This document shows, in pieces, positions 1 to 64,000 of a DNA stretch of 64,000 nucleotides. The position numbers and the translations under genes were made by a program. Within the stretch, counting starts at the first letter, position 1. Each line of letters begins with the position of its first letter. The DNA lies in contig NC_088714.1 of assembly GCF_963576615.1 (NCBI RefSeq), positions 34,132,643 through 34,196,642 of the forward strand. Reading direction: 5' to 3'. This DNA comes from Watersipora subatra (lineage: Eukaryota > Bryozoa > Gymnolaemata > Cheilostomatida > Watersiporidae). Below the pieces are notes generated by a model, which was not told the origin of the DNA, ran no database searches, and was given only the letters and a program-made list of their open reading frames with translations.

Positions 1-105
1 TTTCCCTTTTCACTTGTGCTCTCACAGACGAGGCTTACTAAATTCTGTATCGAGTTAAAAACTTCAGACTTGTCAGCCAGAAGTTTTTCCATCATCATCA
101 CAGAC
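1..105 (-). CDS. spectrin-repeat gene exon w40 (partial at window edge)
   Basis: Completes the Arg and reads SVMMMEKLLADKSEVFN to the edge without a stop. Acceptor cattctcctag. A gtaagc at 38 on the minus strand could be an earlier donor, which would end the exon at 39; otherwise it runs off the window. Confidence 0.68.
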
Positions 106-639
106 CTAGGAGAATGAACATAAGCAGTAGCTTAGTGCTGAATTACTAAAGCATTTTTAACGATAAGATAACTCCAACACCATTTACCATAATTTAAGTT
201 TAACCATTTTAAGACATTCAACTGTTTAAAATTTACCATAAATTTGGTAATTTTGCTCAATTAGTAGAGAGACTATCAGGTCTGTATTTAATAATGACTA
301 AAGTGAAACAGCAATTCACGGCTAAAACTGGTACCCGTCTTTGGACTCTGAACAGTGCAAAGTTAATTCAGAGAGGTGATAAAACCAGCACCATATTCGC
401 AGTTAAAACAGCTAGTAACAGCTTCTACTACAAATTTCCAATAAGTACAGAGCATTTCCTATGCCCAATATAATCGTACATACAATGTAAATAGTAATTG
501 CCAAGGCAAACACTCTGGACACAAACATGACGGCAAAATATAGGCAGGTTTTTAGCTTGGGTTGATAAAAACAAGGTACACAACATGAACTTTATAATGT
601 GTCAGACGGATATGAATCCTGGTGTAGCCTGTGGCCCAC
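106..639. other. intron w39/w40, nothing recognised
   Basis: AT-rich intron sequence with no open frame, array or element that I can support. Confidence 0.6.
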
Positions 640-794
640 CTGGTGTTCTTATGCACAGTCGACTCATCGACCTTGTCTGACTGGATACGATCAAATGACT
701 GGCTGAGCTCCTCAAGAATAACGGAAAAGGAAGAAAGCTCCGAGTCGAGCCTCTCATGTCTTTCTAGGAACAGACTTCGCATCTTCATTGCACC
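640..794 (-). CDS. spectrin-repeat gene exon w39
   Basis: GAMKMRSLFLERHERLDSEL to VHKNT, then an Arg codon split ag/g. Acceptor atttattag, donor gtgggc; ends in phase 2. Confidence 0.8.
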
Positions 795-854
795 CTAATA
801 AATATAGTTAACTTTAGTGTCTACACAGTCACAATAACCAATAACCAAACATTT

Positions 855-1265
855 ATATTGGGTTCAATAGCCAATAACTACTTGTATCTAGTCACTTTAT
901 ATTAAAAGTCAAAAGCCATACTGTCACATGGTACCCAGTAACAAATAGCTATTCAGTCACATGGAGTGGAGCAACCAATAGCTATAGTCACATAGAACCC
1001 AGTAACCAATAGCTATACAGTCACATGGTACACAGTAATCAATAGCTATTCAGTCACATGGAGCGGAGTAACCAATAGCTATACAGTCACATGGTACACT
1101 GTAACCAATAGCTATACAGTCACATGGTACACGGTAATCAATAGCCATACAGTAACATAGTACACGGTAACCAATAGCCATACAGTCACATGGTAAACAG
1201 TGACCAATAGCCATACAGTCACATGGTAAACAGTGACCAGTATCCACTTAGCCACATGGTACACT
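855..1265. repeat. about 33-bp degenerate minisatellite
   Basis: About 11-12 imperfect copies of a unit containing AATAGCTATACAGTCACATG, with 31-33-bp spacing. Open frames across it are repeat artefacts. Confidence 0.85.
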
Positions 1266-1489
1266 CCCAGCTAATAAGCTACAGGTTAACCAAAATCATC
1301 AGAGGTGCTTTATAAAAATTAGTTAACATTATAGCAACTGCTGGGAGCTGTATGCTGTACCTGGTATATAAGTAGTGACATGGATTCTGATACAAAAAGC
1401 CAAAAACATAAAAAATGTAATAGATTTTGTTAACCATTACAAAGGAACTGCTATATATGCTTTATACGAGAATAAATTGAAAACACTTT

Positions 1490-1775
1490 AATGTCAATCA
1501 GTTTTACCCAAAAGCAGTTTTTACTATAATAAGAGCCGTGTTCATTCGAAATTGTGGATAGAGATTGGATAAAAGATTGCATCATATGGGATTCAAACTT
1601 ATGACATTCAGACGAACAGGACAACATTCTGACACCTGAGCTAATCAACTGCCTTCAAATTTTCAGGATAATTGTGGAGATGGTTATTCTCTGAACTTTA
1701 TCGGCCAACCTGCTAATCTCTCATGGCACGCTTGACTGCCAGGATACTAGTTATGAATAAAACTAGATATCATTT
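1490..1775 (-). mobile_element. degenerate tRNA-related SINE copy
   Basis: Shares an order of segments with the copies at 4556, 42768 and 44470: TACTATAATAAGAGCC at the left, a GGATTCAAAC box (B-box-like on the minus strand), and a right end close to GCCAGGATACTAGT. The middle is diverged. Confidence 0.6.
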
Positions 1776-1859
1776 ATCTATATAAATCTTAGTGTTTGTC
1801 TTTTTGTTTATTAACCCTGTGTCCAGTTTTGCTATTAAAATTTAGCAAAGAAAAATTTG

Positions 1860-1935
1860 CACGGCACTGGATTTGATCTCAGAACTTCCAGATCTAGATC
1901 CAAATTGCCGGGCATTCGACTAGTCAATATATGTG
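1860..1935 (-). repeat. possible second tRNA-like SINE fragment
   Basis: Contains a GGATTTGATCTCAGAAC block next to a GGGCATTCGACTAGTC block, which resembles the split promoter of tRNA-derived SINEs. No second copy confirms it. Confidence 0.3.
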
Positions 1936-1941
1936 TCATGA

Positions 1942-2922
1942 TCACAGAAACCATGGTTAAGTCGAGATTATAAGATTTAGAGTTATCTGCATTTACAGAA
2001 GGAGAAAATTCTCACAATTATTTTGCAAAAAGAATTTTGATTCTAGCTTAATTACAACAGATTTTATGGTCAATAAACTGAATGCATGTTTACCATCAGT
2101 GCGAAAACCTAGTTCCGAGAAAACTGGTGTTAAAGTCTGAGAAACGAAAACCGATGCACAGTTTTGTTTGCATTTCAAAATGTCATAGCAACCAATATTA
2201 AGAGGTTGTGATATTTATCTAGATATATGTCTTTATATCAAAAAAATTATGCTGAATTTAAAAATCTAAACAGATTTTGGCTGGTTGTCATAGAAATGGC
2301 TGTATATCTATAAGAAAATGTATTACCTAATTTTGTAGATATTAAAAACGGCTTGGCAGTGCCGCGATATAGAGCACAACCGTAGTACGATCAACAAAAT
2401 GTTAAAAAAAAATAATAACAGTAACATATTGCACATCATTGGTCACTCTATACTTTGATCTTGCAAATTCGAATAATTTTTCTTATAATCAAATCTTATA
2501 AAATCGAATAATTACTCTTATAATTAAATATTGTAAAATTCTTATATGATTGGTTAGGAATATATCATAGTCATTCCCTTTACTTACACTGCTTTTGGCA
2601 TCAGTTGGAATACCAAAGTACTCATTATAAGTGTCCAAAATGTCAGAATTATCCTTCAAATCGGCAAAAAAGAAACGATTACGTTTTTCGGACGCCATTT
2701 TTCAGTACTTCCTGTTTAGCATAGCGAAGGTTTTAAGGGGTTTTTCCGAGGTTTTAAGACATTTATTATCTAAACTGACTTCAGATTCAGAAAGATCACT
2801 CTTTGATTGGTCCAGAAGCACGTGATACCAAAATCCTTGCCAAAAATATAAATTCAGTTAGTGCAACTTTAAAGTCGAATAACTCAACTTCGTGATTTGC
2901 GACTTAACCATGGTTTCTGTGA
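1942..2922. mobile_element. MITE-like element with 20+ bp inverted ends
   Basis: The sequence TCACAGAAACCATGGTTAAG at 1942 recurs inverted at the right end (to 2922), with three more matching bases inward. The 981-bp interior is AT-rich with no coding support. I see no clear target-site duplication, so the family is unassigned. Confidence 0.5.
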
Positions 2923-3138
2923 CCGCGACCCATATAAGAACTGTTTGTTAATTGCAATTAGAGATGGAGGTAGGAATAAGCGTGAAAGTTTCTGTGACAC
3001 AGTGATACTTCTTACATTTCAAATAAGAAGCGTTTGAATTTGTGAAGATGTTTGATTATTACTAGATCAAATGTTTATATTAACCATCGACTTTGTTTCG
3101 CTCCTAACTGGAATGTTCTAGGCTGTATTAATACTTAC

Positions 3139-3395
3139 CTGAACATCTGCCGAGAGACTAGCATGGCGTCCAGCAAGATTATGAACTGCGACAGCTACAC
3201 CAGGAGATAGGGAAGAGATGCGTCGCTGCAGCGAGTGTATAAGATCCAAGGCTAGCTCACAGCATGAATCTAAATCTTGAAGACAGGCGGTTGTTTTTCT
3301 CTTACTGCTCACATCATCAGCAAACTGCAAGTCGCTGAGTCGAGTCTCAACCATGTCGAGATAAGCAGCAGCTTCAGCAAGCACGACTGACGACT
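3139..3395 (-). CDS. spectrin-repeat gene exon w38
   Basis: SSVVLAEAAAYLDMVETRL to ASLSADVQ. Acceptor tcattttag, donor gtaagt; phase 1 in, phase 0 out. Confidence 0.87.
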
Positions 3396-4555
3396 CTAAA
3401 ATGAACAAAAAGATTAATATATAGCTTGTAAGAGTGTGATATAGTTTAAAGAGTACCCATTCATATTTTATCTATTTCAACGCGCGCACTCTCTCTTCTG
3501 TGTTCTTCAAGCCAGTTATTCAAGATGAAAATGGAAGTTACCATGCTGTAACCAGCCTAAGAGAAACGAGTCGACTGTTCATAAGAACACCAGGGAGAGC
3601 CTCAGGCTACGATGGGAGTCATCTTAGTTCCGATTCATTGTAAAGTTCACATTGTGTTCAGTTTTTGTCATGTTGAAGTTTAGGAACATATTAACTTTTA
3701 TCGGCCAAAGCTAAAAACTCGCCTATCTTTTGTGATTACGTTTGGTTCCAGCACGTCTACCTCGGCAAATACGAGTTACGTTTTGTACAGCTATGTTAGG
3801 CAATGATACTGCTCTGTACTTGTTGAAAATTTATTGTAGCAAAAGCTACACCAGCTATTTACGCCAGCTGACTCATCTGTGGATATGTTACTATGTTTGT
3901 TACTTCTCTGAACTAACTCTGCCCTGTTTGGAGAGGGATGATGAACAGTTTTTAAGACTGCTCTACAATTTCTGATTTACACTGTTCCGTTAAACAGCAG
4001 AACAGTTCTATGTTAGAATTACGTGACTAACGTTATTATAAAATAAAACAGTAGGTTAACAGGTTTGTGTTAACGCTTTTCGCCTATAACACAAACATAC
4101 CGCCTATGTAAATATACGACACAACAATCAGCAGAGTGAGAATGCTTGCACATCAATATGCACCTTTATTGAGTTATTGTCAGTAGAAAGACACATCTAC
4201 CTGAACGCCGAGACTAACAGATATACCGAATGTTTTGAAGCTATATAGATAGTACTTATTATGCATCGCATTTGACTTGACAATACGATACAGCGAGTAA
4301 GGTAGAACTGCTACAGTGTTTAGATTTCATTTCCTTCTGTCATTATACGTTTAAATACACGTCACATACTTTCCAGCTGAGTGCTTTGAGATATATGGTA
4401 TGGCTTGAAATATACACTAACTGAACAAAGGTAAGTAAGGATTGCTGTATTATCCATTGTGCTCAACTACATCTACGATAAATTAGCACCCGTAGAGTAC
4501 CATACTTTATACTTGATACCCTGCTGGTATGTACAATTCATATCCATTTAACCTT
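3396..4555. other. intron w37/w38, left part, nothing recognised
   Basis: Unremarkable AT-rich intron; a 77-codon plus-strand open frame at 3742 has no supporting features. Confidence 0.5.
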
Positions 4556-4800
4556 CACTATAATCTTTACTATAATAATAGCCGTGTCTATTGGCTTGTT
4601 CAAAGCCACGGCTGGAGGTTGGCAAAAAAGATCGCATCATATAGGATTCAAACTCCCAACTTCAAGTGTGGTAGACCAACACTCAAGAACTTTGCCAGCC
4701 AACCTCCCACTGACATGTCAGAATAACTGTACGTATCGCTATTACACCTGATCAACTTTTATGTCACATGAGACTGTCTTCAGGGTACTAGTATATATAA
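4556..4800 (-). mobile_element. tRNA-related SINE copy
   Basis: Best-preserved copy here. On the minus strand it holds an A-box-like TGGCAAAGTTCTTGAGTG and a B-box-like AGTTTGAATCC about 40 bp apart. The left end is TACTATAATAATAGCCGTG and the right end CAGGGTACTAGT. Confidence 0.65.
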
Positions 4801-4914
4801 TACTATTAGACTTAATAAATTAGGAAATAATGTCTGGAAGAAGCTACAATATTGTCTCATACAACGCAACCGTTTTCCTCATGTTCTTGTGTGTTACACG
4901 AGATATCACAACAC

Positions 4915-5110
4915 AACCTACCGTATTTTGTGTCCCTAGTATGCTTGCATATATTGCTTTGTGTCCTTGATATGCCTACATACTATGTCATGTCCACAAC
5001 ACAGTAAACACACTCGCTTGTGTTCTCAACATGCCTACACACACTGGTTCATGTCCACAACGTGATAGACACACTAACTAGCGTTCTTGAAAGGCCTGTA
5101 GAGACTAGTT
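4915..5110. repeat. degenerate tandem repeat
   Basis: Irregular copies of a block around CATGTCCACAAC and TGCCTACA, alternating tg/ca-rich units with about 30-35-bp spacing; strongly diverged. Confidence 0.5.
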
Positions 5111-5518
5111 CTTCAAGCTACATGTAAATATGAATGACAAGAAATCTTTGAAATTCAATTTCAGTGCTAGCATTACTGAGGCCAGATTGTATTATTTTAC
5201 ACATCTAAACTTTCCAAAACATTTCTTACGTTTAATATATGAAATGTTTACACGAAAATAATTCTCTGGTTTATCACACTAGTTTCTATTGTGTTCTAGT
5301 GTTCTGTTACTCGCTTAGATTCCTGGCCTCGGTTAGCCATTAGGTAAGGCCAGATTTTGCAGGCAGAAAAGTGGATTGAGCAAAGATTTTCCATTGAAAA
5401 ACCTCTGAGCAAATAATTTAAAGAGAATGAAAGTTTTATTAGTATTTAGAGCTCTCAGGTCCACCATTCAGCTGAATGTGTCAGTTAACTATCTTTGATC
5501 TGTCAGCTGAGTATGTAC
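5111..5518. other. intron w37/w38, right part, nothing recognised
   Basis: No element, array or coding signal seen. Confidence 0.5.
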
Positions 5519-5702
5519 CTTTGAGAGTAGAGAGTTTTACTTCCTGCTCTCCTAAAAGCCTCTTCGCTCTTGTATTCAACTGCTCAAAGTCCATAATCAA
5601 TTCGGCTGGTGACTTTTCTCCCGATCGCACAGCGGTGTCCATTTCTGACTGCAGGTCAGCGACCCTTTGTTGGCCTTCAGTCATCATCTCTTGCCTTAGT
5701 TT
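5519..5702 (-). CDS. spectrin-repeat gene exon w37
   Basis: KLRQEMMTEGQQRVADLQ to VKLSTLK. Acceptor atgctttag, donor gtacat; ends in phase 1, giving a Glu codon (g/ag) with w38. Confidence 0.86.
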
Positions 5703-5931
5703 CTAAAGCATATGATACGAATTAACAATGATATGAATCAACAGTACATTGAAACATATTGCGACATATTACTAAAATAACTTTTTCAATATGATCTCAT
5801 ACAAAATAGTCCATACAAAGGAGTGTATAATGTATACATCTCACTACACTACCAGATCAGTGAATTGATGGAGTGCACGAATAGGAGGCAACAGGAAAAA
5901 TGAGCTATTTGTTCCACATATTGACATGTAC

Positions 5932-6096
5932 CTTAAGGGTAACAATGTGCTCAGCTATGGCTTCTGAGTCTTCAGTCTGTGTGTCCAGTTCTGCAAGGGC
6001 TGCAACTCCTGACTCTACCAAGTCTTGTAAAGATTTTTGACAGCCCTCCAGTCGTTGCTGGTGATCAATGGAATGTTCGAGTTTGCCAAGAGAGAC
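5932..6096 (-). CDS. spectrin-repeat gene exon w36
   Basis: 55 codons, VSLGKLEHSIDHQQRLE to EHIVTLK. Acceptor gtcttggcag, donor gtacat; phase 0 at both ends. It is too short to appear as a long open frame. Confidence 0.85.
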
Positions 6097-6670
6097 CTGC
6101 CAAGACAGGTTAAAACTGATCTAATGCGAGTATATATTATTGTATTATATATTATATTATAATACAAGTGTATATTATAGTATTATATATTATATTGTAA
6201 AACAAATATATATTATTAAGGTAAAGCTACTGCTAATGTATGAATCATCAGATTTGATCTTCAATATGACTCAACTAAGACTGGTTTACAAATAGTGAAA
6301 ATAAAATAATGGTGTAAATATTGCCAAAATTAGACTGTGAACAACATATAGCATACTTGTGCGAACGTGTGACATATGATGAACTAGAAGCATACGACTA
6401 TACGCATTATGTCAATCTGATACTGTTTATGATACGACTTAGTATGCATATATATATACATATATGGGTATAAGATATGTAGGATATTGTATAGTACACA
6501 AAATATATAGGCCTAGCTCATGTGAGACAATGTCTGCTTATTGACTCATCTGAAGCATAACATATTGCTCATCTAAATCTAGATTTTAGATATGAAATAT
6601 GAGTCGTCTGAGTATAGATTGTATATATAATATATGAGTCATCCGAGTCTAGATATGACATATGACTTAC
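6097..6670. other. intron w35/w36, AT-rich
   Basis: Contains a short degenerate run of TATATTATATTA-type sequence at about 6125-6220; otherwise nothing. Confidence 0.55.
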
Positions 6671-6826
6671 CTGAGACCCAGAGGCAAGTTTGTCATATTT
6701 GTCAGCCAGTTTGACTATGTCACTTGTGATTCTGTGAGCTGATGGGCTTTTCTCAAGGAGAAGTCGCGCCTGTTCCTTGACTCCCCTAATGTCAGCCTCA
6801 CGCTCTTTAATCTCATCTAGCAGGTA
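6671..6826 (-). CDS. spectrin-repeat gene exon w35
   Basis: 52 codons, YLLDEIKEREADIRGVK to LASGSQ, a helix-B/C stretch following w34. Acceptor gttatgcag, donor gtaagt; phase 0 at both ends. Confidence 0.88.
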
Positions 6827-7119
6827 CTGCATAACAATAACTCAGACTAACAGAGATCCCTCACGCTCTAAACTTTGAAAGTGCTAAGCATCTTTATTAT
6901 GAATACTGGTCAATGGCAGTCTATCTGCTTATGAACAACACTTTCAATACGCCTCCATATTAGCTCAAGCAAGGTAGCCATAAAAACTGCAATATACAAT
7001 TGAGAAACTTATAGTCCATCTAACTTGATTAGGTGTCAAATTTTCAGTATACTAAAATGACAATCACAGAGTGTGTATTGTGTGTGACATAAAAACCTCA
7101 ATATACCGATAAGAGATTC

Positions 7120-7547
7120 AAAACAACAAATAAGTTTAGTACAATGAATAACAACAAATAAGTTTAGTACAATGAATAACAACAAATAAGTTTAGTACAA
7201 TGAATAACAACAAATAAGTTTAGTACAATGAATAACAACAAATAAGTTTAGTACAATGAATAACAACAAATAAGTTTAGTACAATGAATAACAACAAATA
7301 AGTTTAGTACAATGAATAACAACAAATAAGTTTAGTACAATGAATAACAACAAATAAGTTTAGTACAATGAATAACAACAAATAAGTTTAGTACAATGAA
7401 TAACAACAAATAAGTTTAGTACAATGAATAACAACAAATAAGTTTAGTACAATGAATAACAACAAATAAGTTTAGTACAATGAATAACAACAAATAAGTT
7501 TAGTACAATGAATAACAACAAATAAGTTTAGTACAATGAATAACACA
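7120..7547. repeat. 28-bp minisatellite, about 15 near-identical copies
   Basis: The unit starts ACAATGAATAACAACAAATA. Copies are virtually identical, implying recent expansion or gene-conversion homogenisation; the array stops about 20 bp before exon w34's donor. Confidence 0.95.
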
Positions 7548-7567
7548 ATGACTTCTAATCAACTCAC

Positions 7568-7669
7568 TTCAGCCTGTTTGTGTTGATCAATTTGTTCATC
7601 AATAGATTTGACTGGGCTGTAAGTCAAGAGTTCTGTGGATGATTCACTGACAGTCTCAACCCACTTGAG
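7568..7669 (-). CDS. spectrin-repeat gene exon w34
   Basis: 34 codons, LKWVETVSESSTELL to DQHKQAE, too short to stand out as an open frame but phase-consistent and clearly a helix-A/B segment. Acceptor ttacctacag, donor gtgagt. Confidence 0.82.
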
Positions 7670-8188
7670 CTGTAGGTAAATGTATGTCAATACATTCAGA
7701 TCATTGGTAATATAGTAAGTATATGTCAGCAGTTTATAAAGATGATGTATAAGGTTTCAATTTACATACTACGGTATAGTGTAAGGAATTAATGTATATA
7801 CCTTAATAAAATTACCAACTAATAAAATAACAAACTAATATAATATTATAAAAGTAACATACAGTAAGTATTTAGTTTAATCTCAGTTTCACACCACTTT
7901 TACTACAGTTGAAGTTTTGTTAGAGGCCAATGACATAACTGAGACTAACAGTTCACATAAATGATGATTGCCAAGGTATAAAGTAGGTGATGCAAGAAAA
8001 AAGTCATGATACAACTTATTAAAAAAAGCACATTTCTGACTCTTGACTGAGTGAAATGGAAGCATATCGACGCTTTTATAAGAAAACTCCAACAAAGAAG
8101 TAACAAGGTTAGACTAAATTAGACTAAACACTAGACTAGACGATTAGACTAAACACTATTTAAATGACAAATGTAAGAGCACTTGTAC
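7670..8188. other. intron w33/w34, nothing recognised
   Basis: AT-rich; a 68-codon minus-strand open frame has no support. A short duplicated AGACTAAACACTA motif occurs near 8120-8160. Confidence 0.5.
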
Positions 8189-8422
8189 CTGTCTGTCATA
8201 CTCTTCACTGTAGTCAGCAAACTCATCAGCGAGAGAGCTCAATGATGTCAGCGATGCATTAGCTAAATTCTCACGATGAATCAGACTTGTTCTGCATTTA
8301 TGAACCAAATCATCAAGAGAGGAACAACCTTCAGGACTTGTCTGCTCTTTGACTTCTGAGCACTTTCTGTTCACGTCATCCATTTTATCAGCGGCGTGCT
8401 TTTTGAATGTTTCAACTTGCAA
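8189..8422 (-). CDS. spectrin-repeat gene exon w33
   Basis: 78 codons, LQVETFKKHAADKMDDV to SEEYDRQ. Acceptor gttgcag, donor gtacaa; phase 0 at both ends. Confidence 0.86.
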
Positions 8423-8610
8423 CTGCAACAGATGTATTTGTTGACTATGATGCAAAAATAGAACTTCGAAATAGAAATAGAAGTTACTGACTTGATATCA
8501 AATGTTCATAGCCCAAAATCTTAAGGTTATTACTCATCTACTAGAAAAAGGAACACTGCAAAGCCATACCTGAATAAACCAATTAGTTTTGCGCATTAGT
8601 TTTGAAAATA

Positions 8611-8797
8611 CGCTGTACATAGTATATATGTGCGCTGTACATATTATATCTATATGCTGTACATAGTACATCTGTATGCTGTACATAGTACATCTGTACG
8701 CCGTACATATTACATTTGTATGCTGTACATAGTACATATGTGCGCTGTACATAGTACATTTGTACGCTGTACATAGTACATTTGTACGCTGTTCATA
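8611..8797. repeat. 22-bp minisatellite, about 8 copies
   Basis: The unit resembles GCTGTACATAGTACATCTGT and is rich in GTAC palindromes. Overlapping open frames in several frames are artefacts. Confidence 0.9.
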
Positions 8798-9856
8798 TAA
8801 ATTACATCAGCTAGTATTTTGGAACAAAAACTCAAATTATTTTTCTCACCTAGCAAAAGAAATGATTGCCTGATGGTAAACGTATCTAACATCCTTGAAG
8901 ACAAAGTGAGTAACTGATAACTGATTGATAGAATGACCATTAAGAGCGACCATGTTGATAATGTTATAGACTGATGTGTGGCTCAGCTGAAGAACGCTAT
9001 AAAAATATCTATCAATAGCCATTTTAAACATGAAGCTGTTTTTGCACACTTAAAACCATGTTCTGTTTAACCTTGTCATAGCTGAAGTTTCCTGGTATAA
9101 TAACCATACAAAACAATAGACATTTATAACAACATTATACTAAAATAATGTCACATATTCTGTTCTTAGTTGTATATGTTTACTACATATAGACGTATAT
9201 GTCGTTTTATTGTTATTCACCTTTGCTATTGTTTCTGGTAACTTTATTGTATGGTCGGCACTTTGTGTTGTTTGTGGACATATAGCTTGGTTTGCTGTGA
9301 CTACTACATAGTTTATTAGAATATGCTCCTTGCATGACTCATCATGTATTTCTCATGATTGAGTAATTAATGTGGAAGTTGCAAGTTCATTCAGGAATTT
9401 TCTAAAAGTTTTGTTTCTATTTATAAGCAGGCGCTCTACAGTAAGAATCAATTCTATTTCAGAAAAGTTTTTCAATCAGGTTACTTTGGTATTTTGCTGA
9501 GTTACTATACGTAAATAAATTTAGTTATATTCAACAACCAATCAATATTGTTCATCTTATTGACCTGGTGCGAAATAATAACTTAATATAATAATAATAG
9601 TACTTTAATTACACTTAAATTGTAGCGCCAACACAATTTAATTTTTTTAACAGCAAGCTTTTATTAAATTTTAGTCAATTCTAACTGTTGATGGCCAAAA
9701 TAAAATATACAACGAACATTTTCAGTTACAAGATTCAGTGCTTCCTTCCAAATTTACAAACTTTACAAACTTCCTTCCAATTCTACAAATAATGCACGCT
9801 GTAGGATGCATGCTATGGAAAGAGAAATTGTAAGGATATAGTCTATTGTGAAATAC
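8798..9856. other. intron w32/w33, nothing recognised
   Basis: AT-rich, no array or element that I can define. Confidence 0.5.
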
Positions 9857-10141
9857 CTCGAGGTCAGCAAGAGTCTTTTGACAGCTCTCCAGGCTGGTCG
9901 GAGGGGCCGGCTTGAAGGACTGCCTCTCCAGCCACGAGTTGAACTCGACTATGGATTCCTCGAGCTCTGAGTGGCTTGTTACAAAACCATCCCAGAGTCT
10001 GATGCCCTCACTGACACGCATGCTGAAGGCCTGATAGTCTGTGCTAAGCTGGATTATTTTGCCCTCTCCATCCACATGAGAGAGTCGGCTCAGCTGTGCC
10101 TCGACTGAAGCCATCTCTTTGCACAGACTCTGTTGGAGTTT
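9857..10141 (-). CDS. spectrin-repeat gene exon w32
   Basis: 95 codons, KLQQSLCKEMASVEAQL to TLADLE, with two strong helix-A motifs (RLWDGFVTSHSEL and EFNSWLERQ). Acceptor tattgacag, donor gtattt; phase 0 at both ends. Confidence 0.9.
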
Positions 10142-11983
10142 CTGTCAATACGAGCAAGTGGTTCTCAGATTATATAAAACACGAAATTAGCCGCAGCAGA
10201 ATTTATGTTTTCTGATAATATGAGCATGTTTCTGGTCTAGGAATCTTTGGCGCAGAACTTTTTGGCGGCAGAATTTTTGGTAGCAGGCTGTTTAGCATGG
10301 CTATTTTACACCAAAGAAATTATTTGTGTTTATATATAATAAATAAATAACATGATGATAATAATTTTTACATTCACATCACCAAAATTTGATTGAAGAG
10401 TCTGTGAACTGCACCTGTTAAATTTCTGTAAATGTAGCAGGTATGTACGAATTTTTCTCTACCTCCTTTACTTAAGTTTTGTTGAGCCAAATTCACCACC
10501 AAAGAAAAATAAATTCTGACCTTGTAACCCGCACCAAAGTCTTGCGCCAGAACATCTGCGCCATAAAGTCCATTTCTATGTTATTCCCAGATTATATAAA
10601 ACACTAAGTTAGTGACATTCTACCGCAGTACTTGTGTTTTCTGTCAATACAGTCATGTGTTCTTCAGATTACAAAAAATTACTGGGCTACACAACAATAA
10701 AATGATCCCTGATGTGTTGTTTAGATATTTGCTGTGTCTATACAACACTAACAATACCAGACAATGCATCATGGTGACATTCAGGTTGACCAATGAGAGC
10801 TTGCCTTAGTTGTCCAAAGACCACGATGTCCTATTTAAACTTTTCAGTATTAAAGTGTCATCAGAATATTTGTTATTTAATGCGAATCATCAATAATTTG
10901 GGATAAGCAATAATCTTTGTACAGCTACTAGCACTGCTACATTTTGCTCCAGGAGAAAACACTACATGTTAGCAATGAAAACTGTCAAGTACAAAAATCT
11001 TTTCGGTACATGCCATAAATCAAACTATAAAAAGAGGGTGTTAAAATATTTAGCTACCCAAAGAATTTCCTAAAATAATTCGTAAGCAGTTCAAACTTAA
11101 ACTAGTGACTCTCAATATATCTCTGACAAGTGAGTATATCTTTGTTCATGTATGGCTGTTCGTGTAAAGCCATGTTGTCATTGCCATTCAAAAGCCAATT
11201 TTTAAAAAACTAGTTTAAAAATGGAATTTAGATCATTATAATAAACTATTTTAGCCAATCACAGATGCAATGGTCTATCTTCAGTGACACATACTACCAT
11301 GTTTGTTTTGAAATGACGCATCGACAAAGCATTGCTGACGCATTGGCTGCGTGAAAGTCACATTTCGTCAGCATCCTAAGTTAGTCATATACTACTATGG
11401 TGTCTATGTTTGAAGGTTGGGTGGGATGAGCTGTTACAGACAAGTGAATGACTATTTCATACACCACTTTATTATTTTTATAGCATGTTAGATACAGTAT
11501 ATTTGTCTAACATTTCAACCGCATTTCATCAAATGCTGTCTCATATCATTTCGTGTCAGTTATAAAAGAGGCAATAGAAAACAAAAAATAAAATATATAT
11601 ACAAGGCAGATTATATAACTTCACGAAGTTTTACTCTCATATAGCCAAAGGATTTTTCGATATTTTACATTTATTTTTTTCAAATAACAATAGCTACAGG
11701 CTGCAACCTTTCATCACAAACACTGGTCTGCAACTATTGACTTTGGTTTACAAGTTTTACTGCAAAAAAAGTTTTGTTTTCACAAAATACTTCTAATGCA
11801 ATATATTCTTTCAAAAAGAGCAAACAAAAATTCACCTGAACTTGTAACCAGTACAGCTATGAAATATTTTCTATACCATAAAACTCTCATCTTGTAATCA
11901 TGAAAGCGTTACACTGTAGAAATCTTATAGGCGACAATTAAAGTGCTTCATAAAACACTGATTTGCACTAGTATTGTTATACT
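10142..11983. other. intron w31/w32, left part
   Basis: No coding signal. Around 10235-10310 and 10520-10570 are loosely repeated GGCGCAGAAC/TTGCGCCAGAAC words in opposite orientation, possibly remnants of an element. Confidence 0.4.
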
Positions 11984-12225
11984 GTATTGTTATATTGTAA
12001 TTTCATATTTTTGTTATATTGTAGTGTTATATTGTAGTGTTATATTGTAGTGTTATATTGTAGTGTTATACTGTAGTGTTATATTGTAGTGTTATATTGT
12101 AGTGTTATATTTTAGTGTTGTATTGTAGTGTTATATTGTAGTGTTATATTGTAGTGTTATACTGTATTGTGATATGGTAATTTTATATTTTTTGTTATGT
12201 GGTATTGTTATATTGTATTATTATA
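11984..12225. repeat. 13-bp minisatellite
   Basis: Units of TGTAGTGTTATAT with TACTG/TATTG variants, ending about 90 bp from exon w31. Confidence 0.9.
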
Positions 12226-12313
12226 AAATAAATATAGGCGCTCAACTTTCTTATCACCCAAATTTTGATTGTTTTATTATTTTTTTTAGTAATGAGCTGA
12301 AAAGTTGTTCTAC

Positions 12314-12622
12314 CTTGAGTGTGTCCAATTGAGCAGTCTTTGAATCCAAGTCCAAGGTCAACACAGCTCCGTCCAAGGTTTCAGCCATCTTGGTTAGCCT
12401 CTGACGACTCTCCATTAGCTTGCTCTGTACAATTTCAAGATCCTGAGCTTTGTGACTAACTTGACCTCTGCAGCTTTCATATACGCCTGTCATTTCCTGC
12501 AATTGCTTAGACTTGACAGCTATAGAAGAGGACATTGTATCGCTGTGAGCAGTGTGACCAGCTTTGAGTTCAGACAAGGAGCTCAGAAGTTCTCTCAGGT
12601 TCTGCAGAAGTTCTTCACAAAC
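12314..12622 (-). CDS. spectrin-repeat gene exon w31
   Basis: 103 codons, VCEELLQNLRELLSSLS to QLDTLK. Acceptor tttgcacgcag, donor gtagaa; phase 0 at both ends. Confidence 0.88.
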
Positions 12623-13110
12623 CTGCGTGCAAATAAACAAAAATTAACAGCAAAATTTATTACCTCATCAGCGTATGCCGAGTTTATCAACAAATTGAAA
12701 AAGGTGTGTAAAAGATTGCACCGGGAACAAGTAGGCTACAGAGTTGGATAGGCAGTAAATGAGTAAGATGCATTTGGTGAAAAACAAAGCATACAGCAAA
12801 TGTTTCATTGTTCGAATCCTTGAGAAGGAACATGATAGATTTGTAGATTGTTAGTAAAAGCTATAATTTAATTCGGTAAAAGAGGTGGTTTTAAGAGCGC
12901 ATTGGCTAATAAAGTTGTGTAAAGACTTGAAAAGACATGCAGAGAATGTCACTCCACTTAGTTGACTCTCAAAGATACAAATTTTTGCCATAGTTGAGTC
13001 CTCATTTAACAAAAAGCTACCGTATAACAGGTATCCTTTGAATAGCTAGACATATCAAATGAACATAACTTTATAGATGCTCAAATACCAGAACAAACCT
13101 AAAAACTTAC
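12623..13110. other. intron w30/w31, nothing recognised
   Basis: No array or element seen. Confidence 0.5.
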
Positions 13111-13303
13111 ATCCAATTGTTGGCCTACTTGCTCCGTCTGCTGTGATTTGACCAAACTTTCAATATCTTTCTGTACACTGGTAAGGGTGGTTGTGAGGTC
13201 ATCTTGTACTCCTTCAAACTCACTAGCCAGTGTAAAAAACTCGGTGAATCTAGCAAGAGAAGCTTCACTGTCCGCCAATGCTCTGTCGGTGTTAGTCTCC
13301 AGT
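13111..13303 (-). CDS. spectrin-repeat gene exon w30
   Basis: LETNTDRALADSEASLAR to VGQQLD. Acceptor tttattgttcag, donor gtaagt; phase 2 in, phase 0 out. It follows a 4-kb intron packed with tandem arrays. Confidence 0.86.
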
Positions 13304-13634
13304 CTGAACAATAAATGAATGAAAATCTTTATTGATCCCAGGACTGAATCGTCACATTATTAATCACTACAGTGGTAGTAGCGGTATCTAGGAGTGTGAG
13401 GAATCATATGATTCAACTGATTACTAGTTTAGTATCCAAGAACAGTGTTCTAGTTGCATGTTTGTAAATATGTCTATTGAGGTATGACAAGTATTAATAG
13501 ACTACATCTTATAAACTTTAGACAAACAACTTCCACTAGTAAGTTATATGAGGGTCTATATGTTCATCTGTGTCTATACCTATATCTACAATGGTACCTA
13601 TATGTCATTGTGGGTATATGTTTGTCTGCGTAAA

Positions 13635-14280
13635 CTCATTGAGCCGTACCAACTCATAGAGTTGTATCAATTCATAGAGCTGCACCAACTCATAGAGCCA
13701 TACCAACTCATAGAGCAGTACCAACTCATAGAGCAGCACCAACTCCCAGAGCTGTACCCACTCATAGAGCTGTACCAACTCATAGAGCTGTACCAACTCA
13801 TAGAGTTGTACCAATCCATAGAGCTGTACCAACTTATAGAGTTGTACCAACTCATAGAGTTGTACCAACTCACAGAGTTGTACCAACTCATAGAGTTGTA
13901 CGAATTCATAGAGCTGCACCAACTCATAGAGCTGTACCAACTCATAGAGCTGTACCAACTCATAGAGTTGTACCAACTCATAGAGTTGTACCAACTCATA
14001 GAGTTGTACCAACTCACAGAGTTGTACCAACTCATAGAGTTGTACCAATTCATAGAGCTGCACCAACTCATAGAGCTGTACCAACTCATAGAGCAGCACC
14101 AACTCTCCGAGCTGTACAAACTCATAGAGCTGTACCTACTCATAGAGCTGTACCAACTCATAGAGTTGTACGATTTCATAGAGCTGTACCAACTCATAGA
14201 GTTGTACCAATTCATAGAGCTGTACCAACTCATAGAGCTGTACCACTTCATAAAACTGTACCAGCTCAGAGAGTTCTCTG
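13635..14280. repeat. 18-bp minisatellite, about 35 copies
   Basis: The unit is GAGCTGTACCAACTCATA with scattered point variants. Because 18 is divisible by three, long open frames of hexapeptide repeats appear on both strands (LIELYQ, LVQLYE, SMSWYS types). They are repeat artefacts inside the w29/w30 intron. Confidence 0.95.
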
Positions 14281-14404
14281 AAAGCTCTCACCCATGTTAA
14301 CAAATTCCACATAGTCATTATGTGTTTGTTAGTCTTGCAAGACACGTGTTTTCTTCACTGTGTTTCTTATGTAGTCAACATATCTATATAAATGAATCTC
14401 ACTT

Positions 14405-15022
14405 TGTCATTGTGTTTGTGTGTGTCTGCTAGTGTGTGTTTGTGTGTCTGCTAGTGTGTGTTTGTGTGTCTGCTAGTGTGTGTTTGTGTGTGTCTGCTAG
14501 TGTGTGTTTGTGTGTCTGCTAGTGTGTGTTTGTGTGTCTGCTAGTGTGTGTTTGTGTGTCTGCTAGTGTGTGTCTGCTAGTGTGTGTCTGCTAGTGTGTG
14601 TTTGTGTGTCTGCTAGTGTGTGTTTGTGTGTCTGCTAGTGTGTGTTTGTGTGTCTGCTAGTGTGTGTTTGTGTGTCTGCTAGTGTGTGTTTGTGTGTGTC
14701 TGCTAGTGTGTGTTTGTGTGTCTGCTAGTGTGTGTTTGTGTGTCTGCTAGTGTGTGTTTGTGTGTCTGCTAGTGTGTGTTTGTGTGTGTCTGCTAGTGTG
14801 TGTCTGCTAGTGTGTGTCTGCTAGTGTGTGTTTGTGTGTCTGCTAGTGTGTGTTTGTGTGTCTGCTAGTGTGTGTTTGTGTGTGTCTGCTAGTGTGTGTT
14901 TGTGTGTGTGTCTGCTAGTGTGTGTTTGTGTGTCTGCTAGTGTGTGTTTGTGTGTCTGCTAGTGTGTGTTTGTGTGTCTGCTAGTGTGTGTTTGTGTGTC
15001 TGCTAGTGTGTGTTTGTTTGTA
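14405..15022. repeat. 20-bp TG-rich minisatellite, about 30 copies
   Basis: The unit is GTGTGTTTGTGTGTCTGCTA, with variants lacking or extending the TG run. It is a potential Z-DNA-forming purine/pyrimidine alternation. Confidence 0.95.
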
Positions 15023-15589
15023 TGTTAGTTGCGCAAATGCTAAATGCTGTTTCCACATATGTTGGCCGAATTCATGCAAACTTCACACGCATCGCATGCG
15101 CTCCATTCCTCCAGCGAGGTCGCTGAAAATTTTGGATTTAAAACTCTATCTGGTTCCTGAGAACCAGCCACTTAAACACCCACCTGCAGGTTCTCTGATT
15201 GACAATAGTAGAAACCCCTTGCATCACCTGGCTACTGCTAGTGCTATACACTTACACAAAATAAGAACATTTGCAAAGTAAGATGGATTTCTAAAAGTAA
15301 ATACTGGATTACATAAAAGAATGACAGACACTAACTAAAAGGTGATAGTTGCAGAGTTTAATAAGCATTGCTTGTCTAGCCAATCATAAGCACGAACAGT
15401 GCAGGATGTGCTTCCGTTGACCAATCAGCGATAATCATAAAAATAAATACAACTCTTGACAAAACGAAATTCGTATTGTGTAAAAACTCTTTTGTTCCAT
15501 AGTTGCATTTGTCATTTATCTAAAGCATTTTTGTGCTTGACTGTTTTCATCATTAACATGTAGCATTTTCCTTTTGAAAGCCTTTTATT

Positions 15590-15705
15590 AGTTGCATTGC
15601 AACTATAGCAATGCAATTAGTGGTATTGCAACTATAGCAATGCAATTAGTTGCATCGCAACTATAGCAATGCAATTAGTTGCAATGCAACTATAGCAATG
15701 TAAAA
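15590..15705. repeat. 29-bp self-complementary tandem repeat, 4 copies
   Basis: Units around ATTGCAACTATAGCAAT; each unit is near-palindromic (ATTGC...GCAAT), so the array can fold into serial hairpins. Confidence 0.85.
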
Positions 15706-16440
15706 TTAGCTCTACAATTAGCTCTACAAATACTATCACATACTATCACAAATTATTGATGATCTGTATTAGATAGGGATTCTGTTGACACTTGAATATC
15801 ATTGGGGAGTGTATTTTGACAATTGAGTACCACACATCCATGCATATTACTAAGAATAAAACTTTAAGGTCAATAATAAATAATGAATAATCATCATAAT
15901 TATCTTACTCACAGGATTTAGTATTTGAATAATTGATAGCTATAGCCTATATATACCCTCTTTGCATAGTTACTTATAATACAGGCACTATGAACAAATT
16001 TGCCAGTAACTCAGTTTGCATAGTTTGTACTCCTGCTACGATTTTTGAATTTAAGTCCGAACCGGTCAAATACAAATGAAATAAACTGATATAGAGGCAA
16101 AGGTTTGGTTTGTAGAGTCTAATGGAATACATAATTAGTATTATATTTTACAATCATCCCTTATCAACTGCCATGTTACTACAAGGATCACGTGTTTAAG
16201 AATCACATAATTAGTTTAATTTCCTAGGTTTCTGTCAGAATCTTTTCATAATGCAAGAAATGACTGTATTTAGGCATCGTAATCTGCCTACAATCAATAC
16301 TATATTCCTTCTGCAGCACATGTGATTCATTTATCTATCAGATGCAGCAAACACTTACAGTCACCTGTCAGTCAAGAAGCTCAAACCAGGCCATGTAGTA
16401 TTTGTAAACTAATATTATGCTTCATAAGCGAGGTAATATA
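15706..16440. other. intron w29/w30, middle part, nothing recognised
   Basis: AT-rich sequence with no feature that I can support. Confidence 0.5.
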
Positions 16441-16454
16441 GGCAATGGACTACT

Positions 16455-16645
16455 TTACAAGCTGTACATATATATACTTTACATGCAGTACATATGTATA
16501 CTTTACAAGTAGTACATATGTATACTTTACATGCAGTACATATATATACTTTACATGCAGTACATATATATACTTTACAAGCAGTACATATGTATACTTT
16601 ACAAGCAGTACATATATATACTTTACAAGCAATGCATATGTATAC
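16455..16645. repeat. 24-bp minisatellite, about 8 copies
   Basis: Units of ACTTTACAAGCAGTACATAT type with GTAT/ATAT variants; open frames on both strands are artefacts. Confidence 0.92.
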
Positions 16646-17301
16646 ACTGTTACACTGTTACGCCTGTAACACTTCTATGATATCCTTACGAGCAAACAAA
16701 TGTAAACCTCCTTGCTAGTGTATTCGTTTGTTTTGAAAATAAGAACACATTATTTATTTTTATGGTAGTATTAATCTGTTTCTTTTATTTTAGATTTTTA
16801 ATTATAATGATGTTTCACATTCAAATACAATGTACTGTATTATACATATAATAGTCACAGGAATGGGTTAGGGTGGGTCACAGTCATAGGGTGGGTTAGG
16901 AGCTTCATACAGGTTTGGAACAGCTTAAATCTATTTTTCATATTTGAAATGGCATATAATTGTTTAGATGACGAGTTTTTTGGAAATCCGAGCTCAGGTC
17001 TGTAACTTATTAAACTCGTATCTCAAGGTACTGCCGTATGTTTCTCAAGGCTAGTGCTGAACTTTTGGACTGTCAAATGGTGACACATACTAATATTTAA
17101 TTTTTTATGTTAGAAAGTAATTTTAAAACAAACCTTGCAAAAAGTTGTTTATTGGCCTATATAATTGTTTTGCCAAGGACATTTAAAACAGCCAGTCTTC
17201 ATTCTTATAAGATGGCTCCTCATAGACTAGTCGTAGCGAATAACCTTGGAGTCAAATGAACAAGTTAACTTAATAAAGAGACCTGTTAATACATCTCTCA
17301 C
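16646..17301. other. intron w29/w30, right part
   Basis: Only a short duplicated GGGTTAGG/GGGTGGGTTAGG block near 16865-16900; nothing else. Confidence 0.5.
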
Positions 17302-17435
17302 CTAAAGAGACTATCCTGGAGGGAAGAAACACGGCTAGCCAATGCAGATGACTCAACCAGATCCATAAGCTGAGAGAAACTTGAAGAAACTGATTCTACC
17401 AAGTCATTGGCAGTTGTGACTTCTGCACCAACACT
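17302..17435 (-). CDS. spectrin-repeat gene exon w29
   Basis: SVGAEVTTANDLVESVSSS to LQDSLF, then an Arg codon split ag/a. Acceptor gttatttag, donor gtgaga; ends in phase 2. w29 plus w30 is 327 bp. Confidence 0.85.
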
Positions 17436-17559
17436 CTAAATAACAACAAGTTGTGGCATGGTAAGGCAGCGGATAATGAATGTGCAAGTCATACCGTTGC
17501 TATACATGTTGTAGTCCTGCATATTGTAGCCATAAATACTCAGACTATACATATAGTTG

Positions 17560-18085
17560 CCATGTCATAAACTAAACTCTATGCTATATAGCATCACCAA
17601 GGAAACAAAACTCTAGGCTATATAGCATCACTAAGAAAACAAAACTCTAGGCTATATAGCATCACTAAGGAAGCAAAACTCTAGGTTATTTAGCATCACT
17701 AAGTAGGCAAAACTCTAGGCTATATAGCATCACTAAGGAGGCAAAACTCTAGGCTATATAGCATCACTAAGGAGGCAAAACTTTAAGCTATATAGCGTTA
17801 CTAAGGAAACAAAACTCTAGGCTATATAGCATCACTAAGGAAACAAAACTCTAGGCTATATAGCATCACTAAGGAAACAAAACTCTAGGCTATATAGCAT
17901 CACTAAGGAAACAAAACTCTAGGCTATATAGCATCACTAAGGAGGCTAAACTCTAGGCTTCATAGCATCACTAAGTAGGCAAAACTCTAGGTTATATAGC
18001 ATCACTAAGGAGGCAAAACTCTAGGCTATATAGCATCACTAAGGAGGCAAAACTCTAAGCTATATAGCGTTACTAAGGAGACTGA
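17560..18085. repeat. 34-bp minisatellite, about 15 copies
   Basis: Units of CTAAGGAAACAAAACTCTAG plus GCTATATAGCATCA. AAAC/AGGC variants alternate in blocks, suggesting a multi-unit duplication within the array. Confidence 0.95.
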
Positions 18086-18156
18086 ACTCAATAGTAAAAC
18101 ATGCCGATGTTTTTGTTTTCGCTCTTTGCTGTTGCATGCCAATTTATCAAACGAAC

Positions 18157-18480
18157 CTTAATCTGATCACAATGCGATTGCCATTGCTCTGTGCTGTCAG
18201 GCCGAATCTTTCCAAGCGCTGTCATTCGCTTTTCCAAAGCGTTGATGGCATCTCTCGCAGTGGTGTAGTCAGTCGCAAACATTTCAGATTTGTCTACTAT
18301 ATTCACGAGAACTTCCTGCAGCTCATAGAATTCTCGCAAGCACTTATCAAGGTCATCCTTGAATGACTTGAGGTCAGCTGTTAGCTTCCTGCAGCCGTTC
18401 GCAGAAGTGCCTTGTTCTACTTGCCTGAAGGAGTCTTCAATTGCTGTCCACAACTCATCGCATGTTGTTATATCCACACT
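18157..18480 (-). CDS. spectrin-repeat gene exon w28
   Basis: 108 codons, one repeat: SVDITTCDELWTAIEDSF to QSHCDQIK. Acceptor cctattgtag, donor gttcgt (weak). A 34-bp minisatellite ends about 70 bp beyond the donor. Confidence 0.88.
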
Positions 18481-18699
18481 CTACAATAGGAATAGCATTC
18501 CTTGTTTAAATAGTCAGAGGGTCACATATAAGGTCATTTTCTTTCTAAAATCAATCATTAAGACACGCAAGAGAAAATCTGCTTACTAGTAGGAGTTATC
18601 TGTTTAATGAAGAATAGCTCCAACTCAAACACGAAGAACATGAGTCAACTTTTAGAGCTGAGACGGAAGTTCATAAAATTAATTAAAATCGACATCAGA

Positions 18700-18995
18700 G
18701 TCAATATCAAGTGATGAGTGTGAACACCAATGCCAGCCTCAAGGTAAATTAATGCATGTGTCAAGGTGACTTTATGTAGCAAAGACAATTTATGAATCAA
18801 GGTTAATGTGCAAATCAATGCCTAAGCCAAGATCAATGTGTCAATAACTGTCTGTGCCAAGGTCAATGATATGTCAAGGTGAATTGTGTTAGATTCATGT
18901 TATCAATTAAGATCATCAGATGAACCAAGTCAATGTGTGTGTCAAGGTCAATGTATGTATTAGAGTCAATCTATGAATGAAAAATCAAAGCAAGT
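18700..18995. repeat. very degenerate GTCAAGGTCAATG-type repeat
   Basis: Repeated words GTCAAGGTGA, GCCAAGGTCAATG and AAGATCAATGTG at irregular 25-40-bp spacing; an old, decayed array. Confidence 0.55.
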
Positions 18996-19268
18996 GTCAA
19001 AGTGAAATACGTGAATAAGAAGATGTCTGTGAGTTACTGCAAAAAGGTCAAAATGAAAATAAATTGGCCAATCAAAGTGTCCTGTGTCTCAGATGCTTAT
19101 TAGATCACAACACAAGAATGTAAGCAAACAAGGTAAGGTTTCAACAGCAAGTAAGCTGGTTGATCCACAAGCAAATCAGTTGTCTATTATACATGTGACA
19201 AAGCACATACCAGATTATCAGGTGAATTTGAAGGTGTGTAAGTTAGATGTGCATATGAAGCTACAGAC

Positions 19269-19565
19269 CTGTATGTCAGTAAGGTGTTGAGTGGCATTCT
19301 CCACGGTGAGAACGTTCTTCAGCCGGCTGACCTTGTCTGACAAGGGCACAATTATGTCATCCTCAAGACGCCTCATTTGAGCAGACAACTTGAGGTGAGA
19401 GTTTAGCCTGCCTGACTGAAGATCATAGCATGTGCTCCTAGCCTCACACAGTTTCTCTATGCGATTGGACAGGTCTCTGTAGCTCTCCTGTTCAGCTACC
19501 GGCACATGCTCAGAGTCTATCGCACCAAAGTGTGAGACAAGGTTGAGGAGAGGCTTCTCCAGTTG
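19269..19565 (-). CDS. spectrin-repeat gene exon w27
   Basis: 99 codons, QLEKPLLNLVSHFGAID to QHLTDIQ. Acceptor ctggttttag; donor gtctgt departs from the consensus, but the frame and phase (0 to 0) support it. Confidence 0.86.
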
Positions 19566-20090
19566 CTAAAACCAGATAAAAAAATTTGCTGCCAATTTAT
19601 GAGCATATTCTTTAATGTCTGTGACTCTAAAAGTGGTACATTACCACTTACTCTTTCAACATCTACCTCAATAAATCTATCCAATGGCTAACAGATTGGC
19701 TCTAAAAATTTGCCATAAATAAGCCATGCAATTTTTGCAATCACTAAAAGTCCTATTAAAATTTTTAAAATCCCTAAAATCTAACTCTTATATGAGTTCA
19801 CAGCAAAACAGTCAAAAGAAGCTCTCAAACTAAATAAAAAAATAGTATAAAATATTGCAAATGGTCTTCCAACACTACAAAGCTTTTAAACAAAATTCAA
19901 TGACTCCAGTAGAAACACAATGGCCAACCTGTTCAGTTCAACACATTACACCACTATCATCAGCCAATGAGGTTCAGTTCAACAAATTACACCAATATCA
20001 TCAGCCAATGAGAGCTCTTTCAAAAGAATAATGAAAAAATCTGCAGCTGTCAGACAAGACAACATGTAGAGATAAGATAGATGAGGCTAC
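19566..20090. other. intron w26/w27, nothing recognised
   Basis: Only a local duplication (GTTCAACA...TATCATCAGCCAATGAG) near 19935-20010. Confidence 0.55.
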
Positions 20091-20310
20091 CTGGAGTCTG
20101 CTGCAGACTGTCTGCTTATCCTCGAGAGTGTCAAGGAGAGAAGCGACTTCTGCGACGATTTTTTCATACTCAGGCAGCTGCTGCCGAATGCCCTCCAGTG
20201 ACTGTAGCTGTTCTTTAGCCTGAGTATTGTATGTCTGGTACTGCCGCTCAAGTTTGGTCAGTGATGTGTGCAGTTTGTTTATTGATGTTCTCATTGAGTC
20301 AATTGTTGAC
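20091..20310 (-). CDS. spectrin-repeat gene exon w26
   Basis: STIDSMRTSINKLHTSLTK to QTVCSRLQ. Acceptor atgctgtag, donor gtagcc; phase 2 in, phase 0 out. Confidence 0.88.
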
Positions 20311-21009
20311 CTACAGCATACAGGGTGTACTATTATAGAGTACAGCTAACCTAAGTACAGCTAACCTACAGCAAACAGCAGGCACTATTAACCTACATCA
20401 TACAGTTCGGTACTACTGTTGAGCTCTAGCACACGATATGTATTACTAGGGGACGCATCATTAAAGAACATAACTAAAAACTATAAATTGAAACCATTCA
20501 ATTAAACCACATTTCAAATGACTTAGCCTGCATCAACACATAAAACCATTCCAAAAAAAACATAACTTGAAACAGTATCGAACGGTAAAATATTGGCTAA
20601 TAACTTTCTGTAGCCTATTAATAATACAATATTTTATTTAGTTTTAATATTTATTAAAAAGCTTACAGGCACATAATTAAGGTCACATAACCATATCCAG
20701 GGGCAAATAGTGACTTCTTAAACAATATATGTTGCTAGTTGGTCATTAGGATTGGGGCTAAACAAAGTGTAACCAATGCCAATATAAAAGAGGCAAATTT
20801 TAGGCGGGTGACCGATAAATAGCATGTACAGGTAACAAGGCAACAGTGATGGTATGAATAGAGCCAGTGTTTGTTATCCTAATCAGTTGTAATATTATCC
20901 CTTAGACCGCTGAATTTCAAAATAGGTTAGATGCGAACATATGCATTACAACGTAAATAAGTCGACCGCTACAACAAATATAGTTGTAAAAGGTGAAAAG
21001 CTTGTATAC
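20311..21009. other. intron w25/w26, nothing recognised
   Basis: A few CAGCTAACCTA duplications at 20340-20400; otherwise no feature. Confidence 0.5.
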
Positions 21010-21116
21010 CTGGTAGAACTTCTACCATTAGGAGAGAGGGTCTTAGATACATCTGTGCCCATGTTGGCCAGGATGTGTACTTCGCTTTCTATCTCCCCAA
21101 GCTTCACCTTCAGAGC
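21010..21116 (-). CDS. spectrin-repeat gene exon w25
   Basis: ALKVKLGEIESEVHILANM to NGRSST, then an Arg codon split ag/g. Acceptor catcttgcag, donor gtatac; ends in phase 2. w25 plus w26 is 327 bp. Confidence 0.83.
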
Positions 21117-21214
21117 CTGCAAGATGACAGTATGTCAATGAAAGTCAGCAGACATGTACCTACGCATACATGACCTTCATAGTGACAGCAACAGTTTGTC
21201 TATTCACTGATGTA

Positions 21215-21705
21215 ACAACTATTAACCTACCCTCTAACTACTATTAACCTACCCTCTCACTACTATTAACCTACCCTCTCACTACTATTAACCTACCCTC
21301 TCACAACTATTAACCTACCCTCTAACTACTATTAACCTACTCTCTCACAACTATTAACCTACCCTCTCACTACTATTAACCTACCCTCTCACTACTACTA
21401 ACCTACCCTCTCACAACTATTAGCCTACCCTCTCACTACTATTAACCTACCCTCTCACTACTATTAACCTACCCTCTCACTACTATTAACCTACCCTCTC
21501 ACTACTACTAACCTACCCTCTCACAACTATTAGCCTACCCTCTCACTACTATTAACCTACCCTCTCACTACTATTAACCTACCCTCTCACTACTATTAAC
21601 CTACCCTTTCACAACTATTAACCTACCCTCTCGCTACTATTAACCTACCCTCTCACTACTATTAACCTACCCTCTCACTACTACTTACCTACCCTTTCAC
21701 TACTA
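21215..21705. repeat. 22-bp minisatellite, about 22 copies
   Basis: Units of CTATTAACCTACCCTCTCAC type with ACTA/ACAA variants; a run of variant units recurs, suggesting block duplication. Confidence 0.95.
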
Positions 21706-21710
21706 TTTTT

Positions 21711-22167
21711 TGCTTATATTCCTGTGCTATAACGTACTAACCTTAAGACTATCATTGTCCTCCCCTCTTCCTCTCATATATACCTACCTTCTTGTTCCCA
21801 GAGTTATATCCACTAGCAAGAGATACCATAGTTGTTTGTGGTATATTTACCTATCACTACCGGAATTGCAACAGAACTATTAATCGATTTCACTAAATTG
21901 TTTCAAATATAAAGCCTGAATCAGGGGGAGCAATTAAGGTTGGATGCTTTTTTTGCCAACCACCAGTGTTTTTGTAAGTCTTTTTTGTTTTCACTTTTAC
22001 AGAGAACAGGTGCTCTAGACCACTAGCCATGCTTCCTTATAAATTTGTTTTTGTAAACTTTCTTAATACATCTCATTTCATATAGAAGAATTTGATCTCA
22101 ATTTGTACAGATCATCAGATCTTACTAAGACATCATCGTCATCATCAGATCATGTTAAAACAATTAC
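21711..22167. other. intron w24/w25, proximal part
   Basis: Contains a GTGCTCTAGACCACTAGCCATG block (about 22010-22031) that resembles the GCATTCTAGACCACTAGGCAAC block at 63590, perhaps shared remnants of a tRNA-like repeat. Confidence 0.4.
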
Positions 22168-22488
22168 CTTGACTTTAGCCTCAAGCTGTAACTGACTCTG
22201 CAGTTCATGGGCATCCCTGCATATCTCAACATCCATTCTCTCAGCGTCTCCGAGCTGCTGCAGGCAAGCTGCCACTTGCCCGTCAAACTCACAGTGCTGT
22301 TGAGCACTCTCAGTCCACATCTGAACAGAGTCTTCAAGGTTTGAGGAGAGGTTTGTATGCTTCTTTTCCAGCGAACGATAGAGCTTACCCAGTTCGGCTA
22401 GCTGGTAGCGAGCGCTGAGCTGTTTTGTGTCCTCCTCCAGTTGAGGGAGGCTGTTCTTCACCGTAAGCTCATTCACAGTCAGCAGAGA
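22168..22488 (-). CDS. spectrin-repeat gene exon w24
   Basis: 107 codons, one repeat: SLLTVNELTVKNSLPQL to QLEAKVK, with VQMWTESAQQHCEFD. Acceptor ttcttttacag, donor gtaatt; phase 0 at both ends. The frame resumes cleanly after a 10.5-kb intron. Confidence 0.9.
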
Positions 22489-22720
22489 CTGTAAAAGAAT
22501 TTCAACCTTGCAGCTATTTGCAACTCGCTGAATGCTTGACTGAGTAAAGGTCATTTTTATTATTTCATGTAAGTTCTACAGTAAAATAACAAATATTTTT
22601 AAATTGTTGAACCAAGCTGTGTATCCATACTGCTCATCCATTAATGGAAAGTTTTTTGCCAACGTTTGATCTATTTAGCAACAACCTCATGCACATTACA
22701 ACATCACGTACATTACACTT

Positions 22721-22726
22721 CTCGTA
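22721..22726. repeat. target-site duplication, left copy
   Basis: CTCGTA directly abutting the left TIR; identical to 30884-30889. Confidence 0.8.
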
Positions 22727-23423
22727 AGTAGTATGTAGAGAGCAGATCTACACAAAAAAGTGACGGATCCAGCGGGGGGATAGAAAAAGGGGGTTGCGAA
22801 TTAAATTGGCTAGGGGTGTAGATTGAATTGCGTGGAGTTGAATGAGATGTTGGGGTTTAGGGGGAAATTGTGGTGTAGAGTAGGGGGTTGAATTCGAGGG
22901 GGTATGGATCCGCTCCTGGCGTAATCGGCGGATTATCTGTGGATGAGTCATCCGATTAGTGGGGTATGAGTCATCCGATTAAACGTGGATTATCGCGGGA
23001 TTAGTCGGGGGAATCGTTGCGGATTAGTCGGCCGAATCGTCGCGGATTATCGGTGGATTAGTGAGGGGTGAATATCTGGGACATCGAGGGCTGGTTGGTT
23101 TTCCGGAGTGGATCTCGCGGATTATCGAGGAGAGCGAGAGATTACCGGATGAGTGAGGGGGTTAATATCTGGGACACCGAGGGGTTGATTTTCTGGAGAT
23201 TGTTATATATTTGAAACATTGAATATATATGAGAAAGTGTTTATGTACAAAGTTATTTTTTTGAAGATTTGATGTTTTTGTAATGTTGAAGCTCTTGAAT
23301 GGTTAAGAATTTTAAGGATTTTATTTTTGGTTTTTTTTGTATATATGTAAGATTGAAATTTGTTGGAGAAATTAATATGTTGAATGAAAGATCAGTTTTA
23401 TTACAAAATTATTCACTTTAAAA
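22727..23423 (+). repeat. left terminal inverted repeat of the Polinton-like element
   Basis: 697 bp. The outer 450 bp are GC-richer than the host and hold about ten GGATTA/GATTAGT words, two TGAGTCAT words (22944 and 22967) and an internal duplication (GAATATCTGGGACATCGAGG versus TTAATATCTGGGACACCGAG). The inner 240 bp are AT-rich. Confidence 0.92.
23397..23402 (-). terminator. candidate polyadenylation signal in the left TIR
   Basis: AATAAA on the minus strand, about 235 bp beyond the stop codon of the 305-residue protein gene and just inside the TIR. No closer copy was seen. Confidence 0.3.
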
Positions 23424-23633
23424 GATATATTTATATGTATTATTCATTATTTCCATCATCATTTTGTTTCGATAAAAATAAAATAGTTTATGTTTAACTT
23501 GAAATATATGAAAATGTTCAAGTAGATAGGTCACAATAAAGATAATATAGTATAAATGAAACATTGAATATATATATAAGAAAATGATCATGTACAATCT
23601 TTAAAACGAAGTTTGTATCGAGTTGTTCATCAA

Positions 23634-24551
23634 TCACTCATCGTCATCGGAAATATCTATGATAGCAGGATCCTTTTTGCATTGTGCCGAACTCTCGGAA
23701 AATCTGCTTGCTTCTTCATGTCCCATGACTACTACATCGTAGTATTCGCGAGTATTGTGAGATGTTACTAGTCCCTTGTATATAATGATACGCGGATAAT
23801 TTTCTTTCAACGAAAGGGCATATCTCGAAGGCATCGTTAAAGTTCCTTGAACTTCCTCTCCATCAACTTTGGTTGAAAATGCTACAGTTGGTACCACATT
23901 CACCTTGCCTTCAGCATCTTTGTATTCACTTGTTCCAACATTGTGATAGTAGAAAATAGATGGTGCTTTGAACTCCTTGAGATGACGAGTCTCAAAAAGT
24001 TGTATAAGTTTTTCAATTCTCTTCGTTCTCAGAATGGCTAGAGTGCGTTTCATGTCCAAGGGAGTTGAGGTTCCTTCTGTTACTCGTCTTAAGTCATGGT
24101 AACTTCCCTGTCCATTACTCTTAGGTTTTAATCCAAGATATACCATAATACTTGGATAAGACAGCGATGCATCTAGAAATCGTTTTGGAGCAAATACAGC
24201 AGTAGATTTACTAATCCCATTTTCCACATAGTTGAAGTGAATGATACAGCACGCTCCATGGATCGAATGAGCTTCTTCCGTTTTTGTCACCTCCATAATC
24301 AATCCTACTGAAAGGTCTGTCATTTTCTGCAGTGATTTTGCTTCCATTAAAGTATCCTTACTTAATGTTCTTAACTTGTCTGCCACATCTTTTGCCCTTT
24401 GCTCCAAATTCGTTTCGATTTGGTTGGATTTCTTCTTCTTCGTTGGAGGAGTCGTGTTAGAAAGAGTTACAGGTGAAATTTTCTTTTTCGACATCTTCAC
24501 TGAACTATTCGATCCAGGTTTTATCACTCCAGATTGAGTATTATCCTCCAT
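23634..24551 (-). CDS. uncharacterised 305-residue protein with duplicated domain
   Basis: An intact single-exon frame, the only long one in the element. Residues 1-50 are basic, with a likely nuclear localisation signal (PPTKKKK, 35-41). A domain appears twice: residues about 95-156 and about 197-274. Each copy has a P-x-R-F/Y step, then YPxIxxYxGL, then (S/E)Y(H/Y)D(L/V): APKRF...YPSIMVYLGL...SYHDL versus MPSRY...YPRIIIYKGL...EYYDV. The C-terminus, PAIIDISDDDE, is an acidic tail with the form of a SUMO-interacting motif. I do not recognise the family; it is not a known Polinton core protein. A nuclear DNA-binding or replication-accessory role is a guess from the basic start, acidic tail and adjacent palindrome array. 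The frame is undamaged, so it is probably still functional or recently so. Confidence 0.8.
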   Translation of the reverse strand: MEDNTQSGVIKPGSNSSVKMSKKKISPVTLSNTTPPTKKKKSNQIETNLEQRAKDVADKLRTLSKDTLMEAKSLQKMTDLSVGLIMEVTKTEEAHSIHGACCIIHFNYVENGISKSTAVFAPKRFLDASLSYPSIMVYLGLKPKSNGQGSYHDLRRVTEGTSTPLDMKRTLAILRTKRIEKLIQLFETRHLKEFKAPSIFYYHNVGTSEYKDAEGKVNVVPTVAFSTKVDGEEVQGTLTMPSRYALSLKENYPRIIIYKGLVTSHNTREYYDVVVMGHEEASRFSESSAQCKKDPAIIDISDDDE

Positions 24552-24620
24552 AGTTGTGTAGTGTGTTAATTCTCTGAGTTTGAATGAAGAATTGATATCG
24601 TTTTAGTAAAATTCTGCTGG

Positions 24621-24627
24621 TTATATA
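24621..24627 (-). promoter_or_regulatory. TATA box candidate for the 305-residue protein gene
   Basis: TATATAA on the minus strand, about 70 bp upstream of the ATG at 24551, between the gene and the palindrome array. Spacing would give a 40-50-base leader. Confidence 0.4.
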
Positions 24628-24693
24628 CAATTCTCCTCATCAAATGATTAATGAGTTTTGATAAATTTAGCTGCATCATCCATAATATCAGAA

Positions 24694-25456
24694 GACTTTT
24701 CGCGAAATTGAAAAACGCGAAATTCAATTTCGCGAAAGTTGACTTTATAATATATAATGTGTAATTTCGCGAAATTCACTTTCGCGAAATTCACTTTCGC
24801 GAAAGTTGACTATATAATATATATAATGTGTAATTTCGCGAAATCCAATTTCGCGAAATTCACTTTCGCGAAACTCAATTTCGCGAAAGTTGACTATATA
24901 ATATATATAATGTATAATTTCGCGAAATCCAATTTCGCGAAATTCACTTTCACGAAATTCAATTTCGCGAAAGTTGACTATATAATATATAATGTGTAAT
25001 TTCGTGAAATCCAATTTCGTGAAATTCAATTTCGCGAAAGTTGACTATATAATATATATAATGTGTAATTTCGCGAAATCCAATTTCGCGAAATTCACTT
25101 TCGCGAAACTCAATTTCGCGAAAGTTGACTATATAATATATAATTTCGTGAAATCCAATTTCGCGAAATTCACTTTTCGCGAAATTCAATTTCGCAAAAG
25201 TTGACTATATAATATATATATAATGTGTAATTTCGCGAAATCCAATTTCGCGAAATTCACTTTCGCGAAACTCAATTTCGCGAAAGTTGACTATATAATA
25301 TATAATTTTGTGAAATCCAATTTCGCGAAATTCACTTTTCGCGAAATTCAATTTCGCGAAAGTTGACTATATAATATATATATAATGTGTAATTTCGCGA
25401 AATCCAATTTCGCAAAATTCACTTTCGCGAAATTCAATTTTCGCGAAAGTTGAGTG
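24694..25456. repeat. phased TTTCGCGAAA palindrome array
   Basis: Close to 30 exact copies of the 10-bp palindrome TTTCGCGAAA plus about eight one- or two-base variants. They are grouped in sets of up to four with 5-bp spacers (TCCAA, TTCAC, CTCAA/TTCAA), so centres are 15 bp apart. Sets are separated by GTTGAC plus an AT-only stretch (TATATAATATATATAATGTG), giving a 68-87-bp larger period, about nine sets. It lies between two divergent genes. It resembles replication-origin iterons, viral homologous-region enhancers or clustered E2F-like sites; which one cannot be told from sequence. Confidence 0.93.
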
Positions 25457-25623
25457 AGACAAGATGGATTAGAAGTGATTTATAGCTTTTGTCCGGGTTC
25501 CACCTCCTTGAACTTGACTAGTATAAATACAGCCAAGTTTGATGGGCTCACCATTATCGAGACTTTTTTTTTTCCTGGAGTTATTATACATGAAATTCTC
25601 AGAACTTCGAACTATTTCTATAC

Positions 25624-25808
25624 CTAACTGGATTATATATCTCACAAAAGTTTGGATTAATTCTACAATTTGGATATCTACGTATAATCTTCTCTCAGAA
25701 CTTTGGATTATATTTCTCCGAACTAACTGGATTATATATCTCACAAAAGTTTGGATTAATTCTACAATTTGGATATCTATGTATAATCTTCTCTCAGAAC
25801 TTTAGATT
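25624..25808. repeat. 99-bp tandem duplication
   Basis: About 1.9 copies of a block with AACTGGATTATATATCTCAC and TTGGATATCTA; lies upstream of the zinc-finger gene. Confidence 0.85.
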
Positions 25809-25823
25809 ATCTCTGTTTCACCG

Positions 25824-25833
25824 TATTATATAT
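25824..25833 (+). promoter_or_regulatory. TATA-like sequence before the zinc-finger gene
   Basis: TATTATATAT about 30 bp before the proposed ATG at 25860, which would leave almost no leader; weak. Confidence 0.25.
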
Positions 25834-25859
25834 CTCCGAAATTTGAATACAACAAGGAA

Positions 25860-26270
25860 ATGTATCCGGCATCTTCCCATTCAGAAGGAGACTGGAGCAA
25901 ATCTGATGCGGTAAGTTGATTTACAATAATTGGTGGAAAAAATTTTTAATGAATGAATAAATGTAGAGAGAATAGTAAAATGAGATTTTTAATTCTTGGC
26001 AGCTGGAAATCTTCCTCAAAGATGTTCAAGCTTTCACGAGAGCATAATTTAATTTCATCGGAAAATTCTACTCCTTCCACTTCAATTGATAATAGAGAAA
26101 GAAGCAGAAGTAGGGAAAGAAGTGCATCATCCGTTTCAGCTAATAAATATATCTGCTTAGAATGTTCGACTTCATTTAACAAAAAATCAATCCTCAAAAG
26201 ACATGTTAAACACATTCATCTCCAATCGAATGAAAGTTCAGACCTTCATTTTATGAATGGTGAATCATAA
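25860..26270 (+). CDS. small C2H2 zinc-finger protein, probably two exons
   Basis: A single classical finger, YICLECSTSFNKKSILKRH plus VKHIH (C-x2-C-x12-H-x4-H), preceded by an Arg/Ser-rich stretch (RERSRSRERSASS). The open frame itself starts at 25953. I prefer a spliced form: ATG at 25860, exon 25860-25910 (MYPASSHSEGDWSKSDA), donor gtaagt, and acceptor at ...ctcaaag (exon from 26022) or ...ttcaag (from 26031). Both acceptors keep the finger in frame, and the protein would be about 97-100 residues. Transcribed divergently from the 305-residue gene across the palindrome array, so it may bind or regulate that array; that is inference. Single-finger C2H2 proteins have many roles. Confidence 0.55.
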
Positions 26271-26409
26271 TCTGTAACTTCGACTTATAACCGAATAGAG
26301 CATTTGCAAAATCTCGAACACCACTTCAAGATATACTTATTTCAGAATTTTATCAATTGGATTTGTTATCAGCTCTGACTCATTTAGTCTCCCAAGTAGT
26401 TCAGTGTCA

Positions 26410-29400
26410 GTGCATGGAACTAGCAAGTCTACTAGTTTAATCTAATTAATAGATCTATGGGTGCTTTACTACTTCATGGAATAATTCTCAATGTACTGAT
26501 TACTCATGATGATCTCTCACAGTGCATGGAACTAGCAAGTCTACTAGTTTAATCTAATTAAAGGATCCATGGGTGCTTTACCACTTCATGGAATAATTCT
26601 CAATATACTGATTACTCATGGTGATCCCTCACAGTGCATGGAACTAGCAAGTCTACTAGTTTAATCTAATTAAAGGATCCATGGGTGCTGTACCACTTCA
26701 TGGAATATTTCTCAATATACTGATTACTCATGATGATCTTTCGCAGTGCATGGAACTAGCAAGTCTACTAGTTTAATCTAATAAAAGGATCTATGGGTGC
26801 TTTACTACTTCATGGAATAATTCTCAATATACTGATTACTCATGATGATCTTTCGCAGTGCATGGAACTAGCAAGTCTACTAGTTTAATCTAATTAAAGG
26901 ATCTATTGGTGCTTTACCACTTCATGGAATAATTCTCAATATACTGATTACTCATGATGATCCCTCACAGTGCATGGAGCTAGCAAGTCTACTAGTTTAA
27001 TCTATTTAAAGGATCCATGGGTGCTTTACCACTTCATGGAATAATTCTCAATATACTGATTACTCATGATGATCCCTCACAGTGCATGGAACTAGCAAGT
27101 CTACTAGTTTAATCTATTTAAAGGATCCATGGGTGCTTTACCACTTCATGGAATAATTCTCAATATACTGATTACTCATGATGATCTCTCACAGTGCATG
27201 GAACTAGCAAGTCTACTAGTTTAATCTAATTAAAGGATCTATGGGTGCTTTACCACTTCATGGAATAATTCTCAATATACTGATTACTCATGATGATCTT
27301 TCGCAGTGCATGGAACTAGCAAGTCTACTAGTTTAATCTAATAAAAGGATCTATGGGTGCTTTACTACTTCATGGAATAATTCTCAATATACTGATTACT
27401 CATGATGATCTTTCGCAGTGCATGGAACTAGCAAGTCTACTAGTTTAATCTAATTAAAAGATCTATGGGTGCTTTACCACTTCATGGAATAATTCTCAAT
27501 ATACTGATTACTCATGATGATCTCTCACAGTGCATGGAACTAGCAAGTCTACTAGTTTAATCTAATAAAAGGATCTATGGGTGCTTTACCACTTCATGGA
27601 ATAATTCTCAATATACTGATTACTCATGATGATCTTTCGCAGTGCATGGAACTAGCAAGTCTACTAGTTTAATCTAATAAAAGGATCTATGGGTGCTTTA
27701 CTACTTCATGGAATAATTCTCAATATACTGATTACTCATGATGATCTTTCGCAGTGCATGGAACTAGCAAGTCTACTAGTTTAATCTAATTAAAGGATCT
27801 ATTGGTGCTTTACCACTTCATGGAATAATTCTCAATATACTGATTACTCATGATGATCCCTCACAGTGCATGGAGCTAGCAAGTCTACTAGTTTAATCTA
27901 TTTAAAGGATACATGGGTGCTTTACCACTTCATGGAATAATTCTCAATATACTGATTACTCATGATGATCCCTCACAGTGCATGGAACTAGCAAGTCTAC
28001 TAGTTTAATCTATTTAAAGGATCCATGGGTGCTTTACCACTTCATGGAATAATTCTCAATATACTGATTACTCATGATGATCTCTCACAGTGCATGGAAC
28101 TAGCAAGTCTACTAGTTTAATCCAATTAAAGGATCTATGGGTGCTTTACTACTTCATGGAATAATTCTCAATATACTGATTACTCATGATGATCTCTCAC
28201 AGTGCATGGAACTAGCAAGTCTACTAGTTTAATCCAATTAAAGGATCTATGGGTGCTTTACTACTTCATGGAATAATTCTCAATATACTGATTACTCATG
28301 ATGATCTTTCGCAGTGCATGGAACTAGCGAGTCTACTAGTTTAATCTAATTAAAGGATCCATGGGTGCTTTACCACTTCATGGAATAATTCTCAATATAC
28401 TGATTACTCTTGATGATCTCTCACAGTGCATGGAACTAGCAAGTCTACTAGTTTAATCTAATTAAAGGATCTATGGGTGCTTTACCACTTCATGGAATAA
28501 TTCTCAATATACTGATTACTCATGATGATCTCTCACAGTGCATGGAACTAGCAAGTCTACTAGTTTAATCTAATTAAAGGATCTATGGGTGCTTTACCAC
28601 TTCATGGAATAATTCTCAATATACTGATTACTCATGATGATCTCTCACGGTGCATGGAACTAGCAAGTCTACTAGTTTAATCTAATTAAAGGATCTATGG
28701 TGTTTTACCACTTCATGGAATAATTCTCAATATACTGATCACTCACGATGATCTCTCACAGTGCATGGAACTAGCAAGTCTACTAGTTTAATCTAATTAA
28801 AGGATCTATGGGTGCTTTACCACTTCATGGAATAGTTCTCAATATACTGATTACTCATGATGATCTTTCACAGTGCTTGAAACTAGCAAGTCTACTAGTT
28901 TAATCTAATTAAAGGATCTATGGGTGCTTTACCGCTTCATGGAATAATTCTCAATATACTGATTACTCATGATGATCTTTCACAGTGCATGGAACTAGCA
29001 AGTCTACTAGTTTAATTCAATTAAAGGATCCATGGGTGCTGTACCACTTCATGGAATAGTTCTCAATATACTGATTACTCATGATGATCTCTCACGGTGC
29101 ATGGAACTAGCAAGTCTACTAGTTTAATCTAATTAATGAATCCATGGGTTCTTTACCATTTCATGGAATAGTTCTCAATATACTGATTACTCATGATGAT
29201 CTCTCACAGTGCATGGAACTAGCAAGTCTACTAGTTTAATCCAATTAAAGGATCTATGGGTGCTTTACCACTTCATGGAATAATTCTCAATATACTGATT
29301 ACTCATGATGATCTCTCACAGTGCATGGAACTAGCAAGTCTACTAGTTTAATCTAATTAAAGGATCCATGGGTGCTTTACTACTTCATGGAATAATTCTC

Positions 29401-30185
29401 AATATACTGATTACTCATGATGATCTCTCACAGTGCATGGAACTAGTAAGTCTACTAGTTTAATCTAATAAAAGGATCTATGGGTGCTGTACCACTTCAT
29501 GGAATAATTCTCAATATACTGATTACTCTTGATGATCTCTCACAGTGCATGGAACTAGCAAGTCTATTAGTTTAATCTATTTAAAGGATCTATGGTGTTT
29601 TACCACTTCATGGAATAATTCTCAATATACTGATTACTCATGATGATCTCTCACAGTGCATGGAACTAGCAAGTCTACTAGTTTAATCTAATTAAAGGAT
29701 CTATGGGTGCTTTACCACTTCATGGAATAGTTCTCAATATACTGATTACTCATGATGATCTCTCACGGTGCATGGAACTAGCAAGTCTACTAGTTTAATC
29801 TAATTAAAGGATCTATGGGTGCTTTACCACTTCATGGAATAATTCTCAATATACTGATTACTCATGATGATCTCTCACAGTGCATGGAACTAGTAAGTCT
29901 ACTAGTTTAATCTAATTAAAGGATCTATGGGTGCTTTACCGCTTCATGGAATAGTTCTCAATATACTGATTACTCATGATGATCTCTCACGGTGCATGGA
30001 ACTAGCAAGTCTACTAGTTTAATCTAATTAAAGGATCTATGGGTGCTTTACCACTTCATGGAATAATTCTCAATAAACTGATTACTCATGATGATCTCTC
30101 ACAGTGCATGGAACTAGCAAGTCTACTAGTTTAATCTAATTAAAGGATCTATGGGTGCTTTACTACTTCATGGAATAATTCTCAA
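26410..30185. repeat. 112-bp satellite array, about 34 copies
   Basis: Head-to-tail units, each with GTGCATGGAACTAGCAAGTC, TACTAGTTTAATC and GGTGCTTTACCACTTCATGG. Diagnostic variants (for example GCATGGAGCTAGC at 26970 and 27866, and ATAAAAGG at 26781 and 27677) recur exactly 896 bp apart, so an 8-unit block was duplicated. No open frame spans it. It fills almost half of the element and stops abruptly at the right TIR. Confidence 0.96.
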
Positions 30186-30883
30186 TTTTAAAGTGAATAA
30201 TTTTGTAATAAAACTGATCTTTCATTCAACATATTAATTTCTCCAACAAATTTCAATCTTACATATATACAAAAAAAAACCGAAAATAAAATCCTTAAAA
30301 TTCTTAACCATTCAAGAGCTTCAACATTACAAAAACATCAAATCTTCAAAAAAATAACTTTGTACATAAACACTTTCTCATATATATTCAATGTTTCAAA
30401 TATATAACAATCTCCAGAAAATCAACCCCTCGGTGTCCCAGATATTAACCCCCTCACTCATCCGGTAATCTCTCGCTCTCCTCGATAATCCGCGAGATCC
30501 ACTCCGGAAAACCAACCAGCCCTCGATGTCCCAGATATTCACCCCCCCACTAATCCACCGATAATCCGCGACGATTCGGCCGACTAATCCGCAACGATTC
30601 CCCCGACTAATCCCGCGATAATCCACGTTTAATCGGATGACTCATCCCCCACTAATCGGATGACTCATCCACAGATAATCCGCCGATTACGCCAGGAGCG
30701 GATCCATACCCCCTCGAATTCAACCCCCTACTCTACACCACAATTTCCCCCTAAACCCCAACATCTCATTCAACTCCACGCAATTCAATCTACACCCTAG
30801 CCAATTTAATTCGCAACCCCCTTTTTCTATCCCCCCGCTGGATCCGTCACTTTTTTGTGTAGATCTGCTCTCTACATACTACT
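30186..30883 (-). repeat. right terminal inverted repeat of the Polinton-like element
   Basis: Reverse complement of the left TIR with about three substitutions and one extra base. It starts right where the last satellite unit is cut off (after TTCTCAA). Confidence 0.92.
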
Positions 30884-30889
30884 CTCGTA
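30884..30889. repeat. target-site duplication, right copy
   Basis: CTCGTA directly abutting the right TIR; identical to 22721-22726. Confidence 0.8.
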
Positions 30890-30927
30890 CATAACAACCT
30901 AACGTACATTACAACCATATTGTAATA

Positions 30928-32177
30928 CAGTAATACTTCAACTTACGAGTGCTCCAACGTACGAGAAACTTGAGATACGAGCCAGCTTTTATGCAAGTTT
31001 TAGCACTAACATACGAGCCATATTTGAGATACGAGCACGTGAGTCAGTTGCCAAGTATGCTGGAGGCGTTTTATGACAACAGCATCAATCCGTATTTTTC
31101 AACTGCACAGGTTATGCTTCTGTACCGTGTTTTGTGCACGCTTTTCAGTGCAGAATTATGTGAATTAAAAGTACTGTGGGTAGACCGAAAGTTTGCCAGT
31201 AAAATGAAAAATAATGCAAAGAAAAAACAAATGATAACAATTCATATTAAACGGAAAATTATTGAAAAATATGCAAAATGTGTATGCATGATTGAGCTAG
31301 CTCAGCAATATGACAGAAATACATCCACAATTATCAAACAGAAGAATTATATTCAGGGCATTTAGCTCGCAAAAGTACTAACCGTAGTTTCTAAACGGCG
31401 CGGCGATCTTCACCACCGCTGATGGAGAGACCACTCAGGCATTGGATATAAGATAAACAATTGGCCGGTGACAGCGTAACTGAAACTACGCTACTTGAAA
31501 AGGCCGGTGCTATCTATCAAAACTATAAAAACAGACATTCGGACAAGTTGGCTAGTGGTCGTGCATTAAACCTTTGTGACGACACCTGTGTTCGTCCTAA
31601 TCGCGACATGTTGAAAGGGCGACAAAGGCAAACGTCCTTAGATAGGTTCATCTTAAAACGGCCGGCTAGTCATGAAAGCGAAACAAAGGAAAAATTAGCT
31701 AACTAGCGAGAAACTTCAGACTATGAACGCCGAAGAAATTTTAATTACGTTAAGTTAAAAATGAAAGTTTGCTTTTAGATTTGCTTCTAAGTTTGTTTTT
31801 TAACACTTTGATAAAATCCAAATTTATCAAAGTCAACTGTTGTAATGAAGGATAACTTATATATCTCTCTCTGGCAAATGCTAGCGTTAGCTGCTATTGT
31901 ATGTATTTAATTTTACATTTTAATTTGACACATTTCCTTGCATTATTTTTTAGTTGTTGTTTTTTGAAAGCATGTGGTAAGTTAGGACAATAACCAACAT
32001 GTTCTTTCTGTTACAATATCTTGTTTTGAGTGTTTTATTTGCATTTTACAGAGTATGGAAACCAATAAATATATATTTAATTGTTCTATATATAAATAAA
32101 TTGCACCAACATGCGAGTAAATTGACATACGAGCTCAGTCTCGGAACGCATTAAGCTCGTAAGTTCAAGTATGACTG
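30928..32177 (+). mobile_element. internally deleted Tigger/pogo-type DNA transposon
   Basis: Ends CAGTAATACTTCAACTTACG and, inverted, CAGTCATACTTGAACTTACG, with flanking TA (30926-30927 and 32178-32179) as the duplicated target. Inside each end are further ACGAG words typical of Tigger termini. Length is 1,250 bp against about 2.4 kb for autonomous Tiggers. It sits 38 bp from the Polinton-like element. Confidence 0.82.
31204..31706 (+). pseudogene. Tigger transposase remnant
   Basis: First part (31204-31365) reads ITIHIKRKIIEKYAKC...IELAQQYDRNTSTI, the CENP-B/psq-type helix-turn-helix that starts Tigger transposases. A later part in another frame reads QLAGDSVTETTLLEKAGAIY, the second DNA-binding domain, and ends RQRQTSLDRFILKRPA, the usual C-terminal tail. 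The DDE catalytic core between them is missing and stops or frame changes intervene, so it is inactive. Confidence 0.8.
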
Positions 32178-32179
32178 TA

Positions 32180-32969
32180 CTAGAGAAAGGATGAAGGAGA
32201 TGATAACTTGTAAAGTTTAAATCTTTCGCAACGGAAAGCCTTTATAACGGTTCGTTTTGGTACCTATCGCGGATCACCGAGTTAACAGATCTACTCAAAA
32301 TTTTGCTAAAATACATTTAGGAAATGGGGCTATCATTTTGCACAAAAAATAAAACAGTTACTTTTTTATTCAAAATTCACAGCATAATATCGAGGTCTCC
32401 AATTTTTTTTGTTTACGATAGATGAACAAAAACTGTAAACAGTGACTTAAATGTAATTCTGCTGGTCAAATTTTTCAACATTGGGCCTCAAATATTTCTG
32501 ATAGCAGTAATTTTATATTACAGAATACGGTTCTGTGTTTTGGTCAAATTGCGAAAGTGATAGCGTTTTGCTTTCGCAACCAGTTTCACTAAACTAAAAA
32601 GAATTAAGTATGGTTTTTGTTTGTCAAATGTACTGATTATCATGCAGAATTTTCTGCTCATTTCAAAAAAACTTTAGATTAAAGCTCTATGACAGAAACT
32701 CTAGCTTTTACAGCAAACATACCGAGTGGAAAAGGATTGATTCCATCTCAATGGGCAAAATATTCTGTAGTGAGAGCTAAATACATGACTAGAAATGGAC
32801 AGCTATTTGAGAATTGATCACCCTGTATCTCGGGGTAAAATATTTTCCATTTTATAAAAATCTTTGTCAAGCTGTTTTTAGCCTTGACATAACGCGATTT
32901 CCTGAAGAATAATACACTGGTCATCAATTACAGGTGAAATACTAAGAATATGCAAAGACATCATCTTAC
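32180..32969. other. intron w23/w24, exon-proximal part, nothing recognised
   Basis: AT-rich sequence without arrays or open frames. Confidence 0.5.
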
Positions 32970-33281
32970 TTGCAAATGTTCGACAATGCTCTGCTTCCCG
33001 GCAGCATCATCTGGGAGAACTACTGAGGCAACTTCATGTTCGATGGCCAGCGCAGCATCCATCATTTCAGCCGATTTCTCATCAAAATGGTTCCACTTAT
33101 TGATATCTGACTCCAGTGCTGCCATCTTAGACTGAATATCTGTCAGCATGGTTGAATGCTGTTCTTGAAGATCCGTATGGTGTAAACATGACTTGTCAAG
33201 TGTGTGAGAGTCAACCTTGCGCTCAAGTTGCTTGAGAGTGTCTAGACCCTGGCCCACAGTGGACAGTTCTGTCCTGCACAC
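32970..33281 (-). CDS. spectrin-repeat gene exon w23
   Basis: 104 codons, one repeat in one exon: VCRTELSTVGQGLDTLK to KQSIVEHLQ, with DINKWNHFDEKSAEM. Acceptor tctgcgtag, donor gtaaga; phase 0 at both ends. The next intron carries the Polinton-like element. Confidence 0.89.
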
Positions 33282-33860
33282 CTACGCAGAAGACACACAG
33301 AAAGTGTTCACTTGTAAATTTTAACAATGAGATCCACTGCTAAATCAATATTGTAACAATATAAAAACAAGTGAATTGTGAAAATTAATGTTTTATTCAA
33401 AAGAACCGTTTGCCACCGTAGCCTCTGTTCCCAATTATTCTCACAATGTAGGTAAACCATTTTGCTAGCCGACCATTTTTATAGTGCTAACAGGCAGCAT
33501 TAAGTTAGCAAACATGACTGTAATGTAAAAGCATCAAATAAAAGTGTACGATCTTTTCATATCACTTTGTATTCCTGCGAATTACCAAATGGCAGCACGT
33601 ACTTCATTCTGAACAACATACATAGTCACCTTCAGACTTCTTGATACTTGCAAAATGCTATAGGCCTACTACTATAACAATTTCACAGATAGCTTTTTGA
33701 CCAACATTCGAAAAGAATTATTGGCAACCGGTTACTGATATACATGTACCTTAATTTAAAAGCTGGCAGCTGGCTATGTGAAACCTCATGTGGCTAATTA
33801 TATCGCAGCCCTCAGCAGCATACACAGAGTTTAGCTAATAAGACTTTAAGGTATTTTTAC
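33282..33860. other. intron w22/w23, nothing recognised
   Basis: No feature seen. Confidence 0.5.
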
Positions 33861-34005
33861 CTGCGCCTTCGTCAGGGCTCTCTGTAGCGCATGCTTGCTG
33901 ACAACATTATCTGCAACTGAAGTTATCTTCTCGCTGACTCCTTCAAGCGATGTCCTGATGTCATCACTGCATCTGTCGTACTTCTCATGCTCTCTAACAA
34001 AGTCA
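33861..34005 (-). CDS. spectrin-repeat gene exon w22
   Basis: DFVREHEKYDRCSDDIRTS to RALTKAQ. Acceptor ccttattttag, donor gtaaaa; phase 2 in, phase 0 out. Confidence 0.86.
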
Positions 34006-34144
34006 CTAAAATAAGGAAACAAACAGTTCATCAGTGCTGTTCACAGCTAAAAGTTTGCAGCAGATTGCTAAAAAGTCTTGGCAAACCTCAAATAAGGTCA
34101 GCCGAATTCTATTTAATACCTTATCTGTAAAAATTAGTAAATTA

Positions 34145-34798
34145 CAGTCGACCATCATTAAAACAAACTTATAGAGATGGCGGGTGGTCCAGTTAAGGCG
34201 ATTATCCGGTTTAACCGATGTGCATACATATAGATCTACATCTCTCCCTCTCCCTCTCCCTCTCTCTCTCGCAGTTGGTTGTTTTGACAATGATTGTCTT
34301 ATTGTTCAAATGTTAAGACTGATTTCCATGCAGCTCTGTTTTCTGTCTTCTCTGACCATCTGTTTGTGTCTCGTTCCTCAACTTCATGTTACGCTCAGGT
34401 CCTTTTTTGTATCTCAGCTTGAGTCTGCACTGATTCTTCCCATCATACAGTTGTATATACACTGCACTATACACTGCACTATACACTGCACTATACACTG
34501 CACTATATACTGCACACTATACTGCGCACTATACTATGCTGTACATACTTCAAAACATTTAGACTGTAAGCAAAATATTTTAAGCTGCAAAAATTTTTTA
34601 AAATAGCAACAATGGTTAGACAACTCCTGTAACAGCCAACTATTTCTATTCACGCAAAGTAGTAGCCTACAACTATATTATTTTACTGAATATTAAATAC
34701 ATGTATGTTACTCTTTCAAACTTATGTTGTGGTTTTTTAATATAATTATTTATAAATCGCATCAAGCTATACTTCCCCATTTTAGCAAAGGTCGACTG
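34145..34798. mobile_element. TA-flanked MITE candidate
   Basis: Left end CAGTCGACCATCATTAAAA and inverted right end CAGTCGACCTTTGCTAAAA, each preceded by TA. It carries a (CT)n tract at 34240 and a 12-bp array at 34455. No transposase sequence. Confidence 0.5.
34455..34548. repeat. 12-bp tandem repeat
   Basis: TATACACTGCAC repeated about seven times with late variants. Confidence 0.85.
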
Positions 34799-36543
34799 TA
34801 TCTTTTCCTAAAGCACATCAATTACATAAGTACTGTTTCAGCTTATTCAGGTTCTTCAATATCTTGGCTTTCAAATGAGCCATTTTTTGACATGGTGAGA
34901 CAGACATTGGTTGGTGTTTATAGGATTTCCCCAAAGCTCTACCGTAGAAACTTTCAATGGTATAGGCTCGGAAATTGTGACGTCACAATTTTCATATTCG
35001 GTGTTGTGTGCTCTTACCGCTTATTTTATCACTTACCGCTTATATTTATCAACTACGATAATGACGCTAGTAGCATGCCAAGGTAGGACAACCTAAGGGA
35101 ACCAATGAAGATGACAAAGGAATCAGTGTCATTAGCTTTCCATGTACAGATTATTTTTATGATAAATAACTCAGATTCCAAGCACCATACTATATTTTCC
35201 CGATGATATTATGCACTAGCCCTCTCTTTTTATTGTGATGTTGGAGGCACGACTGGGGCCAATTAATTTCAAGCATTGCGTGATCTTGCAAGAGTGCAAT
35301 CTACATATAGCCCTAGGGCCACGCCACTGCAGGTCACAATTTAATCGGTGTAACTTCATTACCTTTACCACCATGGGTGATTAACAACCAGGTATGTTGT
35401 TAAGAGTTATTTCTGTTTTTTGTTTAATTTTGTTGTAAAAGCCAATCGAATTAAATCAATCATTGGGGTTGACTCCCTGCACTCCTGGATTGTTCAAAAT
35501 AGAGAAGCCTACTGTAAATAACTTAATCTGCCTATAAGCTAGTATCATACACAAAGTGATTAATTTAACTGTCCAATACATCTATTTTCTATTTTCCATA
35601 TACTATAACTAATTCAAATATAATATCAATATTGTAATTTTTATATTTTTTTCTTTTTGATATTTAATTACTAATTAAATGTAGTTATTAATCAAGTTAT
35701 TATTCATTTCTGTATGGGACAAACAGGGCCATCATATAGAATGATGTGATAAAAATTACTATAAATTTTTAAAATGAACGAAAGGATGAAACAGTCAACT
35801 CTAACAATCACCCAAAATCTATTAACCAAGAACACATGTTTGTATTGGTCGGGCGTTAGCACGATCCCCGGGCATTGTTGATTATCTAGAATGCTAGTTT
35901 ATTATTAGCACTCTCTGGGTTTAACAGCACCGATTGTCACAGAAAAGTGCAGCCTCAATGGCAGCGAAAGGGATCGACGATTTAAGGCTAAATGATAATT
36001 ATGACATCACATTGTGGGCACCACAACCAAGTGTTTTTTTATTGCAGGACATACTTTTGACACCCTGTTTTTCATAGTTCTATTATTCTTTGTGTATTGA
36101 ATATAGGCTCATTCGAAAGCCAAGACTGTGATGTACTGAAATATATGATAAAAGTACTTATGTAATTGATGTGCTTTAAAATTATGCTTGTTTTGTTGTG
36201 GTTAAACGAGCCACTTTAAAAAACTGATTCATGCTTAATTTAGCCAACTTTCTTCTGTAGTAGGCATCGTTACATACTCAATAGAATTTGTCTCCCTTGT
36301 ACTTTTACTATAAAAATCTTGTCATGAACTAGTTGTTTAAATTAGATAGTTATACATATGTAAACCTTCTAAAGTGACTACAATGTGTTGGAGCAGAAAA
36401 TACGTTTGTAAACGAAATATGTACGCAAAAAACACAACATAAACAAAAAATACTCCAATATGTAATGTTAATTAGCTCTTCTATCTCTCTAGTTTGTGAT
36501 GGTAAAAGGTTACAGCAGATGTCATGAGGAAAGCATAACATAC
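34799..36543. other. intron w21/w22, distal part, nothing recognised
   Basis: No open frame, array or terminal repeat that I can support. A GTGACGTCAC-like palindrome occurs at 34978-34988. Confidence 0.45.
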
Positions 36544-36713
36544 CTGTAGAGTTTGCACCACTTGTCAAGTTTGGTAAGGTTGGAGGAGAGAGAGCCGTTG
36601 AGTTGAGCTATGCTGCCGGCAATATCAAGGCCTTCCTGAGAGCCTTCACTACAGAGCGCTGACTGCTGCTGCTGCAATGACCTCTGCAGCTCATCCATCT
36701 GCGAGTGTAGTTT
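36544..36713 (-). CDS. spectrin-repeat gene exon w21
   Basis: KLHSQMDELQRSLQQQQS to DKWCKLY, then a Ser codon split ag/t. Acceptor aaatattgcag, donor gtatgt; ends in phase 2. w21 plus w22 is 315 bp. Confidence 0.86.
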
Positions 36714-37816
36714 CTGCAATATTTATAAAGTACATGTACCTACCTTCAACACACTGTCATACCTCTTATCTCTACATGCATTCTTCAGTTATAAAATATT
36801 ATGATTTGTCTGTAATATTGCTGCAAGAGTGGTGTTTATGAATCTATATAATTTAGCTAGACAGGAATGATAAAATGACTCATCTCCTCCATCACCTGAT
36901 GATTAAGGTGACAAAATGCCCAAGGCTGCCTACTAGTGACTGAAGTCACAAGATGGCCACGACAAGCCTGGCCAACGGAATCCCATGCTCTATCCAGATA
37001 CATAGTTGGATAGCTATTCGCGTGTACATAAAAATGAGATTTTTTTATAAAGAACAAACCTAAAAACTTATAATTTATGATCCCATTCGGTCAGTAGACT
37101 AGTATTTCAGGTACATAGTATTTCATCAGGTCACAATGTTCCAAGTATCATCCAGCTGTCCAGCCAACGTTTATCTTCTATCAACTTGTGCAGATTTACA
37201 TAAAAAGGAATGCTACTACACTGTAGCTACTAGCGAGGGTTTACAGCATGCGTTAGTTGTCTCCTGAGGTATTCTATGTTTATAGCAGCTAAAGCAGGCG
37301 CTGCAATTAGATCCACCATCATATTCCTCTACTGCTTGTCTCTTCTAGTCAAACTAAATGCTTTTAAACATTTTATGTCAAGGCATCTCAAACAACAGCA
37401 TTTTTCAACGCTGTTGCCACGCATGGCATGGCAAAGATGCACCTGCATCGTTGCCAAGCTATTTTCCATTGTACTTTGTCTTCTTTATTTTTTTCTATTT
37501 TTATTGTTTTACTGTTACTCCAAATAAATGTAGATGAGAGATAATGTATATATGATTTATGTATACATTTATATATGTAAAGGATGCAGAATAGTTGTAA
37601 AGAATACTCATCTTATTTCCTATTTAGCTAATTAAACGCTTCCTGCCATCTTCTGCACTCCTTCGGAGAGAGCAGGAAACTAACTAGTTGAAGGAAGAAA
37701 AGCTTTCTCGAACACTGTTTTACATCTTTTATATATACTAGTCAACTCATATCTAGAGAATTCTTACTTTAGCAATACATTAGGGCCCTTTAGTTTACAC
37801 TGTATCTTTCAGTTTT
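36714..37816. other. intron w20/w21, left part, nothing recognised
   Basis: Short plus-strand open frame at 37276 has no support; no arrays. Confidence 0.45.
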
Positions 37817-38243
37817 AGGGCTGGTTCACCCTGCATCGCTATATGTCGGAGTTGTCCTCTCGGCGATTGTTTGTCGACTATAAACACCGTAAACTGATGG
37901 CATCATCAAGGAAACGCAAATACGTTGAGAAAGAATGCAGACATCAAACATTCCCAATAGTTCACTGAGCAGCCATGAGAGCCTGTGCAATGTGTACCAC
38001 TTCAGTGATGGTGATTGGCTGTCACAGATTGCTTAATCTATATTTCCTCTCATGCTAGTAGCTGCAGGACTAGTAGTTCATGGTTTCGGCGACCGCATTG
38101 CCTAATGAGAATGCTATGCCGTGACATATTTCTGATGTAAACGCAGATGGATTTGTGATAGTGTGAACATTATTATTACAGATGATCACCGAAGTATTAT
38201 GTGATTAACATCAACATGCCGCGATATAGTGTGAACCAGCCCT
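37817..38243. mobile_element. 427-bp MITE with AGGGCTGGTTCAC ends
   Basis: Left end AGGGCTGGTTCACCCTGCAT and inverted right end AGGGCTGGTTCACACTATAT share a 14-base match and weaker similarity (atCGC) further in. No coding content, no clear target-site duplication; hAT-like is possible. Confidence 0.6.
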
Positions 38244-38359
38244 GATTAACCACTCGATCTAATCAATGTTGAATAAAACCCTTGCTATAGCATAAAGAAC
38301 TATGATGGTAAAAGAGAGCATCTATGAATCAACACAGATCCCTATACGTAATAGCATAC

Positions 38360-38509
38360 TTGATAGCTTGAAAGCTGCTGCTGCTTCTCCGCACAAGTTG
38401 ATCGCAGCACCATCTCTTCCCCAAACTCTCGAGCTTTATCCTCTAACGTCTCACGGATCTGGGCAATCCGCGCCGAGATAACATCATTGTCAGAGAGCTT
38501 GCTCCGCAA
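38360..38509 (-). CDS. spectrin-repeat gene exon w20
   Basis: 50 codons, LRSKLSDNDVISARIAQ to QQQLSSYQ. Acceptor ctttcattcag, donor gtatgc; phase 0 at both ends. Confidence 0.84.
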
Positions 38510-38945
38510 CTGAATGAAAGCAATAATCAGTTGAAGCAGTGAGGAGACTTACACAAGCAGACTTACCTTGATCAAGCTTTACCAACAACATTTATTTATC
38601 TCAAGCTTGACACACGTTGACGCTTCGTACATGCTTACCATGACTTTTGCATCAAGCATTTGCATTGCCTAATTCTGTTAGAGCCGAGCAAATGTTTCCA
38701 TTTTAAAAAGTTACTGGGCACAAGCTAATTATTGCAATAATTCTGAGTCCACAAAAATACAAGCAGGTTGTTTAAAAAGGCCTTGAGGAGTCATTTGATT
38801 GGTCGATGGAATCCCCGCACGTCTTAATAAAAATAGATTGTATGTATCAGAAGCATGACAACAATTACCGTGACTGGCCAGTACAATGGCCTAAACGTTG
38901 TTTTACACTGCAATGATGGGAGTTGAGCTACAGCAAATATATCAC
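38510..38945. other. intron w19/w20, nothing recognised
   Basis: No feature seen. Confidence 0.5.
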
Positions 38946-39122
38946 CTGTTTGAGGGAATTCGAGAGTCGCGTGTTCAGCTCGTCTAGCTGAAGTTGTCTT
39001 CGCCTTACTTCCTGCTGTACAGTTTTGCGCTCAGCTAGAGAAGTGGTAGCATATATCTGTTCGCTGGCTTTGGCAGCAGCTGCAACTAACTTGTCCCCGT
39101 GTGCTTGTTGATTCAGACAATC
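38946..39122 (-). CDS. spectrin-repeat gene exon w19
   Basis: 59 codons, DCLNQQAHGDKLVAAAA to RLSNSLKQ. Acceptor ctatttag, donor gtgata; phase 0 at both ends. w19 plus w20 is 327 bp, one repeat. Confidence 0.85.
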
Positions 39123-39602
39123 CTAAATAGGAACAAACAACCTCTTAAAATTGATTCACAGATTGGAAGAGAAATATTTCGCAGCAACCGGTAGTTTGAC
39201 ATCAGAAGACCAGGCAAGTATAATCTTCAGTGTGTATGAGAACAGAAGCATGATAGTAGCATGGGTTGACATTATTAAAGGTCAAGTCCTACAGATGAGA
39301 GCCTATGAGGTGAATAAACCAACATTTTTATAGCCCTTTTGGTTGTTTATTTTATTATCCATAAATTACAGCACTAGAACTCTCATAGTTAATTCTTAAA
39401 TTGTGTCAGTTGTCCTGGTTAATTTCAGACATTCAAAAACAAAAAACCTTTTTCATACATTCAGTGGCAGGCACAGTGGCAGGTACAATGACATGTACAG
39501 TGGCATGTTCAATGGCATGTATGCATGAATACATCAAAAAAGATAGACACTGGTTTGATCTGAAATATATGTAAACTTGAACTTAAAATTCCTTCACACA
39601 GT

Positions 39603-39770
39603 AATATTAGACATGTGCCAGACGAATGTTAGTACTACTAATAGACTAATATTAGACATGTGCCAGACGAATGTTAGTACTACTAATAGACTAATATTAG
39701 ACATGTGCCAGACGAATGTTAGTACTACTAATAGACTAATATTAGACATGTGCCAGACGAATGTTACCCG
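39603..39770. repeat. 45-bp tandem repeat, about 3.8 copies
   Basis: Unit ATTAGACATGTGCCAGACGA plus ATGTTAGTACTACTAATAGACTAAT in two parts; copies are nearly identical. A 68-codon open frame across it is an artefact (45 is divisible by three). Confidence 0.93.
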
Positions 39771-39894
39771 CATGAAGCAGTAAACAAAATGAATTTACAA
39801 ATATTTCCATTCAAAACAGCGTCTACGATGTTAAATATTTTATAGCTGACTGTACATAGCATGTGAAATGCTTTCTTAGCTTATCCTTTTCCGA

Positions 39895-40550
39895 AACATA
39901 GAGCACATACATTGAGCACATACATAGAGTGAATACTTAGAGCAAATACATTGAGTATATATATATAGAGAATATTTATACATGTGTATAGAGTATATAC
40001 ATAAAATATACGCTGAGTATATACATAACTAGCTGTGTCACCCGGCGTTGCCCGTGTAATAGAAGAGTCTTTGGACAGAAAATTGATTTGCATTTAACAT
40101 ATAACAACATTTGCCATTATAACTTTCAAAGTGCATATCATGAGAGAAGAGTGTCCATGTAGTTGAACTAAATTAAGAGAAAAATAAAAACAACTGTAAA
40201 GGTTTTAAAACTTTGTCAAACAACTGTACCTTTCAAGCTAGTAGCCTGGCATAATGCCAATGGAAAACTCCATTAAGCTAGTTAATAAGGTTAGGCTTCC
40301 AATGACGGTAAGCCATGACTTTGAGTCTGTATTGTTGTCCAGCTTAGCTGTTCTAATAATAGCTATAGCCGGATTTCCAACAGACGAACGGACTTTGAGA
40401 AATATATATAGAAGTATACAGAGTATATACGGTACATAGAGTATACACTGAGTATATACATAAAGTATACAGAGTATATACATAGAGTATACACAGAGTA
40501 TCTAAATAAAGTATAAACGGAGTATATACATGTAGTATAATATATATTAT
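39895..40550. repeat. AGAGTATATACATA-type array split by an insertion
   Basis: Degenerate 13-20-bp units (GAGTATATACATA, AGTATACAGAG) occupy 39895-40026 and resume at 40404-40550, with unrelated sequence between. Confidence 0.7.
40027..40396 (+). mobile_element. short retroelement-like insertion
   Basis: Begins ACTAGCTGTGTCACCCGGCG and ends CGGACTTTGAGAAATATATATA, a start and AT-tail pattern I associate with short non-autonomous retroelements in invertebrates. It interrupts a tandem array, which defines its borders. Family not named. Confidence 0.5.
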
Positions 40551-41102
40551 AAAATAACTCTTTTGTGGGTGATTCAATGCCAACAAAGTTTCCAAATATG
40601 ATGAATATAATTTTTTATCGCTTGTAATGTCAGTATATACAGTATATGCTTTTTCAAGCAAAAAGTTTTTTAACATAGTTTGAACTCTGTTCAAATTAGC
40701 ATTAAAAGTCAAAAGAATGCCTGCATTTTCATAAAGTAGAAAGTGTGCTTATAGAAAACTGACAATCTAATGATAAATATTATGATCAACTGCTCATATA
40801 TCCTCTAGTGGTCTATAGTGAGTGACAAACAAATTTTTGTAACTGAAAGTGTGAAATCTAGAATCTTAACTTATTACTTATTTTATTGTCTTTTTATCAC
40901 CTCTATAACTGATGCCAGCAATAACTTACACAAAAGCCAATTCGACTGACTTGATAAGACTAAAGATTTGAGGTTGATTCTTCGATTATTACCAGACTGC
41001 CAGGCTTTGGACTACACCCCTATATGATTACCCTGACCCTTGGAAAGATGGGTAGTTTTTGACTTAAGCCAAGCCAGTAGGAAAGGCAACTCGAAGACTC
41101 AC
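40551..41102. other. intron w18/w19, exon-proximal part, nothing recognised
   Basis: No feature seen. Confidence 0.5.
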
Positions 41103-41289
41103 CATTATGGCTGTCTGCCTGTCTTTGAGTGTCTCCATGGCAGTGATACGCTGCTGTCTTTCTCCAACTTCTTCCATCCACAAATCAAACTCGTGCAGTG
41201 CTGCCGTAAACTCTGTGTGCGAGTCAAGTGCCACCCGGGTCTTGTCAACCACAGAGTTAGCAGACTCCCTGAGTGAGTGATATCGGCTC
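41103..41289 (-). CDS. spectrin-repeat gene exon w18
   Basis: Completes the split Met: SRYHSLRESANSVVDK to DRQTAIM, with HEFDLWMEEVGERQQR, a textbook helix-A pattern. Acceptor ctcttaaag, donor gtgagt; phase 2 in, phase 0 out. Confidence 0.88.
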
Positions 41290-42446
41290 CTTTAAGAGTA
41301 AAATGATGTTTTAACAAAGTCATTCGATAAGACAAGATAGATTTGCTGGTGCCCATGCAACCGCTTTATCAATTTAAGCTGCAAATTGAATGTTTATAAA
41401 ATTTGACCAATATAAGTTGAACAAACTAACCTTGATTTAATCTTAACTCTATTTCACTGGTTAATGCCAACAAAAGCAAATCAGGCTATAATGGAAAATA
41501 AATATAAAAAATAAAGTAATACGATAGAAAATAAATAGTATTTAAAAAGGAAATTATATACTTAGACTTCGAAAAGACACTGCAAACACCTGACTACCCT
41601 TATAAACACTAGTACTGTGTAACCTGATCTACCGGGGTGTGCTAGTTATAGTAAATGTTTAACAGTTCATAATGTTATTAACATTCATGCACTGACTACC
41701 CTTATACTTCATAGCTAGTAGTGTTAGCATAAAGTAGCATGAAGAGTACTATCACTAGCAAGCATGAAGAGTGGTTATCACTATTGCTGAGTGACTGATA
41801 ACATAAGATGGATGACTCATTATACACTTAGTAATATTTAATATTCAAAATATCTAGTCCTCACAGCAATGTATTACTAGTGTGTGTGTTGGCATGCGTC
41901 TGTCACAAGTTACAGACTCATGCCATTAATATTAGTTCAAATTTCTGGCGCCTCAGTCCCTTCTATAAATAAGATGCCACCAGTACTAACGAAGCTTCCT
42001 GGGTGGTCCTAACACCAATCACGAGCTTCTCTTGTTGATACACAATTGTGATTCAGAGAAAAGGCTGAGTAAGTATGTCTGCAGGTGGTGGCCAAGTGCA
42101 CAGACTGCCAGCAGTGTAAGAATTGTTTACTAAAGCTGTCTTAAATGGGATCCCAGGCTCCATTCTGATACACTGTAATTGACTGTTGCCAGTTCATGTA
42201 CCTTAAAGGTGTGTACTCATCCACATTGCTGATTTAATATTAATATATGAAGAGTACTGTTAATGTTTAACTATTATAACTCACAATGAGTTGACAATAC
42301 TCCTTACAGTGAAATATTCTTAGTACCTACAATGAGTTACTAGTCTTACTCCATGTTAAAGACTAGTATTGCTTATAGTGAGCCGCTAGAAGCATCCATA
42401 ATACTACTAGTACTATGCAGAACACTAAACTATTAACTACACTTAC
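41290..42446. other. intron w17/w18, nothing recognised
   Basis: Repeated short words (ACTAGTACT, AGCATGAAGAGT) but no array with a fixed period. Confidence 0.45.
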
Positions 42447-42565
42447 ATAAGTTTGTTGGCAGTCAAACCAACTCTCGGCTCTCCACACAGACTGCTCAGT
42501 TCACTACAGAGTGAGTTGAATTCTGCAACAGGCTGGCTCAGTTCCATCACCTGAGCTTGAAACTC
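42447..42565 (-). CDS. spectrin-repeat gene exon w17
   Basis: EFQAQVMELSQPVAEFN to LTANKL, then a Met codon split at/g. Acceptor ttttctcag, donor gtaagt; ends in phase 2. w17 plus w18 is 306 bp. Confidence 0.85.
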
Positions 42566-42598
42566 CTGAGAAAACATAAATGTAAAGTAAGGTAACTT

Positions 42599-42733
42599 CA
42601 ACTGTGAGCTGTAGTCTTTCAATTGCACCCATCCCATCACCACAATCTTGTTAGCTAGTGTATATTTAACTGTGAGCTGTAGTCTTTCAATTGCACCCAT
42701 CCCATCACCACGATCTTGTTAGCTAGTGTATCT
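42599..42733. repeat. 69-bp direct duplication
   Basis: Two near-identical copies starting AACTGTGAGCTGTAGTCTTT, differing at a few bases, right beside exon w17. Confidence 0.9.
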
Positions 42734-42767
42734 TTGAGCTAATGAACAATTTATTTTCGCCTCATCT

Positions 42768-43015
42768 AGCGATAAGTTTACTGTTGTAAGAGCGAAGTCT
42801 GGCCTGTCCAAAGCCATGGCTGGAGGTTGGCAAAAATATTGCAGCATGCGAAATTTGAACCCATGACATTTAGATTTACTGACTGGCATACTATCATCCG
42901 CATCGCTCAACACCCTTCTCCAGCAATGGAATTATTGTGTATATAGTTATTCTCTAGACTTTACTGACACCCTTGATGGTCTCTCACAGCCCATCGGACT
43001 ACCAGGGTACTAGTG
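42768..43015 (-). mobile_element. tRNA-related SINE copy
   Basis: Left end TTTACTGTTGTAAGAGCGAAG, then CCATGGCTGGAGGTTGGCAA as in the 4556 copy, a B-box-like block on the minus strand (GGGTTCAAATTTC), and right end CCAGGGTACTAGT. The right end continues into the 29-bp array. Confidence 0.65.
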
Positions 43016-43296
43016 CGTACATGTATATGTGAAGGGTACTAGTGCGTACATGTATATGTGAAGGGTACTAGTGCGTACATGTATATGTGAAGGGTACTAG
43101 TGCGTACATGTATATGTGAAGGGTACTAGTGCGTACATGTATATGTGAAGGGTACTAGTGCGTACATGTATATGTGAAGGGTACTAGTGCGTACATGTAT
43201 ATGTGAAGTGTACTAGCGCGTACATGTATATGTGAAGTGTACTAGTGCGTACATGTATATGTGAAGGGTACTAGTGCGTACATTTATATGTGAAGA
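43004..43296. repeat. 29-bp minisatellite grown from the SINE end
   Basis: About ten copies of GGGTACTAGTGCGTACATGT plus ATATGTGAA. The first unit overlaps the SINE's terminal GGGTACTAGT. Confidence 0.93.
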
Positions 43297-43735
43297 AAAA
43301 CATGAAACTGATAAATCGTGTAGAAATGTTTAGAGTTAGTAACTGGAAGCTATATGCTATAAGGTTATATGCTGAGTATTGTCCACATATTTTCTCTTTT
43401 CCTTTCACTGAACGCAGGTAAACATCGCTCTGCCATACACTTTGCGTACCTTAAAGTTTGTCAGTATAAAACACATGGTTGAAATCATATATGTCGACCA
43501 AATGTTAAAATTAACAACAAAGACAGTATTAAACTTATCATCTCAAGATGCCAAAAAATACAGAAGTGGACCTTACTACTGTTTTTTTCAACATGATAAA
43601 TGAAAGAAAAAGCACCTGCTAATGCTTGACCAAAAAAAGTGATGAATAAAAGACACCTGCTAGCACATGGCAAAAATAATTAATAATAGGCACATGATCG
43701 TACCTGACAAAATTATTTATTGAAAGGACCATTAC

Positions 43736-44059
43736 CTGAGCATGTTTTACTTGTTTTTCCTTTTCCTCAAACGTCGCCTGTAACTTAAAGTGAGTGCGAG
43801 CGTGTTCCTCAAGGACACTGAGCTCTCCAGAAAGGCTGTTAGACATCGAAGAATAGGTTTCCCATAGATAGAGACAATGTTCTAATTGCTGACAGAGCTG
43901 GTCAGCTGATAATTTCATAGCTTCCAGCTCACTTTCTGCATCAGCATACCGTGACTTTAGTCGCTCTTCCAGTGTGTCTCCACACAATCGGCAAACGACC
44001 TCTTGGTGAGTCTTAAGTTTAGCTAGCAGTTCCGCTAAAGAGCTCATATCCCGCAAAAC
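43736..44059 (-). CDS. spectrin-repeat gene exon w16
   Basis: 108 codons, one repeat in one exon: VLRDMSSLAELLAKLK to EKQVKHAQ, with YLWETYSSMSNSL. Acceptor tttcatggcag, donor gtaatg; phase 0 at both ends. Confidence 0.9.
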
Positions 44060-44360
44060 CTGCCATGAAAAAGTTGACATAAGACTCAAATTTGGTTAAA
44101 ATACAATACATTTAATGTAATATTAGGTACATATGACTGAATGATACCCTATCTTTAAAGTTACAATACTAATAAATTCTCATAATCAGTATTGACTTTT
44201 GTCATAATTTGAAGTTAGTTTGCCCAAAGTTCATTTCTATCATAATATTTGTAGCCTTGAGAGTTTAATTAAAATTTGCATGTAGGTCTAAATAAGGCTG
44301 TTAAAAATCTCATCATCAAAAGAATAAAAAAGATACGCGTCAAACCAATTCTAGGTGTAA

Positions 44361-44431
44361 GGAATTCTGGCCATCCAATTGGCTACATTTCTTATAGGTA
44401 GCAATGTAGCCAATTGGATGGCAAGAATTCT
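44361..44431. repeat. hairpin-forming inverted repeat
   Basis: Arms GAATTCTGGCCATCCAATTG... and its inverse (about 28 bp each with one or two mismatches) around a 15-base loop. Confidence 0.85.
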
Positions 44432-44469
44432 ACCCAATACTATAGTAAACATTTATCAGGGTTATAATT

Positions 44470-45000
44470 AACCCTGATAAATCTTTACTATTATAAGAGC
44501 CACGACCGTCTGAAGCTACTGTTGGAGCATTAGGAAAAAAGATTGCATCGCACGGGATTCGAGCACAGACATTAAGCATACCAGCCAGGCATGTTACTAT
44601 CTGCACCACTAACCCACCTATTAAGCATACCAGCCAGGCATGTTACTATCTGCACCACTAACCCACCTATTAAGCATGCCAGCCAGGCATGTTACTATCT
44701 GCACCACTAACCCACCTATTAAGCATACCAGCCAGGCATGTTACTATCTGCACCACTAACCCACCTATTAAGCATGCCAGCCAGGCATGTTACTATCTGC
44801 GCCACTAACCCACCTATTAAGCATGCCAGCCAGGCATGTTACTATCTGCACCACTAACCCACCTATTAAGCATACCAGCCAGGCATGTTACTATCTGCAC
44901 CACTAACCCACCTTGCAGCATTTTTTGGAATAATTACGCAGATACTTATTACAGGTGACAATCTCTCATGACACCGGACTGCCTGGGTCTCTCATGACAC
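44470..45000 (-). mobile_element. tRNA-related SINE copy with internal expansions
   Basis: Left end CTTTACTATTATAAGAGCCA and a B-box-like GGGATTCGAGC (GCTCGAATCCC on the minus strand). The A-box half is amplified (44572-44915), and the right end CTCTCATGACACCGGACTGC starts the 26-bp array. Confidence 0.68.
44572..44915. repeat. 49-bp minisatellite, 7 copies, inside a SINE
   Basis: Units TTAAGCATACCAGCCAGGCA plus TGTTACTATCTGCACCACTA plus ACCCACCTA. On the minus strand each unit carries the GTGGTGCAGATAG A-box-like part of the SINE. Confidence 0.95.
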
Positions 45001-45662
45001 CGGACTGCCTGGGTCTCTCATGACACCGGACTGCCTGGGTCTCTCATGACACCGGACTGCCTGGGTCTCTCATGACACCGGACTACCTGGGTCTCTCATG
45101 ACATCGGACTGCCTGGGTCTCTCATGACACCGGACTGCCTGGGTCTCTCATGACACCGGACTGCCTGGGTCTCTCATGACACCGGACTGCCTGGGTCTCT
45201 CATGACACCGGACTGCCTGGGTCTCTCATGACACCGGACTGCCTGGGTCTCTCATGACACCGGACTGCCTGGGTCTCTCATGACACCGGACTACCTGGGT
45301 CTCTCATGACACCGGACTGCCTGGGTCTCTCATGACACCGGACTGCCTGGGTCTCTCATGACACCGGACTGCCTGGGTCTCTCATGACACCGGACTGCCT
45401 GGGTCTCTCATGACACCGGACTGCCTGGGTCTCTCATGACACCGGACTGCCTGGGTCTCTCATGACACCGGACTGCCTGGGTCTCTCATGACACCGGACT
45501 GCCTGGGTCTCTCATGACACCGGACTACCTGGGTCTCTCATGACACGGACTGCCTGGGTCTCTCATGACACCGGACTGCCTGGGTCTCTCATGACACCGG
45601 ACTGCCTGGGTCTCTCATGACACCGGACTGCCTGGGTCTCTCATGACACCGGACTGCCTGGG
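44962..45662. repeat. 26-bp minisatellite, about 27 copies
   Basis: Units TCTCTCATGACACCGGACTG plus CCTGGG, almost identical, with a recurring CTACC variant. It starts from the SINE's right end and stops about 130 bp from exon w15. Confidence 0.96.
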
Positions 45663-45791
45663 TACTCGTAAGTTGTAAAATTTAATGAGAAGTATGTGAA
45701 CTTTCTATCACTCCATTTTCAGTCTTAGAACTTTTGGCAAGAGAAATGAAACATGCACAGGAGTTTGTAAGCTTGCCAGAGTGTCTATTAC

Positions 45792-46100
45792 CTTGCTCTT
45801 AGATATCCTGTTCTCAATCATAAAGGCATCTGAAGAGGTGAGACTGTTGATCGCGGTAAGAGAGCTCATTCGACTAGCCATAGCCTGAGCTAAACTGACG
45901 CTAGTGGCAGTCCATGCCTTCAACTCGTCACAAGCTGTTGTCAGCTCAGTAGCCTTAGCACCACAAGTTGTGCAAACCTCGGCAAGTTGGTTGATATGGC
46001 TAGCAAGTTGCTTAGCAACAGAATCGCTAGGCAGACCTTTGGCAGGACCCAATGAAGTCTCACATTCGTTTGTATGTGTCAAAGCATCCTCCCGTAGTGT
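45792..46100 (-). CDS. spectrin-repeat gene exon w15
   Basis: 103 codons in one exon, about one whole repeat: TLREDALTHTNECETSL to NRISKSK, with DELKAWTATSVSL. Acceptor tactcgcag, donor gtaata; phase 0 at both ends. Confidence 0.89.
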
Positions 46101-46586
46101 CTGCGAGTAGATATATTTTTGGGATATATTACACTCTACCGCATTATGATGGTTACATGGTACTATGCCATGTCACATTATTTTATATTGCAATAAAATA
46201 GCATACGAACAGCGAACATTACTATGTGTTAAAAACTGTTCTGCATTTCAACACGAATGCTCATCTAATGGAAAGGTGACAAAATTAATAAAAAGGCCTT
46301 CATAGAGGCATAGTAGGTTATGTTTGTAATGCCTCCGCAAGGGAGGAAAACTCTGTATGGTTAAAGGGGGTCAGGGCTTTTTTCCATTGCAGACAACCAC
46401 TACTATTGCTATAAGCCAAGAGAAAAACTACACCAGTCAGTTGTTCAAGGTTTATTCATTTTTTAAAGATTTAATTTCATGAAGTTGTCTGCTCGGTCAC
46501 TAATATTGAATGCACCGCAATAAAAGTGATGAGGATGTGGAAAAAATACTCAACAAACCAGGCAAGCAAATGCATCTCTCACTCAC
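46101..46586. other. intron w14/w15, nothing recognised
   Basis: No feature seen. Confidence 0.5.
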
Positions 46587-46876
46587 CTCCAACTCAGAAA
46601 TCTTAGCCTCCAGCTCCGCCTCTGTATTGCAGGGTACGCTACATTCTGTAATTCTCAGCTTGCTCTGTTTCAGCCAATCACTAACCTCTTGAGATAACTG
46701 GGCCAAATCATCAGCCAATGAAGTTTTTTGTTGCACAAGTTGCAAGGCATCAAGGAGCTCCTTTAGCGAGTGGTCACAAGTGGTCACTCGCTGCATCAAA
46801 TCCTCACGCCCACCAATAGAGGAAGAATTGGAAGTAATCTCTACTTGCCCATAGCAATCTTTGCGCATCTTTTCTC
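46587..46876 (-). CDS. spectrin-repeat gene exon w14
   Basis: EKMRKDCYGQVEITSNSSS to AKISELE, with EVSDWLKQSKLRI as a second helix-A motif. Acceptor gcatcgcag, donor gtgagt; starts in phase 1, ends in phase 0. Confidence 0.88.
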
Positions 46877-47375
46877 CTGCGATGCACAAGGAAATAACCA
46901 ATCCATCTCTATATTTCAAGAATATAACTGCTTAAACATCACGATTAATCTAAATGGGCAGCAAAGAGATATGATTGGCTAAAGATTAAAGGTGATTAGT
47001 CAAGCTAATAGCCTGTGCTGCTAGCAAAATTGTTTTAAAAGTGTAAGGATTTAATAAGTACCCATATATGTGCATCTTGGCTTATGAGAAAGCGGCAAAT
47101 CCAAAGTTGATAAAAGCGCGTGAGAAAATAAAAGCGAAAGCTGCCAAAGATGGTTATAACCCGATACAAGTGTAGTCAAGTTATAAATGGTGTCATTGAT
47201 TGGGTAACCGTTTACGCATTCCAACTTATTTAGCTATAATGTATTGGAGCAGACAAGCAAAGGTTGAAATGTGTGTGAGAAACGCAGTTTTCACAAAAAA
47301 AGTTTTGACAGTTTATGATCAATTAAGATCATAGCACATTGTCACTCTCATAAAAACTGAGACATTATTAGTCAC
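46877..47375. other. intron w13/w14, nothing recognised
   Basis: No feature seen. Confidence 0.5.
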
Positions 47376-47547
47376 CTTGCTTTGATAATTTCCTAGCCTC
47401 AGAGCAGAGATCTCTCATGACAGCCTCATCCGTAGCAGCTGTTTTCACCTTTTCCTTCAGCTCTGTGATCCAATTTCCAAGTGCTTCCAGCTGTTGCTCA
47501 GACTTCTCAGCAGACTGAATGGCCTCTCTTTGTGATTCCATTACATT
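47376..47547 (-). CDS. spectrin-repeat gene exon w13
   Basis: NVMESQREAIQSAEKSEQQL to ARKLSKQ, with LEALGNWITELKEKV as a helix-A motif. Acceptor tctctgcag, donor gtgact; ends in phase 1, giving a Gly codon (g/ga) with w14. Confidence 0.87.
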
Positions 47548-48202
47548 CTGCAGAGACCAAACAAGTTTTATAATATCATAAATATTGTCCCATTTGTCTT
47601 CATCACTTACAGCGACAATTTATTATATTATAATATAGTACATTATACCATATTATATTATAATATAATATACTAAAGAATATTAAACTCTTATATTATA
47701 CTCTACTGCAGGTTATATTATACTCTACTGCAGGTTATATTATATTATTTTACATTACAATAAATCACATCACAATATAGCATAGTATGTTATATTATAT
47801 GGTATATACATTACTGCAAGATTTCATTTGAGAGATGTTTATACATAAATGTTTTATAACGCTACGAATGTAAGATGAATTACTACAATAAATTTACTCT
47901 AAATGTGAATGGAAAGGGTAAATAATATTATTGACCGACTAATCACATAAAAAAGCAAGCTCCAATGAAAGTACAGGGAAATGAAGGAAAAAATCTTATC
48001 TAGTGTCAGTCTGTTCTAAGGTGTATCAAAATAAAAGGAGTGAAATTTGGAAAAGGAAAACACATCAATCGTTATACTGAGGCAAGTAAACAGCTATATA
48101 AGTACATAGACATCAAATACTTAATTGTATGCAGCAAAAAATAACCATTTCAAAATAACAAGGCTTTTGTCTTACGTAATGCTGTTTTAGAAACTAACAT
48201 AC
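47548..48202. other. intron w12/w13, AT-rich
   Basis: TATTATATTATAATATA-type low-complexity sequence at about 47620-47810 with a short duplicated TACTCTACTGCAGGTTATAT; no genes. Confidence 0.6.
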
Positions 48203-48415
48203 CGTAAGTTCAGAGTCAAGACCGATATACTTGGCCTCGATGTCGCTAGCTTGATGATTACAGAAATTGCTTCTCGTCTCCCCTTGAATTGACTGCGCGA
48301 GGGACTTGAGAGACTGAACCTTTGGGGCTAAAGGATTTAATGTGTCTCTCAACCTCTCAGTGGCGGAGAGGGCTGCAGTCTTCTCTAGCAAGTTTCGTAA
48401 AGGCCTTGAGTCAAC
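48203..48415 (-). CDS. spectrin-repeat gene exon w12
   Basis: 71 codons, VDSRPLRNLLEKTAALS to GLDSELT. Acceptor taccttgcag, donor gtatgt; phase 0 at both ends. Confidence 0.86.
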
Positions 48416-48947
48416 CTGCAAGGTATAACTTGTAATCAGAAAGATTGCCATTTGGTGGCAACGCTATTGAGGGAAGCAACCAAGCAACATCATACAGGGT
48501 ATTTTTTCGTGTCTACTGGCACTAGCAGTAGACAGGGAATTTTATGTTTTATGTCATGAGTTTAGCCCACAAAAATTAACAGTGTTTTAGGTGACTACAA
48601 ATGTTTTTTTGAGATGCTTCACTCTAAAAAATTACTTTCATTTCACATTTTCACCAGTTGAATAGTTAACAATGAAAGTAATAGGTCAAGGTCATTCGAA
48701 ACGGCTAATCTTCAATTTCTGTAAATGAGGATAGATTTATAGTAACGGTCACATTTATAATACCTAGTGTGACTTTCTAAGACATAGTTCAACACGTGCA
48801 GAGCAACAGCAAAGAAGGATTACATAATGAAACAGAAGTGGTATAAATAAACAACTCCAAACAGAGACGCATATTTCTACTCGATGCTATATGAGTATAT
48901 GTTGTTTCAACACATCAACTCATGTACTGTAGACATATTCTACCGAA

Positions 48948-49696
48948 CACACACTCCATCTTTACTCATGTACTGTAGACATATTCTACCGAACACACAC
49001 TCCATCTTTACTCATGTACTGTAGACATATTCTACCGAACACACACTCCATCTTTACTCATGTACTGTAGACATATTCTACCGAACACACACTCCATCTT
49101 TACTCATGTACTGTAGACATATTCTACCGAACACAAACTCCATCTTTACTCATGTACTGTAGACATATTCTACCGAACACACACTCCATCTTTACTCATG
49201 TACTGTAGACATATTCTACCGAACACACACTCCATCTTTACTCATGTACTGTAGACATATTCTACCGAACACACACTCCATCTTTACTCATGTACTGTAG
49301 ACATATTCTACCGAACACACACTCCATCTTTACTCATGTACTGTAGACAGATTCTACCGAACACACACTCCATCTTTACTCATGTACTGTAGACATATTC
49401 TACCGAACACACACTCCATCTTTACTCATGTACTGTAGACATATTCTACCGAACACAAACTCCATCTTTACTCATGTACTGTAGACATATTCTACCGAAC
49501 ACACACTCCATCTTTACTCATGTACTGTAAACATATTCTACCGAACACACACTCCATCTTTACTCATGTACTGTAGACATATTCTACCGAACACACACTC
49601 CATCTTTACTCATGTACTGTAGACATATTCTACCGAACACACACTCCATCTTTACTCATGTACTGTAGACATATTCTACCGAACATACACTCCATC
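48948..49696. repeat. 46-bp minisatellite, about 16 copies
   Basis: Units TTTACTCATGTACTGTAGAC plus ATATTCTACCGAACACACAC plus TCCATC, with rare single-base variants (CACAAAC, CAGATT). Confidence 0.96.
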
Positions 49697-50046
49697 TTTA
49701 CATATGCAAAGGCAATGAAAAGCATATTTAGACAATAGCAACAATAGCTTTACATATGCAAGTACATTCACTTTATATGGGAGTAGGAAACCCGGTTGTA
49801 TGAATGCTATTCTATGTGTCAAATACATAGAGAGTAGCCATATGAAGTATGCCAAAGTGCTATTTGACATAGTAAATGGCCACCAAGTTTTTCATTGTCA
49901 AGCAACCATCTCAAACATTCTCCACAAGGATAAATTTTAGCGATTGAAGGTCATGCACACCTGCAAAACATGTCATTTTGAATAGTGGCATGTCTGAACT
50001 CAACTGAGTAAGATTTCAAGGAAAGATTTCAAGGAAAGTTTATCAC

Positions 50047-50310
50047 CTGCTCTTCAATGTCATCTATCTGCTTCTGAAGCTCCTTGGCGAGTGCTTGAAA
50101 TGACTTCTGTTCTTCTCCAATTTGCTCTATCCTCTTCCTGGTCACGTCCATCAAACTGCCAATAGAGTTACCCATGTCAGCACACATTTCCAGGCGTGTC
50201 ATCATCGCCTGCTGACCTTGCTCAGCTGTGCTGGGTGCAACTTTTTCTTCAAAGTCAGCTGTGAGAGTATCAAGTGTAGCTAGCATGGAATCTCGTGTTC
50301 TGCCAATTGC
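50047..50310 (-). CDS. spectrin-repeat gene exon w11
   Basis: 88 codons, AIGRTRDSMLATLDTLT to QIDDIEEQ. Acceptor aaatattgcag, donor gtgata; phase 0 at both ends. Confidence 0.88.
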
Positions 50311-51131
50311 CTGCAATATTTATTATACACCAGGTGAGTTCAGTGCAAGGATTTTAATCATACAGACTGTGTAAACCAACATTCTGTAACTAGATGCTTT
50401 AACTGTGACACGTAACAATGGTGCGTCCAAATAGCATATTAAATACGAAGCTATGGTACCACACCTGGTCCCTTGCAACACATCCCCTGATAACCAAAAG
50501 CTATTAGCAAATAAAATTAAACATTCAATTTTATTGGTTTTGCAGCTTCCTGCTAATGGATCATAGACAACAAGGACTTGAGGGTTGGAGCGTGTCAAAT
50601 AAGGTCTGCATTTTGCTCATTCCAGCATTTGTGTTACAGATTTCTAAATCTTGCATAAACTATGCCCCGAATATCTATATTTATCCTTCCACAAATATAA
50701 CAAGCATTTTATAGATTGTGACACTAACATACTACCTAACAGATCATCAACATGCTAACCGTACTAACCATCGTATGTATGTTTGAGTTTATGAACTTTC
50801 TGTTGCTACAATTCACTATCCCAACTCCTTCGCTATTAGATTACAAACTTCTAAAACACATCTGTTCAAGTCACTCAATAATTCCTGATTTCTGTCTTTT
50901 CATTTTCTTTCTTTTGTCACGTAACAAAAAACATTTTTTATGATCACCAATGCCAATAACAAGTTATGCGTACAAGTGAAGATGTGGACGAAAATATAGT
51001 AAACAGCTTTTAGGAGACACTGTGACCTCTAAGCTCGCCTCAGGCAGCGGATGACATCACGAACACGTTATGATAAAGGGAGATATTACCAGCTGGCCTA
51101 TGAGGTAAATATAGTTTATAAAAGGTCGTAC
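50311..51131. other. intron w10/w11, nothing recognised
   Basis: No array or element; short open frames lack support. Confidence 0.5.
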
Positions 51132-51387
51132 CTGCAGCTCAGTTTTCAGACTGTCGAGATCGTCTTTCTGCGTAGACAAAGCCTGTGCTCTCTCCTCCGC
51201 GTCAATAAAACTTTGTTCTACACTGCTAAGAGTGTGGTCTACGTTTTTGTGCGCCTCATAGTTAGAGGTCATTGTTACTATATTTTCTGCGGCTGTGGAT
51301 CCGAGAACTTGAAACTCCCCATGAATCTCTTTTACTTCTTCAGCAGTGGAAGGCAAGAATTCACTAAGAGATTGTAACTTGCCGATG
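51132..51387 (-). CDS. spectrin-repeat gene exon w10
   Basis: Continues as IGKLQSLSEFLPSTAEE to DSLKTELQ. Acceptor gatattgtag, donor gtacga; starts in phase 2, ends in phase 0. Confidence 0.87.
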
Positions 51388-51414
51388 CTACAATATCAAC
51401 AATCATGATCTTTG

Positions 51415-51770
51415 ACAAGTTAGAGGTAAGTTAGCAGATTTATTGCATCCAAAAGGTTTAATGTCGCTCCACCGAAAAAAAAAGAGCAGAATATAGGCAA
51501 CATTCGCTTCGCCCTTAATAGGGCTAAATTTATCTTCCGAAAATTCTGACACGCCATTTGAAAAATAGACCGTCAGCCTCTATTTGAACGCCACCTCCAA
51601 TTTCTCCACTATAAAGAAAAGGTTGAAAAATAGAGCGCCTTGGCGCTCAGTTAGAGGTTTTACGGTAATCTTGAAACATCCCAGCAATCAGATCAGCTCA
51701 AACATAAAAAATAACCGCAAATGATAGAAAAATACCGATACTTTCTGATAAAATTTTGTAAAAATTTTCT
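51415..51770. repeat. dispersed repeat, copy 1
   Basis: Shares GACAAGTTAGAGG-like start, GCAGATTTATTGCATCCAAA and CAGCCTCTATTTGAACGCCA with 63368-63550. Its CTATAAAGAAAAGGTTGAAAAATA is shared with 62260-62420, and the tail around TGATAGAAAAAT resembles 56280-56390. Confidence 0.65.
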
Positions 51771-51990
51771 GCAAGTTCATCTATAAAGTAGACAAGGGTT
51801 CACACAACTAATACGGGTGAAAAACTTAAGGTTTGATATGTTGCAGAATTCAAGATGTTTAACTCCTTTTGCTCCATTTGCATATTATCATTTCCAGAAC
51901 TTTCTGAGAGTAATGACATTTGTCAGTTTATCGTCTCATATGGAACCACTGACATCCAAATAAATTCTAGAATATTCTACTATCACTGAC

Positions 51991-52232
51991 CTCGGCTCAA
52001 GCTCTCCTATACTGTGTACAAGTGCCTTCTGTTCATGAATTCTAGCTCGCTTGCTCTCCAAGTCACTTGTCTCTTCGCCAATCATCTTAGCCTGGTGGTC
52101 GAGGAGAGCGAGCGAGGTCTCCACCTTCTGCAGCATGTCCTCATAACTCGTCCAGTTGCTAAGCAGTTTGTGTAATGTGTCACTGATAGCTGAGTGCTCA
52201 TCGTTTATTGATGTCCACATCTCCGACAGCAA
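51991..52232 (-). CDS. spectrin-repeat gene exon w9
   Basis: LLSEMWTSINDEHSAISD to IGELEP, including the helix-A-like NWTSYEDMLQKVETSL. Acceptor ccctgtttcag, donor gtcagt; ends in phase 2, splitting a Ser codon (ag/c) completed by w10. Confidence 0.88.
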
Positions 52233-52599
52233 CTGAAACAGGGATGGAAGCAATTACTCGATCATTGACTATTTTACGAGCTAACACGGCATGAATACCA
52301 AAGGATGTTTTTAAATATTATTTCAGGGGATTATAGTGCGCCGATCATCTGATTAAACAACAAAATCCGGTGATCAATATTCTACAGAGTCTAGCTTGAG
52401 ATCCACACCTATTACTGAAATACTGTGAATGGTCAGAAAATCACATCTATTTAACAAACTAGCCAATAGCATTGCCTCCTAGTATGTTCCTTTTCAACAC
52501 ATGAAGTTCATTTAAAACGTCTCCCAGTCAAGTGAAGAAAGGCTTTAATAGGAACAATTCAATAAAATGCCAATATAGAGTAATCAGTACATGTATCAG

Positions 52600-52990
52600 A
52601 CGCAGCAGCTACGCAGTGCATTGTTAAAATGGTTATTCTATATTATTAATGCTTTTAAAGAAACTTCAAGTAACATCAGAAAAAAGCGAGTTAAATTGTT
52701 CAACTTTCAGCAGAGTAATTCAACAAACTGGTAGGCCAGTTGCCCACCGACAGAAGGTAGGCCAGTTGCCCACCGACAGAAGTTGACATTTAAGAATTGT
52801 GCTATGACGCAGCAACTATACAATTGACACAGGCTCATGTTAAGTGGTAAAACGTTAATTTCTGATGAAATCATCCTGTTTTTCAAAACCACTGTACAAG
52901 GGCTTTTGTTGATAGAATAGTGATTTGCTTAGAACCAATGTAAAAAACTCCACACGTTTCATCCAGCCACCCTAACTTTATATTATTGTA
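52600..52990 (+). repeat. dispersed repeat with GGCCAGTTGCCCAC core, copy 1
   Basis: Contains a tandem pair of GTAGGCCAGTTGCCCACCGA and flanks shared with 53040-53340 and, inverted, 59540-59880. Confidence 0.65.
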
Positions 52991-53039
52991 ATAAAGCTTT
53001 TATGCTTCATTGATAGCTTAAAGCTACACATTCCTATTC

Positions 53040-53340
53040 CTCATCTCTACCGTTCATGTTAAAAAAGTTGAAATGAACAATTTTTGATCAAGCAATTCAA
53101 CTGGCCATATTAGGGCCAGTTGCCCACTGACAGCAGTTGGCATCTAGGAATCGATGTTATTACTCAGCACCCATAGAGTTGATTATGGCTCAGCTCTACT
53201 GATGTAGCGATGCACTAATCTATGATCAAAACCATGCTCAGTGTTTTTAAAAATTACGGCACAGAAGTTCCTGTTGATAGGATGGTGATCAGCCAATATA
53301 CACTACCCAACAGTATCTCATCCTAGAACTATACGGTATG
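53040..53340 (+). repeat. dispersed repeat with GGCCAGTTGCCCAC core, copy 2
   Basis: Carries AACTGGCCATATTAGGGCCA and GTTGCCCACTGACAG, collinear with copies 1 and 3. Confidence 0.65.
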
Positions 53341-53412
53341 ATGTGTTTGTTTGGTATCTCTATTCCTATCACATCAGCGTCACATCACAACATTCTTTAA
53401 AACAGATATTAC

Positions 53413-53700
53413 CTGTGATTGTCGTTGGATTATATCAACATCTTGTTTGGCGAGAGACGGCAGCAGACCTTCTGCTCTCTGTAAGCAAGAGTCTACTGAA
53501 GGCTGTAGCAAGTCTAGCCTGCTGCCAAGCTCATCAGCGACTGCTAGAGCATCTCTCGAGTCATCACTACCATTTATTGCCTCAATGTTAATTTGTCGAA
53601 GGTCGGCTGTGACCTGCTGAAGTGAGTCGGTGATTTCATTATGGTGGAGACAGTGGGCGCTAACATCATCCAGTAGTTGCTCAAACTTGGCTAATTTCAC
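53413..53700 (-). CDS. spectrin-repeat gene exon w8
   Basis: 96 codons, VKLAKFEQLLDDVSAHC to DIIQRQSQ, covering most of one triple-helical repeat. Acceptor cttctccag, donor gtaata; phase 0 at both ends. Confidence 0.88.
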
Positions 53701-54286
53701 CTGGAGAAGAATATATATGATGTGAAATTTGAGACTTTTTCAAATGCGTAAATTTTGTCTTTGAGATATGGTGGAGACAAATCAAACTGCTGATCACTCT
53801 GGTATAAAGATACCTGATAAAATCATGAGAGCTGACATGGTGACACAACTCTCAAAGAATAGAGAGTCTGTAATAACATTGACTGATCTGCTCTATTTCA
53901 AGGAATCGATACGAGTGTAAGCCGACTTTACAACTGCAATTTATACTTCGCATAAGACAACACACTAGTAAGGTTAGTTATAGTACTTGGTATTTCCTCA
54001 TGACACACACGCGAAATAACTCTTATGTCGCATAGGCATCTTTTCATGTCTGCAGTTGGTCGGTAAATTTTTATGTTTCCTTCAGATTTGGCTAATATGT
54101 TGAATTATTTTACTGTCTTATCTTATTTCACTGAATTAAGGATCATTAAAACGTTTTATCGAAATTGGTCGGTAACTTTTTGTTTTCCAATCTACTCACT
54201 AGCATGACAGCGAAAGATCCAACAGTTAGGTTACTGGTAAACCTGCACACCTACAAAAGCTCTGTACAGACTGTATGTATGAGTAC
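53701..54286. other. intron w7/w8, nothing recognised
   Basis: GTCGGTAACTTTTTGTTTTCC-like words occur twice (near 54060 and 54165); no other feature. Confidence 0.45.
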
Positions 54287-54433
54287 CTTAACATGGTTTA
54301 TGCAGGTATTGTACTGCGTCTCGAGGGAGCTGATAGGCTTGTCGTATGTTATTCCTCGCGGCCGGAGGCCCTGTGTCAGAGACTTGAGCTCTAGAAGTCT
54401 GTCAGCGCTGTCAACCAGATCCTCTAAACGACT
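54287..54433 (-). CDS. spectrin-repeat gene exon w7
   Basis: 49 codons, SRLEDLVDSADRLLELK to CINHVK. Acceptor gttgttatag, donor gtactc; phase 0 at both ends. Confidence 0.83.
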
Positions 54434-55409
54434 CTATAACAACAAGATTGGAGTTATCTTACTTCTTGTTTATAATCGACTGCTGCTTGTAAGATGTGAT
54501 CTTTTCTGACGAGTGACAGAAGATTACAGTCTATCAATATGTGTCAGTTGTAGGAGTGTTTTTCCCCACTAATTCTATGAAGACTTTGTGCTGTGCTGTA
54601 ACAATGCTTGAATCAAACATGATGCACACAATTAAATATACAGTATATATATATATATGCACAGGTAGTCCTCCCATAACATCAGGCTTAATGGCACTCA
54701 GAGTTATGTCAGAGTGTTAAATATTGTAAAAATTGGCAAAAATACATGTATGCCTATAGAGGCTAAATGAAAATGAGAAAATATACTTTTAAAAGCATTA
54801 AAGTAACCACGAATGTATAGATATCACACATGTACACGTACACCAATCATGACATTGTTTTATGACCATACGGTACTGAATATTAGGCTAATATTTGCCA
54901 TAGCTGAAGCATTATAGAAAAGACCTATAATACATACAAGTGCTAAACAAATAGAGAAGGGCCAAAAGAGTAAACATAAGTAATAGGTAAAAATATGTAA
55001 CATCCGCCGCAATGTACTCTATGATAGCCTAACATGTGTTTACATTCTCGTACTCACGCATAAGCTAAATAAAAAATAACAAGTTGAAATTTGATGTATT
55101 TGTTAGAAGTTTACACTCATTATTAAAAACAATCAATAGAAAGTAGAAAAATGGTAGATAAAAGATAAAGATGATAAAAGGTGGCGAAGTGCAGTAGAGT
55201 GTGACTAGCCTATGACTATATATATACATGTGTATATATCTTAACGCTTATCTAACTCTGCATAACAGCGTATTTATTATTGGTGTATGAAATTCATTTT
55301 AGACATTTTATCTGAAGAGTGTGATACTTATTGTACCACATGAAACTATTAGTAATAAAATGTTTAACTTATAGAGTGAAGTTCCACTTATACATATTTT
55401 ACATGTGTA

Positions 55410-55414
55410 TAGAT

Positions 55415-55461
<47 letters not shown>
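55410..55461. repeat. (TA)n microsatellite
   Basis: About 24 TA dinucleotides just left of the nested MITE. Confidence 0.95.
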
Positions 55462-55464
<3 letters not shown>

Positions 55465-56586
55465 TCAAACATGGATAACTCGTCCACGGATAGCTCGAAC
55501 ACATGGTTAATTCGAACATTTCCTTTGGTCCGTTCCCACGTAATGATAAATTGCTATAGATAACTCGAACTCAACACTGTTAATTCGAACTGTTTTTTTG
55601 CCCAACGGCTACCGAAACGGTTGTTATCGCTTTAGAAAATCACTTTATTCAAAGCCATAGAGGTAAACTTCATCTTTTCGTAATTCATAAGCGTCGTTAT
55701 TACCACCATCGGCAAAATATTTTTGTCAACAACTTTTCTAAAGGTTTGGTGAAATTTGATTTATACTGCTATACGATGAGTAGCACGGGCTAGTCGGGTC
55801 ACGCGCGCAAGGATTTTCGCCACGCACATACAAAACAAAAATCGCATGTTGTTTTTGTTTTGTATGTGCGTGGCGAAAATCCTTGAGTGCGTCACCCGGC
55901 TAGCCCGTTATGAATAGTTTTCCGACGTTGATTCCGTGTTGAATCAACGTCGGAATGTTGAATGTTTAAAACGTCTTAAAAATTGTTGTAATTAAACGTA
56001 TACGTTGTCTGAGCTACAAAAAACTATTCATCGTTTGACCTAAACACAGAATACGTGTGTACATTCAATAAGTATCTATTAAAAAAACGTGAGTGATATA
56101 GAATGTACGTAAAACCTCGTAAAACTTCTAATTGAACTGCCTCGGAGTGTTGCTCTTAACGAATCCCAGGTAAAGTAAGATAATCTTTGCATAAACTTCA
56201 AGAAAAAACGGCAAAATTGATCGTGGGTAAAACCCCAAAAGAAAAAAATATCTTTTCTTTTGAGCATTTCAACAACGATCAAGTTTTGCCAATGTCAATC
56301 TGAAAAACGTCCTGGCAATAACATCACCTCAAACAACAAACCAATCTCAAGTGATAGAAAAATCTCTATACTTTTTCATAAAAACGTTTTAAACTTTACA
56401 TTAGGAGCATTTAATTTGAAACAAGCCATTTGTGCTTTTGATTTATATTATAGTTTGTATATGTACATGTATCTACTAATAAATAAGTAAATATATGGAC
56501 TTGTGACAGTGCTCTGATAACTTGAACGCTCTGATAATTCGAACACTTTTGCTCGGTCCCTTGAAGTTCGAGTTATCCATGTTTGA

Positions 56587-56589
<3 letters not shown>
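55462..56589. mobile_element. nested pogo/Tigger-like MITE, 1,128 bp
   Basis: Perfect inverted ends CAGTCAAACATGGATAACTC (plus G), flanked by TA inside TATATA runs. Further in, GATAACTCGAAC and GTTAATTCGAAC words recur toward both ends. It holds a large internal hairpin and no coding sequence. Confidence 0.8.
55785..55908. repeat. long perfect-type hairpin inside the MITE
   Basis: Arms of about 55 bp: ACGGGCTAGTCGGGTCACGC... pairs with ...GTGCGTCACCCGGCTAGCCC, around AATCGCATG. A second hairpin (TCCGACGTTGATTC/GAATCAACGTCGGA) follows at 55920-55954. Confidence 0.92.

Positions 56590-56643
<54 letters not shown>
56590..56643. repeat. (TA)n microsatellite
   Basis: About 27 TA dinucleotides just right of the nested MITE; it probably continues the target run on the left. 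Confidence 0.95.
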
Positions 56644-56646
<3 letters not shown>

Positions 56647-56785
56647 ATAGGCTATACGTTATTTTATATATTATATATATAATAACATATGCAATGAAAA
56701 CTCGAAGGGGGTTTTATTTAACGACAAAACTGCTTAACAATGGGGTTTTCGGATGTAACCCCTGTTGTTAAATGAGGAGTACCTG

Positions 56786-57305
56786 TATAGGTATATTCAA
56801 ACAATGAAAACATTTTCACCTGGCTGCGAGTGATCATTTATTTTTCATAAGCATTATAGCATTAAGCAGCATATGCTAAAGTACATCAGCATTGCTATGC
56901 CACCAAATCTCGACATATGAATTTGTCAACATTAGCTGCAATATTTGACTTCATACCAAAGTAATGTCTAACATACAGCGCTGGAGGTTTTTCAAACATT
57001 TCAGTTTTAAAACAAAAGGGAAGGAAGTTGGTAGAAATTCAATCTAAAATACAGAAAACTAATAGTGAAAATATATAGGTTAAAATTTTACTTAGTTTAT
57101 GTTAGGTCACTTGCATGACATTAAGTTACATTAAGTTACATTAAGGTTGTTCTGAAGACGCTAAAGATCTTTGGGTTACCTACACATTGCTGACAGCCAA
57201 AATATATTGTCAAATTACTGACCATGTTTGCAAAAATTACTAAAAAGGTTAAGAGAGTAACTCTATAACAAAAAACCAAAATAGTGTTTGTTACGTAAAG
57301 ATTAC
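56786..57305. other. intron w6/w7, exon-proximal part, nothing recognised
   Basis: Only a short TTACATTAAG duplication at 57118-57145. Confidence 0.5.
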
Positions 57306-57425
57306 CTGGATGATGGTAATAGCACCAGTAAGTTCTAGCTGATTAGGCGTAGACTTGTACTGTGTCATCACTTCCTCAGATTTCTTTATGCTTGTCGCAA
57401 TGTCTGTGTAGAAGATGTCACAGTC
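57306..57425 (-). CDS. spectrin-repeat gene exon w6
   Basis: 40 codons, DCDIFYTDIATSIKKSEE to TGAITIIQ. Acceptor gacattgtag, donor gtaatc; phase 0 at both ends. Confidence 0.83.
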
Positions 57426-57760
57426 CTACAATGTCATGGGTACACAACTCTCAGCGTTGCTTTTATGGTTAAATATGAAAGCTTCAATAATGCAAACCTA
57501 AAATACCAAAAAATGTTGCCGCCTTATGCAGTCTTAAATGTTCCATAATCTAAAGATTCAGTTTGAGTATTACTTGGTCTGAATAAACAATTCGTGAAAA
57601 ACAAATGAGCTGTCTGAAACTCTCCTATGTTTCTAGTTGCCCTCTTTTGACAGTTTTATGTAGATTAACCACAACATTGGCCAAACTTTGAAATAACCAG
57701 CTGAAAAATAAAAATGGAATGTCATAAAACACCTTTTACATGTTGAGTGCAATCGCTAAC

Positions 57761-57961
57761 CTTGAGTTTGTGTATGATGTCATCTAGAGTAGACAACTTC
57801 TGTTTAGTCTCAGTTTTAGCTTGTTCCAACTCTATGCTAGAATTGTTCATGTCATGGCGGATAGCAGTCTGTCCTTGCAAACTCGTGTGCTGCAGCACTG
57901 TTTCAGAGCGAGTTTTTGCCTCGAGCAGTGGTACTTCGGCTTCCAGGTCATTGCTTATGGC
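57761..57961 (-). CDS. spectrin-repeat gene exon w5
   Basis: 67 codons, AISNDLEAEVPLLEAK to DDIIHKLK, heptad-patterned helix. Acceptor catttttcaag, donor gttagc; phase 0 at both ends. w5 plus w6 is 321 bp, one repeat. Confidence 0.85.
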
Positions 57962-59540
57962 CTTGAAAAATGATAAGAGTTTTTAGTTTGTGATGATAAA
58001 TGAAAATGATTGGTTACAAGCACCCAAATCTTTCGACTGCTCATCAAAATGCTAGCCCCAAAAAATATAGCGCATGGTCAGTAGTGCATCACATTAATTA
58101 CTCTTGTAGAATTAATGCTAGCTCACTTCATCCTAGAATTGACTTTTATAGAGTATAAAAATGAATGGGTTCCAGAATGGGACTAAAGTAAAAAAAGAGT
58201 CGCCTCAGGAAAATATCTACATGGTGATGTTATATTGGGATGGATTTTAAACAAGAAATAGTTTATCATAGCAAATGCGTTAAGATATGCGTTAAGTTAT
58301 ACAGTATTTTCACCTTTAGCAAAAGCTTAGAGATGCTAACTAGTCTGAATAGTTTTTGTTCAGATTTTTTTTTTAATCTTTAGCTTATCATTTACAAGTT
58401 TTCCCTAAAGTTTAGATGTTGACTTCAACGTTATACTTTAAAATTAAAACGACCACCTTTAAATATGGTTAGATGGTGTAAGTTGGCTGGGGTATAGGTT
58501 TACCCCAGCCGACTTACCCCAGAGTTTACCCTAGCCATTGATAAATTGGCTGGAGTAAACTCAGATGTAAAAAGCTCTGTTGTCTAAATGATGAACTTTT
58601 ATTTAGTTCAGGGAATCTTCCACTACTGCTTATAACATATCCTAAGTGTAAGGATAATGCTCACAACTCATAACTATTAAGCCAGACTTGAACTAATGGC
58701 CACTAATTGCTATTCTTTGATCTCAAGCTGACCCATATAGCAGCAAACTTGCTAAAACGCCTCACTCTTGTGCACAAAGACTGGAATTCTGTCACTTCCC
58801 GGTTGCAAAAACAAAAATATGGATCTTATTGAACAGTGTGCATTAGTAACACGCGTGAAATAACTAAGAAAAACAATTTTTTGAGATATTATACGAACTT
58901 TTTCGGTTACATGTGAATATGTACATCTATCTCATACTGCAGGCCATTGTAATAGGGTAGTGCGAAAAACACGCTGGGTTAAAATCGTGTGAATGGGAAA
59001 CACGTTAGCTTTTTTCTTGAGTAACTCCAGAGACGGTACAAGAGGAAACGCAAATGCTTTAGGTTTTACAAATTGAAAAGATTAGCCTCTAATTATAATT
59101 CATCAAGTCCCGCTTCACGTAGGTAGACTCATCATAAAACGAGTACTGACCGCACAGGTTCTGTCAGCGAGTGCAATTATTTATAAAAGCCATAAAGCCA
59201 CTGCAATTAAACTACGAGTATGTAGTAATGCGTTACCCCTTAGGCGCTTGTGGATAAAACACTTTGTGTAAGAGCTGTTTGACGTCTAATAGTACCTGGT
59301 TATTTTGATCTTATAGAGCTGTATAAACAGTATTGTTTTTAAAGTAACCATTTTAATTCCTTTTGCATGAGCTTTGAAAGTATAGAATAGGAATGTGTAG
59401 CTAACTTAGGAATAGGAATAGGAATGTGTAGCTAAGAAAGCATGGAAACTTTATTGCAATAATATAAAATTAGAGTGGCTGATGAGACGTTGCGGAGTTT
59501 CTACATTGGTTATAAGCAAATCACTATCTTATCAACAAAA
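57962..59540. other. intron w4/w5, left part
   Basis: No genes. One hairpin, GTAAGTTGGCTGGGGTA/TACCCCAGCCGACTTAC, lies at 58478-58517. Confidence 0.5.
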
Positions 59541-59885
59541 GCTTTCGTGTTATGGTTTGAAAAACGGCACTTTGGTCAGAGATGAGCGTTTTACTACACC
59601 AGGTAGTCTGTGATCAATGATATACAGCCCCCATGTGGGGGGCTGTATATCATTGCTGTGATATAGTTGATTGAATAGTTGGCGAGTCATAGCGCAATTC
59701 TTAAGCGTTAGTTTTGATCTGTGGGCAACTGGCCTTAATATGGCTTGTTGAATGACACCGTTAAAAGTTGAATATTTCAAATTGTTTTGTTTTAACATAA
59801 AAGTACTTTTGATGTTAACACCTTTTGATGCTATTCTTCTGGGCTTCTTTAAAAGCATTAATAGTATAGAATAATCATTTCAACT
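59541..59885 (-). repeat. dispersed repeat with GGCCAGTTGCCCAC core, copy 3 (inverted)
   Basis: Minus-strand copy: CATATTAAGGCCAGTTGCCC and the CTATACTATTAATGCTTTTA flank match the copies at 52.6 and 53.0 kb. A perfect hairpin ATGATATACAGCCCCC/GGGGGCTGTATATCAT lies at about 59618-59655. The 102-codon open frame is repeat sequence, not a gene. Confidence 0.7.
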
Positions 59886-60513
59886 TTTCTTTAGGTTACT
59901 TATTGAAGCAATTAGGGCAAAGGTTAAGTAAGTTTTAAAAAGCAACAATTGCGATACTGTAATATCATTGGAAATCCTTCTCCAACTAATTTGTGTTGCA
60001 GAGAAAATGCGTTGCCCCGCTGTTTGGCTTTAAATATACTGTTAAAAACTGCTCGTTACTCTATATTGGCACTTTGTGAGTTGTTTCTATTAAAGCCTTT
60101 TTCACGTTTGTAAAATCGCCTCCGTTAATCAACTTGAACAACTCTTCAAAATTTGTATTTGATTAGTAGTATTAAACAGTAATCTGTTTTAATTACAGGT
60201 TGGTCTACTCCTAAGCAAACGCAGTTGTATGAAGGAATCTTTGAACAATCGCTGGCAAGGGCATTCGTTTAGATGTAGAGCTCTAAAATGCTGGATGTTT
60301 CATATCAGCTACTATAATAGTCATCAGTCTCTTCTACGGTGTTATCTACTGTGTATGTATAATAATAATGGCACTCAAACGAAATAATGTGTATTTTGTA
60401 ATTTTTTAGAAAGCAAATTTGGTGATTAGCTATGATATATACTTCGCCAAGGTGACGTCAACATTAATAAAACATTTTCATGCTTTCAGATAATCCGATG
60501 CATGCATACATAC
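59886..60513. other. intron w4/w5, right part, nothing recognised
   Basis: No feature seen. Confidence 0.5.
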
Positions 60514-60672
60514 TTGCAATTTGTCTCTGTGGGCCTGTATGTGAGAAAGATTTCCAGAAGCGTCTACCTTGAGCTGACTTCGGTGCTTTTGAAGCCAGCT
60601 GCTCACATCTTCCATAGTGCTATCTAGGGCAGAATGCTCAGCCACAAACAACTCACTGTTTTCAGCTCGACT
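60514..60672 (-). CDS. spectrin-repeat gene exon w4
   Basis: 53 codons, SRAENSELFVAEHSAL to QAHRDKLQ, with the helix-A motif DVSSWLQKHRSQL. Acceptor ttgcaattatag, donor gtatgt; phase 0 at both ends. Confidence 0.87.
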
Positions 60673-60937
60673 CTATAATTGCAAAATCCCCCAGTCTGAA
60701 CGTCTAAACTGAAACTCCTCATCCATAATAGATAAATTTTTAATGGAAAGGTGAAATTGGAAACGGAAAGAAAGATAAGCAAAGTAACATAGATGCAGTT
60801 GATATTTTAAGACGTAATCTCGAATTCAAACAGACAACAAAGCAAAGGTTAATACACTTTCAAGTAGTTCATACGCAGTTCTGCAATTTAGTTCTACATG
60901 GCAGCAGTTGTTACTTGGACTATCCAGCAACACCTAC

Positions 60938-61069
60938 CTTACATGTATGCAATATAATCTCGTAGTCTGCCACCAAGGCCATGCAGCTTGCTGATGTATG
61001 CAACGCATTTTCCTGGTCACACAGTGAGTCAACATGGCGGCGATGTGACTGCACATCAGCCAATAGTTT
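60938..61069 (-). CDS. spectrin-repeat gene exon w3
   Basis: 44 codons, KLLADVQSHRRHVDSLC to EIILHTCK, phase 0 at both ends; acceptor gcccgtgtag, donor gtaggt. With w4 it makes 291 bp, about one repeat. Confidence 0.82.
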
Positions 61070-61860
61070 CTACACGGGCAATGCAACAACACAACATGGT
61101 TAGCTGTCAAACAATAAACAAGCAAATCACAGAAAACACGGGAGCATTATCAGTAAACGGACGAGCTCTGGAGGAGTGCTGAGGCTACGTTCAATTAGCC
61201 AATGTGGTTTCATATTGCATTTTGGTCCTGTTGGAATTAAATGTTTTTTCTATTTTTCTATATAAATAGTTTGCATGTCATGGTTTCAACAAATTGACCA
61301 TTGACCTTACTAGCTCTCAGTTTAGACTTATTGTTGACAGATATTGCTAGTTCTGTACGATAATCAATTATCAATAATTAGCTAATCAAATTGATATATA
61401 CAATGGCTTGCAGATTTAACCTTCAACTTTTTTTAAAGCTCATTAAACATGTTTACCTATGCCTACAAAATTTTGTGTAAGCCAAAAGAGGGAAAAATAA
61501 AATCAGCTAATTATGCAGCAAAGTTCACAGACAATGAGTGTCAGCATGAATCATAAAAAGGTTGTTCTTTATAGGGTTGACAACATTCAATAATAAAAGC
61601 ATCGACCAGTGTGAATTTAAGTTGTCAGTTTATTTAGATAGAAATGGCCGTTAGCTGAACACTGCAAGCTAGGCTTGCGCTAGCTCAGAGCTCTATTTAA
61701 AGGGTGCAGCAGTAGCTTTCTCGAACACCAGTTAACACGAATGGATGATTAGAAAAAAAGAAAAAAGAGAAAGAGCAGTTGTTGAGGATAAAATAAGTAA
61801 GGCACTTCACAGTCACGACTCAAACCTTTGAGAGATGAGGAAAAGTGTTTGGCTGTTTAC
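61070..61860. other. intron w2/w3, nothing recognised
   Basis: No array, element or coding signal. Confidence 0.5.
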
Positions 61861-61987
61861 CTGAGTGTCATCCAACTGCTCCTGTTTCTCTATTAGAGTG
61901 CCTTTGAAGGGTAGCTCTACGTTGATCTGTTGTTTGACTCCATCTAGCCAAAGCTTTAACTGTTCATAGGCTTCATCATATGAGAGC
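61861..61987 (-). CDS. spectrin-repeat gene exon w2
   Basis: Completes the split Trp and reads LSYDEAYEQLKLWLDGVKQQ to LDDTQ, a clear helix-A/helix-B stretch with the typical WLxxV motif. Acceptor ttgctcag, donor gtaaac; ends in phase 0. Confidence 0.87.
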
Positions 61988-62004
61988 CTGAGCAACACAA
62001 AAGC

Positions 62005-62136
62005 ACAGTAGTATGTACATGGTAGTATGTACACTGTAGTGTGTACACAGTAATATGTACATGGTAGTATGTACACTGTAGTATGTACGCAGTAATATGT
62101 ACATGGTAGTATGTACATGGTAGTCACAATAAAGGT
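62005..62136. repeat. 14-bp minisatellite, about 9 copies
   Basis: Units TAGTATGTACATGG with ACTG/ACAG variants, beginning about 20 bp upstream of exon w2's acceptor. Confidence 0.92.
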
Positions 62137-62259
62137 TTGCTTTATCTATCTATGTATTTCTGTTTTGATTAAGGCTCACACGACACCTTTATTAGACGCA
62201 CTACTAATATATATATATATATATACATATATGTCATGAAACCTTTAATTTCATGCCAC

Positions 62260-62420
62260 CTTTATTTTAATGTCACTCCTGTTTAATCGCCACTATAAGA
62301 AAAGGATTGAAAAATAAAGCGCCACCCTTTAATTGAACACCACTTTTATTTGACCATCACTTTGACATTCTTTGATCTTTACAAACCCATAATAGCAAGT
62401 GAAGAGAAGTGTTCTCAAAA
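62260..62420. repeat. dispersed repeat, copy 2
   Basis: CACTATAAGAAAAGGATTGAAAAATAAAGCG block (split: CACTATAAGAAAAGG, ATTGAAAAATAAAGCG) and TTGAACACCAC match the 51.4-kb copy. Confidence 0.55.
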
Positions 62421-62429
62421 TTGTACTAA

Positions 62430-63367
62430 TATGATTCAGTTACATCAATAACAATTATTTCTACTGTTGTTTCTGTTCGTATTGAAGTCCGTTTTCCAAA
62501 TTTTAGTTTTTCTCATTAAAACTTTGAAAGCAGCACCATAAAATTATGCAATATATAACTGTATTAGGCTATTAGTAGTTCCTTGCTTGATGCCTTCTTA
62601 ATACTTTGCCATATGTGAAAAAATGGATTACATTTATGATGGTATATGAATGACTAGTTTAGGCTGAAAGTTGTGTTTAGCGATGCTGCTAAAAGCTCAT
62701 CATTTGTGAGAAATGCAACACGTAAGTTTTGCTCTGCTCAAAAAATTGTTTTGAAGCTAATATCGACTAATTCAGCAGTGCAGAAGGAGAGTTGAAGTCA
62801 AAAAACATTGTGGAAGGTATTGAACAGCCAGAAAATGTTCCTTCCATCGAAAGCAACAATCAGAACGCATCTGGCCAAGCAAATATTTGTGTTTCATAAA
62901 TGTTAATTTTTGTTTCTGTATGTATTATGAGTATGCTTTGTTTATGTCACTTGTTCTTGAATACATATATTTGTAGCGATTGATAGATTATTATTATACA
63001 ACTTATAAATTTTCAGATATATAGCATATTAGTTGATGGCATCCTTGCAGTTGTCTTAACACGGCTATCAATGAAAAGGACGCTCATAACTTGGCTTCTG
63101 TCACATATAAAAGGCCAGTTTTGGCTGCAAACTGTAGCAAACATTGATAAGTGCAATGAGCTTTTATGCAACATCATTAAATATAGTTGTGTAATGAAAA
63201 AGTTCCTTATAATTCAAAATTATATTTAAAAAATTGAAAGTACCAACAAATAGAAAAGCAGGGCACAGGACCACAGGCTATAGTATGATCACAGGTTATT
63301 TGTATGCAGTAGATATTAACTGGTAAAGATATTTTTCGGTTTCCCAATGCATATTTGTTTAGGGAGC
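62430..63367. other. intron w1/w2, middle part, nothing recognised
   Basis: AT-rich without arrays or supported frames. Confidence 0.45.
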
Positions 63368-63550
63368 CTTGACAAGTTAGCAGATTTATTGCATCCAAAA
63401 GGGTTATTGTTGCTGCTTGAAGGAAAGTGCAAAATATAGGCGACAATCGCTAGGCCTGTCAAAGGGTTAAATTTACCCTCCCTAAAATCTTCCATAAAAA
63501 CGCCAGCCTCTATTTGAGCACCATTTTATTCCTGTCACTATTGGTGAGTT
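63368..63550. repeat. dispersed repeat, copy 3
   Basis: GACAAGTTAGCAGATTTATT and GCCAGCCTCTATTTGAGCAC match the 51.4-kb copy; the block between (TATAGGCGACAATCGC) is also collinear. Confidence 0.7.
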
Positions 63551-63706
63551 TTTTGGACAATCAACACCGACCCGCTGTTGCCAGTTGAGGCATTCTAGAC
63601 CACTAGGCAACTACTGCTCCCTACATAGCTGCTTTACATGTAAATGCTATTTAAAAGACTTGCAGATATTATGAGTATAACTCATGCTCGTTTTTGCTTT
63701 TCTTAC

Positions 63707-63903
63707 CATTTGGCCTTGAGTTTATCGAGCTGTACTGCTTTGTTGTCTTTCTGGTCAGTCAGCGTTTGGAGTTTAGACTTGATAGCCTCAACTGTCTTAT
63801 CTACAACTTCATGGCTGTCAGGGCTCGCTGACTTTACAGCATCAGACAGTGTTAGTAGCTGACCATATTCAGCAGCACTCAGGTGCAGTTCAGCTTGTAG
63901 TTT
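63707..63903 (-). CDS. spectrin-repeat gene exon w1
   Basis: Reads KLQAELHLSAAEYGQLL to KLKAKW; acceptor ...cttgtag, donor gtaaga. It starts in phase 0 and ends in phase 2, splitting a Trp codon (tg/g) completed by w2. Together w1 and w2 give 324 bp, one spectrin repeat. Earlier exons lie outside the window. Confidence 0.85.
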
Positions 63904-63944
63904 CTACAAGTTAAGAATATCCATAGCAAGCGTCTAGTATAGAA

Positions 63945-64000
63945 TACTCGGATACTGTATACTCGGATACCGTGTACTCGGATACCGTGTACTCGGATAC
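63945..64000. repeat. 15-bp minisatellite running off the window
   Basis: ACTCGGATACCGTGT units, about four seen before the edge; upstream intron of w1. Confidence 0.85.

Follow-up and report, generated by a model that had tools for sequence, protein, structure and literature searches.

A satellite-like Polinton insertion in Watersipora subatra and its probable bipartite helper family

The 64,000-nucleotide stretch of DNA from the bryozoan Watersipora subatra analysed here (the window) contains an insertion of 8,157 bp with Polinton-type ends, terminal inverted repeats (TIRs) and a target-site duplication, which raises the question of what kind of element it is and which elements supply the functions that it lacks. 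An earlier note had described a compact Polinton-like element with none of the core genes, perhaps mobilised in trans by a full Polinton or a related virus-like element, and its account of the borders was accurate. The 6-bp duplication CTCGTA stands at 22721..22726 and, as a perfect match, at 30884..30889. The left TIR (697 bp, 22727..23423, forward strand) and the right TIR (698 bp, 30186..30883, reverse strand) are about 99% identical, agreeing in 693 of 699 alignment columns, with 3 gap columns. The terminal 28 bp, which start with AGTAGT on the left (22727..22754, forward strand) and end with ACTACT in the right copy (30856..30883, reverse strand), match exactly those of an element encoding integrase and capsid proteins (L037). 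When the flanks are joined without the insertion, a tandem repeat of about 17 bp, ACAACATCACGTACATT, runs on by eye, and the joined flanks plausibly represent the empty site.

Matches to the outermost 27 bp of the TIR number 390 in forward and 393 in reverse orientation across the W. subatra assembly (up to 2 mismatches allowed; control 0 + 0). Since there are so many ends, and since the 6-bp duplication is perfect in 17 of the 18 elements with both ends read, as the earlier note had expected of other copies, the window element is real and not a chance arrangement. In line with the check that the earlier note had proposed, the genome contains elements whose ends match and whose integrase is of the Polinton (rve) type. 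From 100 of the 783 end places, 41 end-defined elements were drawn; among the matches listed, 9 carry integrase, 6 carry PolB, none carries both and 26 are unclassified, which does not make them negative, because the best 42 of 363 PolB candidates and the best 142 of 739 integrase candidates were scored. A search with rve scored 150 of 5,324 candidates, many of them in long frames that appear retrotransposon-like by eye. Elements of 14-15 kb were considered as full Polintons and rejected; they contain satellites and long frames that by eye resemble retroelement insertions.

Within the window element, the 305-codon frame on the reverse strand (23634..24551) is open, as the earlier note stated, and belongs to a gene of the PolB class. 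The palindrome array that it also reported lies between two divergent genes at 24698..25453 and consists of 29 copies of TTTCGCGAAA, which fall between 24698 and 25448 and account for every occurrence in the whole window. TTTCGCGAAA may resemble E2F-type sites, and a literature search on it returned nothing relevant. Direct repeats of 99 bp (25624..25810), with more copies in the PolB-class element L031, precede a 105-codon frame on the forward strand (25953..26270), and the 112-bp satellite, likewise noted earlier, extends for 33.8 copies from 26408 to 30186 on the forward strand, directly abutting the right TIR. Every other frame of at least 60 codons falls within a TIR, a repeat or a spacer, or else overlaps the 305-codon gene or the 105-codon frame. 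The window copy encodes neither an rve integrase nor the capsid set, and Pfam gave no integrase or capsid match for its two genes. Searches of the TIR against phage records and of Rfam were without useful result.

The 305-aa protein has homologues (P0001-P0003), and 15 of the 18 loci at which the gene is full-length keep its frame open. No Pfam family was matched to E 1, no PHROG and, convincingly, no PDB entry. Pooled dN/dS over nine recent copies was 1.7, from few changes, and gave no signal of constraint. The AlphaFold model has a pLDDT of 36.8. Alignment of the two halves of the protein to each other scored 47, a value matched by 1 of 2000 shuffles, and two OB-like halves are suspected, the strand order alone of the model pointing to possible OB folds.

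The 105-codon frame had been read as a zinc-finger gene and the element as devoid of core genes; neither description survives. The frame contains the start of PolB, of which codons 1-88 persist at 25980 to 26243, with 95% identity to P0004, and an independent zinc-finger gene was rejected, the frame being the PolB N-terminus. These first 88 codons are all that is left of PolB in the window copy. At a junction near 26242, followed by a spacer (26242..26407), the identity to relatives changes: the left side is 99% identical to the PolB-class elements L031 and L065, and the right side is 99% identical to a satellite-bearing element (L033). In the PolB class, the remainder of PolB and the downstream genes occupy the site of the window's satellite. 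Judged by these identities, the window copy is a damaged, non-autonomous recombinant that joins the left part of a PolB-class element to the right-hand sequence of a satellite-bearing relative, which replaces PolB after codon 88.

Four elements were read directly, two from each of two classes of matching-end element. The PolB class (L031/L034 and L065) measures 10,788-11,422 bp (n=6, among the matches listed), or about 11 kb, and encodes PolB, the 305-aa protein and frames of 206, 188 and 215 codons. Neither integrase nor capsid was found in the two copies read, and integrase queries had no match in L031, L034 or L065. The L031 PolB contains exonuclease and polymerase motifs and the putative OTU-like motifs DNLCFFRC at 140 and HFSFI at 249. 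PolB homologues number 701, the closest including ones from Branchiostoma, holothurians, sea stars and cnidarians, and many have a precomputed PF03175 match, which the L031 frame itself did not give; from motifs and homologues, the polymerase is predicted to be protein-primed. A frameshift in the L031 PolB at 7437/7719 was considered and rejected, as the four homologues whose sequences were inspected end at or near the same point. The same break follows an open frame of 1,381 codons in L065, and the break is likely to be an intron, going by sequence. The L031 PolB carries one stop, and L031 is older than the window copy, because its TIRs are 96% identical over 526 aligned columns. Among the best 42 of 363 PolB candidates, 31 are without a stop, and identities are 96-100%.

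The integrase class (L037/L038 and L064) has a similar size of 10,626-11,542 bp (n=9, among the matches listed) and encodes integrase, ATPase, minor and major capsid proteins (mCP and MCP) and protease, a set present in both L037 and L064. No PolB was found in the two copies read, and PolB queries that detected the PolB of another Polinton clade at 34% had no match in L037, L038 or L064. The integrase matches rve (3e-9) and has a C-terminal chromodomain (PF00385, 3.6e-8). The structure model of an MCP homologue (P0124) matches the double jelly-roll capsids of PBCV-1, Sputnik and mavirus, and BFVD structural matches include MELD virus and adintovirus proteins. The ATPase, mCP and protease of L037 and L064 are presumed such from motif and gene order; they were matched only to the other Polinton clade in the same genome and had no Pfam match above cut-off. 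One stop lies in the L037 integrase and one in the L064 minor capsid gene. Among the best 142 of 739 integrase candidates, 87 near-full-length places are at least 96% identical, 80 of them without a counted stop. Neither the 305-aa protein nor PolB nor MCP retrieved a relative from IMG/VR, so that no particle or free segment came to light.

Multipartite viruses have segments with common termini and complementary genes, which are packaged and transmitted in particles. The first two of these properties are present: the window element and L037 agree at 28 of 28 terminal bases with no similarity further in, both classes share these 28 bp, the AGTAGT ends, the 6-bp duplications and a homologous TTTCGCGAAA array, which is present in the helper elements read, and their gene sets are complementary. 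Among the matches listed, PolB and integrase come within 40 kb of each other only in a pair of neighbouring elements, each bounded by ends and a duplication of its own. A Polinton of the other clade provides an unsplit control, with PolB, ATPase, pX, integrase, mCP, MCP and protease within about 10 kb; only one copy of it was read, which contains a tandem duplication and is interrupted by a 200-N gap, and neither of its ends could be located. These observations are best explained, with a probability of roughly 75%, by a bipartite Polinton (Maverick/adintovirus-like) family with satellites, of which the window copy would be a satellite-like, non-autonomous member replicated and integrated in trans. 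PolB would prime replication at the ends shared by all classes, the integrase would insert all of them, the capsid module would package each segment of about 11 kb on its own, and replication and integration of the window copy would proceed through its ends. An unsplit parent may possibly exist elsewhere. Somewhat better than even odds are given to the broader proposal of a multipartite, chromosome-integrating dsDNA virus or transposon of animals, with one segment for replication and another of equal size for integration and capsid, perhaps joined by a third (the MSTRD-exon class), separate insertion through the shared 28-bp end, and many satellites, including the window copy, that arose as recombinants of the segments and are carried along in trans.

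It is unlikely, although it deserves the most weight among the alternatives, that a single conventional Polinton of 15-20 kb with these ends, lost or unsampled, gave rise to both 11-kb classes by complementary deletions, leaving decaying remnants and no working two-part system. Deletion and recombination are known in the family, from the window junction and the satellite classes, and the 100 of 783 end places listed and the 26 unclassified elements among 41 leave room for such a parent. Nevertheless, the TIRs of the two classes are unrelated beyond the terminal 28 bp (697 versus about 486 bp), which deletion alone would not be expected to produce, the PolB class has genes that were not found in the integrase class, and for either module the copies scored are mostly stop-free and mostly at least 96% identical. 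Among the 41, the element of greatest length (15.4 kb) is of the satellite kind, and its frame of 1,414 codons is Gypsy-like by eye. Slightly more doubtful still is the suggestion that the PolB class is a separate self-replicating parasite that borrowed the ends of the integrase/capsid class, that the latter replicates with PolB from a different, conventional Polinton, and that the two were never parts of one genome. A metagenome contig encodes a PolB homologue at 60%, whereas for the MCP nothing exceeds 34% except P0124 at 97%, and from these unequal identities the histories of the two modules may be distinct. However, homologous TTTCGCGAAA arrays occur in both classes, the gene order of the integrase class is that of the conventional Polinton minus PolB, and TTTCGCGAAA is absent from the 19.5 kb around that Polinton. 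The earlier view of an 8-kb element without core genes, parasitic on one complete Polinton, can hardly be upheld: the ends, TIRs, duplication and non-autonomous copy agree with it and helpers with matching ends and rve integrase exist, but the PolB remnant is retained, the helper functions are divided over two classes in the copies examined, and no classified matching-end element has both PolB and integrase.

Within the bipartite reading, the nearest known systems are the Polintons, regarded as near the ancestry of many eukaryotic dsDNA viruses in the portion of PMC7805220 consulted. The W. subatra family shares with Polintons/Mavericks, as presented in the consulted parts of PMC8097293, the (AGT)2//(ACT)2 ends, 6-bp duplication and long TIRs and, across its members, the set of PolB, integrase, ATPase, capsid and protease. 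Intact vertebrate Mavericks are given there as one piece of 12,723-24,620 bp; in W. subatra, by contrast, the set is divided over two classes of about 11 kb, and of the whole set the window copy retains 88 codons of PolB. Adintoviruses, in the sections consulted, are defined by PolB with an OTU-like domain and Hexon, and also encode an integrase (PMC11071296). The rve integrase with C-terminal chromodomain and the double jelly-roll MCP are alike (PMC11071296), and a PolB with an OTU-like motif (PMC11071296, PMC11071308), putative in W. subatra, would be a further likeness, whereas PolB and integrase/capsid lie on separate elements in W. subatra. Polintons are described as single elements in the parts of the literature consulted, and no description of a split Polinton was found in the literature searched. 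If a split Polinton does exist alongside an unsplit one in this genome, the integrated record could be used to test how genome segmentation originated: when the split took place, which sequences have to be held in common and how satellites come about. Since the scored PolB copies range from 96 to 100% identity and 87 integrase places reach at least 96%, living colonies could show whether the segments move together.

Virophage and satellite relations, such as that of mavirus, involve a small integrated element that depends on helper functions. The window copy is proposed to be an element of this kind, although its helpers would be elements of the same family with common terminal 28 bp rather than a giant virus. 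Separation of replication from virion genes on different segments is described for bidnaviruses and the Acheta domesticus segmented densovirus (PMC11071296, PMC10267136, in the parts consulted), the latter with one segment per particle (PMC10267136). The W. subatra case, known from sequence, resembles these in keeping replication and capsid genes apart. A parvovirus-type NS1 was absent from the Pfam matches of the 18 frames scanned, and the capsid model fits double jelly-roll MCPs and not a single jelly-roll capsid. As far as these sources describe them, bidnaviruses and segmented densoviruses have a parvovirus-type capsid, whereas the W. subatra family combines a double jelly-roll capsid with an integrase and chromosomal insertion flanked by a 6-bp duplication.

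The window copy is an insertion of 8,157 bp (22727-30883) with CTCGTA on either flank, and the duplication claimed in the earlier note is present at both borders. Its TIRs, described there as near-identical, are indeed so, measuring 697 and 698 bp and agreeing by alignment in 693 of 699 columns, with 3 gap columns. Joining the flanks leaves a single CTCGTA inside a run of repeats of about 17 bp, which is a plausible empty site. The element contains an open frame of 305 codons (23634-24551, minus strand), a palindrome array (24698-25453) and a 112-bp satellite (26408-30186), all matching their earlier description. The decamer TTTCGCGAAA has 29 copies in the 64-kb window, every one inside the array. 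The public proteins P0002 and P0003, both from Watersipora subatra, are homologues of the 305-aa protein. Of the 18 loci with its full-length gene, 15 have the frame open (nine at 305 codons, six at 304), and no sign of selection was found on the gene across 9 copies (pooled dN/dS 1.7). In the host DNA around the element there are three near-perfect minisatellites, at 7122-7545 (28 bp x 15, 100%), 44962-45663 (26 bp x 27, 98%) and 48918-49701 (46 bp x 17, 98%). Just right of the element lies a 143-codon frame (30934-31365, plus strand), with weak Pfam matches only and what we take to be a CENP-B/Tigger-like look. Frames at 22150-22575, 43619-44095 and 45708-46172 (-) appear coiled-coil-like by eye, with weak Pfam matches for the one scanned; together they may represent exons of a single host gene, in which case the window element would lie inside an intron.

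In the Watersipora subatra assembly (783,720,542 bases), the 27 bp at the start of the TIR are found, with at most two mismatches, at 390 forward and 393 reverse places, and a control at 0 and 0. Among the best 100 of these 783 places, 82 make 41 facing pairs spanning 7,230-15,433 bp and 18 have no partner. A 708-bp left-end query, for which the best 40 of 681 candidates were scored, gave 48 matches: 40 long (at least 697 query bases, 97-100% identity) and 8 short, of 47 bp. The window's own end is counted among the long matches and among the 30 loci kept from this search, all of which end in AGTAGT. Among vertebrate Mavericks, AGTAGT//ACTACT is the end motif met most often (PMC8097293). A perfect 6-bp duplication was present in 17 of 18 elements with both ends read, including the window element, L031, L032, L033, L037/L038, L039/L040 and eleven others; the exception, a 15.4-kb element, has 5 matching bases. 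The latter is a satellite element (L035/L036, C3:67564588-67580020), inside which a 1,414-codon frame looks Gypsy-like by eye. Two loci, L002 (C3:29578383) and L009 (C3:23906825), have identical 12 flanking bases, perhaps reflecting a duplicated chromosome stretch or a repeated target. A further class with the same TIR (L032, L033, L039/L040) carries 68-bp or 112-bp satellites. L032 and L033 hold another exon (MSTRDNRK...), found in P0002 spliced onto the C-terminal portion of the 305-aa gene; this class may represent a third segment, or else a satellite carrying a regulator.

Within this family, two classes of element have complementary gene sets, common ends, a common array and separate insertions with 6-bp duplications. 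Among the 41 end-defined elements, nine hold integrase (10,626-11,542 bp), six hold PolB (10,788-11,422 bp), none holds both and 26 hold neither among the matches listed. Scoring of the best 142 of 739 integrase candidates gave 115 places of the family's own clade, 23 rows of another clade (about 41%) and 4 rows adding a second piece to a place already in the count; the best 42 of 363 PolB candidates were all 96-100% identical. Only one PolB-integrase pair less than 40 kb apart was found among the matches listed, and it belongs to a pair of adjacent elements separated by 1,526 bp (C2:23215828-23239397), with their own duplications, TATAGA and TACAGT. Most elements stay unclassified by the matches listed; an unsplit parent with both modules may exist elsewhere. 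The control was a conventional Polinton of another clade in the same genome (L041/L042, one copy), in which PolB, ATPase, pX, integrase, minor capsid, MCP and protease lie inside about 10 kb. Its PolB, ATPase and pX are doubled in tandem around a 200-N gap, perhaps by assembly duplication, and no TIR was found in the 19.5 kb examined.

The integrase/capsid class is represented by L037/L038 (10,925 bp, with AACAAC duplicated) and L064 (10,770 bp, of which 10 kb was read), which encode an integrase with chromodomain, MCP, minor capsid, protease, ATPase and further frames. The L037 integrase matches PF00665 (3e-9) and PF00385 (3.6e-8) and is interrupted by one stop; in L064 the integrase is a single frame of 365 codons, and one stop interrupts the minor capsid. 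We assigned the names ATPase, minor capsid, protease, pX and pVI presumptively, by motif, order and other-clade matches and not by Pfam. Seven homologues of MCP have E values of 1e-5 or lower, and the model of one of them (P0124, 97%; pLDDT 67.5, pTM 0.72) matches double jelly-roll capsids, those of PBCV-1, Sputnik and mavirus (E 4e-15 to 2e-12). Two PolB queries, each of which matches the other-clade PolB at 34%, revealed no PolB in L037, L038 or L064.

The PolB class, L031/L034 (11,122 bp, duplication CATGTT) and L065 (10,990 bp, of which 10 kb was read), carries the 305-aa gene and PolB, and two integrase queries found no integrase in either. There are also three stop-to-stop frames, of 206, 188 and 215 codons; the second is split in L031, and 171 codons of the third lie within the L065 part covered. 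L031 has the window's left TIR, 305-aa gene, array and 99-bp repeats, and then continues into PolB frames at 3289-4152, 4153-7437 and 7719-8312. The first two are joined in a public protein of 1,374 residues (P0004; 97% identity over the part searched), and in L065 the first PolB part is a single 1,381-codon open frame. An intron is likely before the third frame, because the homologues compared end at or near the same place ahead of it. Exonuclease and polymerase motifs are present in the L031 PolB; PF03175 was not reported for its frame, and many homologues of this protein carry it as a precomputed match. Secreted or glycoprotein-like frames were noted by eye near the element end in both classes (L031 about 9911 into L034, 215 codons; L037:550-1440, 296 codons), and are possible surface proteins.

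The terminal 28 bp are identical between the classes (28/28), with no similarity further in, L037 having its own TIR of about 486 bp (476 identical columns). Helper arrays hold 19 (L031), 20 (L065), 17 (L037) and 18 (L064) copies of TTTCGCGAAA, and the conventional Polinton read holds 0; the window and L037 arrays are 83% identical over 553 columns, in inverted orientation. The zinc-finger gene proposed earlier did not hold up as an independent gene, as its frame contains the first 88 residues of PolB, 95% identical. At about 26242 in the window, the match to L031/L065 ends (142 bp, 99%) and that to L033 starts (179 bp, 99%), and the window copy is therefore a recombinant; the 15.4-kb element departs from PolB at a different point.

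By analogy with known families, PolB would copy, through protein priming, and integrase would insert, any molecule bearing the 28-bp end. The array, which lies between PolB and the 305-aa gene, may serve as a bidirectional promoter or as an origin, and the window copy, its ends kept, would travel in trans. The L031 TIRs are identical in 506 of 526 aligned columns, and thus not every helper copy is as young as the window copy. The two classes are nearly equal in size, which hints at a packaging limit under which each particle would take one segment, the arrangement reported for the segmented densovirus (PMC10267136). No split (segmented, bipartite or multipartite) Polinton, Maverick or adintovirus was found among the titles and abstract openings listed, with subscription journals mostly uncovered; titles and abstract openings on bryozoan Polintons gave no report of a split element, and literature on non-autonomous Polintons no matching report. 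Compared with the conventional Polinton L041/L042, the integrase class keeps the gene order, minus PolB.
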